Below the pieces are notes generated by a model. That model searched no databases, was not told where the DNA came from, and was given only the letters and a program-made list of their open reading frames with translations. A stretch of 34,942 nt of DNA from Planctomycetota bacterium. GTDB lineage: Bacteria > Planctomycetota > Phycisphaerae > Sedimentisphaerales > Anaerobacaceae. Shown here piece by piece: positions 1 to 34,942 of this stretch; the first letter of the stretch is position 1, and each line of letters starts with the position of its first letter. The position numbers were made by a program, and so were the translations under genes. The DNA is taken from NCBI GenBank assembly GCA_012719085.1, contig JAAYBA010000478.1:1-34942 (forward strand). The letters are read 5' to 3'.

Positions 1-215
1 CCGACGCCGCCTCCGATCTGTTGCGGGTTCGTGCCACCGATCTGAGAGGTAGGCTGCGAAGCCTGTCGAAGCGTCTCGCCGAGCACTTCGGAAAACGTGA
101 CCTGACTGGCCTTGAAGGCGGTGGTGTTGACGTTGGCCAGGTTGTTGCCCGCCACGTCCAACATCGTCTGATGGGCCTGGAGTCCGGTCACTCCGCACGA
201 CAACGCGTAACTCAT
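1..215 (-). CDS. flgE: Flagellar hook protein FlgE, N-terminal part (cut by window edge)
   Basis: This is the first 71 codons of a protein starting at the ATG at 215; the rest lies beyond the left edge. The N-terminus reads MSYALSCGVTGLQAHQTMLD and continues with GNNLANVNTTAFK, the conserved N-terminal helix of the rod/hook family (FlgB/C/E/F/G). A protein encoded just after flgD with this N-terminus is most probably the hook subunit FlgE, which is exported through the flagellar type III apparatus and polymerises into the hook. An AGGAGAG ribosome-binding site lies a few bases upstream of the ATG. It is 39 bases downstream of flgD, in the same direction, so the two are probably co-transcribed. 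A distal rod protein (FlgG/FlgF) is the alternative, since only the shared N-terminal domain is visible. Confidence 0.88.
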   Translation of the reverse strand, partial: MSYALSCGVTGLQAHQTMLDVAGNNLANVNTTAFKASQVTFSEVLGETLRQASQPTSQIGGTNPQQIGGGV

Positions 216-254
216 TGCACTTCTCTCCTACTACTGAAAACGCCGATTAGCCTG

Positions 255-635
255 TTAGTCTCGAATGGAAAGCACATCTTTGAGTCCGACCTGGTCGTCC
301 CCCACGAGCAGCGTGACCTCGCCGTCGTCCAGGACCACTTCCTCCACCTGACCCGTCCGGGTCTCCAGGGTTCCATCGCTGGCCGTCCCAACGAATGAGA
401 CGTCTTTGCCAATCAAGGAGCCGGCGTAGTCCTGTTGGACGGCCTTCAGCACATCGCCGAAGGAACTGTTCATGTTCTCCAACTGCTGCAGTTGTGAGAA
501 CTGCGCCAGTTGGGCCGCCATGTCCTTGTTGTCCATCGGTTCCAGAGGATTCTGATTCTGAAGCTGCGTGACGAGCAGCTTCATGAAGTCCATTTGAAGC
601 GCACTGGCCGACGAGACGGCATTCGTCTCACTCAT
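255..635 (-). CDS. flgD: Flagellar hook capping / hook assembly protein FlgD (short form)
   Basis: The 126-residue product has the diagnostic FlgD N-terminal region: MDFMKLLVTQLQNQNPLEPM (residues 15-34), followed by AAQLAQFSQLQQLENMN. FlgD forms the scaffold cap on which FlgE subunits assemble into the hook. The C-terminal half (VGTASDGTLETRTGQVEEV and on) looks like a short beta-rich portion, and the protein is about half the length of enterobacterial FlgD (about 230 residues), so the FLN/Tudor-like C-terminal domains seem absent. Short FlgD forms occur in other bacteria. It heads a minus-strand pair with flgE, and a near-perfect sigma-54 promoter lies about 100 bases upstream (733-748). 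The start is the ATG at 635, preceded by a purine-poor leader. Confidence 0.93.
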   Translation of the reverse strand: MSETNAVSSASALQMDFMKLLVTQLQNQNPLEPMDNKDMAAQLAQFSQLQQLENMNSSFGDVLKAVQQDYAGSLIGKDVSFVGTASDGTLETRTGQVEEVVLDDGEVTLLVGDDQVGLKDVLSIRD

Positions 636-732
636 GTTCGTTCACCTTACCTGTTGAAGAATCTCTTTCCTGCGGCAAAATTGTCGTCCGCGCTGCGCGC
701 GTCCGCCTCTGCCGACGACCGTAGACCACAGG

Positions 733-748
733 AGCAACCACTGTGCCA
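733..748 (-). promoter_or_regulatory. Sigma-54 promoter for flgD-flgE
   Basis: Read on the minus strand the sequence is TGGCACAGTGGTTGCT, matching the sigma-54 consensus TGGCAC-N5-TTGC(A/T) at every defined core base, with the correct 10-base gap between the -24 GG and the -12 GC. The predicted transcript start is near 722, giving a leader of about 85-90 bases before flgD. Two sigma-54 activators are encoded nearby, which supports the call. Confidence 0.82.
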
Positions 749-973
749 TCCGGGTGCGGCCGTCGGCAAGAAGCGTCGCAAAACGCGCATAACGCTGCGT
801 CCGAACAACCACTTAGGACCTTCACATGTTTTTTTCCCGCTCCCGATGGCATCGGTCACAAACGTCTGAAGACCGGACAAATCTTCTCCCGCCCGGAGAA
901 TCCTGCCCCGATCGCACAGCCGATAAATTTTCCCTGCCCGACGGCAATTTGCCCTCCCTTCGACGCCGGATGC

Positions 974-985
974 GTCCCATAAGAC
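974..985 (+). repeat. GTCCCATAAGAC direct repeat, copy 1 (possible activator site)
   Basis: Copy 1 of a 12-base element found three times between the two divergent sigma-54 promoters (974-985, 1046-1057, 1111-1122). Copy 1 differs from copy 2 at one base. The copies lie about 177, 105 and 40 bases upstream of the plus-strand promoter at 1151. A related CCATAAGA occurs at 2854-2861, about 75 bases upstream of the third sigma-54 promoter. A role as an enhancer-binding site is inference. Confidence 0.4.
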
Positions 986-1045
986 TTGCGGGAGGAGTCC
1001 TGCGCACGCGCGACGCGCCGACGACCGCCCGCGTCGGCTGGCTAT

Positions 1046-1057
1046 GTCCCATAAAAC
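1046..1057 (+). repeat. GTCCCATAAAAC direct repeat, copy 2
   Basis: Copy 2 of the element described at 974-985; 11 of 12 bases are identical. It starts 72 bases downstream of copy 1, close to seven helical turns, so both could face the same side of the DNA. Confidence 0.4.
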
Positions 1058-1110
1058 GCCACGATCGTCACTGTCGAAAGCCCGTCGTCCACCGCGTGAC
1101 ATCGCAACCC

Positions 1111-1122
1111 GTCCAATAAAAG
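1111..1122 (+). repeat. GTCCAATAAAAG direct repeat, copy 3
   Basis: Copy 3 of the same element, matching copy 2 at 10 of 12 positions and starting 65 bases after it. It lies about 40 bases before the -24 element at 1151. Confidence 0.3.
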
Positions 1123-1150
1123 ATTCAAGTTGTTTCGGACGTGCAACCGA

Positions 1151-1166
1151 TGGGTCCGGTATTGCC
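1151..1166 (+). promoter_or_regulatory. Probable sigma-54 promoter for the FleQ-like regulator
   Basis: The sequence TGGGTCCGGTATTGCC keeps the -24 TGG and the -12 TTGC at exactly the sigma-54 spacing, but the -24 box deviates (TGGGTC for TGGCAC). The predicted start is near 1177, about 40 bases before the ATG at 1219. The weaker match suggests low-level or autoregulated expression of the activator gene. Confidence 0.5.
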
Positions 1167-1218
1167 TATGGAACGATGCAACAGGACACCAATACTCTGA
1201 CAGTGACATTGGGGTGGT

Positions 1219-2661
1219 ATGAGCATACTTCGACGGATCGCAGTCATCAGCAGAAACACACACATACACAGTCTCGCCCAGGAAGTGGCCCAGGAAGTGT
1301 TTGTGGCCGACGACCTGGCCGAGGCAAGTGACATCGTCAAGGCGGCGATGCCGGACATCGCACTGTTCGACGGCAGTGTATCGCCGAGCCATATCCGCCG
1401 CTTCCTGGATCGGATCCACCGGCAGATGAATCGTGTCCCGACGGCCGTCGTCGTTTCCTTCGATCCCCCGTCGTTCTCGGATCGCGAATACGACCAGTCG
1501 GGCATCGCCCACCGCCTCATCGGCCAAGACAATCACCGGAGGCTTCACGACATCGCCGCCGGGGTCCGGGATGCCGAGCGAGGCAACGGCGAGAACGAAG
1601 GCGCGCAGGCACCCTACTTCATCGACGATCGCGCCGCGGCTGTCTCGATGGTCGGGCAGAGCAAAGCGGTGTGTGACGCCTTGCGGATGATCCATCTCGT
1701 CGCGGACAGCCAGTGCAACCCCGTTCTCCTCCTCGGCGAAACGGGAACGGGCAAAGAGGTCGCCGCCCAAGCCGTCCACAAGGCCAGGCATCCTCATGCC
1801 CCGTTCGTCGCCGTCAACTGTGCCGCCCTGACCAGCACCCTGCTGGAAAGCGAACTCTTCGGGCACGTCAAGGGGGCCTTCACCAGTGCGGACCGCGACA
1901 AAACGGGCCTGCTCGAACAGGCCGGGTCCGGGACGCTGTTCCTCGATGAGATCAGCGAGATGCCGCTCGAACTGCAGGCCAAGCTTCTGCGCGTCCTGCA
2001 GGAGCGAACGTTCCGCCGAGTCGGCGGCGTCAAGGATCTGACCTGTGAAGCCACCATCATTGCCTCAAGCAATCGGAACCTGAAGAAGGAGGTCCGAGAA
2101 CATCGTTTCCGTCAGGACCTCTACTATCGTCTGAACATCTGCCCGATCGTGTTGACCCCCCTGCGCTCGCCGGACCGCAGGGAAGACATCCCCCTTCTGG
2201 CGCGCTACTTCCTGGCCCATTCGAACATCCGCGGCGGCCGGCCCGACAAGGTGACCGCGATCACCAGACTCGCCCTCGAATCGCTCTCCCAGCACGACTG
2301 GCCCGGAAACGTGCGCGAGCTGCGCAACGTGATCGAGCGAGCCATCCTGCTGGAACGAACGGACAAGATCGGGCTTAGCAGTATTGTAATCGAGCCTTCG
2401 GAGGGCGACGAGAGCGGCCCGAGCTCGGTCGGCGAACGCATCCAAGGCTTCTCTCTGGAGAAAGCGGAGCGCGAGTTGATCGCCCGCGCACTGCACAAGA
2501 CCGGCTGGCAAAAAACCCAGGCGGCGTCTCTTCTGGGCATCACGCGTGCGACGTTGTACGCCAAGGTCAAGCAGTACAACATCCAAAAGACGTCCTCCCA
2601 ACAGAACAACACCGATCTGCCTGCCCCCGAGCCCTCGACCGAACCTGCCCTCGTAGGTTGA
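1219..2661 (+). CDS. Sigma-54-dependent transcriptional activator, FleQ/NtrC type
   Basis: A 480-residue bacterial enhancer-binding protein that would drive open-complex formation by sigma-54 RNA polymerase at flagellar promoters. Residues 1-120 look like a receiver or FleQ-type domain: an Asp sits at the phosphoacceptor position (D51 in ALFDGS), but the acidic pocket at the N-terminus is replaced by IAVISRN and no KP motif is seen. The AAA+ domain has Walker A GETGTGKE (about 172-180), the sigma-54-contacting loop as GAFTSA rather than GAFTGA (about 219-224), Walker B LFLDEIS, and the R-finger region [11 protein letters not shown] Fis-type helix-turn-helix ([22 protein letters not shown]) is near the C-terminus. 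It lies between flgD and the TPR operon, so it is probably the flagellar master regulator; the start ATG follows a GGGGTGG stretch. Confidence 0.93.
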
Positions 2662-2701
2662 CCGTCATGCGGCTGAGGCCGAACGCCGCCGCTGCGGTCA
2701 A
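2658..2701 (+). repeat. Inverted repeat over the stop codon of the first activator
   Basis: TTGACCG at 2658-2664 pairs with CGGTCAA at 2695-2701, and GCGGC at 2669-2673 can pair with GCCGC at 2688-2692 inside it. The TGA stop lies in the outer stem. No T-run follows, so it is not a classical intrinsic terminator; it may protect the 3' end or attenuate read-through. Confidence 0.4.
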
Positions 2702-3035
2702 GGCGGCAAAATCTCTCACGCAGACGCTTGAGGCGAGCCGCGCCGTGTGACAGCCGGCTGCCCCGCGCATCCCCTGCGTAGCCAATACCGGCCGTCGGCT
2801 GTCAGAAAACTGGGCGAGCCGTATAGAATCCTGACACGATTCCGGTGACGCGCCATAAGAAGAAGGACCTGTCAACCGCCCTATCAGCCGCCACAGGGCC
2901 CTCCGACGCGTTCGCGGCCATCTGCCGCATGTCTCTGGCACGCCTGTTGCTATGGTACTGCCCAAGGCCCGGGCCGCACTCTGCATACGCCTAAGGCAAT
3001 CGGCCGCACCGGGCCAGTTGAGAGATGGAAACGTC
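2662..3035. other. Intergenic region before the TPR operon
   Basis: This 374-base gap holds the tail of the inverted repeat at 2658-2701, a CCATAAGA element at 2854-2861 resembling the repeats upstream of the first activator, and a textbook sigma-54 promoter at 2936-2951. No gene is supported here; the open frame running upstream of 3036 starts after the -12 element and before the predicted transcript start. Confidence 0.6.
2936..2951 (+). promoter_or_regulatory. Sigma-54 promoter for the TPR / second activator / fliLMN-flhA operon
   Basis: TGGCACGCCTGTTGCT matches the full sigma-54 consensus TGGCACG-N4-TTGCT with exact spacing. The predicted transcript start is near 2962, which rules out the ATG at 2952 as a start and supports 3036. 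The genes from 3036 to at least 8275 are closely spaced, so this is probably the operon's main promoter. Confidence 0.92.
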
Positions 3036-5591
3036 ATGGCAATGAAACGGCCACAACCAAGTCGCAAGAAGAAGATCGAGGCACAGACGCCGCTCGACGA
3101 CGAGCTCTTTGCGACCCCGGTCGACCGGCCGGAATACGGCGACGTCTTCGCCTCATTGCTCGATCTCGCTTCCGAGGTCGGCGTACCCGAGTACGGCGAT
3201 CCCATCGACGGCCCGATGACCTCGCCGCTGCGCCTGCCTCGTCCGCGATTCTCCAATATGCAGAAGGGCTTGTTCGCAGGAATCGTCTTCATCGGCGCCC
3301 TGGTGGCCTACGCTCTGCTTCGCGTCCTACCGTCGGAGTCGCAGCCCGATGGCCCCGCACAGGCAGGAGCTACGCAGAGCCAGTATACATCCTTTCAGCA
3401 GTCGTATACCGATTCACCGGCGCAACCGCCGTTGCAATCGGCCCAAGCTCCGGCCCCAACACCCGAGCCGGTCCCGCCGTTCGAGAGAACTCAGATCAGC
3501 CTGCCCGGCGTCGAGCCGCTTTCTTTGCAGATCGCCACCAAGCTCTATCTCAGCGCCGACTACGAAAGCGCGCTGGCCGCTTACGACAAGCTCTATCGCC
3601 GGCTTCCCCCGACGGAGGCTCAGCAGCCGTTACGCGACTTCCTGCTCCTGCGCATGGCCCTGTGCAGCAGGAATGTGGGCAACGCCCAACAGGCCGACAA
3701 CATGCTTCGGACCGTGTCCCTCAGCCGCCTTCCGATGCTTCGGGCCTTGGCGCGATATCATCAGAGCACCACTCTGGTACGGCGCGAACGCTTCCTCGAG
3801 GCGGCCACGCGGGCCTATCAAACCGTCGGCCTGGTCGATGTAGTGGACTATGACGAGACATGGCTTTCCGCTGTACAACGGCAATGCTCGTTCCTCGCGG
3901 CCGAGGCGCTGACCCGCAGCCTTCTGTCTCTCCGGGATGCCGACGGCGACCTGCCGGCCGAACTGTGGACCGAACAGCCCGACATCGACCCGTTCGTCAA
4001 TCTGGATGAGGCCCAACTGCGGGTCTTTCTGGCCTCGGGGGCCGAGAAACTCGACGAAGCGCTGCTGGCGCCCCAGATTCGTCCGGCCAAAGAAGACGGC
4101 CACTGGACGGTGATCTGCAACGGCGCTCCCATCGAGGAGCTGCTGTCGCGGTTCGCCACGAACACCGGGCACAATATTCAATGGCTCGACGACAGCAAGA
4201 CCGGCCTTGACGAAGAGACCATCCGACGGCGGCCGGCATACATCTACCTGCGCTCGGCGACGACCCAGCAGGTTATGACGATTGCCGCCGGCAGTGTCGG
4301 GCTGCTGGCCCGCATGGACGCGCGGCGGAACGTTCGCATCGTCGATCCGTCCACCTACTTCTCGCTGGCCGATCACACCGAACTGCTCGCCGAAGAATCG
4401 GTGTCCCTCTGGCAGCGGTTCCTTCTGAGCGCCGAGGACGACAAGCGCGTCCCCAGCGCCCATTTCGCCCTGGGACTTCTGCACACCGTACGCGAGCGAA
4501 CGGACGAAGCGATCGCCGAGTACAAATTGATCGCCAATCGGTTTCCGAAAGATGCGCTGGCTCCCCATGCCCTGTTGCATTCGGGCCGGCTCAAGGTCAC
4601 GCTGCGTGACTACGGGGGCGCCCAGACGGACCTTCAGCAGCTCGTCAACCTCTATCCGGAGACCGACCTGGCGGACCGCGCCTGCCTGTATCTGGCGGAC
4701 GCCACCATGAAGGCGGGACTGTACGAGAAGGCCACGAACCTGTATCGGAAGGTCTATAACCTCGGACTGTCGCATGACTCGCAAACGGAATCGTCTCTGG
4801 GGGCCGGACGCTGCTATTATGAGACCGGGCAATATAACGACGCCGCCACATGGCTGAGCCGATACGTCGCGCTGGCTCAGAACCAGAACCGTCGCGAGTT
4901 CCCCGCGGCTTGTCTGCTCCTGGGCAAGACCTACCTGGCACTCGAGAGGCCGCAACAGGCGCAGGCCGCTCTGAACCTGGCGCTTCGGGGCGATCTGTCC
5001 CGTCAACAGCACGTCGAGACCATCACCACTCTGGTCAAGACCTACATGCAACAGGAACTCTACGTCGAGGCCCTGAATATCCTCGAAGGCGCCAATGCAT
5101 GGCAGTTGTCGCAACAGGAAGCAGTCGAACTGCTGCTGATCCGCGCGAGGGTCCTCCGGTCGATCGGCCTTCAGAGTAAGGCGATCGCGATTCTCGCGGA
5201 GAAGAGTCAGTTTCTACCCAATTCCACTCTCAAAGGCAAAGTGGCGCTGGAGCTGGCCAACTGCTATGTCGACGGCGGCAACCTCGAGCAAGCCCACAAG
5301 ACGCTCAGTGAGATGCTGACGCTCGTCGAGGCCGGAGCGCTGGCCCAAGAGATCGGCTGTGAACTGGCGAGCATCTGTCTTCGCGTGGGCCAGCCGGAAC
5401 AAGCGATTTCCGTGTGCTCGCAACTTCTGGAACACACGGAGGACTCGGCGGAGCGAAGACAGATCCAGGCCATGCTGGCTGCGGCGTATCGCGAGAAGGG
5501 CCAATACGAACAGGCCGTCTCGGTCTTGCTCGAAGACCGAAGGACTTCTTCGCGCCCCGGCGACGTGCAGCCTGAGGGTAACAGACCGTGA
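3036..5591 (+). CDS. Membrane-anchored TPR protein with an STN/secretin-N-like insert
   Basis: The product is 851 residues if started at ATG 3036, chosen because the sigma-54 promoter transcript begins near 2962. After a charged cytoplasmic-looking N-terminus there is one membrane helix (GLFAGIVFIGALVAYALLRV, about residues 80-100), then a Pro/Gln-rich linker. TPR-like helical repeats begin near 165 (LYLSADYESALAAYDKLYRR). At about 355-437 a segment reading GAPIEELLSRFATNTGHNIQ, ending in a VRIVDP strand, resembles the STN domain of secretins and TonB receptors. TPR-like repeats then continue to the C-terminus (for example HFALGLLHTVRERTDEAIAEYK). I do not know a named family with this order. 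Its place at the head of a flagellar operon suggests an accessory factor for assembly in the periplasm or at the outer membrane (inference). It overlaps the next gene by 4 bases. Confidence 0.85.
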   Translation: MAMKRPQPSRKKKIEAQTPLDDELFATPVDRPEYGDVFASLLDLASEVGVPEYGDPIDGPMTSPLRLPRPRFSNMQKGLFAGIVFIGALVAYALLRVLPSESQPDGPAQAGATQSQYTSFQQSYTDSPAQPPLQSAQAPAPTPEPVPPFERTQISLPGVEPLSLQIATKLYLSADYESALAAYDKLYRRLPPTEAQQPLRDFLLLRMALCSRNVGNAQQADNMLRTVSLSRLPMLRALARYHQSTTLVRRERFLEAATRAYQTVGLVDVVDYDETWLSAVQRQCSFLAAEALTRSLLSLRDADGDLPAELWTEQPDIDPFVNLDEAQLRVFLASGAEKLDEALLAPQIRPAKEDGHWTVICNGAPIEELLSRFATNTGHNIQWLDDSKTGLDEETIRRRPAYIYLRSATTQQVMTIAAGSVGLLARMDARRNVRIVDPSTYFSLADHTELLAEESVSLWQRFLLSAEDDKRVPSAHFALGLLHTVRERTDEAIAEYKLIANRFPKDALAPHALLHSGRLKVTLRDYGGAQTDLQQLVNLYPETDLADRACLYLADATMKAGLYEKATNLYRKVYNLGLSHDSQTESSLGAGRCYYETGQYNDAATWLSRYVALAQNQNRREFPAACLLLGKTYLALERPQQAQAALNLALRGDLSRQQHVETITTLVKTYMQQELYVEALNILEGANAWQLSQQEAVELLLIRARVLRSIGLQSKAIAILAEKSQFLPNSTLKGKVALELANCYVDGGNLEQAHKTLSEMLTLVEAGALAQEIGCELASICLRVGQPEQAISVCSQLLEHTEDSAERRQIQAMLAAAYREKGQYEQAVSVLLEDRRTSSRPGDVQPEGNRP

Positions 5592-6697
5592 AAGTGGCCC
5601 ACCAGGTGTATCAGGACAAAAGACCGATGACCATGCAAATCGACGGACTCATGGTGAAGACGACCCGGTCTGCGAGCCGCGCCCGCTGCGATCGCCCCGG
5701 CGTCGACGACGCTGGCACCCGCATCCTGCGACCGAAGGCACAAGCGGCTACTCCACTCTCCATCGGGCTCGCGATCTTCTGCATGGCTCTGGGATCGGCG
5801 TCGCCGGAGACCACCTGGGGACAGTTCACTCCAGTTCCCTCGCCGAATCGTCGCAACGCGAAGGCACAGGCCAACGACGCCGCCCAGAGGCCGTCGCCCC
5901 CCCCCAGCACGGAGAGGCAATCGACACCGCCAAGCACCGAGAGCCCCGAGTATTCGTCGCCCGATGCGGACCACGCCGTGACCGGCCTGCGCAGCCGGAC
6001 AACGCCAACACCAGCACCGACGGAAGAAGACACCGACGCGGATCTGCCCTGGAGCACGGGCCTGACGCGTCGTCTCTGGGAAAATCGCATCCTGGCCCCC
6101 AATCCGAACGAAGACGCGGAGACCCGTGCGGCGATGGACGATCTGATCCAGAGGATTCGATCGGTGCGATTCGACGACGCTATGCCTCCAGCGGCTTCCG
6201 CTTCCGCGCAACCAGCGCCCATGGCCCAACCGAGCTCGGCTGTCAGGTCTCTGCAGGCGTCGCCGTCGGACGTAGACAAACCGGGCCCCGCGACGAGCGT
6301 CCCGGCCGAACCCGCCGCCGGCCTGACGGAGGCAATGCAGAAAAGGCTGGATCACGTGTTGCACGACCCCAATCAGGTCGGCGATCCGCTGGAGATGGCC
6401 GAACTGCTGTTCCTGAGCGGCCGCCCGACCGAAGCCACGGTCTTCTATGAAAAGGCCCTGGCGCGCACCCTGCCCAACGACTCCTCCATGGAGAACGACC
6501 GGGCGTGGATCCTGTTCCAACTGGGCAACTGCCTGCGTCATTCCGACATGGCACGGGCCAAAGAAATGTACATAAAACTCGTGTCCGAGTATCCGGCTTC
6601 CCCGTGGACCGAATTGGCCAAGGCCCATGGCCGGCTGATCACCTGGTATCAGACCGCCAAGCCACAGCAGTTCATGCCGGAACCGTCGCCGAAATGA
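5588..6697 (+). CDS. Secreted/anchored TPR-domain protein, unknown function
   Basis: A 369-residue protein whose GTG start overlaps the stop of the previous gene in a GTGA junction; an ATG at 5627 is an alternative start. A hydrophobic stretch (PLSIGLAIFCMALGSA, about 57-72) could be a signal anchor or late signal peptide. A long Pro/Ser/Thr-rich, probably disordered region follows to about residue 240. The C-terminal 110 residues look like TPR helices: EMAELLFLSGRPTEATVFYE, then LFQLGNCLRHSDMARAKEMY. Translational coupling to the large TPR protein suggests the two work together, perhaps as a complex in the envelope. No enzymatic motif is visible and I cannot name a family. Confidence 0.8.
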   Translation: MKVAHQVYQDKRPMTMQIDGLMVKTTRSASRARCDRPGVDDAGTRILRPKAQAATPLSIGLAIFCMALGSASPETTWGQFTPVPSPNRRNAKAQANDAAQRPSPPPSTERQSTPPSTESPEYSSPDADHAVTGLRSRTTPTPAPTEEDTDADLPWSTGLTRRLWENRILAPNPNEDAETRAAMDDLIQRIRSVRFDDAMPPAASASAQPAPMAQPSSAVRSLQASPSDVDKPGPATSVPAEPAAGLTEAMQKRLDHVLHDPNQVGDPLEMAELLFLSGRPTEATVFYEKALARTLPNDSSMENDRAWILFQLGNCLRHSDMARAKEMYIKLVSEYPASPWTELAKAHGRLITWYQTAKPQQFMPEPSPK

Positions 6698-6733
6698 CGG
6701 AGCACTTCGGCCCTCTAAAGGGAGACTTCGAGA

Positions 6734-8275
6734 GTGAGCAACACAGAAATCGACAAAGACAATAGACCGCAGGCGTCATACGAAAGCGTCAGTGTGCTGA
6801 TCGTTGAGAATGAGCGGGATACTGCCCGGCTCATGCTCGCGACGCTGGCGCGCAAAGGCGTCAGCGCGCAGTTGGCCGACAATGTCAAGGCCGCCCTGAC
6901 GGCTCTGGACAAACGCCGATATGACCTGGTCTTCCTGAGCACGGCCCTGAGCCATGCCCCGCATCAAGCGGACGGCTTCGATCTGTTGGAGACCATCCGG
7001 GCGGCCGCGCCCGAGATGCCCATCGTCATGGTCGCCGGCCCCCCGGACACGGGTGTCCCGGCGTGTGCCGATGCCAGCGAGCCAGCCGACGAAAACCACC
7101 TCCTGCGCCTCGGGACCGAGACGGCCGTCAAGGCCATTCAAGCCGGCTGTCGTGACTTCCTGGTCAAACCCCTCCGCCGGCAGACCATCGAGAATCTCCT
7201 CGAAACCCTGGTGCCCAACCACTGCGTGGCGACGACGACCTCTGCGCACGAAGGGGACCGCTGCCTCTACCAGATCGTCGGCAGAAGCCCCAAGCTCGTA
7301 CAGACCGTGACGCTGGCCGAGAGGATCGCGCCGACGTCCGTTCCTGTCCTGATCAACGGAGAAAGCGGAACGGGCAAGGAACTGGTCTCCCTGCTGATCC
7401 ATCACAAGAGCCGCCGGTCAATGGGCCCCTTCGTCCACGTCAACTGCGCCGCCCTCAGCGATACGCTGCTCGAAAGCGAACTCTTCGGCCACGAAAAGGG
7501 GGCCTTCACCGGCGCCTACACCCAGCGAAAGGGACGCTTCGAGAGGGCGCACGGCGGAACATTGCTGCTCGATGAAATCACTGAGACACCGCCCCAGTTC
7601 CAGGCCAAACTACTCCGTATCCTCGAGCAGCAGGAATTCGAAAGGGTCGGCGGCAGTGAGAACGTCCGGATCAACGTCCGGATCATCAGCACGTCCAATC
7701 GCGATCTCCTGCACGAGGTGCAGATGGGCCGCTTCCGCCAGGATCTCTACTACCGGCTCAGCGCCGCGCGAGTCGTGGTCCCGCCCCTGCGGGAGCGCCG
7801 CGAGGACCTGACCGATCTGGTATGGCACTTCGTCAATCTATACGCCCGGGAGACCCAGCGTCGCATTGCGCGTCTGGACCCGGCGATGATGAACATCTTC
7901 ACGGAGTATCCCTGGCCCGGCAACATCCGCCAGCTTCGCAACGTGGTGCTCACCAGCCTGATCCTCGGGGCCGGGCCTACCCTGTCGCTGGCCGATGTCT
8001 CCTGGCTGTTCGACGAGCTTCAGCCGCTGACGCAGCAAGGTCCGACGCATCGCGATACCACTGCGGCGATCGAAGTGCCCTCTGTGCCCGCCGAGCCGTC
8101 CCGTGTCGGCGGCATTCCGCTGGCCGACCTCGAACGTCAGGCGATCCTCGAGACCCTGCGTCAGACCAGCGGCAACCAGACCAAGGCCGCCAAGGTGCTC
8201 GGGATCAGCGATCGCACACTGCGCGAGAAGGTCCGCCGCTACCGCAAACGAGAATGCCTCCAGCCGGTCCCGTGA
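6734..8275 (+). CDS. Sigma-54-dependent activator with a degenerate receiver domain
   Basis: A 513-residue NtrC/AtoC-type regulator. The GTG at 6734 is chosen because AAAGGGAGA lies 7 bases upstream. The N-terminal receiver (about 19-155) lacks key residues: the acidic pocket reads VENE and the phosphoacceptor Asp is replaced by Ser (DLVFLSTAL, S69), while the Lys-Pro of DFLVKPL (about 144) remains. The AAA+ domain has Walker A GESGTGKE (about 210), a canonical GAFTGA loop (about 256-261) and Walker B LLLDEIT. The C-terminal Fis-type helix-turn-helix reads GNQTKAAKVLGISDRTLREK. It lies in the predicted sigma-54 operon directly before fliL, so it probably activates other flagellar sigma-54 promoters, as FlrC/FleR do, but perhaps without phosphorylation. 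Confidence 0.92.
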   Translation: MSNTEIDKDNRPQASYESVSVLIVENERDTARLMLATLARKGVSAQLADNVKAALTALDKRRYDLVFLSTALSHAPHQADGFDLLETIRAAAPEMPIVMVAGPPDTGVPACADASEPADENHLLRLGTETAVKAIQAGCRDFLVKPLRRQTIENLLETLVPNHCVATTTSAHEGDRCLYQIVGRSPKLVQTVTLAERIAPTSVPVLINGESGTGKELVSLLIHHKSRRSMGPFVHVNCAALSDTLLESELFGHEKGAFTGAYTQRKGRFERAHGGTLLLDEITETPPQFQAKLLRILEQQEFERVGGSENVRINVRIISTSNRDLLHEVQMGRFRQDLYYRLSAARVVVPPLRERREDLTDLVWHFVNLYARETQRRIARLDPAMMNIFTEYPWPGNIRQLRNVVLTSLILGAGPTLSLADVSWLFDELQPLTQQGPTHRDTTAAIEVPSVPAEPSRVGGIPLADLERQAILETLRQTSGNQTKAAKVLGISDRTLREKVRRYRKRECLQPVP

Positions 8276-8319
8276 ATGGATCGTGAGGCTTGACGAAAGC
8301 AACGAAGGACCCGAATCCT

Positions 8320-8889
8320 ATGGCCGAACCGCAAAAGACACCGAAAGACGAGCAGACGCCCGAACAGGAGACTCCGCCCAAGAAGGGCAAAGCCTCGAAG
8401 CTGCTGACCTGCCTGGTTCCGTTGCTGGCGGTCGTCCTGTGTGCGGCCGGCGGTTTCCTGATCGGACGGCTTTTCGGAACGCGCGGCCAGGCGCAGAACG
8501 TCTCAGCCGCCGAGCAACCCGACCCAACCGCTGCGCTGCCGCCGATCAAGGCGTCGGACGCCGGGTCAAGCTGGTACTACGACCTCGAACCCGTCGTGGC
8601 CAACCTCAACGAGCCGGGCGTCACACGATACGTTCGCGTCACACTGACGCTCGAAATCGACAGCCAACTGGCAGAGAAGGACGGCATCGGCTTTCTGGAA
8701 CAGCGCAAACCTCTTCTGAAGAACTGGCTGACGCTGTTCATCTCCAATCTGACCCTTGAAGACATTCGCGGAGAGAGGAACCTGCGTCAGGTGCAGAGCC
8801 AGATCGCCGAGACGTTCAACCAGGGGCTGTTCCCGAACGCCCAGCCGTGCGTCAAACGGATCCTGTTCAAGGAGTTGTCGATCCAATGA
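8320..8889 (+). CDS. fliL: Flagellar basal body-associated protein FliL
   Basis: A 189-residue single-pass inner-membrane protein. A Lys/Pro-rich cytoplasmic start is followed by a membrane helix (LLTCLVPLLAVVLCAAGGFL, about 28-48) and a periplasmic domain ending in FliL-type sequence: YYDLEPVVANLNEP, RYVRVTLTLEID, and a C-terminal VKRILFKELSIQ. FliL surrounds the stator units and supports torque under load. The ATG at 8320 follows GAAGGA; an in-frame TTG at 8290 is possible but its GAGG lies too close. The stop overlaps the start of fliM (ATGA), so the two are translationally coupled. Confidence 0.9.
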   Translation: MAEPQKTPKDEQTPEQETPPKKGKASKLLTCLVPLLAVVLCAAGGFLIGRLFGTRGQAQNVSAAEQPDPTAALPPIKASDAGSSWYYDLEPVVANLNEPGVTRYVRVTLTLEIDSQLAEKDGIGFLEQRKPLLKNWLTLFISNLTLEDIRGERNLRQVQSQIAETFNQGLFPNAQPCVKRILFKELSIQ

Positions 8890-9866
8890 CCGATCCGTCC
8901 GGCGCCAATCTGAATCGCGCACGCGTCCATCGACTGCTGGCGGCGGTCGGCTCGGCCCCCGCCCCGGTCGATACGACGTCGCCGGCGCAGCTTTACGACT
9001 GGCGCGACCCGCATTATTTCAACGACGACCATCGCAATCGTCTGGCCGCCCTTATGAGCCAGGTCGCGGCCGTGCTCGCCGCGCGTTGCGCCCACTTCTT
9101 CAACAGCGAGTTCAACGTCGTGCCGACCTCTGTCACACAGCACTTCGCGGGCGATCTGGGCCGACAGACCAATCTGGGGCAGGGCTTCTCGCTGGCCGTC
9201 GGTCCCGACGAGGAGCCGGCGTGTGGATTCGTGGCCGTCGGGGCCGCCGTGGCAATGGACTGGGTCACGCAACTGCTGGGCGACTCGGAATCCGACGGCG
9301 ACGCGGATCGCAGTCTCTCATCGCTCGAGGAGTCGCTGCTGTCGAACCTCATTGGGGCGATGGCCGATGGGTTTGTCGCTGCGCTGCGGCCTCATCAGAA
9401 TCTCAAACCGGCCGACCGTGTGAGCCGGGGCCCCGCCGCTGTTACATTCGAGCCGACCGACCCGGTCTGCAAGATCGTGTTCCAGATCGGCAAGGCCCAG
9501 GCGGAGTCCTCCTCCGAGATCGTCTTCATCCTGAGCGCCCCGGTGCTGGCCCCGGCCGTCGGCAAGACGATCGCGACGAAGGCAACGGTACCCCAGGACG
9601 AACTGGCGCGCCTGCTGATGGAGCACGTGCATCAGATGCCCGTGTCGATCACTGCACGGTTGGGCTCGATGCGTCTGTCGTTCGAGGAGGTCCTCGACCT
9701 GGCGTCGGGAGACGTCCTGCTGATCGACAAACCTCTCGACGAACCGGTCGATCTGACCATTCACGGCCAAGTCGTCTTCCGTGGCCGTCCGGCCCAGTCG
9801 GCCGGGCAGTACGCCGTGTTCATCACCGAAAGCGCCACCGAGGCCGGGCCGCAAAGCGCCCGCTGA
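8886..9866 (+). CDS. fliM: Flagellar motor switch protein FliM
   Basis: A 326-residue C-ring component starting at the ATGA overlap with fliL. The middle domain is CheC-like, and the last 75 residues form a FliN-like SpoA domain (VSITARLGSMRLSFEEVLDL, then GDVLLIDKPLDEPV and a final GQYAVFI). The N-terminal helix that normally binds CheY-P (LSQxEIDALL) appears as LNRARVHRLLAAVG, keeping the hydrophobic pattern but not the acidic residues. FliM sets the rotation direction and links the MS ring to FliN. Order fliL-fliM-fliN is the classical one. Confidence 0.92.
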   Translation: MTDPSGANLNRARVHRLLAAVGSAPAPVDTTSPAQLYDWRDPHYFNDDHRNRLAALMSQVAAVLAARCAHFFNSEFNVVPTSVTQHFAGDLGRQTNLGQGFSLAVGPDEEPACGFVAVGAAVAMDWVTQLLGDSESDGDADRSLSSLEESLLSNLIGAMADGFVAALRPHQNLKPADRVSRGPAAVTFEPTDPVCKIVFQIGKAQAESSSEIVFILSAPVLAPAVGKTIATKATVPQDELARLLMEHVHQMPVSITARLGSMRLSFEEVLDLASGDVLLIDKPLDEPVDLTIHGQVVFRGRPAQSAGQYAVFITESATEAGPQSAR

Positions 9867-9888
9867 GTGCAGGAAAGGAAATCCGGCT

Positions 9889-10260
9889 ATGCCCGAAACC
9901 GCCGAAGCACCAACCCAGAACGAATCCCAGCAGCTACCCGCCGACGACAGGACGAGAGCCCAGTCCGTGGAGTTCCCCCAGGCTCCGGAGGGCGAGGCGG
10001 CCGCATCCACCGGCCAGCTCGATATCCTTCTCGATATGGACGTGCCCGTCACGGTCGCACTGGGCACCACCGAGGTACCCGTTCGACGATTGCTGCAACT
10101 GGGACCGGGCGCTGTGCTCAAGCTCGAAAAACCCATCGAAGCCCCCGTCGATCTATACCTCAAGGACTCAAAGTTTGCCGAGGCCGAGGTGGTGGTCGTG
10201 GACAATCGCTTCGCCGTGCGCATCAAGACGATCACCGGCGCCGGTGGGTCGGAAGATTAG
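9889..10260 (+). CDS. fliN: Flagellar motor switch protein FliN
   Basis: A 123-residue protein; the ATG at 9889 follows AGGAAAGGAA. Residues 1-45 are a Gln/Glu/Ala-rich, probably disordered extension. The rest is a SpoA/FliN domain: LDILLDMDVPVTVALGTTEV, LLQLGPGAVLKLEKP, AEAEVVVVDNRFAVRI. FliN forms the lower C-ring together with FliM and binds FliH to bring export cargo to the type III gate. It lies 22 bases after fliM and 43 before flhA. Confidence 0.95.
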   Translation: MPETAEAPTQNESQQLPADDRTRAQSVEFPQAPEGEAAASTGQLDILLDMDVPVTVALGTTEVPVRRLLQLGPGAVLKLEKPIEAPVDLYLKDSKFAEAEVVVVDNRFAVRIKTITGAGGSED

Positions 10261-10303
10261 CGGGGCCACAGACACAGGAATCAAAAGGAGCTGAACCGTC
10301 TCT

Positions 10304-12439
10304 ATGGCATCCGACCGTCCCAAAACGTCGCCGCATTCCGTCGGCAAGCCCGAGGCCCTCCGGGACCTGGCCGGCAGTCCTCTGGGCACACACAGCAACA
10401 TCATCATGGCCGTCGGCCTGGTCGCCGTGCTCGCGACCCTGATCATTCCGCTGCCCACCACGGTGCTCGACATGCTCCTGGCGTGCAGCATCTCGCTGGC
10501 CATTGCCGTACTCATCGTAACGCTCTCGTCGAAAGAGCCGCTCGAATTGTCCACCTTCCCCTCCCTGCTGCTGTTCGTCACGCTGTTTCGACTCTCGTTG
10601 AACGTCGCCTCGACCCGTCTGATTCTGCTCCATGGCGACGCCGGCAAGATCATCCACACCTTCGGCGGCTTCGTCGCCGGCGGCAGCTTCGTCGTCGGCC
10701 TGGTCATCTTCCTGATCCTCGTCATCATTCAGTTCATCGTGATCACCAAGGGCGCCGAGCGCATCAGCGAAGTGTCGGCGCGATTCACCCTCGATGCCAT
10801 GCCCGGCAAACAGATGGCCATCGACGCCGATCTCAACGCCGGCGCCATCACCGAGAGCCAGGCCAATGAACGCCGCGCCAAGATCGTCAAAGAGAGTGAG
10901 TTCTACGGCGCCATGGACGGGGCCAGCAAGTTTATCCGTGGCGACGCCAAGGCCGGCCTGATCATCACCGGCGTCAACATCGTCGGCGGCATCGCGATGG
11001 GCTACTCGCACGGCATGAACATCACTGACGCCATCAAGACCTACTCGATTCTCTCGATCGGCGACGGCCTGGTCAGCCAGATTCCCTCACTGATCATCTC
11101 GGTCAGCTCGGGCTTCCTCGTCACCAAGATCAGCTCAACCCAAAGCGTGGGCCAGGACATCTCCAGGCAGTTTCTCAAGGCCGGTCAGCCCCTCCTTGCG
11201 GCCGCCTGTATCATCGGGGCCATGGCTTTCGTCCCCGGCATGCCCAAGCTTCAGTTCCTGGTCCTGGGCGCCGCCGTCGGACTGATCGGACGAATGGCCA
11301 CCCGGAACGAGAAGAAACCGCTGTCGGCTCCGGAGTCCCCCGTCAAGAAGACCGACAAGGAGCCGGTCGAAGATCTTCTGGACATCGATCGCATCTCCGT
11401 CCACGTCGGCGTGCGTCTGATCACCCTGGTGGACCCGCGTAAGAGCAACACGATCTTCGAGCGAATCGGGGCCCTGCGTCGGCAGTTCGCCCAGCACCTG
11501 GGAATCGTCATTCCCCTGGTCCGCCTGCGGGATGATCTGAATCTCGAACCGAACGCCTACGAGATTCGCCTCTCGGAGATTCCCGTGGCCAAAGGCCACC
11601 TCGAACCGGAGATGTTCCTGGCGATGGACCCGGGGGTCATCCGCGAGAAGGTCGACGGCATCCCGACAACGGAGCCGGTATATGGACTGCCCGCCACGTG
11701 GATCTCCGCCAGCAAGAAGGAGGCCGCCGAGTTGAGCGGCTACACCGTCATCGACCCGGAGAGCGTCTTCATCACTCACCTGTCCGAAACAGTCAAACGC
11801 CATGCCGACGAACTGCTGACCCGCGAGGACGTCCAACTGCTCGTCGACCGCCTCCGCAAGAACCAGCCGTCGCTGGTCGGAGAAGTCGTCGGCACCGGCG
11901 GCGACGTCTCGATCGCCTTGCTCCAGCGGGTCCTCAAGAACCTGCTCAAGAGCGGCATTCCGGTCCGCGAACTGACGGCGATACTCGAATCTCTCGCGGA
12001 AAACGCATCGAAGACGAAAAACGCCAACACGCTGACCGAGGTCGTCCGCAAATCCCTGAGCCGAACGATCACCGAACTGTACAAGAACGAGGCCGACAAG
12101 ATCATCGCCATCACGTTCGATCCGGCCTTCGAGCACCAGTTGACCGCCGGCCTCAGCCAGGACGGCGGCGAGCTGACGCTGAGTCTCCCGGCCGAACTCG
12201 CCATGGAACTGAACCGAACCACCGCTCAGACATGGCGATCGGCGATGGATCAGGGCAGCGAGAAGCTCGTGCTGCTCTGTGACGCACGGTTGCGGGCGCC
12301 GCTGGCCCGCATGCTCGCGCGAACGCTGCCGATGTTGCCCGTTGTGGCCTACGACGAGATCGTCCTGGGCACCGAAGTCGAATCGATCGAGACGATCGCG
12401 CCCCAGGAGAAGGCGGCCCCGGCCTACGCACAGACCTGA
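10304..12439 (+). CDS. flhA: Flagellar type III export gate protein FlhA
   Basis: A 711-residue member of the FlhA/InvA/LcrD (FHIPEP) family. The N-terminal half has about eight membrane helices and the conserved cytoplasmic loop (FVITKGAERISEVSARFTLD, DAMPGKQMAIDADLNAG), and the C-terminal half is the nonameric cytoplasmic ring that receives chaperone-substrate complexes. The ATG follows AAAAGGAG. FlhA uses the proton-motive force to drive export of rod, hook and filament proteins. Normal family length is about 690-710, so it is intact. FlhB, FliP, FliQ and FliR are not in this window, so the export genes are split between loci. Confidence 0.98.
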   Translation: MASDRPKTSPHSVGKPEALRDLAGSPLGTHSNIIMAVGLVAVLATLIIPLPTTVLDMLLACSISLAIAVLIVTLSSKEPLELSTFPSLLLFVTLFRLSLNVASTRLILLHGDAGKIIHTFGGFVAGGSFVVGLVIFLILVIIQFIVITKGAERISEVSARFTLDAMPGKQMAIDADLNAGAITESQANERRAKIVKESEFYGAMDGASKFIRGDAKAGLIITGVNIVGGIAMGYSHGMNITDAIKTYSILSIGDGLVSQIPSLIISVSSGFLVTKISSTQSVGQDISRQFLKAGQPLLAAACIIGAMAFVPGMPKLQFLVLGAAVGLIGRMATRNEKKPLSAPESPVKKTDKEPVEDLLDIDRISVHVGVRLITLVDPRKSNTIFERIGALRRQFAQHLGIVIPLVRLRDDLNLEPNAYEIRLSEIPVAKGHLEPEMFLAMDPGVIREKVDGIPTTEPVYGLPATWISASKKEAAELSGYTVIDPESVFITHLSETVKRHADELLTREDVQLLVDRLRKNQPSLVGEVVGTGGDVSIALLQRVLKNLLKSGIPVRELTAILESLAENASKTKNANTLTEVVRKSLSRTITELYKNEADKIIAITFDPAFEHQLTAGLSQDGGELTLSLPAELAMELNRTTAQTWRSAMDQGSEKLVLLCDARLRAPLARMLARTLPMLPVVAYDEIVLGTEVESIETIAPQEKAAPAYAQT

Positions 12440-12457
12440 GAGGAGAACCCCTGACCT

Positions 12458-12697
12458 ATGGTGCTACAAACACGACCCATTGCGTTCACGACGGCCGTCA
12501 TTGCGTTCTTCGTTCTGAGCATTGTCGGAAGCGTCGTGGGCCTGCCGCCCTGCACCTGCAGCAAGCGGGCCGTGCTGGGAGCGCTCGCCGCCTACATGGC
12601 CGCCTCCGTCGCCGTACGCGCAGTCAATGCGATCCTGACCCAAGCGATGATCGCCAGCCAGACAAGCAAGGACCATGCCGGTGCCCACAAGAACTGA
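12458..12697 (+). CDS. Small membrane protein of unknown function
   Basis: The product has 79 residues with two hydrophobic segments: FTTAVIAFFVLSIVGSVVGL (about 11-30) and AVLGALAAYMAASVAVRAVN (about 38-57), separated by a CTCSKR turn. The ATG at 12458 is preceded by GAGGAG at slightly long spacing, 18 bases after flhA, and its end overlaps fliA by 23 bases. It occupies the place where flhF/flhG often sit between flhA and fliA. I do not recognise a family. Co-transcription with flhA and the two-helix layout suggest a membrane part of the export or motor machinery (inference). Confidence 0.7.
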   Translation: MVLQTRPIAFTTAVIAFFVLSIVGSVVGLPPCTCSKRAVLGALAAYMAASVAVRAVNAILTQAMIASQTSKDHAGAHKN

Positions 12698-13505
12698 AGA
12701 ACGTCCCGAGACAACCGACACGACAGCGGTCGAGCAGACCTCGGAGAGGAGCGACCCGCTCAAGGCCGTCGCGCTGCGCGCCTATTCGGGCCACCGACAT
12801 CGTCCGATCGGCGATGATGAGATCGTCGCTCTTCTGCCGATGGTCCGCCGGATCGCGCACCGCGCCGCCAGCTATCTGCATCCGCCCTTGTCGTTCGACG
12901 ACCTCGTCTCGGCCGGAACGGTCGGACTGCTCAAGGCCGCCCGCGATTTCGACGCCTCTCACCAAGCCGAGTTCGCAACGTACGCCTATATCCGGATCAA
13001 GGGGGCTGTGCTCGACGAGCTGCGCCGGGCCTCGCCGCTGCCATCCAACGTCAACCGGCAGGTCCGCCTGGCGCTGCGCGTCAGTCAGCAGATGACTCAG
13101 AGGACCGGAAACCCGCCGACCGACGAGCAGCTCGCCCAGGAACTGGGCATCTCCGTTGACGAAGTAGGAACGCTCTTCGAGAACGCCCGGGCTCAGCATT
13201 TCGTCTCTATCGACGGCCTTGCCGAGGAGCGGCCGGCCCTCGGGGAGATTCTGGCCTGCGCCGATGCGGCGGGACCCGACGCCCGCCTCGAAAAGACCGA
13301 GATGCTCACGAAGCTGACCGCAGCCATGCAGGAACTCGACTCACGTCGGCTTCAGATCGTCGTGCTCTACTACCACAAACACCTGACGATGAAGCAGATC
13401 GCCGACCTGCTCGAAATCACCGAGTCCCGCGTCAGTCAGTTGCACGCCAGTGCCCTGGCTATTCTTTCCGGGAAATTGGGAGAATACAGCGATGACGGAC
13501 AGTGA
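12675..13505 (+). CDS. fliA: RNA polymerase sigma factor for flagellar genes, FliA/WhiG (sigma-28) type
   Basis: A 276-residue sigma-70-family factor. Region 2 includes the helix around SFDDLVSAGTVGLLKAARDF and ATYAYIRIKGAVLDELRRAS, the latter diagnostic of FliA/WhiG. Region 3 follows (PTDEQLAQELGISVDEV), and region 4 ends with LTMKQIADLLEITESRVSQL, which reads the -35 element. It directs late flagellar genes from promoters like the one proposed at 15427. It starts inside the end of the small membrane protein, with AAGGA just before the ATG, and its 3' end overlaps the next small gene by 14 bases. Confidence 0.95.
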   Translation: MPVPTRTEERPETTDTTAVEQTSERSDPLKAVALRAYSGHRHRPIGDDEIVALLPMVRRIAHRAASYLHPPLSFDDLVSAGTVGLLKAARDFDASHQAEFATYAYIRIKGAVLDELRRASPLPSNVNRQVRLALRVSQQMTQRTGNPPTDEQLAQELGISVDEVGTLFENARAQHFVSIDGLAEERPALGEILACADAAGPDARLEKTEMLTKLTAAMQELDSRRLQIVVLYYHKHLTMKQIADLLEITESRVSQLHASALAILSGKLGEYSDDGQ

Positions 13506-13707
13506 CTATAACGCCATCCGGCCCGTCGAGGGCCTGCAAACAATCCAGGGCCTGACCTCGATTCAGAGACGCCAAGAACAACAGCAGCGTCAAGAGGCCC
13601 GGTCGGAGAAACACGACACGCCCGAGTCCGAGCCGGAAGAAGACCAGGATCCAGCCGCGAAGCAGGCCGACCGTGACGACCCTCATTCCATTGACTACTG
13701 CGCTTGA
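13492..13707 (+). CDS. Small acidic, Gln/Glu-rich protein, unknown function
   Basis: The product has 71 residues; the ATG overlaps the end of fliA by 14 bases and follows GGGAGAA at good spacing. The N-terminal half reads YNAIRPVEGLQTIQGLTSIQ and the C-terminal half is very hydrophilic (Gln/Arg then Glu/Asp/Pro), so probably disordered. Short proteins with an IRPV-type N-terminus are, as I recall, found next to fliA in other bacteria, but I cannot name the family. Overlap with fliA suggests a coupled role such as regulation or export. Confidence 0.65.
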   Translation: MTDSDYNAIRPVEGLQTIQGLTSIQRRQEQQQRQEARSEKHDTPESEPEEDQDPAAKQADRDDPHSIDYCA

Positions 13708-13753
13708 CGCAGAGCGAACCAGATGGGATAACCAACAAGGAAAAGATAGGAAG

Positions 13754-14017
13754 ATGCCCAGGATGACAGGACGTGTGCTCAAGGCCGGTCAGGTGCAATG
13801 GCAGGGCGCTTTTCAGCTCGAATTGCACCCGAAGGCAGGCGCCGGCTCCGAAACCCCATCGGAAGCGGCGGTCCCGGCGAAGATTCGCATCGTCGAGAAC
13901 CAGTCGCAGTTTGCCCTCTTCGAGGTGACCTGCGCCTGTGGCAAGACCCTGTTCGTTCGTTGTGAGTATTCAGAACCGCAAGAATCACCGATGTCGGCCC
14001 AAGCGGCGCTGTCATGA
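13754..14017 (+). CDS. Small protein with a CxCGK motif, unknown function
   Basis: The product has 87 residues from the ATG at 13754 (AAGGAAAAG lies upstream); a GTG at 13673 overlapping the previous gene would add 27 residues. It looks beta-rich (GRVLKAGQVQWQGAFQLEL, KIRIVENQSQFALFEV) and carries VTCACGKTLFVRCEY, three cysteines that could bind metal or form a disulfide. It ends in an ATGA overlap with an in-frame ATG of the lipoprotein gene that follows. The function is unknown; position suggests a flagellar accessory role. Confidence 0.6.
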   Translation: MPRMTGRVLKAGQVQWQGAFQLELHPKAGAGSETPSEAAVPAKIRIVENQSQFALFEVTCACGKTLFVRCEYSEPQESPMSAQAALS

Positions 14018-14043
14018 GACGTCGGCGGCTCAGGAGACCTGCG

Positions 14044-14652
14044 ATGTGCAAGATCAAACGAATCGTTTCGCTCACGGCTGTGTCATGTCTAGCCGCTGTG
14101 CTGTGCGGCTGCAACGCGCCGGCCCGACAGCAACAGCAGCACCCGATGGCCGGGGCCAACACCGCCGGCGGCGCGAATGCATCAACCGCCAAACGGTTTC
14201 AAGACACGCCTCTGGAAGGCCGCACCGCCGTCGAGTCGGCGATCGAATTGTCGGAGAAGTACGCCCGCCTCTCAGACCAGACTGTCGCACTGCGCGAGGA
14301 GAATCAGCGATTGACGTCTGACAATGAGGCCCTGCTGCAGCAAATCGCCACGCTTGAGGCGAAACTCAAGAAGACGCAGAAGGAACTCGGAGAGGCCAAC
14401 GAGCTTCTCATCGAGATGCTCGGCGAGTTGAACAATTGGAAAGCCAACATCCTCGGCTTCCGAGGCGAGATGCGGGACGCGGCAAAGGCTCAGCTGGAGG
14501 CCCTGCTCAAGGTCCTGGAGATTCTCGGCGGTGAGGCGGACGCCGCCAGCATCGAACAGCGGCATGCGACGACGCTGGACGCCGTTACGGAGAACGGACA
14601 GGGCTCGACGGAACCGGATACATCGGCCAGGAGGGAACCGAATGTGCCGTAG
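14044..14652 (+). CDS. Coiled-coil lipoprotein, unknown function
   Basis: The product has 202 residues from the ATG at 14044, chosen for AGGAGA 6 bases upstream; an ATG at 14014 overlapping the previous stop would add ten Arg-rich residues. A signal peptide ends in a lipobox (AAVLCGC, Cys at about 23), so the protein is lipid-anchored in the envelope. A Gln/Ala/Gly-rich linker precedes a long heptad-like coiled coil at about 70-140 (VALREENQRLTSDNEALLQQ, then TLEAKLKKTQKELGEANELL). Just upstream of a second lipoprotein in a flagellar operon, it may be part of an outer-membrane or periplasmic ring structure (inference). Confidence 0.75.
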   Translation: MCKIKRIVSLTAVSCLAAVLCGCNAPARQQQQHPMAGANTAGGANASTAKRFQDTPLEGRTAVESAIELSEKYARLSDQTVALREENQRLTSDNEALLQQIATLEAKLKKTQKELGEANELLIEMLGELNNWKANILGFRGEMRDAAKAQLEALLKVLEILGGEADAASIEQRHATTLDAVTENGQGSTEPDTSARREPNVP

Positions 14653-15349
14653 CCAAGTCAGACTCAGCTTCCTGACCATTCGATGCGTCGGCCGGCGCAT
14701 GTCTTCGCGCCATACGAAGCAACTCCTGCTGTCCGTGGCCGCGCTGCTCATGGGCATCCTGCCATGCGGCTGCCAATCTCCTCAGGACAACGGCGGGATG
14801 GTCAACTCCTTCTACCTCAACCCATACAAGAACCTCGGCAACCTCGGGCGTGTCGCGTTGGTCGAGTTGCAGGATGATTCCGGCCACCCCAGGATGTCGG
14901 GCGAATTGACCGAAGCCCTGTTCGTCGCCCTCCAGAAGAAACAACTCTTCGGTCTGGCCATCGTTCGCCATGACAATCCGGAGTGGAGGAGCATCCAGGA
15001 AAACCTCGACTCTCTCCAGGCCCTGCGTCAGCTCCTGGTCATCCGCGACACCCTCAAGTGCAACGCGATCCTTGTGGGGACTATCACCGAGTATACCCCG
15101 TATCCGCACATGTCGGTGGGCCTTCGCCTCAAACTGCTCGACCTGACCGACGGACAACTGGTTTGGGGCCTCGAACAGATATGGGACAGCTCCGACCGCA
15201 GTATCCAGAAGCGAATCCGACGCTATTTCAAAGAGGACCTGCGGTCGGGCTCGGCGCCTTTGCAGGAGGAGTTGGTGGTGGTCAGCCCATTGAAGTTCGG
15301 CAAATTCGTCGCCTATGAGGTGGCCGAAACGCTCATTCGCGAACCGTGA
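14642..15349 (+). CDS. Lipoprotein with a CsgG/LpoB/FlgO-like domain (tentative)
   Basis: The product has 235 residues; the ATG follows GGAGGGAACCGA and overlaps the previous gene by 11 bases. The signal peptide is LLLSVAALLMGILPCGCQSP with a lipobox Cys at about 44; an ATG at 14699 would give a shorter, more usual signal. The mature part reads GRVALVELQDDSGHPRMSGE, a span ending in LFGLAIVRH, then CNAILVGTITEYTPYPHM and VGLRLKLLDLTDGQLVWGLE. This pattern resembles CsgG/LpoB/GNA1162-type lipoproteins and the FlgO/FlgT proteins of Vibrio outer-membrane rings. The resemblance is by eye only. Confidence 0.65.
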   Translation: MCRSQVRLSFLTIRCVGRRMSSRHTKQLLLSVAALLMGILPCGCQSPQDNGGMVNSFYLNPYKNLGNLGRVALVELQDDSGHPRMSGELTEALFVALQKKQLFGLAIVRHDNPEWRSIQENLDSLQALRQLLVIRDTLKCNAILVGTITEYTPYPHMSVGLRLKLLDLTDGQLVWGLEQIWDSSDRSIQKRIRRYFKEDLRSGSAPLQEELVVVSPLKFGKFVAYEVAETLIREP

Positions 15350-15426
15350 CGGCGCCCGGCGGCGGGCGTCCCGCTATCGCTGAGGGCGGCTGGATTATCG
15401 GCCGAGATTTTTTGTGGCAAAGGCCC

Positions 15427-15453
15427 TAAAGATTCTGTCGGCCCGTACGAAAA
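15427..15453 (+). promoter_or_regulatory. Sigma-28 (FliA) promoter candidate for the FlgM-like gene
   Basis: TAAAGATT at 15427-15434 matches the FliA -35 consensus TAAAGTTT at 7 of 8 bases. After the expected 11-base spacer, TACGAAAA at 15446-15453 matches GCCGATAA at 5 of 8, keeping the CGA core. The predicted start is near 15460, about 34 bases before the ATG at 15494. Confidence 0.55.
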
Positions 15454-15493
15454 CGAAGGTAGAAACGCAGCTACCCAAAGAAGGATGTGGCAC

Positions 15494-15763
15494 ATGATAC
15501 AGAACATCAATACCAATAGCGTCGGACACCTGATCGGACAGTCGTCCTTTCCCACCTCCGATCCCGTGCCCACCCGCAAGACAGACGACGCGGACGCCGC
15601 ACTGCACATCAGCTTCGACGACCTGATCAGCAAGGCAAAGGACCCCGGCTTGGCCGAGGCCACTGCCGTCGAGGAGGCCCGGCAATTGCTGCTCTCAGGC
15701 CAACTGACAAGCCCGCAGAACATCCAGTCCGCCGCCCAGAACATGCTAAAGTTCGGGATATAA
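15494..15763 (+). CDS. FlgM-like small protein (putative anti-sigma-28 factor)
   Basis: The product has 89 residues; the ATG at 15494 follows AAGAAGGATG at good spacing (an ATG at 15485 is inside that site). The N-terminal half is polar and probably disordered. The C-terminal half (ATAVEEARQLLLSGQLTSPQ, then NIQSAAQNMLKFGI) resembles the C-terminal helices of FlgM, where VxxARxxIxxGxxxxxxxIAxxL binds FliA. A monocistronic gene behind a sigma-28-like promoter, with its own terminator, in a fliA-containing locus fits FlgM well. The sequence match is weak, so function is inferred. Confidence 0.55.
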   Translation: MIQNINTNSVGHLIGQSSFPTSDPVPTRKTDDADAALHISFDDLISKAKDPGLAEATAVEEARQLLLSGQLTSPQNIQSAAQNMLKFGI

Positions 15764-15793
15764 AGACTTTACAGATATGCCGGATCGAGTCGT

Positions 15794-15833
15794 GGGGCCC
15801 AGCCAAGGACGGCGTAGTGGCCCCCGTTTTTTT
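15794..15833 (+). terminator. Intrinsic terminator after the FlgM-like gene
   Basis: GGGGCC (15794-15799) pairs with GGCCCC (15819-15824), with a nested GCC/GGC stem in the loop, followed by CG and seven T residues at 15827-15833. This is a classical rho-independent terminator about 30 bases after the stop and closes the flagellar cluster. Confidence 0.85.
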
Positions 15834-16427
15834 GCGCCCCCGCCCATGTCGCCAAACCCGTCGTCCCGCACCTTTGCTTGTCGCTCTGCGTGTGGGTAGA
15901 ACGTGGACCACCGAGTCATAAGGTTTTTTCAAGAAGTGATTTACGTCTTCAGACGTAGCAATCCAGAAGGCTACCGACCGGCAGGCGACCCGGCACAGGT
16001 CGTGGCATCGATGTAGCCAGAGGACAGGAGCCCTCGTACGATCGGACATGGACGTCGACGCGAACGGGCTCGGCCGCCTCGCCTCGGCCGGACGGCAATT
16101 GCCGGGCAAACGGCCTGGCAACCATCGCCACGTCGAGAATGTCCAAAGTTTTCTGTCCGATGCAAACGTTCATTACTTCTGTCCCCCAGTAGCCCTTATC
16201 TTACCAGAATTATGGGGACCGATCAAGCACCTCCGCCAGCCGGAAGGCCTTACGGTTTTTCTGAATTTGCTCTGTGACCAATCCGGTCCTGGCAGCCTCC
16301 ATATTACAGGACAGATCTATGGACGTCGTCGCGAAAATATCCGAATCGGCCTCAGAATAAACGGCCGCGCCGGACGACTATATAGGGACAGGAAACCCTA
16401 AGCAACTGTTGAAAAAGAGGTTATCGG
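15834..16427. other. Intergenic region without a supported gene
   Basis: This region of about 590 bases has lower GC than its surroundings in places (15900-15960, 16240-16390). The open frames here show no recognisable product. It contains the inverted repeat at 15942-15957 and a TGGCATCGATGTAGCC stretch at 16003-16018 that only partly resembles a sigma-54 promoter. The promoter of the small zinc-ribbon gene should lie here but I cannot identify it confidently. Confidence 0.5.
15942..15957. repeat. Inverted repeat TACGTCT-TC-AGACGTA
   Basis: Two perfect 7-base arms (15942-15948 and 15951-15957) around a 2-base centre. The short spacing suits a dimeric repressor operator more than an RNA hairpin. 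No regulator can be assigned. Confidence 0.4.
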
Positions 16428-16628
16428 ATGTACATCATCGCCCAGTGCCCCCGTTGCGGCTACCGCTGGTGGCTGGACGCCGCCGCCGCCGACCGACGGA
16501 TGCGGTGTCGCAAGTGCTTCCGATTGCTCAAGGTCCCCGATCTGACGGAGGTCCCCGAAGCAACCGCCGTACTCAGCCGGGCCAAAGGCGAACTCTACGT
16601 CGACGACACCGGAAACACCTACGGCTGA
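16428..16628 (+). CDS. Small MJ0042-type zinc-ribbon protein
   Basis: The product has 66 residues, starting at an ATG 8 bases after AGAGG. Residues 4-37 hold CPRCGYRWWL and, about 15 residues later, MRCRKCFRLLKV, a CxxC...CxxC zinc ribbon like the MJ0042 family domain usually found at the N-terminus of larger planctomycete and proteobacterial proteins. Here it is almost the whole protein, followed by a 30-residue acidic tail. It may bind nucleic acid or a partner protein. It is alone on the plus strand, convergent with the next gene. Confidence 0.75.
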   Translation: MYIIAQCPRCGYRWWLDAAAADRRMRCRKCFRLLKVPDLTEVPEATAVLSRAKGELYVDDTGNTYG

Positions 16629-16673
16629 GCCCAGAGCCCACGCCGCCGGCCACTGATGACCGGCGCGTCGCGA

Positions 16674-18071
16674 TTATCCTTCGTCGTCGGAATCGGGCGG
16701 CGGGGTCTTCTTGAGCGGCGCGGTCCAGAGGTAGACGGTGTGATTGATGTAGCTGCCGTCCTCGGTCATCTCGACGACGTCGTCTGGCTCGACGCCTTTC
16801 ATGTCGAAATCGTGCGAAACAATCCGCGAGCCGGGCTTGAGCTTCTCCAACTGGGGGATGAGCTTCACGTTCAGGCTGGGCAGCAGATACAGTGTCACGA
16901 CGTCGGCGCCGCTCAGATCGAGCGTAAAGATGTCCTTCTGCTCGATGGTGACGAGGTGGCCGACACCGTGCGCCTCGACGTTTGCAAGCGACTCGGCCAC
17001 GCGCTGCGGGTCGATGTCGTAGCCGAAGGCCCTACACCCGAAGCGTTCGGCGGCAGTGACGACGATCCGCCCGTCGCCGCAACCAAGGTCGTAGACGATG
17101 TCGCCGGGCTTGACCTGGGCCATCTCCAGCATCTTGTCCACTACGATCTGCGGGGTCGGCACATAGACGACGTCGGGCTTGCGCGAGGCGACCATCAGGG
17201 GCGGGCGCGTATCGGCCCGAGTCAATGCGATTCCGTCCAGCGGCGGCTCGATCTTGCCTGGGTCCAGCCCGAACGCCTCCAGAATGGTCGGCGCGATATC
17301 CTGGCGACGGCCGTCGCGATAGACCACCTTATTGTCGGTGACCAGGAAGGCCGGGGCGACGAAACTTTGGTCGGCCTCGTTCGGACCGTGGCCGGCGGTG
17401 ACGTACACCTGGGTCTTGCCGGTCAATCCGAGCGACTTGATCTTGTCCATGATCCGTCCGGTCCACCGATCGTTAGAGATCAGGGCGTCCTTGTACTGCC
17501 TGGAGGTTCGGCCGTACGTACGCGCGGCGCTGTCGGCTTGCGCGAAACGCACGAGAAGGAAGAAGGGCCCGTCCTTGTACTTGTCGAGCAGTTCGACGGC
17601 CCGGGCTCCGACCCGCTCGTCGCGCAGCAGACCCTCTTCCGCAATTTCGAGGACCGCCGGGCGCAATCCTGCCGGCGTCTGCTGCCGGCCGATCACCGCG
17701 GCGGTAACGAATTTATCCGGGCCGAAGTGATTTTCCAGCCGCTCGAAGAGGCTTACGCCCTTGCCGCCGGCCCCGGAGGCCCCGTCGCCCGAACCAACTG
17801 CTTTGGGCAGATAGCCCGTGAGGATCTCCTTCCAGGCCCCATCGGTGTTGACGATACCCTCACCGTGGATCCGCACAAGAACGCCCCGATCGATGAGCTG
17901 CTGCAGACCGGGCAGTTCCTCGCGTGTCAGCGACTGATCGACGTGCTCGCGTTCGGCTCCGTCCCATCCGACCAGAACGATGTTCTGCGGGCCGGCGGCC
18001 ACACCGATGACCGGCGACAGAACCATCAAAAGACCGACACACAGCGATAGACGGACGATTCTACCTCGCAT
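16674..18071 (-). CDS. Secreted fusion: alkaline-phosphatase/phosphodiesterase-like domain plus SAM methyltransferase
   Basis: A 465-residue protein with a Sec signal peptide (LSLCVGLLMVLSPVIGVAAG) starting at ATG 18071 behind AGAGGAG. Residues about 28-290 resemble the alkaline phosphatase/type I phosphodiesterase superfamily: IVLVGWDGAERE, a Thr at nucleophile spacing in NTDGAWKEILTG, and a late VYVTAGHGPNE. The usual DHG metal motif appears as GHG, so metal binding may be altered. Residues about 310-455 form a class I methyltransferase: VYDLGCGDGRIVVTAA for SAM, YDIDPQRVAES, and LYLLPSLNVKLIPQLEKLKP. Single-domain secreted versions of this methyltransferase are common in planctomycetes; the fusion is unusual. 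The substrate is unknown. Confidence 0.85.
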   Translation of the reverse strand: MRGRIVRLSLCVGLLMVLSPVIGVAAGPQNIVLVGWDGAEREHVDQSLTREELPGLQQLIDRGVLVRIHGEGIVNTDGAWKEILTGYLPKAVGSGDGASGAGGKGVSLFERLENHFGPDKFVTAAVIGRQQTPAGLRPAVLEIAEEGLLRDERVGARAVELLDKYKDGPFFLLVRFAQADSAARTYGRTSRQYKDALISNDRWTGRIMDKIKSLGLTGKTQVYVTAGHGPNEADQSFVAPAFLVTDNKVVYRDGRRQDIAPTILEAFGLDPGKIEPPLDGIALTRADTRPPLMVASRKPDVVYVPTPQIVVDKMLEMAQVKPGDIVYDLGCGDGRIVVTAAERFGCRAFGYDIDPQRVAESLANVEAHGVGHLVTIEQKDIFTLDLSGADVVTLYLLPSLNVKLIPQLEKLKPGSRIVSHDFDMKGVEPDDVVEMTEDGSYINHTVYLWTAPLKKTPPPDSDDEG

Positions 18072-18235
18072 CGTTTGCTCCTCTCAACAGGGTCTTTGGA
18101 CTTCGAATCGCGATTCGTCCGGGGACGTCTGCCGTCCGGAATCTACAACGGACCCTGCCACGCTAACGAACGCGGCCTCAGAACGTCAATAGGGAAAAAT
18201 CCCGCCGATCTGACCTCGAACGGGCCTGTTGGGCG

Positions 18236-19606
18236 TCACCGTGGCGTCTGGCCGGTGCCCTGGAAGCGATGGGCCCTCTCGTAATAGTGCAGCACCGCCG
18301 AATCATTGAAGGCGGCCAGGCCGGAGGCGTTCCGCAGCCGCACGCCGTCCAGCGTCCGCGACCGCGACAGGGCCACGTAAACGTGGCCCGGAACAAAATT
18401 GACGTGCGAGCCATCGATATTGACGACATCGAGCGTCATGCCCTGGGCCTTGTGCACCGTCAGGGCGTAAGCCGGCACGATCGGATACTGGACTACGGCG
18501 AACTTGACCTGTTCTTTATCCTTGCGGGAATCCCACACCAGTTCCTGGAACTCGATGGCGTTGAGCCGCCGCGTGCCAAGTCCGTTTCGGTCGAATGCCA
18601 CGTCGATCCAATAGGGCATCTCGGTGTCGGGCGCATACTCGGTGCAAATGTCGGTCACGGTGCCCAGGTCGCCGTTGACGAGGTCCTCGTGGTTCTGGAT
18701 GCACAGGACCCGCATTTTCTTCTTGATCTGAAGCGTGGCCTTGGCTCGCGTGTGGCCCTGGAGCCACTGGGCCGCCTCCTCGCGGTCCCCCTTGGTTACC
18801 TGGCAAACGCTATGGACAGGCGGAGCATCGATCTGGTCGATCCGCCTCTGGTTGTGTGCGTCCGCCTGACGATTGGTACCGAAGAGGACAGGGTAGTCGG
18901 GATCGAATTCGCGATGGTTGTTCTTGAGAATATCCACATCAACCCGGCCGAGTCGGAGGCCCTTGAGGAACTCGACGAAGTGGGGCTCGGCCTGTCGCAA
19001 GACGGTTTGCAGGTCGATCAACTCGAAATCGGCGAATGCCGTGCTGTAGAATGCAAAGTCAGGCAGACCCTCCTCGTTGCGCGGCACGGGCGGAAGCTGG
19101 AAGAAGTCGCCCACCACCAGCAGCCCCGTCTCGGGCTCGACGCGCTGGAGGAACCGGTCGAAGGTGACGCGATCGACCATGCTGATTTCGTCGACGATGA
19201 TGACGCGCGCGCGTTCGAGCTTGCGCCGCCCCGATTCGATGCGCCGATTCGAGTCGGGCATTTCCACTCTCGGCAGGAATGCGGCGGCGTGCAGGGTGGA
19301 CGGCCCCTGGCAGTATCGCGAGTTGTGGATGCCGGTCTCGTCGCGCAACTGACAGGCGGCGATGCCCGTCGAGGCGGCCAGCACGACATGCTTGCCGCGT
19401 TGCACGAGTTGGTTGGCGATTCGCCGGACGAGAGTCGTCTTTCCCGTACCCGCGCCGCCCGACAAAAAGATCCGCCCGCCCGCCAGCAGACCCTCGACCA
19501 CGTCCGCCAGCAGGACGGGGTTTCGCGCATCGTGATACGGATATGGATGAACCAGGACGCTCGACTTCGCCTCGTCTGTGTCGGACTTCTTCGCGGATCT
19601 GCCCAA
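18236..19606 (-). CDS. PIF1/RecD-like superfamily 1 DNA helicase
   Basis: A 456-residue ATP-dependent 5'-3' helicase of the PIF1/RRM3/RecD2 type. Motifs in order: Walker A GGAGTGKTTLVRR, motif Ia VLAASTGIAA, Walker B ARVIIVDEISMVD, motif III LLVVGDFFQLPPVP, motif V YALTVHKAQGMTLDVVNID and motif VI VYVALSRSRTLDGVRL. No other domain is present, so it is a compact form. No ATG is usable; the TTG at 19606 is chosen because GAGGAG lies 8 bases upstream, and a TTG at 19624 would add six residues. PIF1 helicases unwind G-quadruplexes and D-loops, and a short cytosolic one here is probably housekeeping. It is not obviously linked to its neighbours. Confidence 0.9.
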   Translation of the reverse strand: MGRSAKKSDTDEAKSSVLVHPYPYHDARNPVLLADVVEGLLAGGRIFLSGGAGTGKTTLVRRIANQLVQRGKHVVLAASTGIAACQLRDETGIHNSRYCQGPSTLHAAAFLPRVEMPDSNRRIESGRRKLERARVIIVDEISMVDRVTFDRFLQRVEPETGLLVVGDFFQLPPVPRNEEGLPDFAFYSTAFADFELIDLQTVLRQAEPHFVEFLKGLRLGRVDVDILKNNHREFDPDYPVLFGTNRQADAHNQRRIDQIDAPPVHSVCQVTKGDREEAAQWLQGHTRAKATLQIKKKMRVLCIQNHEDLVNGDLGTVTDICTEYAPDTEMPYWIDVAFDRNGLGTRRLNAIEFQELVWDSRKDKEQVKFAVVQYPIVPAYALTVHKAQGMTLDVVNIDGSHVNFVPGHVYVALSRSRTLDGVRLRNASGLAAFNDSAVLHYYERAHRFQGTGQTPR

Positions 19607-19635
19607 AGCGCGTGCTCCTCGCAAGGGTGTGCGGA

Positions 19636-20571
19636 CTACCGGCCGATCCGTTGTCGGATGTAGTCCTGGTACAGGGTCAGGATGTCACGGTCCGAGGCCT
19701 CGGTCGTGACGACGAATCGCGCGCGGGCCTTGACGGTCTGGCCCGCCTGGATATCTCGACCGAACAGCGACGGGTAGAGCGAGTAGTGCGTCTCGCCTTC
19801 GTACGGCGTGGCGATCGCGAAGCAGTCGGTCACAGGGCTCATCACAACAACTCCCAGGCTCTTGTCGGTGCTTCGCCGCAGACACAAAGGCGCGGCCATC
19901 TGAGGCATGACGACCCAATTCACCGGATAGGGCTCCTTGCGCCAACGTCCGTCGCGGATCATCCCCAGGACACCGTCGTCTCTTGGAGACATCTGCCAGT
20001 CGCCCCGCGACTTGACGGCAAGCATGAAGCCGGGCTTGCCCTCGGCGTCCGGATCGGCGGCAACGTAGACGTAAGGAGAGGGCAAGGCTTCATGGAAATA
20101 CGAGGCGAGGAAGACCTCGAAATCGTCCAGATCTTCACAGGCCTTCACCGTCGTCTCCAGATCGAGGGTCGCCGGCCCGGCCCAGCGATAGACGGCGATC
20201 AGTTCGAAAGGCCGATCGGGCGCGGCGGGCCGGGAGACTTCGACCGCGCCGTCGGGCAACAGCTTCGACGTGCTCGGCCAGTCCCACGCCATCGCACCGT
20301 ATCGTTTGTTCGTTGCCAGGACCCGATAGTAGCTGAAGATGCCCGCGCCCTGGTCCAGACGGATCCCCGATGGAACGTGCACGACGGATGCCAGGCCCTG
20401 AGCCTTCCCGCTCGGCTGGAGTACGCCACGAAGGACGCCCGTGTCGAATCGGTATTCGCCGTTCTCGCCGCTCTGGAATCTGAGCCCGGCTTCTTCGCCG
20501 GCCGAGGACACCGAGAGGACAAGCAGTAGAATGGGAAATGCCACAAGAGTTTTCACATACCGAATCAACAT
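19636..20571 (-). CDS. Secreted protein of unknown function
   Basis: The product has 311 residues; the ATG at 20571 follows AAGGAGGACATGGC. A Sec signal peptide (VAFPILLLVLSVSSAGEE) suggests export. The mature part looks beta-rich (SGENGEYRFDTGVLRGVLQP, FELIAVYRWAGPATLDLETT, VKARARFVVTTEASDRDILT), resembling carbohydrate-active or galactose-mutarotase-like beta-sandwich proteins, but I do not recognise a family. It lies 18 bases downstream of the M29 peptidase and is probably in its operon. Confidence 0.7.
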   Translation of the reverse strand: MLIRYVKTLVAFPILLLVLSVSSAGEEAGLRFQSGENGEYRFDTGVLRGVLQPSGKAQGLASVVHVPSGIRLDQGAGIFSYYRVLATNKRYGAMAWDWPSTSKLLPDGAVEVSRPAAPDRPFELIAVYRWAGPATLDLETTVKACEDLDDFEVFLASYFHEALPSPYVYVAADPDAEGKPGFMLAVKSRGDWQMSPRDDGVLGMIRDGRWRKEPYPVNWVVMPQMAAPLCLRRSTDKSLGVVVMSPVTDCFAIATPYEGETHYSLYPSLFGRDIQAGQTVKARARFVVTTEASDRDILTLYQDYIRQRIGR

Positions 20572-20589
20572 GCCATGTCCTCCTTCCGT

Positions 20590-21594
20590 TCAATCGAAGC
20601 AAAATCGGCCTTCGTCCATGAGGGTCCGGCCGTCCACGTAGATGCTCGGAGCGATGATGACGCCATCGACGTGCGCGACACTGTCCCAGGTGGCGCCCGT
20701 CTTGGTGGGGTAAGGACTGCCGAAGGCAATGTGCACGCCAGGGAACTTCTCATCCTGGAGAAGGTTATAGATCAGCTTGGTCAGGCCGATATTGGTGCCG
20801 ATAGCAAACTCGCCCACACGATCGCTGTTCTCATCGGTCTCGAACACGTACGCCGCCAGTTCCCGGCGGAGTTGCGCGTTGTCGCAGTCCAGGCTCTCGC
20901 GGAGTGCTCGGCCCTCACGGACATCCACGATCACAGGCGTATCCGCCAGCGACGCATACCGCTCGGTGAAGTAATCGCCCAGGCAGCCGTCGATCACGAT
21001 GTGGCCGTCCACCTTCGCCGGCGCCGTGAACACCTCGCCGTCAGGCAGATTCTTCCAGCGACCAGGTTGAATGTCACCATCACTGATGAGCCACTTCAGG
21101 TCGGGACTGAATCGGGCGGTGAAATCGCATCCTTGGGCGGTCACAACCCGAATCGCTTCGGCGTCTCTGACGCTCTCATAGACCCATTTGCTGACCCTCT
21201 GGATCTCGGCGTAGTCGCTGCACATGCCGTCGGTCATGATCTGCGGCGTGATGCCGATCATGTGCGCGTGACGCAGCTTCGGATTCGCATCGATCGCCTG
21301 GAGCATAGGCCTTCGGAAGGTTTGCAGTTCGCCTTCGGCGCCTTGGGCGGCATAGATACTGACGTCCGCAGCCTGGAGGGCTTCACCTATAGCGACGGGG
21401 AAGGCAACGGGCCGAGCCCCGAGGTCTTCCATCAAGAAGAACTGAACGTCGCCGGCAATCTTCTCGGCCGCAACGCGCAGCGCCTCCCCAATCTCGTTCG
21501 TCTGGTGGTCGGTGATGACGACCACGCGTTCGCCCGGCTTGATCCGAAGACAGTTGTCAACGACCTGCCTGACACCTTGTTGGATGGTTCCCAT
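20590..21594 (-). CDS. M29-family (AmpS-type) metalloaminopeptidase
   Basis: The product has 334 residues; the ATG at 21594 is chosen because GAGGAGAACTGG precedes it, and the longer frame upstream is not homologous. The sequence follows the thermophilic metalloprotease M29 pattern: LRIKPGERVVVITD near the start, a central RFSPDLKWLISDGDIQPGRW, NLPDGEVFTAPAKVDGHIVI (conserved NLPxGEVFxxP), NIGLTKLIYNLLQDEKFPGV, IAFGSPYPTKTGATWDSVAH and HVDGVIIAPSIYVDG. The Glu of GEVF and the His/Asp residues near the C-terminus are the expected metal ligands. It cleaves N-terminal residues of peptides in the cytoplasm. The family is usually 370-410 residues, so this is a slightly short form. Confidence 0.87.
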   Translation of the reverse strand: MGTIQQGVRQVVDNCLRIKPGERVVVITDHQTNEIGEALRVAAEKIAGDVQFFLMEDLGARPVAFPVAIGEALQAADVSIYAAQGAEGELQTFRRPMLQAIDANPKLRHAHMIGITPQIMTDGMCSDYAEIQRVSKWVYESVRDAEAIRVVTAQGCDFTARFSPDLKWLISDGDIQPGRWKNLPDGEVFTAPAKVDGHIVIDGCLGDYFTERYASLADTPVIVDVREGRALRESLDCDNAQLRRELAAYVFETDENSDRVGEFAIGTNIGLTKLIYNLLQDEKFPGVHIAFGSPYPTKTGATWDSVAHVDGVIIAPSIYVDGRTLMDEGRFCFD

Positions 21595-21648
21595 GGTCCA
21601 GTTCTCCTCATTTCGGATCGTGTGGCAGGCAGATGCAAAAATCAAAAA

Positions 21649-21725
21649 GCAAAGATCAAAATGGCGGAATCGCCGCAACGCGGTGATGACTTCCTCAGTT
21701 TTGCATTGTGCCGTTTGATCTTTGC
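21649..21725. repeat. Imperfect long inverted repeat (GCAAAGATCAAA arms)
   Basis: GCAAAGATCAAA at 21649-21660 pairs perfectly with TTTGATCTTTGC at 21714-21725, and a nearby ATGCAAAA (21633-21640) also finds TTTTGCAT inside the loop. The A/T-rich arms stand out in this GC-rich region. It lies between the M29 peptidase start and the glycoside hydrolase end. It may be a dispersed hairpin element rather than a terminator, as no T-run follows on the minus strand. Confidence 0.5.
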
Positions 21726-21743
21726 ATTTCCGCAGCGTGCTTC

Positions 21744-22865
21744 CTATCGGCCCGTCAGGCGCCGGATCAATGTCACTTCCTGTACGTCATACGGCGTGCC
21801 GTCGGGGCGAAGGATATCGTGGAACCAGACATCGGGCTCGGCCTTGTACGATTTCGTCCAGGAGTCCCACGGGTAGATGGTCTGCGTCTTGCCGGCGACA
21901 AAGCCCCAGTTGTAGGCGCCGATCCGCTGCTGTTTGAGGTACGGCAGGATATCGGCGAACGTGCTGCCGGCGGGGCGGGCCATGTATTCGGTGCAGAGGA
22001 TCGGCCGGCCGTAGCGTCTCAGCGATTCGACGCGACGTTTCATTTCGTCCAGATTCCCGTAGCAGTGGAACGTGATGATGTCCGACTGTTCCAGCAGGAA
22101 CCGATTGATCTCGGAGAGCTTCGCGTCATCGGACCAGTCGCCCGCCCACACGCCGGCGGTGATCGGCTGGGTGGGACCGGCTTGGCGGGCCCAGGCAAAC
22201 GCCTTCTCCAGGAGCATCAGCGACAGCGCGGCCTTGTTTTCGGGCTCGAACTGCACGTAGGCCGGATCGTTCCGGTTGTCGGGCTCGTTGAAAATATCCC
22301 ACGCATGGACGCGACGGTCTTTTCGAAAGTGGCCGACGACGCCTTTGATATAGTCCTCCAGCTCGTCGTGCCGGGCCGGGTCGCGGAGGATCTCGACGCC
22401 GGGACTCTGGAGCCAGCCGGAGTTGTGGATGTGCGCGATCGGCTCGGGCTGCGGCCCGAGCTGGGGATACGGGTCCCAGCAGCCGTCGAGCAGAACGAAC
22501 ATCACACCGATCCCGTGTCGGTCGGCGATGTCGAGAAACCGCTCCATGCGATGGAGCAGACCGCGGGCATGCTGCTCCCAGAGCAGATGGTGAAGATAGA
22601 CACGAACGCTGTTGAAGCCGAGCTTCGAGGCCCAGGCCAGCTCTCTGTCGATGGTGGCCGGGTCGAACGTCTCACGCTGCCACATTTCGAGCTGGTTGAC
22701 GGCGGTGCTGGGCGAGAAGTTGCAGCCCACCAGCCAGGGCATCTCGGCGTACCAAGCGTTGGCCTCCTGCGGCGACCACTGCTCGACCGCCTTCGACCCA
22801 AGCGAGGCACACCCACTCGCCAACAACAGAAGCGACAGCGGAATCCATCCCACGCGATACGTCAT
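21744..22865 (-). CDS. Lipoprotein glycoside hydrolase, GH5-like (clan A TIM barrel)
   Basis: The product has 373 residues; the ATG at 22865 lies 5 bases after the FGE-like gene. A lipobox signal (LSLLLLASGCAS) predicts a lipid anchor, so it acts in the periplasm or at the cell surface. The barrel has WLVGCNFSPSTAVNQ, the acid/base motif AWDIFNEPDN (Glu near 192) and the nucleophile strand ILCTEYMARP (Glu near 292), typical of retaining clan-A hydrolases such as GH5. The WxxDP-rich loop near the catalytic centre (LLDGCWDPYPQLGPQPEP) could form the substrate cleft. Substrate (mannan, glucan or other) cannot be told by eye. Confidence 0.82.
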   Translation of the reverse strand: MTYRVGWIPLSLLLLASGCASLGSKAVEQWSPQEANAWYAEMPWLVGCNFSPSTAVNQLEMWQRETFDPATIDRELAWASKLGFNSVRVYLHHLLWEQHARGLLHRMERFLDIADRHGIGVMFVLLDGCWDPYPQLGPQPEPIAHIHNSGWLQSPGVEILRDPARHDELEDYIKGVVGHFRKDRRVHAWDIFNEPDNRNDPAYVQFEPENKAALSLMLLEKAFAWARQAGPTQPITAGVWAGDWSDDAKLSEINRFLLEQSDIITFHCYGNLDEMKRRVESLRRYGRPILCTEYMARPAGSTFADILPYLKQQRIGAYNWGFVAGKTQTIYPWDSWTKSYKAEPDVWFHDILRPDGTPYDVQEVTLIRRLTGR

Positions 22866-22870
22866 GGTCT

Positions 22871-23848
22871 TCAGTCCTTCGGCACCGAACAGGCGACGCG
22901 GAAGCCGATGAAGTCGATCTGGGGCAGCCACCATTTGCTCTTGGGAATCTGCGGATCGTTCATGCGCCACCAGGGCTCCTCGAACGCCCGAGCCGCACAA
23001 CGCAGTTCCGCAACCGGGCTCTCGTAGAACCCCCCGCGTGCGACGTGCACCGTGCCCTCTTCGGGACCCTTCGGGTTCTTCGTCGCGGCGTTGGCATAGC
23101 CGTTGGGCTGGTAGAAGTCGTGGACCCACTCGCGTACGTTGCCCGACATATCGTAGAGGCCCCAGCTGTTGGGCTTCTTCGTGGCGACCGCACTGGGCCC
23201 GAAGTCGGCGTTGTCCTCGTACCAGGCATAGTCGCCCAACTTCTCGGGGTCGTCGCCGAAACCGAATACGGAGTCCGTCCCGGCCCGGGCGGCGTATTCC
23301 CACTCGGCTTCGGTGGGCAGACGGTACATCTTGCCGGTCTTCTGCGAAAGCCACTGGCAGAAGACGGTCGCGTTATGCCAACTCATGCCCATCGCCGGAT
23401 GCTTGACGCTGTAACCCATCGTCATGTCGCCGTAGACCGGCGTCGGCCCGGTGATCGTGTCGACGCCGCCGGTGGGAGCTTCGGCGTTCTTCTGGGCCTC
23501 CTGGACCTCGACGAACTCCTTTTTGGCCGTGCCGGTTTCCTGGTAATAGGCCATGAACAACTCGAGTGTCGTCTCGGTGGTACACAGATAGAACGCATCG
23601 AGGCTGACCTTGCGATGCGGCCCCTCGTCATCATTGCGACCGGCTTCGCTCGCCGGGCTGCCCATCGTGAAGCTGCCGCCGGGGATCAGGACCATGTCGA
23701 GCGAGAGCTTGGCGCCGGTCTTGCTCGTAATCGTCTCGGTATACTTCTTCGGGAGTTTGTCTTCGGCCGCCATGGCGCTGCCAAAGAGCATCGCCACGAT
23801 ACAGATCGCCAGTTCGCCGCTGCGCATTTGCCTCTTACTGATGTTCAC
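22871..23848 (-). CDS. FGE-sulfatase domain protein without the catalytic Cys pair
   Basis: The product has 325 residues; the GTG start follows AAGGAG. An N-terminal signal peptide (ICIVAMLFGSAMA) predicts export. The domain is the FGE/SUMF1/EgtB fold: MVLIPGGSFTMGSP, YRLPTEAEWEYAARAGTD, NSWGLYDMSGNVREWVHDFY and final IDFIGFRVACSVPKD. In true formylglycine-generating enzymes the segment before RCAAR carries two catalytic cysteines; here the segment is GGFYESPVAELRCAAR with only the last Cys and is shorter. So it probably does not convert Cys to formylglycine in sulfatases, and may be a binding or structural member of the family. Confidence 0.86.
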   Translation of the reverse strand: MNISKRQMRSGELAICIVAMLFGSAMAAEDKLPKKYTETITSKTGAKLSLDMVLIPGGSFTMGSPASEAGRNDDEGPHRKVSLDAFYLCTTETTLELFMAYYQETGTAKKEFVEVQEAQKNAEAPTGGVDTITGPTPVYGDMTMGYSVKHPAMGMSWHNATVFCQWLSQKTGKMYRLPTEAEWEYAARAGTDSVFGFGDDPEKLGDYAWYEDNADFGPSAVATKKPNSWGLYDMSGNVREWVHDFYQPNGYANAATKNPKGPEEGTVHVARGGFYESPVAELRCAARAFEEPWWRMNDPQIPKSKWWLPQIDFIGFRVACSVPKD

Positions 23849-23916
23849 CTTCGTCTCCTTAAGAGCGTTTCGAAAAAAGATCGTTGCCTCAGACGGGCCT
23901 CAGCGGTGCCCGACAC

Positions 23917-25230
23917 CTATATCATTTGTGTAAAGCCCGGCTTGGGCACCGGATAGCTGCCGTCGGGCCCTACCCGGCTCGGTGGGTCCATGTCGTCGCG
24001 ACAGTCTTCCGGCCGAGGCGGGTAGTAGAAATCCGATTGATTGATCTGGCCCCACGTCACCTCCTTGCCCGTGTAGCAGGAGATCTGCCCCATGACCGTG
24101 GTCATCGTGCTGGGGACCATGTAGTCGCCGTTGTTGATGGGATTGCCCGAGCGGATGGCGGCGAAGAGCACATCGTGCTCCCTCTGATAGGGGTTGCAAC
24201 GGGCCGTCGACCGCCAGTTCGTCTCGCCCCAGATGCGGTAGTTCGTGATGTCGGCCTTGCCTTTGCTGCCGAGCACGACGCTGGACGAGTCGTTGTGGCA
24301 GCCGGTCGTGGTGCGGCAGAAGGCATAGATGCGCACGCCGCTGGCGAACTCGTAGATCACCGAATGGTGGTCGAACACGTCGCCGTAGATCGGGTCGGTC
24401 ATCGAGGACCGCCCGCCCAGGCCGTGGCACTTGATGGGGTTCTCCTCGTGCAGGACCCAGCGGGAGCGATCCAGATTGTGCACGAGCGACTGTGGCACAT
24501 CGTCGCCGGAGAGCCAGCGGAAATGATACTGCGTGCTGCACTGCCACTGGAGTTCCGTCAGGCCCGGCTTGCGGTCGATGATGCCATACGGACCGCGAAG
24601 GAAGTTCTCCTCGATGGAGATCACCTCGCCGATCGCGCCGTCGTGAATCCGCTGGACCGTCTCGGCGTAGCGGGTGTCATAACGGCTGTGCAAACCCGAG
24701 ACGAAGCAGAGGCCCTTCTCCTTGGCCAGCTTCGCCGCCGCGGCCATGAGTCTGACGCCGGCCGGGTCAATCCCGTGGGGCTTCTCGACAAACACGTGCT
24801 TGCCCGCCTTGACCGCCGTCATGGCCTGAAGCGGATGGAACTTGGCGGCATTAGCGATAAGCACGACGTCGGACGATTCGATCACGTGCTTGTAGCCGTT
24901 GAAGCCGACGAAACAGTGGTCGTCGTCGACGAGAACCTGATCGCCCCTCTGTTCCTTCAGGATGCGACGCTTGTCCTTGACGCGGTCCATGAAGATGTCG
25001 CACATGGCGACGAGGCGCGCCCCGGGATCGGCCGTCAGCGCCTCGGCCGCCGCACCGGCACAACGGCCGCCACAGCCCACCATCCCCACCCGGAGGATGT
25101 CGCTGCCGCCGGCAAAGACCCGTGCCCCAAGCGTCCCGGCGACCGCTGCTGAAGTCACGACGGTCGAGGCCTTGAGGAAATCACGCCGCGTGGTGCCCAA
25201 ACTCCTGTCGGATTCATTCGAGCGTGCCAT
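23917..25230 (-). CDS. Tat-exported Gfo/Idh/MocA family oxidoreductase, paralog 1
   Basis: A 437-residue protein. The second of two tandem ATGs (25230) is chosen for its spacing from AAGGAG. A twin-arginine signal (TTRRDFLKAS) precedes a Rossmann NAD(P)-binding start VGMVGCGGRCAGAA. The family Lys-Pro motif is FVEKPHGID, and the catalytic-region His is in LVHNLDRSRW. The protein ends in YPVPKPG. Family members oxidise or epimerise sugars, and Tat export means the cofactor is probably bound before export. It is the most divergent of the four tandem paralogs. GH109-type hydrolysis is a possible alternative function. Confidence 0.9.
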   Translation of the reverse strand: MARSNESDRSLGTTRRDFLKASTVVTSAAVAGTLGARVFAGGSDILRVGMVGCGGRCAGAAAEALTADPGARLVAMCDIFMDRVKDKRRILKEQRGDQVLVDDDHCFVGFNGYKHVIESSDVVLIANAAKFHPLQAMTAVKAGKHVFVEKPHGIDPAGVRLMAAAAKLAKEKGLCFVSGLHSRYDTRYAETVQRIHDGAIGEVISIEENFLRGPYGIIDRKPGLTELQWQCSTQYHFRWLSGDDVPQSLVHNLDRSRWVLHEENPIKCHGLGGRSSMTDPIYGDVFDHHSVIYEFASGVRIYAFCRTTTGCHNDSSSVVLGSKGKADITNYRIWGETNWRSTARCNPYQREHDVLFAAIRSGNPINNGDYMVPSTMTTVMGQISCYTGKEVTWGQINQSDFYYPPRPEDCRDDMDPPSRVGPDGSYPVPKPGFTQMI

Positions 25231-25360
25231 CATGTCTCCTTCGTTCGATCTGCCTGTCATGGACCCGGGTTTCTGCATCGAATCAAGGTTTCCTGTAGAT
25301 TGCGCCTGAGCCGGTTATGATACTCCCTGAGTCGCCCAAATTCAAGTCGCAGCCATAGGC

Positions 25361-25376
25361 CGTGCCTCCCGGCACG
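25361..25376. repeat. Small hairpin between paralogs 1 and 2
   Basis: CGTGCC at 25361-25366 pairs with GGCACG at 25371-25376 across a TCCC loop, just downstream of the stop of paralog 2 (minus strand). No T-run follows, so a weak terminator or processing site at best. Confidence 0.3.
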
Positions 25377-25399
25377 ACACGGTAAAGGGGGTCCTCCCG

Positions 25400-26782
25400 T
25401 CAGATTTCCGACCACTGGCCGGGGATCGGGACGGGATAACGGCCTTCGGCGTCGGCCTGCACCGGCGCGGGGCTGTCGAGGGTGAAGTTAACATCCTGAC
25501 AGAACCTGAAATTCGACGCCATCATCTGGTCCCAGGTGACGATCTGGCCCGTATGGATGGCGGCCCGTCCCATAATGGAGGCGAGATTGGTGTAGGCAGC
25601 CCGCTTGACCTCATTGTGCGGCTTGTCCCGGCGGATCGCGTCGAGCAACGCATCCCATTCGGCCTGGTACGGGCTGACCTTCTCGTTTTCCGGTCGCCAG
25701 GCGATGTTGTCGCGGGCGATCCGCTGGTCCTTGTAGATCTGCACCGTCGGAGCGTGCACATTGCCGGAGAACTGGGCGGCACAGCGGGTTCCGTGCGCGA
25801 AGGTGGCGAACTCGTTGCGGCAGTTTTGCTGGTTGCGGCTGTTGACGAACGCCTTGATCCCATCGGGGAAAGTGTACTCAATGGCGTAGCTGTGCACGTT
25901 CTGGCTGCAATCGTCGCTTCGCGGCTCGCACCCACCCAGCCCCTCGGCCGAGACCGGCCAGGCATCCTTGATCCAGCAGCACTCGTCCACTTGGTGAATC
26001 ATCATCTCGATGAACCACGCCGACGAGGTCCACAGGAAGAAGTACGGACGTCGAAGCTGCCAGAGCAGTTCGTTTTCGCCTCCCTTGAACGGGCCCAGCC
26101 GGGCGCCCGGGTCCATCCGGTAGGCGCGGATCAACGTGATCTCGCCCATCGCACCGTCGCGAATCTTCTCGATCAGAGCCTGCCGCGCCGAGGAATGACG
26201 GCACATCAGCCCGCAACCGATCTTGAGGTTCTTCTTCGCGGCCTCGGTCCCCAGGCGAAGAATCTCGTGTGTGCCGCCGGGGTCGGGAGCGAAGGACTTC
26301 TCGATAAACGCGTTGACCCCCTTATCGACGGCATAGGCCAAGTGCGTCGGACGGAAAGCCGCATGCGTCGCCTGGATCATTACGTCGCCGGGCCGCAGGC
26401 AATCGATCGCCTTACGGTAGGCGTCGAAGCCAACGAAACGCCTGTCCTCGGGCACATCGACCCGCTCGCCGAACTGCTCACGCAGGGCCTTGTGCGACCG
26501 CGTCAAGCGGTCTTCGAACACATCGGCCATTGCGACGAGCTTCGTCGGGCCGGTCTGCGAACTGAGAGCATTGGCCACCGCCCCGCTGCCGCGTCCGCCG
26601 CAGCCGACCAGAGCCAGCCGGATCGTGTTGTCCTCGCCCGCATAGGCCCGCGACAGAGCAACGCCGCCCAACACCGAGCCCGCGACGACCCGCGAGCTCT
26701 CGGCCAGAAACTGCCGACGGGAGGACCGCTGGCCTTCTGTCTGCGACGACGTCAAACCGTGCGATTGCATCGGGCTGTTCAT
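25400..26782 (-). CDS. Tat-exported Gfo/Idh/MocA family oxidoreductase, paralog 2
   Basis: A 460-residue protein; the ATG at 26782 follows GGGAGG. It has a twin-arginine signal (SSRRQFLAES) then ALVGCGGRGSGAVANAL for NAD(P). The usual EKP motif is changed to FIEKSFAPD, losing the proline, and the His-containing helix is MIHQVDECCWIKD. The C-terminus has the shared YPVPIPG. It contains many Cys residues (CCW, CRNE, CAAQ), more than paralog 1, unusual for an exported protein unless disulfides form. Closest in pattern to paralogs 3 and 4. Confidence 0.9.
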   Translation of the reverse strand: MNSPMQSHGLTSSQTEGQRSSRRQFLAESSRVVAGSVLGGVALSRAYAGEDNTIRLALVGCGGRGSGAVANALSSQTGPTKLVAMADVFEDRLTRSHKALREQFGERVDVPEDRRFVGFDAYRKAIDCLRPGDVMIQATHAAFRPTHLAYAVDKGVNAFIEKSFAPDPGGTHEILRLGTEAAKKNLKIGCGLMCRHSSARQALIEKIRDGAMGEITLIRAYRMDPGARLGPFKGGENELLWQLRRPYFFLWTSSAWFIEMMIHQVDECCWIKDAWPVSAEGLGGCEPRSDDCSQNVHSYAIEYTFPDGIKAFVNSRNQQNCRNEFATFAHGTRCAAQFSGNVHAPTVQIYKDQRIARDNIAWRPENEKVSPYQAEWDALLDAIRRDKPHNEVKRAAYTNLASIMGRAAIHTGQIVTWDQMMASNFRFCQDVNFTLDSPAPVQADAEGRYPVPIPGQWSEI

Positions 26783-26825
26783 GGTGCCTCCCTTTCACTG
26801 GAGGTCTGTGGCGTGCAAGAAGAAC

Positions 26826-26858
26826 GCCGCCGACCTCGGACGATTCGAGGCCGGCGGC
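26826..26858 (-). terminator. Hairpin terminator downstream of paralog 3
   Basis: GCCGCCGACCTCG at 26826-26838 pairs with CGAGGCCGGCGGC at 26846-26858 with one mismatch and a 7-base loop. Read on the minus strand, in the direction of the genes, it is followed by GTTCTTCTTGC, a modest T-rich tail. It lies 24 bases after the stop of paralog 3 and probably reduces read-through into paralog 2. Confidence 0.6.
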
Positions 26859-26881
26859 AAATCGGTAATGAAGCTGGGGAA

Positions 26882-28258
26882 CTACGCAAACTCCTGATAC
26901 TCGCGGTCTTTCAGAATGCCCGGTTGCGGCACCGGATACTTCCCTTCCGAGTCCGCCTTGAGCGGCGCCGGCGAGTCCATCGTGAACTTGTCCACGTTCG
27001 GAGCAAACTCGTGCGGGCAGTTGAGCATCTGATCGTATGTGATGACGTTGCCTGTGTGGGCGGCCATACGTCCCATCGACGTCACCATGCTGGCGATCGC
27101 GCCGCGCTCGGTCTCGTTGTAGGGCTTGTCGTTTCGAATGGCGTCAATCAGATCGTCCCATTCGAGCTGATAGGGGCTCGGCTCAGGCTGCGGGAAGTTC
27201 CAGATCAGGTTCTCGCGAGCCATCTTCTGATCGCGGTACGTTCGTACACGGCCGGGCGTATGACTTGAAGTCGAGACGACCCCCGAGCCCTTGGTGCCAT
27301 GCACGAAGCTGTTGAACGCGTTCTCGCAGCCGTCCATGTGACGGCCGCCGTAGAAGAACTTCGTCCCGTCGGCAAAGGTGTATTCGACCGAGTAGTTGTC
27401 GAGGTTCTGATCGACGGAGTTCCCGCGGTAGTGACGAGCGCCGATGGCGCGGGCCTCGACCGGCCAGGCGCCCTTCATCCACGAACACTCGTCGATCTGG
27501 TGAATGTAATAGTCGCTGTAAAGCCCCCCGCTGGACCAGAGGAAGCTGTGGAACCGGCGAATCTGGTAGAGCAGATCGCTGAGATTGCTCGTATTGGGGC
27601 CGAGGGTGGCCGCCCGCCCGCCCATGCGGTAGGCCCGAATCGTGTGGATCTCGCCGATCTCGCCGGCGTCGATCCGCTTCTTCAATTCCTGGCGGCCTCG
27701 ACAGTGACGGACCATGAGGCCCACACCGACCTTGAGGTTCTTCTTGTCAGCCTCTTTGGCCAGCGCGAGCATCCGCTTGGTGGTCGGACCGTCAACAGTG
27801 ACGGGTTTTTCCATGAAGAGGTGGACGCCCTTCTGTATGGCGTAGGTCAGATGCACCCAGCGGAAGGCCGGCGGGGTCGCCGAGATCGCCACGTCACCCG
27901 GACGCAGGCAATCCATCGCCTTCTTGTAGGCGTCGAAACCGACGAACTTGCGGTCGTCGGGCACATCCATCTGAGCGGCGTGGCCGCCCTGCAGGCCCTT
28001 GAAGCTACGGTCCACGCGGTCGGCGAACACGTCGGCCAGGGCGACGAGCTTGGTCCGCCCGTTCGGGACCGAGAGGGCATTCTGGGCGGCACCGGTGCCG
28101 CGACCACCGCAACCGATCAGGGCCACGTGGATCGTATCGCTTCCGGCCGCGTACAGGCTCGAACCGAGCCCGCCGACCAGTGTCGAGGCCGCGGCGATTC
28201 GACCGGTGTTCTTCAGAAATTCACGGCGCGATGTCTGTTCGTTTGCGGTTTGACTCAT
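26882..28258 (-). CDS. Tat-exported Gfo/Idh/MocA family oxidoreductase, paralog 3
   Basis: A 458-residue protein; the ATG at 28258 follows AGGAGAAGATCCACT. The Tat signal is TSRREFLKNTGRIAAAST. The Rossmann start is HVALIGCGGRGTGAAQNAL, the motif is LFMEKPVTVDGPTTKRM, and the active-region helix is YIHQIDECSWMKGAWP. The C-terminus reads YPVPQPGILKD. It is very similar to paralog 4 in length and in most motifs, so the two arose by recent duplication. The long DVPDDRKFVGFDAYKKAMDC stretch is shared by both. Confidence 0.93.
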   Translation of the reverse strand: MSQTANEQTSRREFLKNTGRIAAASTLVGGLGSSLYAAGSDTIHVALIGCGGRGTGAAQNALSVPNGRTKLVALADVFADRVDRSFKGLQGGHAAQMDVPDDRKFVGFDAYKKAMDCLRPGDVAISATPPAFRWVHLTYAIQKGVHLFMEKPVTVDGPTTKRMLALAKEADKKNLKVGVGLMVRHCRGRQELKKRIDAGEIGEIHTIRAYRMGGRAATLGPNTSNLSDLLYQIRRFHSFLWSSGGLYSDYYIHQIDECSWMKGAWPVEARAIGARHYRGNSVDQNLDNYSVEYTFADGTKFFYGGRHMDGCENAFNSFVHGTKGSGVVSTSSHTPGRVRTYRDQKMARENLIWNFPQPEPSPYQLEWDDLIDAIRNDKPYNETERGAIASMVTSMGRMAAHTGNVITYDQMLNCPHEFAPNVDKFTMDSPAPLKADSEGKYPVPQPGILKDREYQEFA

Positions 28259-28382
28259 AGTGGATCTTCTCCTACTTCACTGGTGCGTTACGGCTTGTAC
28301 TGCGGTCGTCTCGTGGAAATGCCGACATAATGCGGCGGACCACCCCATTAACCTCCTCCAGTGCCCTGATCGAGCGCGTTGG

Positions 28383-28474
28383 CGGGTGGCAGCCTCAAGC
28401 GAAGCTTGGGGATGGCTTCTTCGTGCGAACCATCCCCAAGGCTCCATTTCATTGCGCCTTGAGGCTGCCACCCG
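28383..28474. repeat. Large nested inverted repeat between paralogs 3 and 4
   Basis: The outer arms are 17 bases and perfect: CGGGTGGCAGCCTCAAG (28383-28399) and CTTGAGGCTGCCACCCG (28458-28474). Inside, CTTGGGGATGG (28405-28415) pairs with CCATCCCCAAG (28430-28440). The structure is far longer than a normal terminator and could form a cruciform. It looks like a dispersed repeat or a non-autonomous mobile element; no direct repeats or transposase are seen beside it. Confidence 0.75.
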
Positions 28475-28491
28475 ATTGAGACCATCCTTGC

Positions 28492-29889
28492 CTATGCGTA
28501 TTCGCGGTCGGTGACGATACCCGGCTGTGGGACAGGATACCGCCCCTGTGCATCGGACTTCACTGGGGCCGGCGAATCCCACGTCAGCTTGTCCAGACCC
28601 GGCGCCATCTCGTGCGGGCAGTTAAGCATCTGATCGTAGGTGATCTCCACGCCGGTGTGGGCGGCCATACGACCCATCGACGTGACCATGCTGCCGATCG
28701 CGCCACGCTCGGCCTCGTTGTAAGGCTTGTCCTTGCGGATCGCGTCGATCAGATCGTCCCACTCGTTCTGATACGGATTCTGCTGCGCCCTTGGAATCCT
28801 CGATTGCCAGATCAGCTTGTCGTCGTCGGGCGACTGGCTCCGGTACGTGCTCGACGGCAGCCCGCAGTCGCCGCTCTTGGAGGCGATCGCCGAGCCCTTC
28901 GTGCCGTGCAGGTAGCTCGAGTAGATCTGCGTCGCGCCGTCCATGCAGCGACCGTCGAAGTCCATCTTGGTGCCGTCGGCAAAGGTGTACTCGACCGCGT
29001 AGGTGTCGAAATTCTGGTCCACGTATCGGACGCCCTCGGGACTCTCCTTGTAATGGCGACCGCCGAGGGCCTGGACCTTGACCGGCCAGGAGCCCTTCAT
29101 CCAGCACAGATGGTCGATCACGTGGATGTAGAAGTCACTGTAGTTGCCACCGCTGGCCCAGATGAAGCTGTGGAACCGTCGCACCTGATAGAGCAGGTCG
29201 CTGATGTTATCCGGCTTGGGCGGCGAGGCGAAGAAGCCCACCGGCCCGTGCATGCGGTAGCCGCGCATCAGGATGATGTCACCGATCTCGCCGTCGTGGA
29301 CGCGATTGGCCAGTTCCTGCAGCGCCCGGCTGTGACGCGACATCAGACCGACGCCAACCTTAAGGTTCTTGGCGTCGGCCTTCTTCGACAGCTCGATCAT
29401 CCGTTTGGTGGTCGGGCCGTCCACCGTGACGGGCTTCTCCATGAAGACGTGGAGACCCTTCTGGACGGCGTAGTCGAAGTGCACCCAGCGGAAGGCCGGC
29501 GGCGTCCCGAAGATTGCCACGTCGCCCGGACGCAGGCAGTCCATCGCCTTCTTGTAGGCATCGAAGCCGACGAACTTGCGGTCGTCCGGCACGTCCACCT
29601 GGTTGGCATGGCTGGCTTTGAGGTTCTTGTAGCTGCTGGTCAGCCGATCCTCGAAGGCGTCGGCCATGGCCACGAGCTTGATGGGGCCCTGATTGCGGAC
29701 GTTCATGGCGTCGACGGCCGCACCCGAGCCGCGTCCACCGCAACCGACCAGGGCCAGACGGATCGTGTTGTCGCTCCCGGCGTACAGGCTCGAACTGATG
29801 CCCGTCGCCAGGGCCGAGGCCGCAGCGATCCGGCCCGTGTTCTTCAGAAATTCGCGACGCGATGTGGTGTTGCTCGTGGCTTCGCTCAT
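28492..29889 (-). CDS. Tat-exported Gfo/Idh/MocA family oxidoreductase, paralog 4
   Basis: A 465-residue protein; the ATG at 29889 follows GTAGGAGAAGACCC, and the longer frame upstream is not real. The Tat signal is TSRREFLKNTGRIAAASALA. Motifs: LALVGCGGRGSGAAVDAM, VFMEKPVTVDGPTTKRM, YIHVIDHLCWMKGSWP, and C-terminal YPVPQPGIVTDREYA. It is close to paralog 3 but with an altered middle (residues 300-360, SPEGVRYVDQNFDTYAVEYT). Likely extracytoplasmic sugar oxidation or epimerisation; the first gene of the minus-strand set, divergent from the fucosidase. Confidence 0.93.
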   Translation of the reverse strand: MSEATSNTTSRREFLKNTGRIAAASALATGISSSLYAGSDNTIRLALVGCGGRGSGAAVDAMNVRNQGPIKLVAMADAFEDRLTSSYKNLKASHANQVDVPDDRKFVGFDAYKKAMDCLRPGDVAIFGTPPAFRWVHFDYAVQKGLHVFMEKPVTVDGPTTKRMIELSKKADAKNLKVGVGLMSRHSRALQELANRVHDGEIGDIILMRGYRMHGPVGFFASPPKPDNISDLLYQVRRFHSFIWASGGNYSDFYIHVIDHLCWMKGSWPVKVQALGGRHYKESPEGVRYVDQNFDTYAVEYTFADGTKMDFDGRCMDGATQIYSSYLHGTKGSAIASKSGDCGLPSSTYRSQSPDDDKLIWQSRIPRAQQNPYQNEWDDLIDAIRKDKPYNEAERGAIGSMVTSMGRMAAHTGVEITYDQMLNCPHEMAPGLDKLTWDSPAPVKSDAQGRYPVPQPGIVTDREYA

Positions 29890-29933
29890 GGCGGGTCTTC
29901 TCCTACTTCTTTTGTGCTTGCCATATTCCAACC

Positions 29934-29953
29934 ATCCCGACGCCTGTCGGGAT
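29934..29953. repeat. Hairpin ATCCCGAC-GCCT-GTCGGGAT
   Basis: Two perfect 8-base arms around a 4-base loop, about 45 bases upstream of paralog 4's start and 210 before the fucosidase gene. Compact enough for an operator or a short RNA hairpin in the paralog 4 leader. Confidence 0.5.
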
Positions 29954-30099
29954 GCCCCTTTCCCGCCGGCCCAAAACCGCCGACGGCTCCATTGTCGTCC
30001 CATTATCACCCCCGCCACCCCAGAGTACAAGGCTCTTTTTCTCGCCCCTGCAACGGGCGACGCCGGCGTCGACCACCGCATCACACGTTGTACTTGGGG

Positions 30100-30128
30100 T
30101 TGGCCGGGCGGCGCCTTGGGCTTACAAT
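30100..30128 (+). promoter_or_regulatory. Sigma-70-type promoter for the fucosidase gene
   Basis: TTGGCC at 30100-30105 and TACAAT at 30123-30128 are separated by exactly 17 bases; the -10 matches 5 of 6 and the -35 4 of 6. The start codon lies 37 bases after the -10 element. Confidence 0.5.
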
Positions 30129-30164
30129 GGTGGACGCACGACACACTGTCAGAAAGGAAGACAT

Positions 30165-32453
30165 ATGAAAGCATTGGGTTTGAATCGATCGCACTTGGTG
30201 GCGTTGCTGGCCTGTGGGGCGGTCCTGATCGTGGCGCAGGCTGCATGGGCGGATGAGGTCTATCGCAATTCCGTGGCGGTTTCGCCGACGGACACACCCC
30301 AGCAGATCGTCGAGAAGGCCGGCCGGGTGGTCCCCTCGCGGCCGCAGCTCGAATGGCAGCGGTGCGAGTACATCTGCTTCGTCCACTTCGGCGTCAACAC
30401 GTTCACCGCCCGCGAGTGGGGCACGGGCACTGAAGACCCGAAGATTTTCAATCCGACGAAGCTGGATACGGACCAGTGGTGCCGGATGATGAAAGCAGCC
30501 GGCATGACGCAGGTCATCCTCACCGTCAAACACCACGACGGCTTCTGCCTCTGGCAGACGCGCTATACCGACCACTCCGTCGCGTCGAGTCCCTGGCGCG
30601 ACGGTAAGGGCGACGTGCTACGAGACATGGTGACCTCGTGCGAAAAATATGGGCTGAAGGTGGGCGTGTATTTGTCGCCTGCCGATCTGTATCAGATCGA
30701 GAGTGCCGACGGCCTCTACGGCAACCTGAGCCAGTACAGCGAGCGAACGATCCCGCGCCCGGTCGAAGGCCGGCCTTTCAAGGACAAGCGGACGTTCACC
30801 TTCCGCGCCGACGACTACAACGAGTACTTCATGAACCAGCTCTTCGAGCTGCTGACCGAGTACGGGCCGATCCACGAGGTCTGGTTCGACGGCGCCCACC
30901 CCAAGCGCAAAGGCGGCCAGACCTACACGCACCCGCAATGGTACAAGCTGATTCGCACGCTGGCGCCCGAGGCCGTGATCTTCGGCAAGGGTCCCGACGT
31001 CCGTTGGTGCGGCAACGAAGGCGGCGGCACGCGTCAGGCCGAATGGAGCGTGGTCCCGCTGCCGGTTTCGCCGGACGAGTTCGACTGGCCCGACATGACC
31101 GACACCGACCTGGGCAGCGCCGCCCGGCTCGCCCGGATGGCGGGCAAAGGCGGCTGGCTGCACTGGTACCCGGCCGAGACCAACACATCGATCCGTCACG
31201 GCTGGTTCTGGCGTGACGAACAGCAATTCGTCAAGGGCACCGAAGAGATTCTGGACATCTGGTATCGGTCGGTGGGTGGCAATACGGTGTTTCTGCTGAA
31301 CATCCCGCCCAACCGCGATGGGCTCTTTCCCGAGCGAGACAGCAAGGTGCTCGAAGAAGTCGGCCAGATCCTCCGTCAGACGTTCGCCGCCGATCTGGCC
31401 AAGGGCGCGACGGCCGCCGCCTCGGCGACGCGCGGCGTCGGTTTCGAGGCGTCGAAAGCCGTCGACGGCGATTTCGATACGTGCTGGATGCCGCCGGAAG
31501 GGACGACCCAGGCGGAGTTGGTTGTGACGCTGGCGGGCGAGAAGACCTTCAACCGCGTCATGTTCCAGGAGCAGATTCAGGACTTCGGCCAGCGCATTGC
31601 GAGGTTTGCGGTCGATGCGATGGTGGATGGGCGCTGGCAACAGATCGCCGACGGACAGACGGTCGGATACAAGCGGATCAGCCGCACGCAGACGGTGACC
31701 AGCGACAAGGTTCGCATCCGGGTGCTGGACAGCCGCATCTGCCCGACGATCAGCAACGTCGGCGTCTATTTCGAGCCGGTCCGCCTGAGCGATCCAAAGT
31801 TCAGCCGCGACAGCCAGGGCAACGTCACAATCTACTGCGACCCGGCCGGCCCGATCATCCGTTATACAACCGACGGGGGCACGCCGACCAATGACTCGCC
31901 GATCTACGCCAGCCCGATCCCTCTGCCGCTTGGTGGCACGATCAAGGCCGTTGCCATCGACCCGGCTGGCGAAACGACCGGACGCGTTGTGACCGCGACG
32001 TTCGACATCGCCCGGGCCGGCTGGAAGGTCGTTCGCGCATCGAGCGAGCAGCCGCCCAACGAAACGGCTGCCAACGCCATCGACGGCGACCGCAGCACGA
32101 TCTGGCACACCCAGTGGTCGGGCGACTCGCCGGGCCATCCGCACGAGATCGTGATCGACCTGGGCAAGACATACATGCTGACGGGCTTCACCTATCTGCC
32201 CCGCCAGGACGGCCAGAGCAACGGGACCGTCGTGGACTATGAATTCTACGTCTCGCGCGATGGCACGCAGTGGCGGCGTCCGGCTGCCAGAGGCTCGTTC
32301 GGCAACATCAAGAACAATCCCGTCGAGCAGACCGTGCGATTCGAGCGCCCGGCCCAGGGACAGTTCGTCCGCTTCGTCGGCCTCTCCGCCGTCGACGGCC
32401 ACCCGTGGACGTCCGTCGCCGAACTCGGCGTGATCACCGCCGAGGCCCCGTAG
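30165..32453 (+). CDS. Alpha-L-fucosidase-like glycoside hydrolase (GH29) with discoidin-like C-terminal domains
   Basis: A 762-residue secreted enzyme; the ATG at 30165 follows AAAGGAAG. Signal peptide LVALLACGAVLIVAQAAWAD. Residues about 55-420 are a GH29 barrel: FVHFGVNTFTAREWGTG, TVKHHDGFCLWQT, VYLSPADLYQ, and the nucleophile motif EVWFDGAHPKRK (Asp near 241). GH29 enzymes release L-fucose with retention. From about 430 to 540 and again near 620-760 there are F5/8-type C (CBM32-like) segments (AVDGDFDTCWMP, ANAIDGDRSTIWHTQWSGDS and KTYMLTGFTYLPRQ), separated by a chitobiase-like repeat (IIRYTTDGGTPTNDSPIYAS). These would bind glycan. It stands alone on the plus strand, convergent with the GH127 gene. 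Confidence 0.92.
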   Translation: MKALGLNRSHLVALLACGAVLIVAQAAWADEVYRNSVAVSPTDTPQQIVEKAGRVVPSRPQLEWQRCEYICFVHFGVNTFTAREWGTGTEDPKIFNPTKLDTDQWCRMMKAAGMTQVILTVKHHDGFCLWQTRYTDHSVASSPWRDGKGDVLRDMVTSCEKYGLKVGVYLSPADLYQIESADGLYGNLSQYSERTIPRPVEGRPFKDKRTFTFRADDYNEYFMNQLFELLTEYGPIHEVWFDGAHPKRKGGQTYTHPQWYKLIRTLAPEAVIFGKGPDVRWCGNEGGGTRQAEWSVVPLPVSPDEFDWPDMTDTDLGSAARLARMAGKGGWLHWYPAETNTSIRHGWFWRDEQQFVKGTEEILDIWYRSVGGNTVFLLNIPPNRDGLFPERDSKVLEEVGQILRQTFAADLAKGATAAASATRGVGFEASKAVDGDFDTCWMPPEGTTQAELVVTLAGEKTFNRVMFQEQIQDFGQRIARFAVDAMVDGRWQQIADGQTVGYKRISRTQTVTSDKVRIRVLDSRICPTISNVGVYFEPVRLSDPKFSRDSQGNVTIYCDPAGPIIRYTTDGGTPTNDSPIYASPIPLPLGGTIKAVAIDPAGETTGRVVTATFDIARAGWKVVRASSEQPPNETAANAIDGDRSTIWHTQWSGDSPGHPHEIVIDLGKTYMLTGFTYLPRQDGQSNGTVVDYEFYVSRDGTQWRRPAARGSFGNIKNNPVEQTVRFERPAQGQFVRFVGLSAVDGHPWTSVAELGVITAEAP

Positions 32454-32473
32454 GGGCGAATCATGATTCGCCC
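32454..32473. repeat. Perfect 20-base palindrome between convergent genes
   Basis: GGGCGAATCATGATTCGCCC is its own reverse complement and lies in the 50-base gap between two convergent genes, followed on the plus strand by TTTCTC. It can serve as a two-way terminator hairpin. The palindrome resembles GTAGGGGCGA-type repeats that I recall as dispersed in many genomes, which suggests a repeated element. Confidence 0.7.
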
Positions 32474-32503
32474 TTTCTCAGAGAACCCAGGCGCGACCAG
32501 ACA

Positions 32504-34885
32504 TCACGGCTTCGGCCTGAGCGTGGCGCAACCAAAGAGGCCACCGGCGGTGCTGCCCGGATGGGCAGAGAAGCGGACCACCACGGATTCCTTGCCTTCG
32601 ATCAGCGAGGCGTCGATGGCGTATTCGACATCGAACAACTCGCCCGGCTTGTTCTGGGCGAGTTTCTGCGTGGCGATCTTCGTGCCGTCGACGAGGATAT
32701 CGAAGACGCGCCCGCCGTCGCTGCCCCAATACGTGCAGTGCAGCGTCACCGGCCGATCGGGCAGGACTCTCAGTCGATACTCGAACCAGCCGCCTTCCGC
32801 GTCGCGCCAGCGGCGACCGTCGTGCGTTCCGGTCCGCGTGTTCTCGCCCTTCATCTGGTGCGCCTGCTCCGATTGGCCGACGCCGATTCTGACGGCGTCG
32901 ATCTTCCGCACATCCAATGCGGCCTGGCGCGCCGCCTCACGAGCCTTGGCCTCTTCGCGGGCCTTGCGTTCGGCCTGAATCCGCTGCCAGCCGGCCTCGT
33001 CCGTCAGCCGCCAATAGACGGCGTAGTGCTGGTCGAACAGTCGATGGTACGGCACCAGCGTCACGTCGTTCGGCCGGCCCACACCGTTCGTGCGGAATGT
33101 CAGAGGCCGACCCTCAACCGGGCGCATCCATGTCTGCGGGTCGCGCTGCGCTGTGACCAGTACGGGCACCTCGACGATACGATCTTCGGGGAACTGAAAC
33201 CAGTTGTTCATCGTGTAGATCAGGTCTTGCGGGGCTTCGCCCATCGCGCCGGCCAGAACCAGCGGGCCATACATCACCGCCGCCAGATTCGGATCGTCGG
33301 GCATCGGGCAGAGCCACAGGCCCATCGGCATCGTCATTTCCACTTCCGTCTTGCTTCGCCAGGTGCATCGGATCGACAGAAACGAGCCGCCCTGGGCCGT
33401 TACCGCCTGAGGCTGCCCGTCGATCTTGAGCGTCACACCCTGCGTGGCCCACTCGGGCACGCGCAGACGCAGATCGAATTCGACCGGCTGCGATGCTTCG
33501 ATGGTCACTTTCGTCGCGGAGATTTCGGGAAAGCTCGTCTGCTGCCGGACCGTGACGCCTTTGCCCTTCCAGTTCAACTCACTGGCGATGAACAGGTTCA
33601 CCCAGAGCGTTCTATCGTTGTGGAAGTAGATCGTCTCGGCGTACTTGGCGTGGTTCTCCAGCCCCGAGCCCGTGCAGCACCAGAACGAGTCTCGCGGCGT
33701 GTTGAAGTACTTCCAGCACCCGGAAGCCAGCGTCACGAAGTACATCATCATGCCGGTATCCGGGTCCTGCGTGGCCAGGATCGAATTGATCAGGCTCCGC
33801 TCGTAGTAATCCATGTACGCCGCATCCGGCTCCCAGGCGAACAGGTGTCGCGTCAGTTTGAGCATGTTGTACGTGCAGCAGGTCTCCTGCGTGTGCGCGC
33901 CGAGCTGGTCGGCGAGGTGATAGGGATCGCTGCGCCAGTGCTCGCTGATGGAGGTGCCGCCGGTGCAGTAGGTCCGCCCGTGGACGACGCTGCGCCAGAA
34001 GAACTCGGCGATGCGTCGGTTCGTCGGGTTGCCGGTCAGCTCGTACTGACGGGCCGTCCCGATCACGTTGGGGATGAACGAATTGACGTGCAGGCCCTTC
34101 AGCTCATCGCGATGCAGGACCAGCGGATCGTTGTACGCATCGGCATTGAACCGCTCGGCCAGTTCCAGCCAGGCCCTCTCGCCCGTCACACCGTAGAGGT
34201 TGGCCAAGGTCTCGTTCATGCCGCCCTGCTCGGTGTGGTTGAGCATCTCCTGCATGGCGGCGCGGTCGAGCGGATCGAGTCGCCCTTTGGCCCAACGCGC
34301 CATGCCCTCGGCAATCTCCAGCGCCTGGGCGTTGTCGCAGTAGACGGACATGTCGATCAGCCCGGCGTAGATCTTGTGCAGGGTGTACCACGGCGCCCAG
34401 ACCTGCTTCAGCGCGATCACGCGGTCGATCTGCTCTTCGGGATAGGCGCTGAGGTAGCCCGAACCGAGGGCCTTCTGGCATCGGGCCAGTTCGGCGACGA
34501 TGGCGTCGGCCTTGGCCTTGAGCTTCTCGTCGCCGGTGGAGGCGACCATCAGCGCACAAGCGGAGAGGTAGTGGCCCATCGTGTGCCCGCGCAGCTCCGT
34601 CCTTTCCCAGCCCCCCATGGGTTCGCCCGGCGTCGCCAGGCCCGCCGTCTTGCGGAAGTACCACAGCAGGCGGTCCGACTCCAGATCGTGCAGATACCTT
34701 TGGTTGCGCTCCATCGCCTCGCGAAATGGCCCGTCGAGCAACTTGACGTCGCGCAGGTCGAAAGGCCGCGCCTGCAACGGCGCCACCTCCCGCCCGCTGG
34801 GCCAGACGGCCGCGCGGATCGTGGCGTTCCCAGGCCAAACGACAAGAGCGAGGATCGCAATGAGGATGTAGCGGTGTCTGGACAT
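32504..34885 (-). CDS. Beta-L-arabinofuranosidase-like enzyme (GH127, DUF1680) with C-terminal accessory domain
   Basis: A 793-residue secreted enzyme; the ATG at 34885 follows AGGGAGGAATCAAGGC, and an ATG eight codons upstream (34909) is less likely. Signal peptide YILIAILALVVWPGNATIRA. The GH127 catalytic (alpha/alpha)6 barrel shows the zinc/nucleophile set of the family: QETCCTYNMLKL (Glu and Cys near 333-336) and FWCCTGSGLENHAKY (Cys-Cys near 402). A further Glu in TGGTSISEHW may be the acid/base. The C-terminal part (from about 640, with an Arg/Glu/Ala-rich helix RKAREEAKAREAARQAA, then WFEYRLRVLPDRPVTLHCTY) is an added beta-sandwich. The family releases L-arabinofuranose from plant or glycoprotein glycans. 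Confidence 0.92.
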   Translation of the reverse strand: MSRHRYILIAILALVVWPGNATIRAAVWPSGREVAPLQARPFDLRDVKLLDGPFREAMERNQRYLHDLESDRLLWYFRKTAGLATPGEPMGGWERTELRGHTMGHYLSACALMVASTGDEKLKAKADAIVAELARCQKALGSGYLSAYPEEQIDRVIALKQVWAPWYTLHKIYAGLIDMSVYCDNAQALEIAEGMARWAKGRLDPLDRAAMQEMLNHTEQGGMNETLANLYGVTGERAWLELAERFNADAYNDPLVLHRDELKGLHVNSFIPNVIGTARQYELTGNPTNRRIAEFFWRSVVHGRTYCTGGTSISEHWRSDPYHLADQLGAHTQETCCTYNMLKLTRHLFAWEPDAAYMDYYERSLINSILATQDPDTGMMMYFVTLASGCWKYFNTPRDSFWCCTGSGLENHAKYAETIYFHNDRTLWVNLFIASELNWKGKGVTVRQQTSFPEISATKVTIEASQPVEFDLRLRVPEWATQGVTLKIDGQPQAVTAQGGSFLSIRCTWRSKTEVEMTMPMGLWLCPMPDDPNLAAVMYGPLVLAGAMGEAPQDLIYTMNNWFQFPEDRIVEVPVLVTAQRDPQTWMRPVEGRPLTFRTNGVGRPNDVTLVPYHRLFDQHYAVYWRLTDEAGWQRIQAERKAREEAKAREAARQAALDVRKIDAVRIGVGQSEQAHQMKGENTRTGTHDGRRWRDAEGGWFEYRLRVLPDRPVTLHCTYWGSDGGRVFDILVDGTKIATQKLAQNKPGELFDVEYAIDASLIEGKESVVVRFSAHPGSTAGGLFGCATLRPKP

Positions 34886-34942
34886 GCCTTGATTCCTCCC
34901 TGGCAACATGAGTCCTGTACTGTCGGCTGCACTACGTGACGA

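Follow-up and report, generated by a model that had tools for sequence, protein, structure and literature searches.

A membrane-anchored TPR protein with an STN/N0-like domain, linked to one flagellum type of the Phycisphaerae, is a candidate stator scaffold

Most of the diversity among flagellar motors lies in periplasmic scaffolds that determine stator number and torque, and the parts of these scaffolds escape simple homology searches because TPR sequences drift. In Campylobacter the inner-membrane-anchored TPR protein PflB, which carries a beta element mid-chain, forms a complex with the exported PflA that brings in FliL and 17 stators (PMC12222027, PMC11870540). Stator assembly or rotation depends on TPR proteins in other bacteria too, on FlcA and BB0236 in the spirochaete collar and on MotK in Cereibacter (PMC7990780, PMC10954123). 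Feng and co-workers examined TPR genes in the vicinity of flagellar clusters as candidate PflA/PflB homologues, and pilus-derived PilQ-like domains have been reported from the Campylobacterota motor (PMC11870540). We analysed a 34,942-nucleotide stretch of planctomycetal DNA (the window) in which a gene for an 851-residue protein, here termed P1, lies in a flagellar gene cluster. The initial annotation had proposed P1 as part of an undescribed envelope module. In the open-access literature we found no description of P1, of any flagellar TPR protein with an STN domain or of tandem MotB in this group. As far as searched the word undescribed therefore holds for the P1 family and its STN domain, while TPR motor scaffolds as such are known (PflA/PflB, FlcA/BB0236, MotC/MotK).

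Frame translation, Pfam and AlphaFold place P1 at positions 3036-5591 of the plus strand (coding part 3036-5588, stop at 5589-5591) and give it a TM-TPR-STN/N0-TPR layout. In an AlphaFold model made with 28 homologues, whose folded parts mostly reach pLDDT 80-96, an N-terminal tail (3036-3254), disordered over residues 1-69, precedes a single membrane helix (residues 74-96; 3255-3323), both also seen in the homologue comparison, and a disordered linker joins the helix to the first helical repeats. An N-terminal TPR/helical array (residues 164-342; 3525-4061) is followed by an STN/secretin-N0-like domain (residues 356-436; 4101-4343) and by a C-terminal TPR superhelix (residues 444-838; 4365-5549) that was recognised by Pfam (TPR_19, E=1.3e-19) and fold search as well as in the model, the chain ending helical and then disordered. 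A hydrophobic segment occupies the position of the membrane helix in 65 of 70 homologues, the remainder being mostly truncated. The earlier description of P1 as a membrane-anchored protein of 851 residues with two TPR arrays is confirmed. We infer that the single helix lies in the inner membrane, the short tail being cytoplasmic and the bulk of the protein periplasmic. The tail contains an acidic motif, VFAGDEDFYK.L, at 33 of 61 loci; in many P1 proteins it lies ahead of the membrane helix, often in the form ELFAG...VFAGDEDFYKLL, and it is altered in the genus of the window and absent or changed in families f16 and f17. This motif is likely to be a binding site for a cytoplasmic partner. A fold search with the whole protein returned generic eukaryotic and designed TPR proteins and, among the matches listed, no flagellar scaffold protein, an absence that is uninformative on relatedness.

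The STN claim rests on fold and not on profile, because the Pfam STN model (PF07660) matched neither the whole of P1 at E<=1 nor any of 27 isolated domain sequences at E<=10. The related-looking TcpQ model (PF10671) was matched by 15 of the 27 isolated domains, with a best E of 5e-6, and the P1 of the window scores 14.5 against its curated cut-off of 27. A profile search of PDB sequences with the domain gave a sole result, a chance ribosomal match, which we rejected. Residues 356-436 were modelled by AlphaFold with the b-a-b-(a)-b-a-b-b order of the STN/secretin-N0 fold of about 80 residues, mostly at pLDDT 85-94 in the full-protein model with a weaker linker near residues 381-400, compared with a weak pLDDT of 66 for the domain modelled alone. 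Foldseek with the isolated domain placed secretin N0 domains (XcpQ, GspD, EscC, PilQ, InvG) and DotD in its top rows and also matched the FoxA and FpvA signalling domains. The best structural match was the N0 domain of GspD (4jtm; VIA, Z=7.7 over 78 residues at 3.0 Å), although a Z under 8 could by itself reflect a common arrangement and phage hub domains match the P1 domain about equally well. Given these phage matches and the moderate domain-only model, an STN/N0-like fold is the appropriate strength of claim. Of the STN-like segment at about 355-437 in the initial annotation, the predicted fold stands, at 356-436, while its Pfam profile found no match; structure prediction, the check proposed there, returned an STN/N0-like fold and so did not overturn the assignment. 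N0 domains of secretion systems are placed in rings and touch inner-membrane partners, and the GspC-GspD and InvG-PrgHK complexes are among the entries structurally matched by the P1 domain.

Upstream of P1 we identified a sigma-54 (-24/-12) promoter, TGGCACGCCTGTTGCT (2936-2951, plus strand), a perfect TGGCAC-N5-TTGC site; of 62 loci, 57 have a site with at most one mismatch 5′ of P1, compared with 0.7% of shuffled sequences. It had been singled out as the best sigma-54 promoter, and its perfection and conservation are evident, but the first rank is a tie, because a motif scan found a second perfect site at 733-748 on the minus strand, serving the divergent flgD. Downstream lies the second TPR protein, TPR2 (5588-6697, plus strand; probable start 5627 or 5651), with a signal-peptide-like N-terminus, a proline-rich linker and a C-terminal TPR region giving weak Pfam matches. 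The coupling of P1 to this protein, pointed out in the initial annotation, recurs throughout: TPR2 directly follows P1 in every examined locus with both genes, and 61 of 62 TPR2 proteins have a signal-peptide-like hydrophobic start.

The gene order in the window begins on the minus strand with the hook cap gene flgD (255-635), part of a divergent hook/ring gene group, and continues on the plus strand with a sigma-54 activator (1219-2661), P1, TPR2, an FlbD-like sigma-54 response regulator (6734-8275; profile match), the stator-associated protein FliL (8290-8889; Pfam), the C-ring proteins FliM (8847-9866) and FliN (9889-10260), the export gate protein FlhA (10304-12439) and a FliA/WhiG-type sigma-28 factor (12675-13505; both by profile match). 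Where the upstream sequence is long enough, the activator nearly always stands just 5′ of P1. The order activator-P1-TPR2-FlbD-FliL-FliM-FliN-FlhA recurs, within the reach of the contigs, in the Sedimentisphaerales families f1, f4 and f7; in the f6 locus FlbD was not detected between TPR2 and FliL, and in f16/f17 activator-P1-TPR2-FlbD is followed by FliF-FliG-FliH-FliI...MotA-MotB1-MotB2-FliL-FliM. An ORF at 8756-10294 (512 amino acids, without homology) was rejected as a spurious frame, rich in arginine, that overlies FliM and FliN and is broken by a stop in the sister genome. Both flgH and flgI are found on the side of the flgD group in the sister genome G004. In nearly all relatives, FlhA-negative ones included, there is a larger protein that matches FlgI, the P-ring protein, over its positions 2-228; these FlgI-like ORFs of about 510-700 amino acids (for instance G000:C147:2243-2893) belong to a non-flagellar FlgI-like family. 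Downstream the flagellar cluster adjoins a minus-strand block of sugar-degradation genes (16674-34942) encoding a GH127 arabinofuranosidase, a GH5/GH10-like enzyme and three GFO/IDH/MocA oxidoreductases.

P1 is linked to flagella, a conclusion that we regard as practically certain. Among 99 relatives, 65 carry both P1 and FlhA, 12 FlhA only, 22 neither and none P1 only. Eleven of the 12 with FlhA alone belong to family f5; the twelfth, G002, is a gapped assembly whose flagellar region is a scaffold with runs of N, and we rejected it as a case of FlhA without P1. In 297 genomes of the class, all 68 with a strong P1 match have FlhA, and 177 have FlhA without P1. The presence/absence comparison proposed in the initial annotation thus found no P1 gene in any genome lacking FlhA, in either set. 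In a phylum-wide sample strong P1 matches were confined to the Sedimentisphaerales, weak matches (E 1e-4 to 1e-8) in genomes beyond the two P1 groups being dropped as they span only 50-100 TPR residues; named homologous records come from Sedimentisphaerales/Phycisphaerae metagenome-assembled genomes. Matches to truncated FlhA-like paralogues (as in G045) were not counted as flagella. One FlhA paralogue, directly after flhB (L134:12661-14448) and also found near G045:C72:12764, G093:C72:86015 and G027:C324:79332, retains of FlhA no more than the membrane half at the N-terminus (E=7e-56), which is followed in the same chain by a MinD/tyrosine-autokinase-like domain at the C-terminus (TIGR01007, E=9e-9).

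In a tree of 64 FlhA sequences, drawn with a midpoint root for display only, the 21 from P1 genomes form a single clade with support of 100/100 and a long stem, and the other Phycisphaerae FlhA, including those of f5 of the same order, sit elsewhere with Planctomycetota of other classes. The Phycisphaerae contain two separate flagellum lineages, and f5 has the other type, in which the genes are ordered differently and P1 is absent. P1 thus tracks flagellum type and not simply species, and this strongly supports its being part of that flagellar machine.

The same genomes have an unusual stator. At least two MotB_plug matches are present in 65 of 68 P1 genomes versus 11 of 177 other FlhA-positive genomes (Fisher p ~1e-43, from counts uncorrected for shared ancestry), and wherever loci of P1 genomes were read, two motB-like genes, motB1 and motB2, stand in tandem behind motA. 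The genome of the window carries its own pair on contig C11 (L138:1569-3052), and further tandem loci are L132, L133, L134, L135, L136, L139, L140, L112 and L117. Peptidoglycan is bound through the GH[TAS] and NRRVEI-like motifs of the OmpA-type domain. The C-terminal GH[TAS] motif was found in 0 of 33 P1-type MotBs versus 8 of 9 single MotBs, and the NRRVEI-like motif in 0 of 33 versus 7 of 9, the set of single MotBs being small (n=9); of six P1-type MotBs, five have OmpA Pfam scores of 17-27 bits and the sixth has 36, compared with 45 for the f5 MotB. Judged by these motifs, both MotB1 and MotB2 of the P1 lineage have lost peptidoglycan binding determinants. Between fliI and motA lies a gene for a membrane/coiled-coil protein (L134:5813-6544, L117:11722-12438, L112:15408-16127) with weak matches to FlbB of the spirochaete collar (E 0.019, 1.5e-4 and 0.46, respectively), a candidate E-ring (FlgY/MotE/FlbB) protein.

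Among assembly, anchoring and placement, the functions suggested in the initial annotation, we favour stator anchoring. Since P1 and TPR2 share a topology pair and gene company with PflB/PflA-type systems, we propose with moderate confidence that they build a periplasmic scaffold, anchored in the inner membrane, on which the stators are seated, analogous to PflB/PflA and to the spirochaete collar; the flagellar link comes from genomics and this role is one that we infer. P1 would be held in the inner membrane by its one helix, and its TPR superhelix, together with the exported TPR2, would build a ring or a spoke-and-rim scaffold round the MS ring on which FliL and MotA/MotB1/MotB2 stators could be seated. 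The TPR grooves may bind linkers of partner proteins, contacts with TPR2 and the stators being expected, and the STN/N0 domain may pack subunits against one another or dock on the motor. Because both MotBs appear to have lost their peptidoglycan-binding motifs, such a scaffold could stand in for part of the anchoring normally gained through binding of MotB to peptidoglycan. A more far-reaching version, which we think unlikely, would be a new motor architecture in which a MotB1/MotB2 heteromer without the usual peptidoglycan grip is held by an inner-membrane TPR-STN-TPR ring, its secretin-type N0 module recruited independently of the pilus-derived parts of the Campylobacterota.

TPR arrays are generic, and the position of P1 and TPR2 between two sigma-54 regulators fits a regulatory role too. 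The main rival to a scaffold is a membrane-spanning assembly checkpoint, in which the periplasmic TPR-STN part would sense completion of rings or rod and the tail would signal to FlbD or to the sigma-54 activator, much as the STN domains of FecA and FpvA signal to anti-sigma factors. The two regulators flank P1/TPR2 in almost all loci that are long enough to show it, the acidic motif of the tail is conserved in many of them, and STN is a signalling domain in the TonB receptors that the fold search also returned. Regulators however also adjoin structural genes for simple co-expression, the tail motif is altered in the genus of the window and absent or changed in f16/f17, the large TPR superhelices suggest scaffolding, and the tie between P1 and tandem MotB would be left unexplained, so that we hold a checkpoint to be unlikely. 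A part in building the outer rings or in penetrating the envelope, the STN/N0 domain docking on the P/L-ring (FlgI/FlgH) or on outer-membrane components and guiding the rod through a thin wall, seems to us decidedly improbable: N0 domains do belong to outer-membrane channel proteins, and flgH and flgI stand in the divergent gene group and are present in nearly all P1 genomes, but FlgH and FlgI are also present in the flagellated f5 genomes that lack P1, so the P/L rings do not need P1, which is moreover tethered to the inner membrane.

The remaining two readings take P1 out of the motor proper. As a TPR protein with a single TM, P1 resembles FimV/HubP, which have a LysM in the periplasm and a FimV C-terminal domain in the cytoplasm and are linked to polar machines, and it could be imagined as a landmark placing the flagellum at a pole; yet the FimV_Cterm match (E=0.001, 19.1 bits) lies under the cut-off of 30.65 and is of the generic TPR kind, Pfam finds no LysM in P1, and the topology is the reverse of that of FimV, the TPRs being predicted in the periplasm, which makes such a role very improbable. 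It is more improbable still that P1 is a general envelope protein merely located in a flagellar operon. YbgF/CpoB and PorW are indeed the best family and PDB matches of its TPR part and suggest a CpoB/BamD/PorW-like protein, but all of these scores fall under the family cut-offs, and the strict co-occurrence with FlhA, P1 being absent from every genome without it, disfavours the reading.

P1 is a scaffold candidate of the Planctomycetota that can be recognised by sequence. It goes with a single flagellum type and an unusual two-MotB stator, and the system would make it possible to test directly if stators can be anchored by a protein scaffold in place of the cell wall. It would also be a further flagellar motor with a secretin-type module, next to the Campylobacterota motor with its pilus-derived domains (PMC11870540). 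The collar proteins FlcA and BB0236 (FlcD) are TPR proteins that stator assembly requires and that belong to a scaffold close to the inner membrane, which resembles what is proposed for P1; unlike P1 they have no STN domain reported in the text consulted, and P1 genomes, unlike spirochaetes, have P/L-rings and presumably external flagella. TPR2 is like PflA, MotK and MotC in being an exported TPR protein encoded beside an inner-membrane-anchored one, but is shorter (~260-450 amino acids), and no Pfam match to the N-terminal AMIN-like beta-sandwich of PflA and MotK was found in it. The domain of P1 shares its predicted b-a-b-b-a-b-b fold with secretin N0, STN, DotD and VirB7 domains (GspD, XcpQ, EscC, PilQ, DotD, FpvA and FecA being structural matches). 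In contrast to secretins and TonB receptors, P1 has neither a secretin channel nor a TonB plug or barrel, its Pfam families being of TPR type only and the rest of the chain helical repeats; the domain is instead inserted within the TPR solenoid of an inner-membrane protein. By description P1 is close to PflB of the Campylobacter/Helicobacter proximal-disk rim, which comes from a different phylum and is of similar length (~820-850 amino acids). PflB has one TM at its N-terminus and a TPR array behind it, as found in P1 by Pfam, AlphaFold and homologue comparison. In both proteins the periplasmic TPR array is broken mid-chain by a beta element (PMC11870540, PMC12222027, PMC7990780). PflB is linked to FliL and the stators, a link suggested for P1 by its gene neighbourhood, and where PflB has a two-strand antiparallel beta pair closing onto its C-terminus, P1 carries a whole STN/N0 domain.

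Follow-up and report, generated by a model that had tools for sequence, protein, structure and literature searches.

A gene in the window, by which we mean the whole stretch of 34,942 nucleotides analysed here, raises the question of how a protein with a predicted signal peptide could make use of S-adenosylmethionine (SAM). Soluble enzymes that methylate with SAM are taken to work only in compartments with a SAM pool. The initial annotation, made from the sequence alone, had described a signal peptide, a phosphatase-like domain and a methyltransferase in one chain, and had found an exported SAM-dependent enzyme puzzling. The open reading frame, the N-terminal pattern and the Pfam hits to both halves bore out the single chain (Table 1), and the puzzle proved to be real and far wider than this gene, extending to an exported methyltransferase (MT) module and to exported O-methyltransferases.

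Table 1. Features of the fusion gene and its product, in coordinates of the window
Feature	Position	Strand	Remarks
Fusion protein CDS	16674..18071	minus	465 aa + stop, ATG start
Shine-Dalgarno-like GAGAGGAG	18078..18085	minus	six bases 5' of ATG; read from genomic letters
Predicted signal peptide, residues 1-26 (end SPVIGVAA)	17994..18071	minus	also in aligned homologues
Phosphodiesterase (PDE)-like half, residues 29-289	17205..17987	minus	Pfam PF01663; Foldseek to XaNPP, alkaline phosphatase superfamily
R184 at metal-ligand His position	17520..17522	minus	PDE-half alignment
G227 at DHG Asp position (GHG, residues 227-229)	17391..17393	minus	PDE-half alignment
aKMT-like methyltransferase (MT) half, residues 298-455	16707..17180	minus	phmmer, Foldseek, AlphaFold2 model, MT alignment
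SAM-binding motif I VYDLGCGDGR, residues 326-335	17067..17096	minus	D328, G330, G332 invariant

The fusion protein and its two halves

The N-terminus of the fusion protein, MRGRIVRLSLCVGLLMVLSPVIGVAA as read from the genomic letters, has a typical signal peptide pattern. Pfam placed Phosphodiest (PF01663) at residues 153-246 (E 7.5e-11; 42.7 bits against a gathering score of 23) and Methyltransf_31 at residues 322-425 (E 1.1e-9; above its gathering score). We searched 61 genomes, namely that of the window (G000) and 60 relatives, for the same fusion, a check that the initial annotation had proposed. The same full-length layout recurred in three other members of the genus, G004 (93% identity), G005 (81%) and G001 (66-67%), and was not found by the genome search in G002 and G003, two of the six same-genus genomes. 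PDE-MT fusions with longer linkers were found in G014, G012, G021 and G032 of the 61 genomes; the loci with such linkers (L047, L048, L061, L074, L079, L097 and L027) also involve other genera. We do not claim that PDE and MT were fused several times independently: in the MT tree, the PDE label needs eight changes, yet a single grouping of all PDE-fused rows was not rejected (AU; P = 0.061). At two of these loci (L047, 1408-3852; L079, 1107-3672), the PDE-MT gene is directly followed by a lipoprotein-MT gene, and in the tree the MT domains of the two adjoining genes cluster, a pattern that duplication or gene conversion would give.

To examine the PDE half, we aligned this part of the four genus members with 12 other PDE halves, eight from fused and four from unfused proteins. 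On the basis of NPP structures, we presume that positions 184, 227 and 235 are metal ligands and that T76 is the nucleophile. The His at residue 184 is absent from all four genus members (R, R, R and T) and is kept in the 12 others; residue 227 is Gly in the four and Asp in the 12; and the third His, at the position of Q235, is absent from the four and kept in 11 of the 12, the exception being L097. T76 is kept in the window protein and in G004 and is replaced by A in G005 and by G in G001. The complete two-metal site of the PF01663 family was accordingly not seen in the window protein in this alignment. The GHG motif in place of DHG, noticed in the initial annotation, is present at residues 227-229, but it is just one of at least three lost metal ligands, a loss shared by the four genus members at positions that the relatives retain. 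The assignment to the alkaline phosphatase superfamily also agreed with the Foldseek hits, but within it the nearer relative of the domain is type I phosphodiesterase/nucleotide pyrophosphatase, and alkaline phosphatase proper is more distant.

Both halves are under purifying selection, with a dN of the PDE half about twice that of the MT half. Since the metal ligands are lost and the PDE half is still under purifying selection, it is probably a retained pseudoenzyme in this genus. Joint catalysis by the two halves is thus unlikely, and we rejected it for this genus because the ligands are gone; the related suggestion that both halves act on one substrate fares no better, as the MT module is fused elsewhere to seven other Pfam-recognized domains. 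Long lysine/alanine-rich linker inserts were seen in the ligand-keeping PDE halves of L061, L079 and L036 and in none from the window's genus; these inserts are possible methylation targets.

The MT half had been described as a complete methyltransferase with a SAM-binding GCGDG motif, and the alignment agreed with this description. DLGCGDGR lies at residues 328-335. We aligned 95 rows, made up of the window's domain and 94 from the scanned loci; aKMT was included in the alignment and left out of the counts. No row departs from D328, G330, G332, G350 or G414, position 352 (D in the window protein) has D or E in 99% of the rows, and D380 and H420 are nearly invariant. The best relatives with solved structures were aKMT 5FA8 (phmmer E 2.6e-43), 5JWJ and 5BXY. 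An AlphaFold2 model (mean pLDDT 75.8, mostly above 90 in the MT half) matched 5FAD, the SAH complex of aKMT, in Foldseek with a TM score of 0.93 by target and 48% identity. Counted along the phmmer alignment, G332 of the fusion protein corresponds to G38 of aKMT, and a G38R mutant of aKMT was used alongside the wild type in work described in the available part of PMC4639711. The NCBIfam model NF041081 (archaeal protein-lysine methyltransferase) gave 139.3 bits, below the equivalog cut-off of 200 bits, and we therefore do not claim membership of that equivalog. We think that the MT half belongs to the aKMT/FAM173 group, as an exported branch of it in bacteria.

The MT module in other putatively exported proteins

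A genome scan, which retained 80 of 81 relatives, yielded 82 MT ORFs from Phycisphaerae, Pirellulales, Gemmatales, Omnitrophota, Verrucomicrobia, Spirochaetes and a few Proteobacteria. The module was present in 49 of 89 genomes of the window's GTDB family, in 32 of 397 genomes of the class and in 4 of 294 genomes of a phylum sample in which the window's genome was counted. We scored signal peptides with a rule of our own, applied to the sequence in a loose and a strict form. Under the loose rule, a signal was found in 66 of 78 MT ORFs with a complete 5' end and in 138 of 341 neighbouring ORFs. Under the strict rule, which itself fires on about 30% of the neighbouring ORFs, the counts were 65 of 76 and 104 of 341 (Fisher P = 5e-19), after omission of four ORFs that run off a contig end, the cut ORF L056 and the masked-letter ORF L068; most of the 11 misses have a leader at a later start when inspected by eye.

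Many of the MT-family proteins are plain signal-plus-MT proteins or lipoproteins, with lipoboxes and one Tat-type leader among them. When 18 were scanned with Pfam for fusion partners, we found the PF01663 PDE, the PF01596 O-methyltransferase (three cases), the PF06439 3-keto-disaccharide hydrolase (two cases), the PF00884 sulfatase behind the Tat-type leader, PF03168 LEA_2, the PF01223 nuclease, GH9 with CelD_N, and GH5. The others have N-terminal parts with no Pfam match, and several carry tandem pairs or triplets. The MT domain thus appears, from these architectures, as a module shuffled among exported proteins. Three tandem MT domains in an exported protein were observed at L030 (3337-4914), L031 (5002-6543), L043, L044, L057, L069 and L070. 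At L046, L056 and L081, an unfused paralogue of the Pfam-unmatched N-terminal partner adjoins the fused MT gene.

Such an arrangement could also mean that the MT fold serves exported proteins for binding or structure, in the manner of a carbohydrate-binding module, without SAM turnover. Pairing with many unrelated enzymes and tandem triplets are indeed what binding modules show, and we know of no SAM source outside the cytoplasm. However, the SAM-contact residues are invariant over the 95 rows whereas the PDE half lost its ligands, and a second, unrelated exported methyltransferase family is present (see below); we consider a non-catalytic module unlikely.

No functional partner is evident near the fusion gene, which has a PIF1-like helicase upstream and, farther off, flagellar genes. 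For the MT genes in general we rejected a conserved partner, as the largest neighbour cluster comprised only six loci. At positions 10304-13505 the window encodes the flagellar protein FlhA (PF00771) together with a sigma-70 family factor that is perhaps FliA-like, and a weak GH5 cellulase-like gene (PF00150, 29 bits) lies near the fusion gene at 21744-23354.

Putatively exported O-methyltransferases and nucleosidases

The second family is that of the PF01596 O-methyltransferases. The window's genome has two of them, both with predicted signal peptides, and in a sample of 31 loci from the family (L121-L151), two of which are cut by a contig end, all 29 with a complete N-terminus passed the signal rule. 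A homocysteine S-methyltransferase was a neighbour at five of the 31 loci and an amino-acid permease at ten. In G000 (L121, contig C195, 1-3144) and G001 (L139, 288-3367), a PF02574 homocysteine S-methyltransferase, the exported O-methyltransferase and an amino-acid permease lie on one strand, an order that we take to resemble mmuM/mmuP.

Consumption of SAM outside the cytoplasm would leave SAH to be cleared, and we therefore searched for exported SAH nucleosidases. Nine of 30 PF01048 loci passed the signal rule, each of them with an MTA/SAH-type nucleosidase; one more locus of this type (L187), viewed as L231, has its leader if a later start is taken, and none of the other 20, which are MTA-phosphorylase-like by eye, passed. 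All seven nucleosidases tested exceeded the thresholds of TIGR01704 (145-166 against 73.8 bits) and NF004079 (215-229 against 169 bits). The MTA/SAH nucleosidase was present in 38 of the 89 family genomes, with 34 strong matches, and among 30 inspected loci a leader was seen by eye in all 28 whose N-terminus was readable. A PF00860 purine-type permease lies downstream on the same strand in 25 of the 30 loci (which include L209-L236). PF05221, a candidate for a further SAH-processing enzyme of the cytoplasm, matched in 65 of the 89 genomes, many of the matches being partial and near the threshold, and in neither G000 nor G001.

Among the 34 genomes with a strong nucleosidase match, 33 have at least one of the MT and O-methyltransferase families as well, and 27 genomes, the window's included, have a methyltransferase family without the nucleosidase. 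Over 45 genera, the associations were significant for MT with O-methyltransferase (P = 4e-6), O-methyltransferase with nucleosidase (P = 2e-4) and any methyltransferase with nucleosidase (P = 0.003), in tables that omit the weak nucleosidase matches (G206, G444, G023 and G348) and ignore kinship. In genomes of at least 3.5 Mb, the corresponding values were P = 0.004, 0.009 and 0.02, with P = 0.07 for MT with nucleosidase; no pair was significant in smaller genomes. Genome size and phylogeny stay confounders of this co-occurrence.

These results also admit a reading in which the exported nucleosidase and the purine permease scavenge environmental MTA and SAH for adenine, as proposed for Bgp of Borrelia, an exported MTAN linked to purine and methionine salvage in the accessible part of PMC7557402; co-occurrence with exported methyltransferases would then reflect large genomes with large secretomes and be uninformative on SAM outside the cell. 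The co-directional downstream permease fits such salvage, as does the distribution within the genus: an exported nucleosidase was not found in the window's genome, G004 or G005, three of the four fusion-bearing genomes, and of the six same-genus genomes only G001 has one. The salvage reading, for which Bgp is a precedent, and this distribution are the strongest counter-results to the explanation that we prefer. Salvage, however, leaves the export of the methyltransferases unexplained and fits poorly with the 33 of 34 genomes that pair nucleosidase and methyltransferase, and we regard it as improbable. The suggestion in the initial annotation of a compartment where SAM is available is favoured by the O-methyltransferases and nucleosidases that look exported in the same bacterial family, and is weakened by the window's genome, which is among those without the nucleosidase.

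Judged from its N-terminal sequence, the fusion protein is very probably exported across the cytoplasmic membrane. The N-terminus might instead be an inward-facing anchor, or the true start might lie downstream, leaving the MT domain cytoplasmic: export is a prediction here, the Elusimicrobia and WWE3 members (L116-L118) seem membrane-anchored by eye, and a putative membrane segment is described for human FAM173B in the available part of PMC9006661. Against this stand the good Shine-Dalgarno site at the first ATG, the signal peptide shared by the homologues, and the lipoboxes, Tat leader and typically secreted partners (GH5, GH9 and sulfatase) of the family, and we consider a cytoplasmic MT domain highly improbable. 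In the window's genome, six of the 22 generic methyltransferases whose N-terminus is complete passed the loose rule, the fusion gene among them; most of the remaining five are probably false positives. One methyltransferase of this genome (L176, contig C627, 1039-1905) has a hydrophobic N-terminal segment and perhaps faces outward too.

Although the contig comes from a draft genome of 658 contigs, the fusion is genuine, a single ORF and not an assembly error, since the same fusion in G004, G005 and G001, which are independent genomes, excludes a local assembly join, and with the join recurring at the seven longer-linker loci, the chance that two genes were joined by sequencing or assembly error, as the initial annotation had allowed, is negligible.

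The proposed explanation and known systems

We consider extracytoplasmic SAM-dependent methylation by an exported aKMT-like module to be the best single explanation, with about an even chance of being right; SAM-dependent catalysis outside the cytoplasm, taken more generally, has somewhat better prospects. The fusion protein would cross the cytoplasmic membrane by its predicted Sec signal peptide, and its working half would be the C-terminal methyltransferase, which would methylate extracytoplasmic targets with SAM. These targets would most likely be lysines of envelope or secreted proteins, by analogy with the cytosolic archaeal aKMT. The PDE half, formerly a metal-dependent phosphodiesterase, is probably a non-catalytic remnant or a binding or positioning domain in this genus. 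On a wider scale, the several exported methyltransferase families of Phycisphaerae and relatives, among them the shuffled aKMT-like module joined to secreted enzymes, the exported SAH nucleosidase, an adenine-retrieving purine permease and, in the window's genus, the operon of homocysteine S-methyltransferase, O-methyltransferase and amino-acid permease may form an extracytoplasmic methylation system, which we put forward only tentatively.

The component families are already known. The open-licence literature that we searched yielded no account of this exported module, of methylation as a periplasmic system or of SAM outside the bacterial cytoplasm; the available text of a planctomycete proteome paper uses "methyltransferase" once, for a 16S rRNA enzyme (PMC8567305). 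The exported methyltransferases form a large and conserved set that looks catalytically intact, and alongside them is an exported enzyme for SAH, an inhibitory by-product; the presence of SAM in the periplasm and its route thereby become directly testable. If our explanation is true, it adds a layer of protein or metabolite modification on the envelope and the extracellular enzymes of Planctomycetota, and a methylation system of the wider kind would imply a route for SAM or another sulfonium donor into the periplasm.

Among known systems, XaNPP (PDB 2GSN and 7N1S; PF01663) is matched by the central part of the PDE half in sequence and fold, but its ligands equivalent to H184, D227 and the third His are missing in the window's genus. 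Bgp of Borrelia burgdorferi belongs to the MTAN family and has a signal peptide (PMC7557402, in the part available), and the nucleosidases of the relatives studied here also look exported. Unlike Bgp, they adjoin a purine permease and occur in genomes with exported methyltransferases, while the window's genome is without a nucleosidase.

The nearest bacterial solved structure to the MT half is 5BXY of Salinibacter ruber (49% identity), which its depositors call an RNA methyltransferase. FAM173A and FAM173B (ANT-KMT and ATPSc-KMT), which we compared by description, are mitochondrial lysine methyltransferases without a PDE fusion, and mitochondria import SAM. They are distant relatives of aKMT that work in a non-cytosolic compartment, as described in the available part of PMC9006661. 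From the activity of FAM173B on poly-lysine (PMC5828452) and the mono-methylation of many proteins by aKMT (PMC4639711), as given in the accessible portions of these papers, we infer a lysine target, and we put the chance of a lysine or protein substrate at somewhat short of even. The aKMT substrates described in that portion of PMC4639711 are chromatin, exosome, ribosomal and replication proteins. The aKMT/aKMT4 of Sulfolobus islandicus (5FA8, 5FAD and 5JWJ), a broad-specificity protein-lysine methyltransferase, consists in the PDB of a single domain some 160 residues long, to which the window protein adds a signal peptide and a PDE half. Over the MT half, the two are 47-49% identical by structure alignment and have in common the fold, motif I and the conserved PTP and SHxF stretches.
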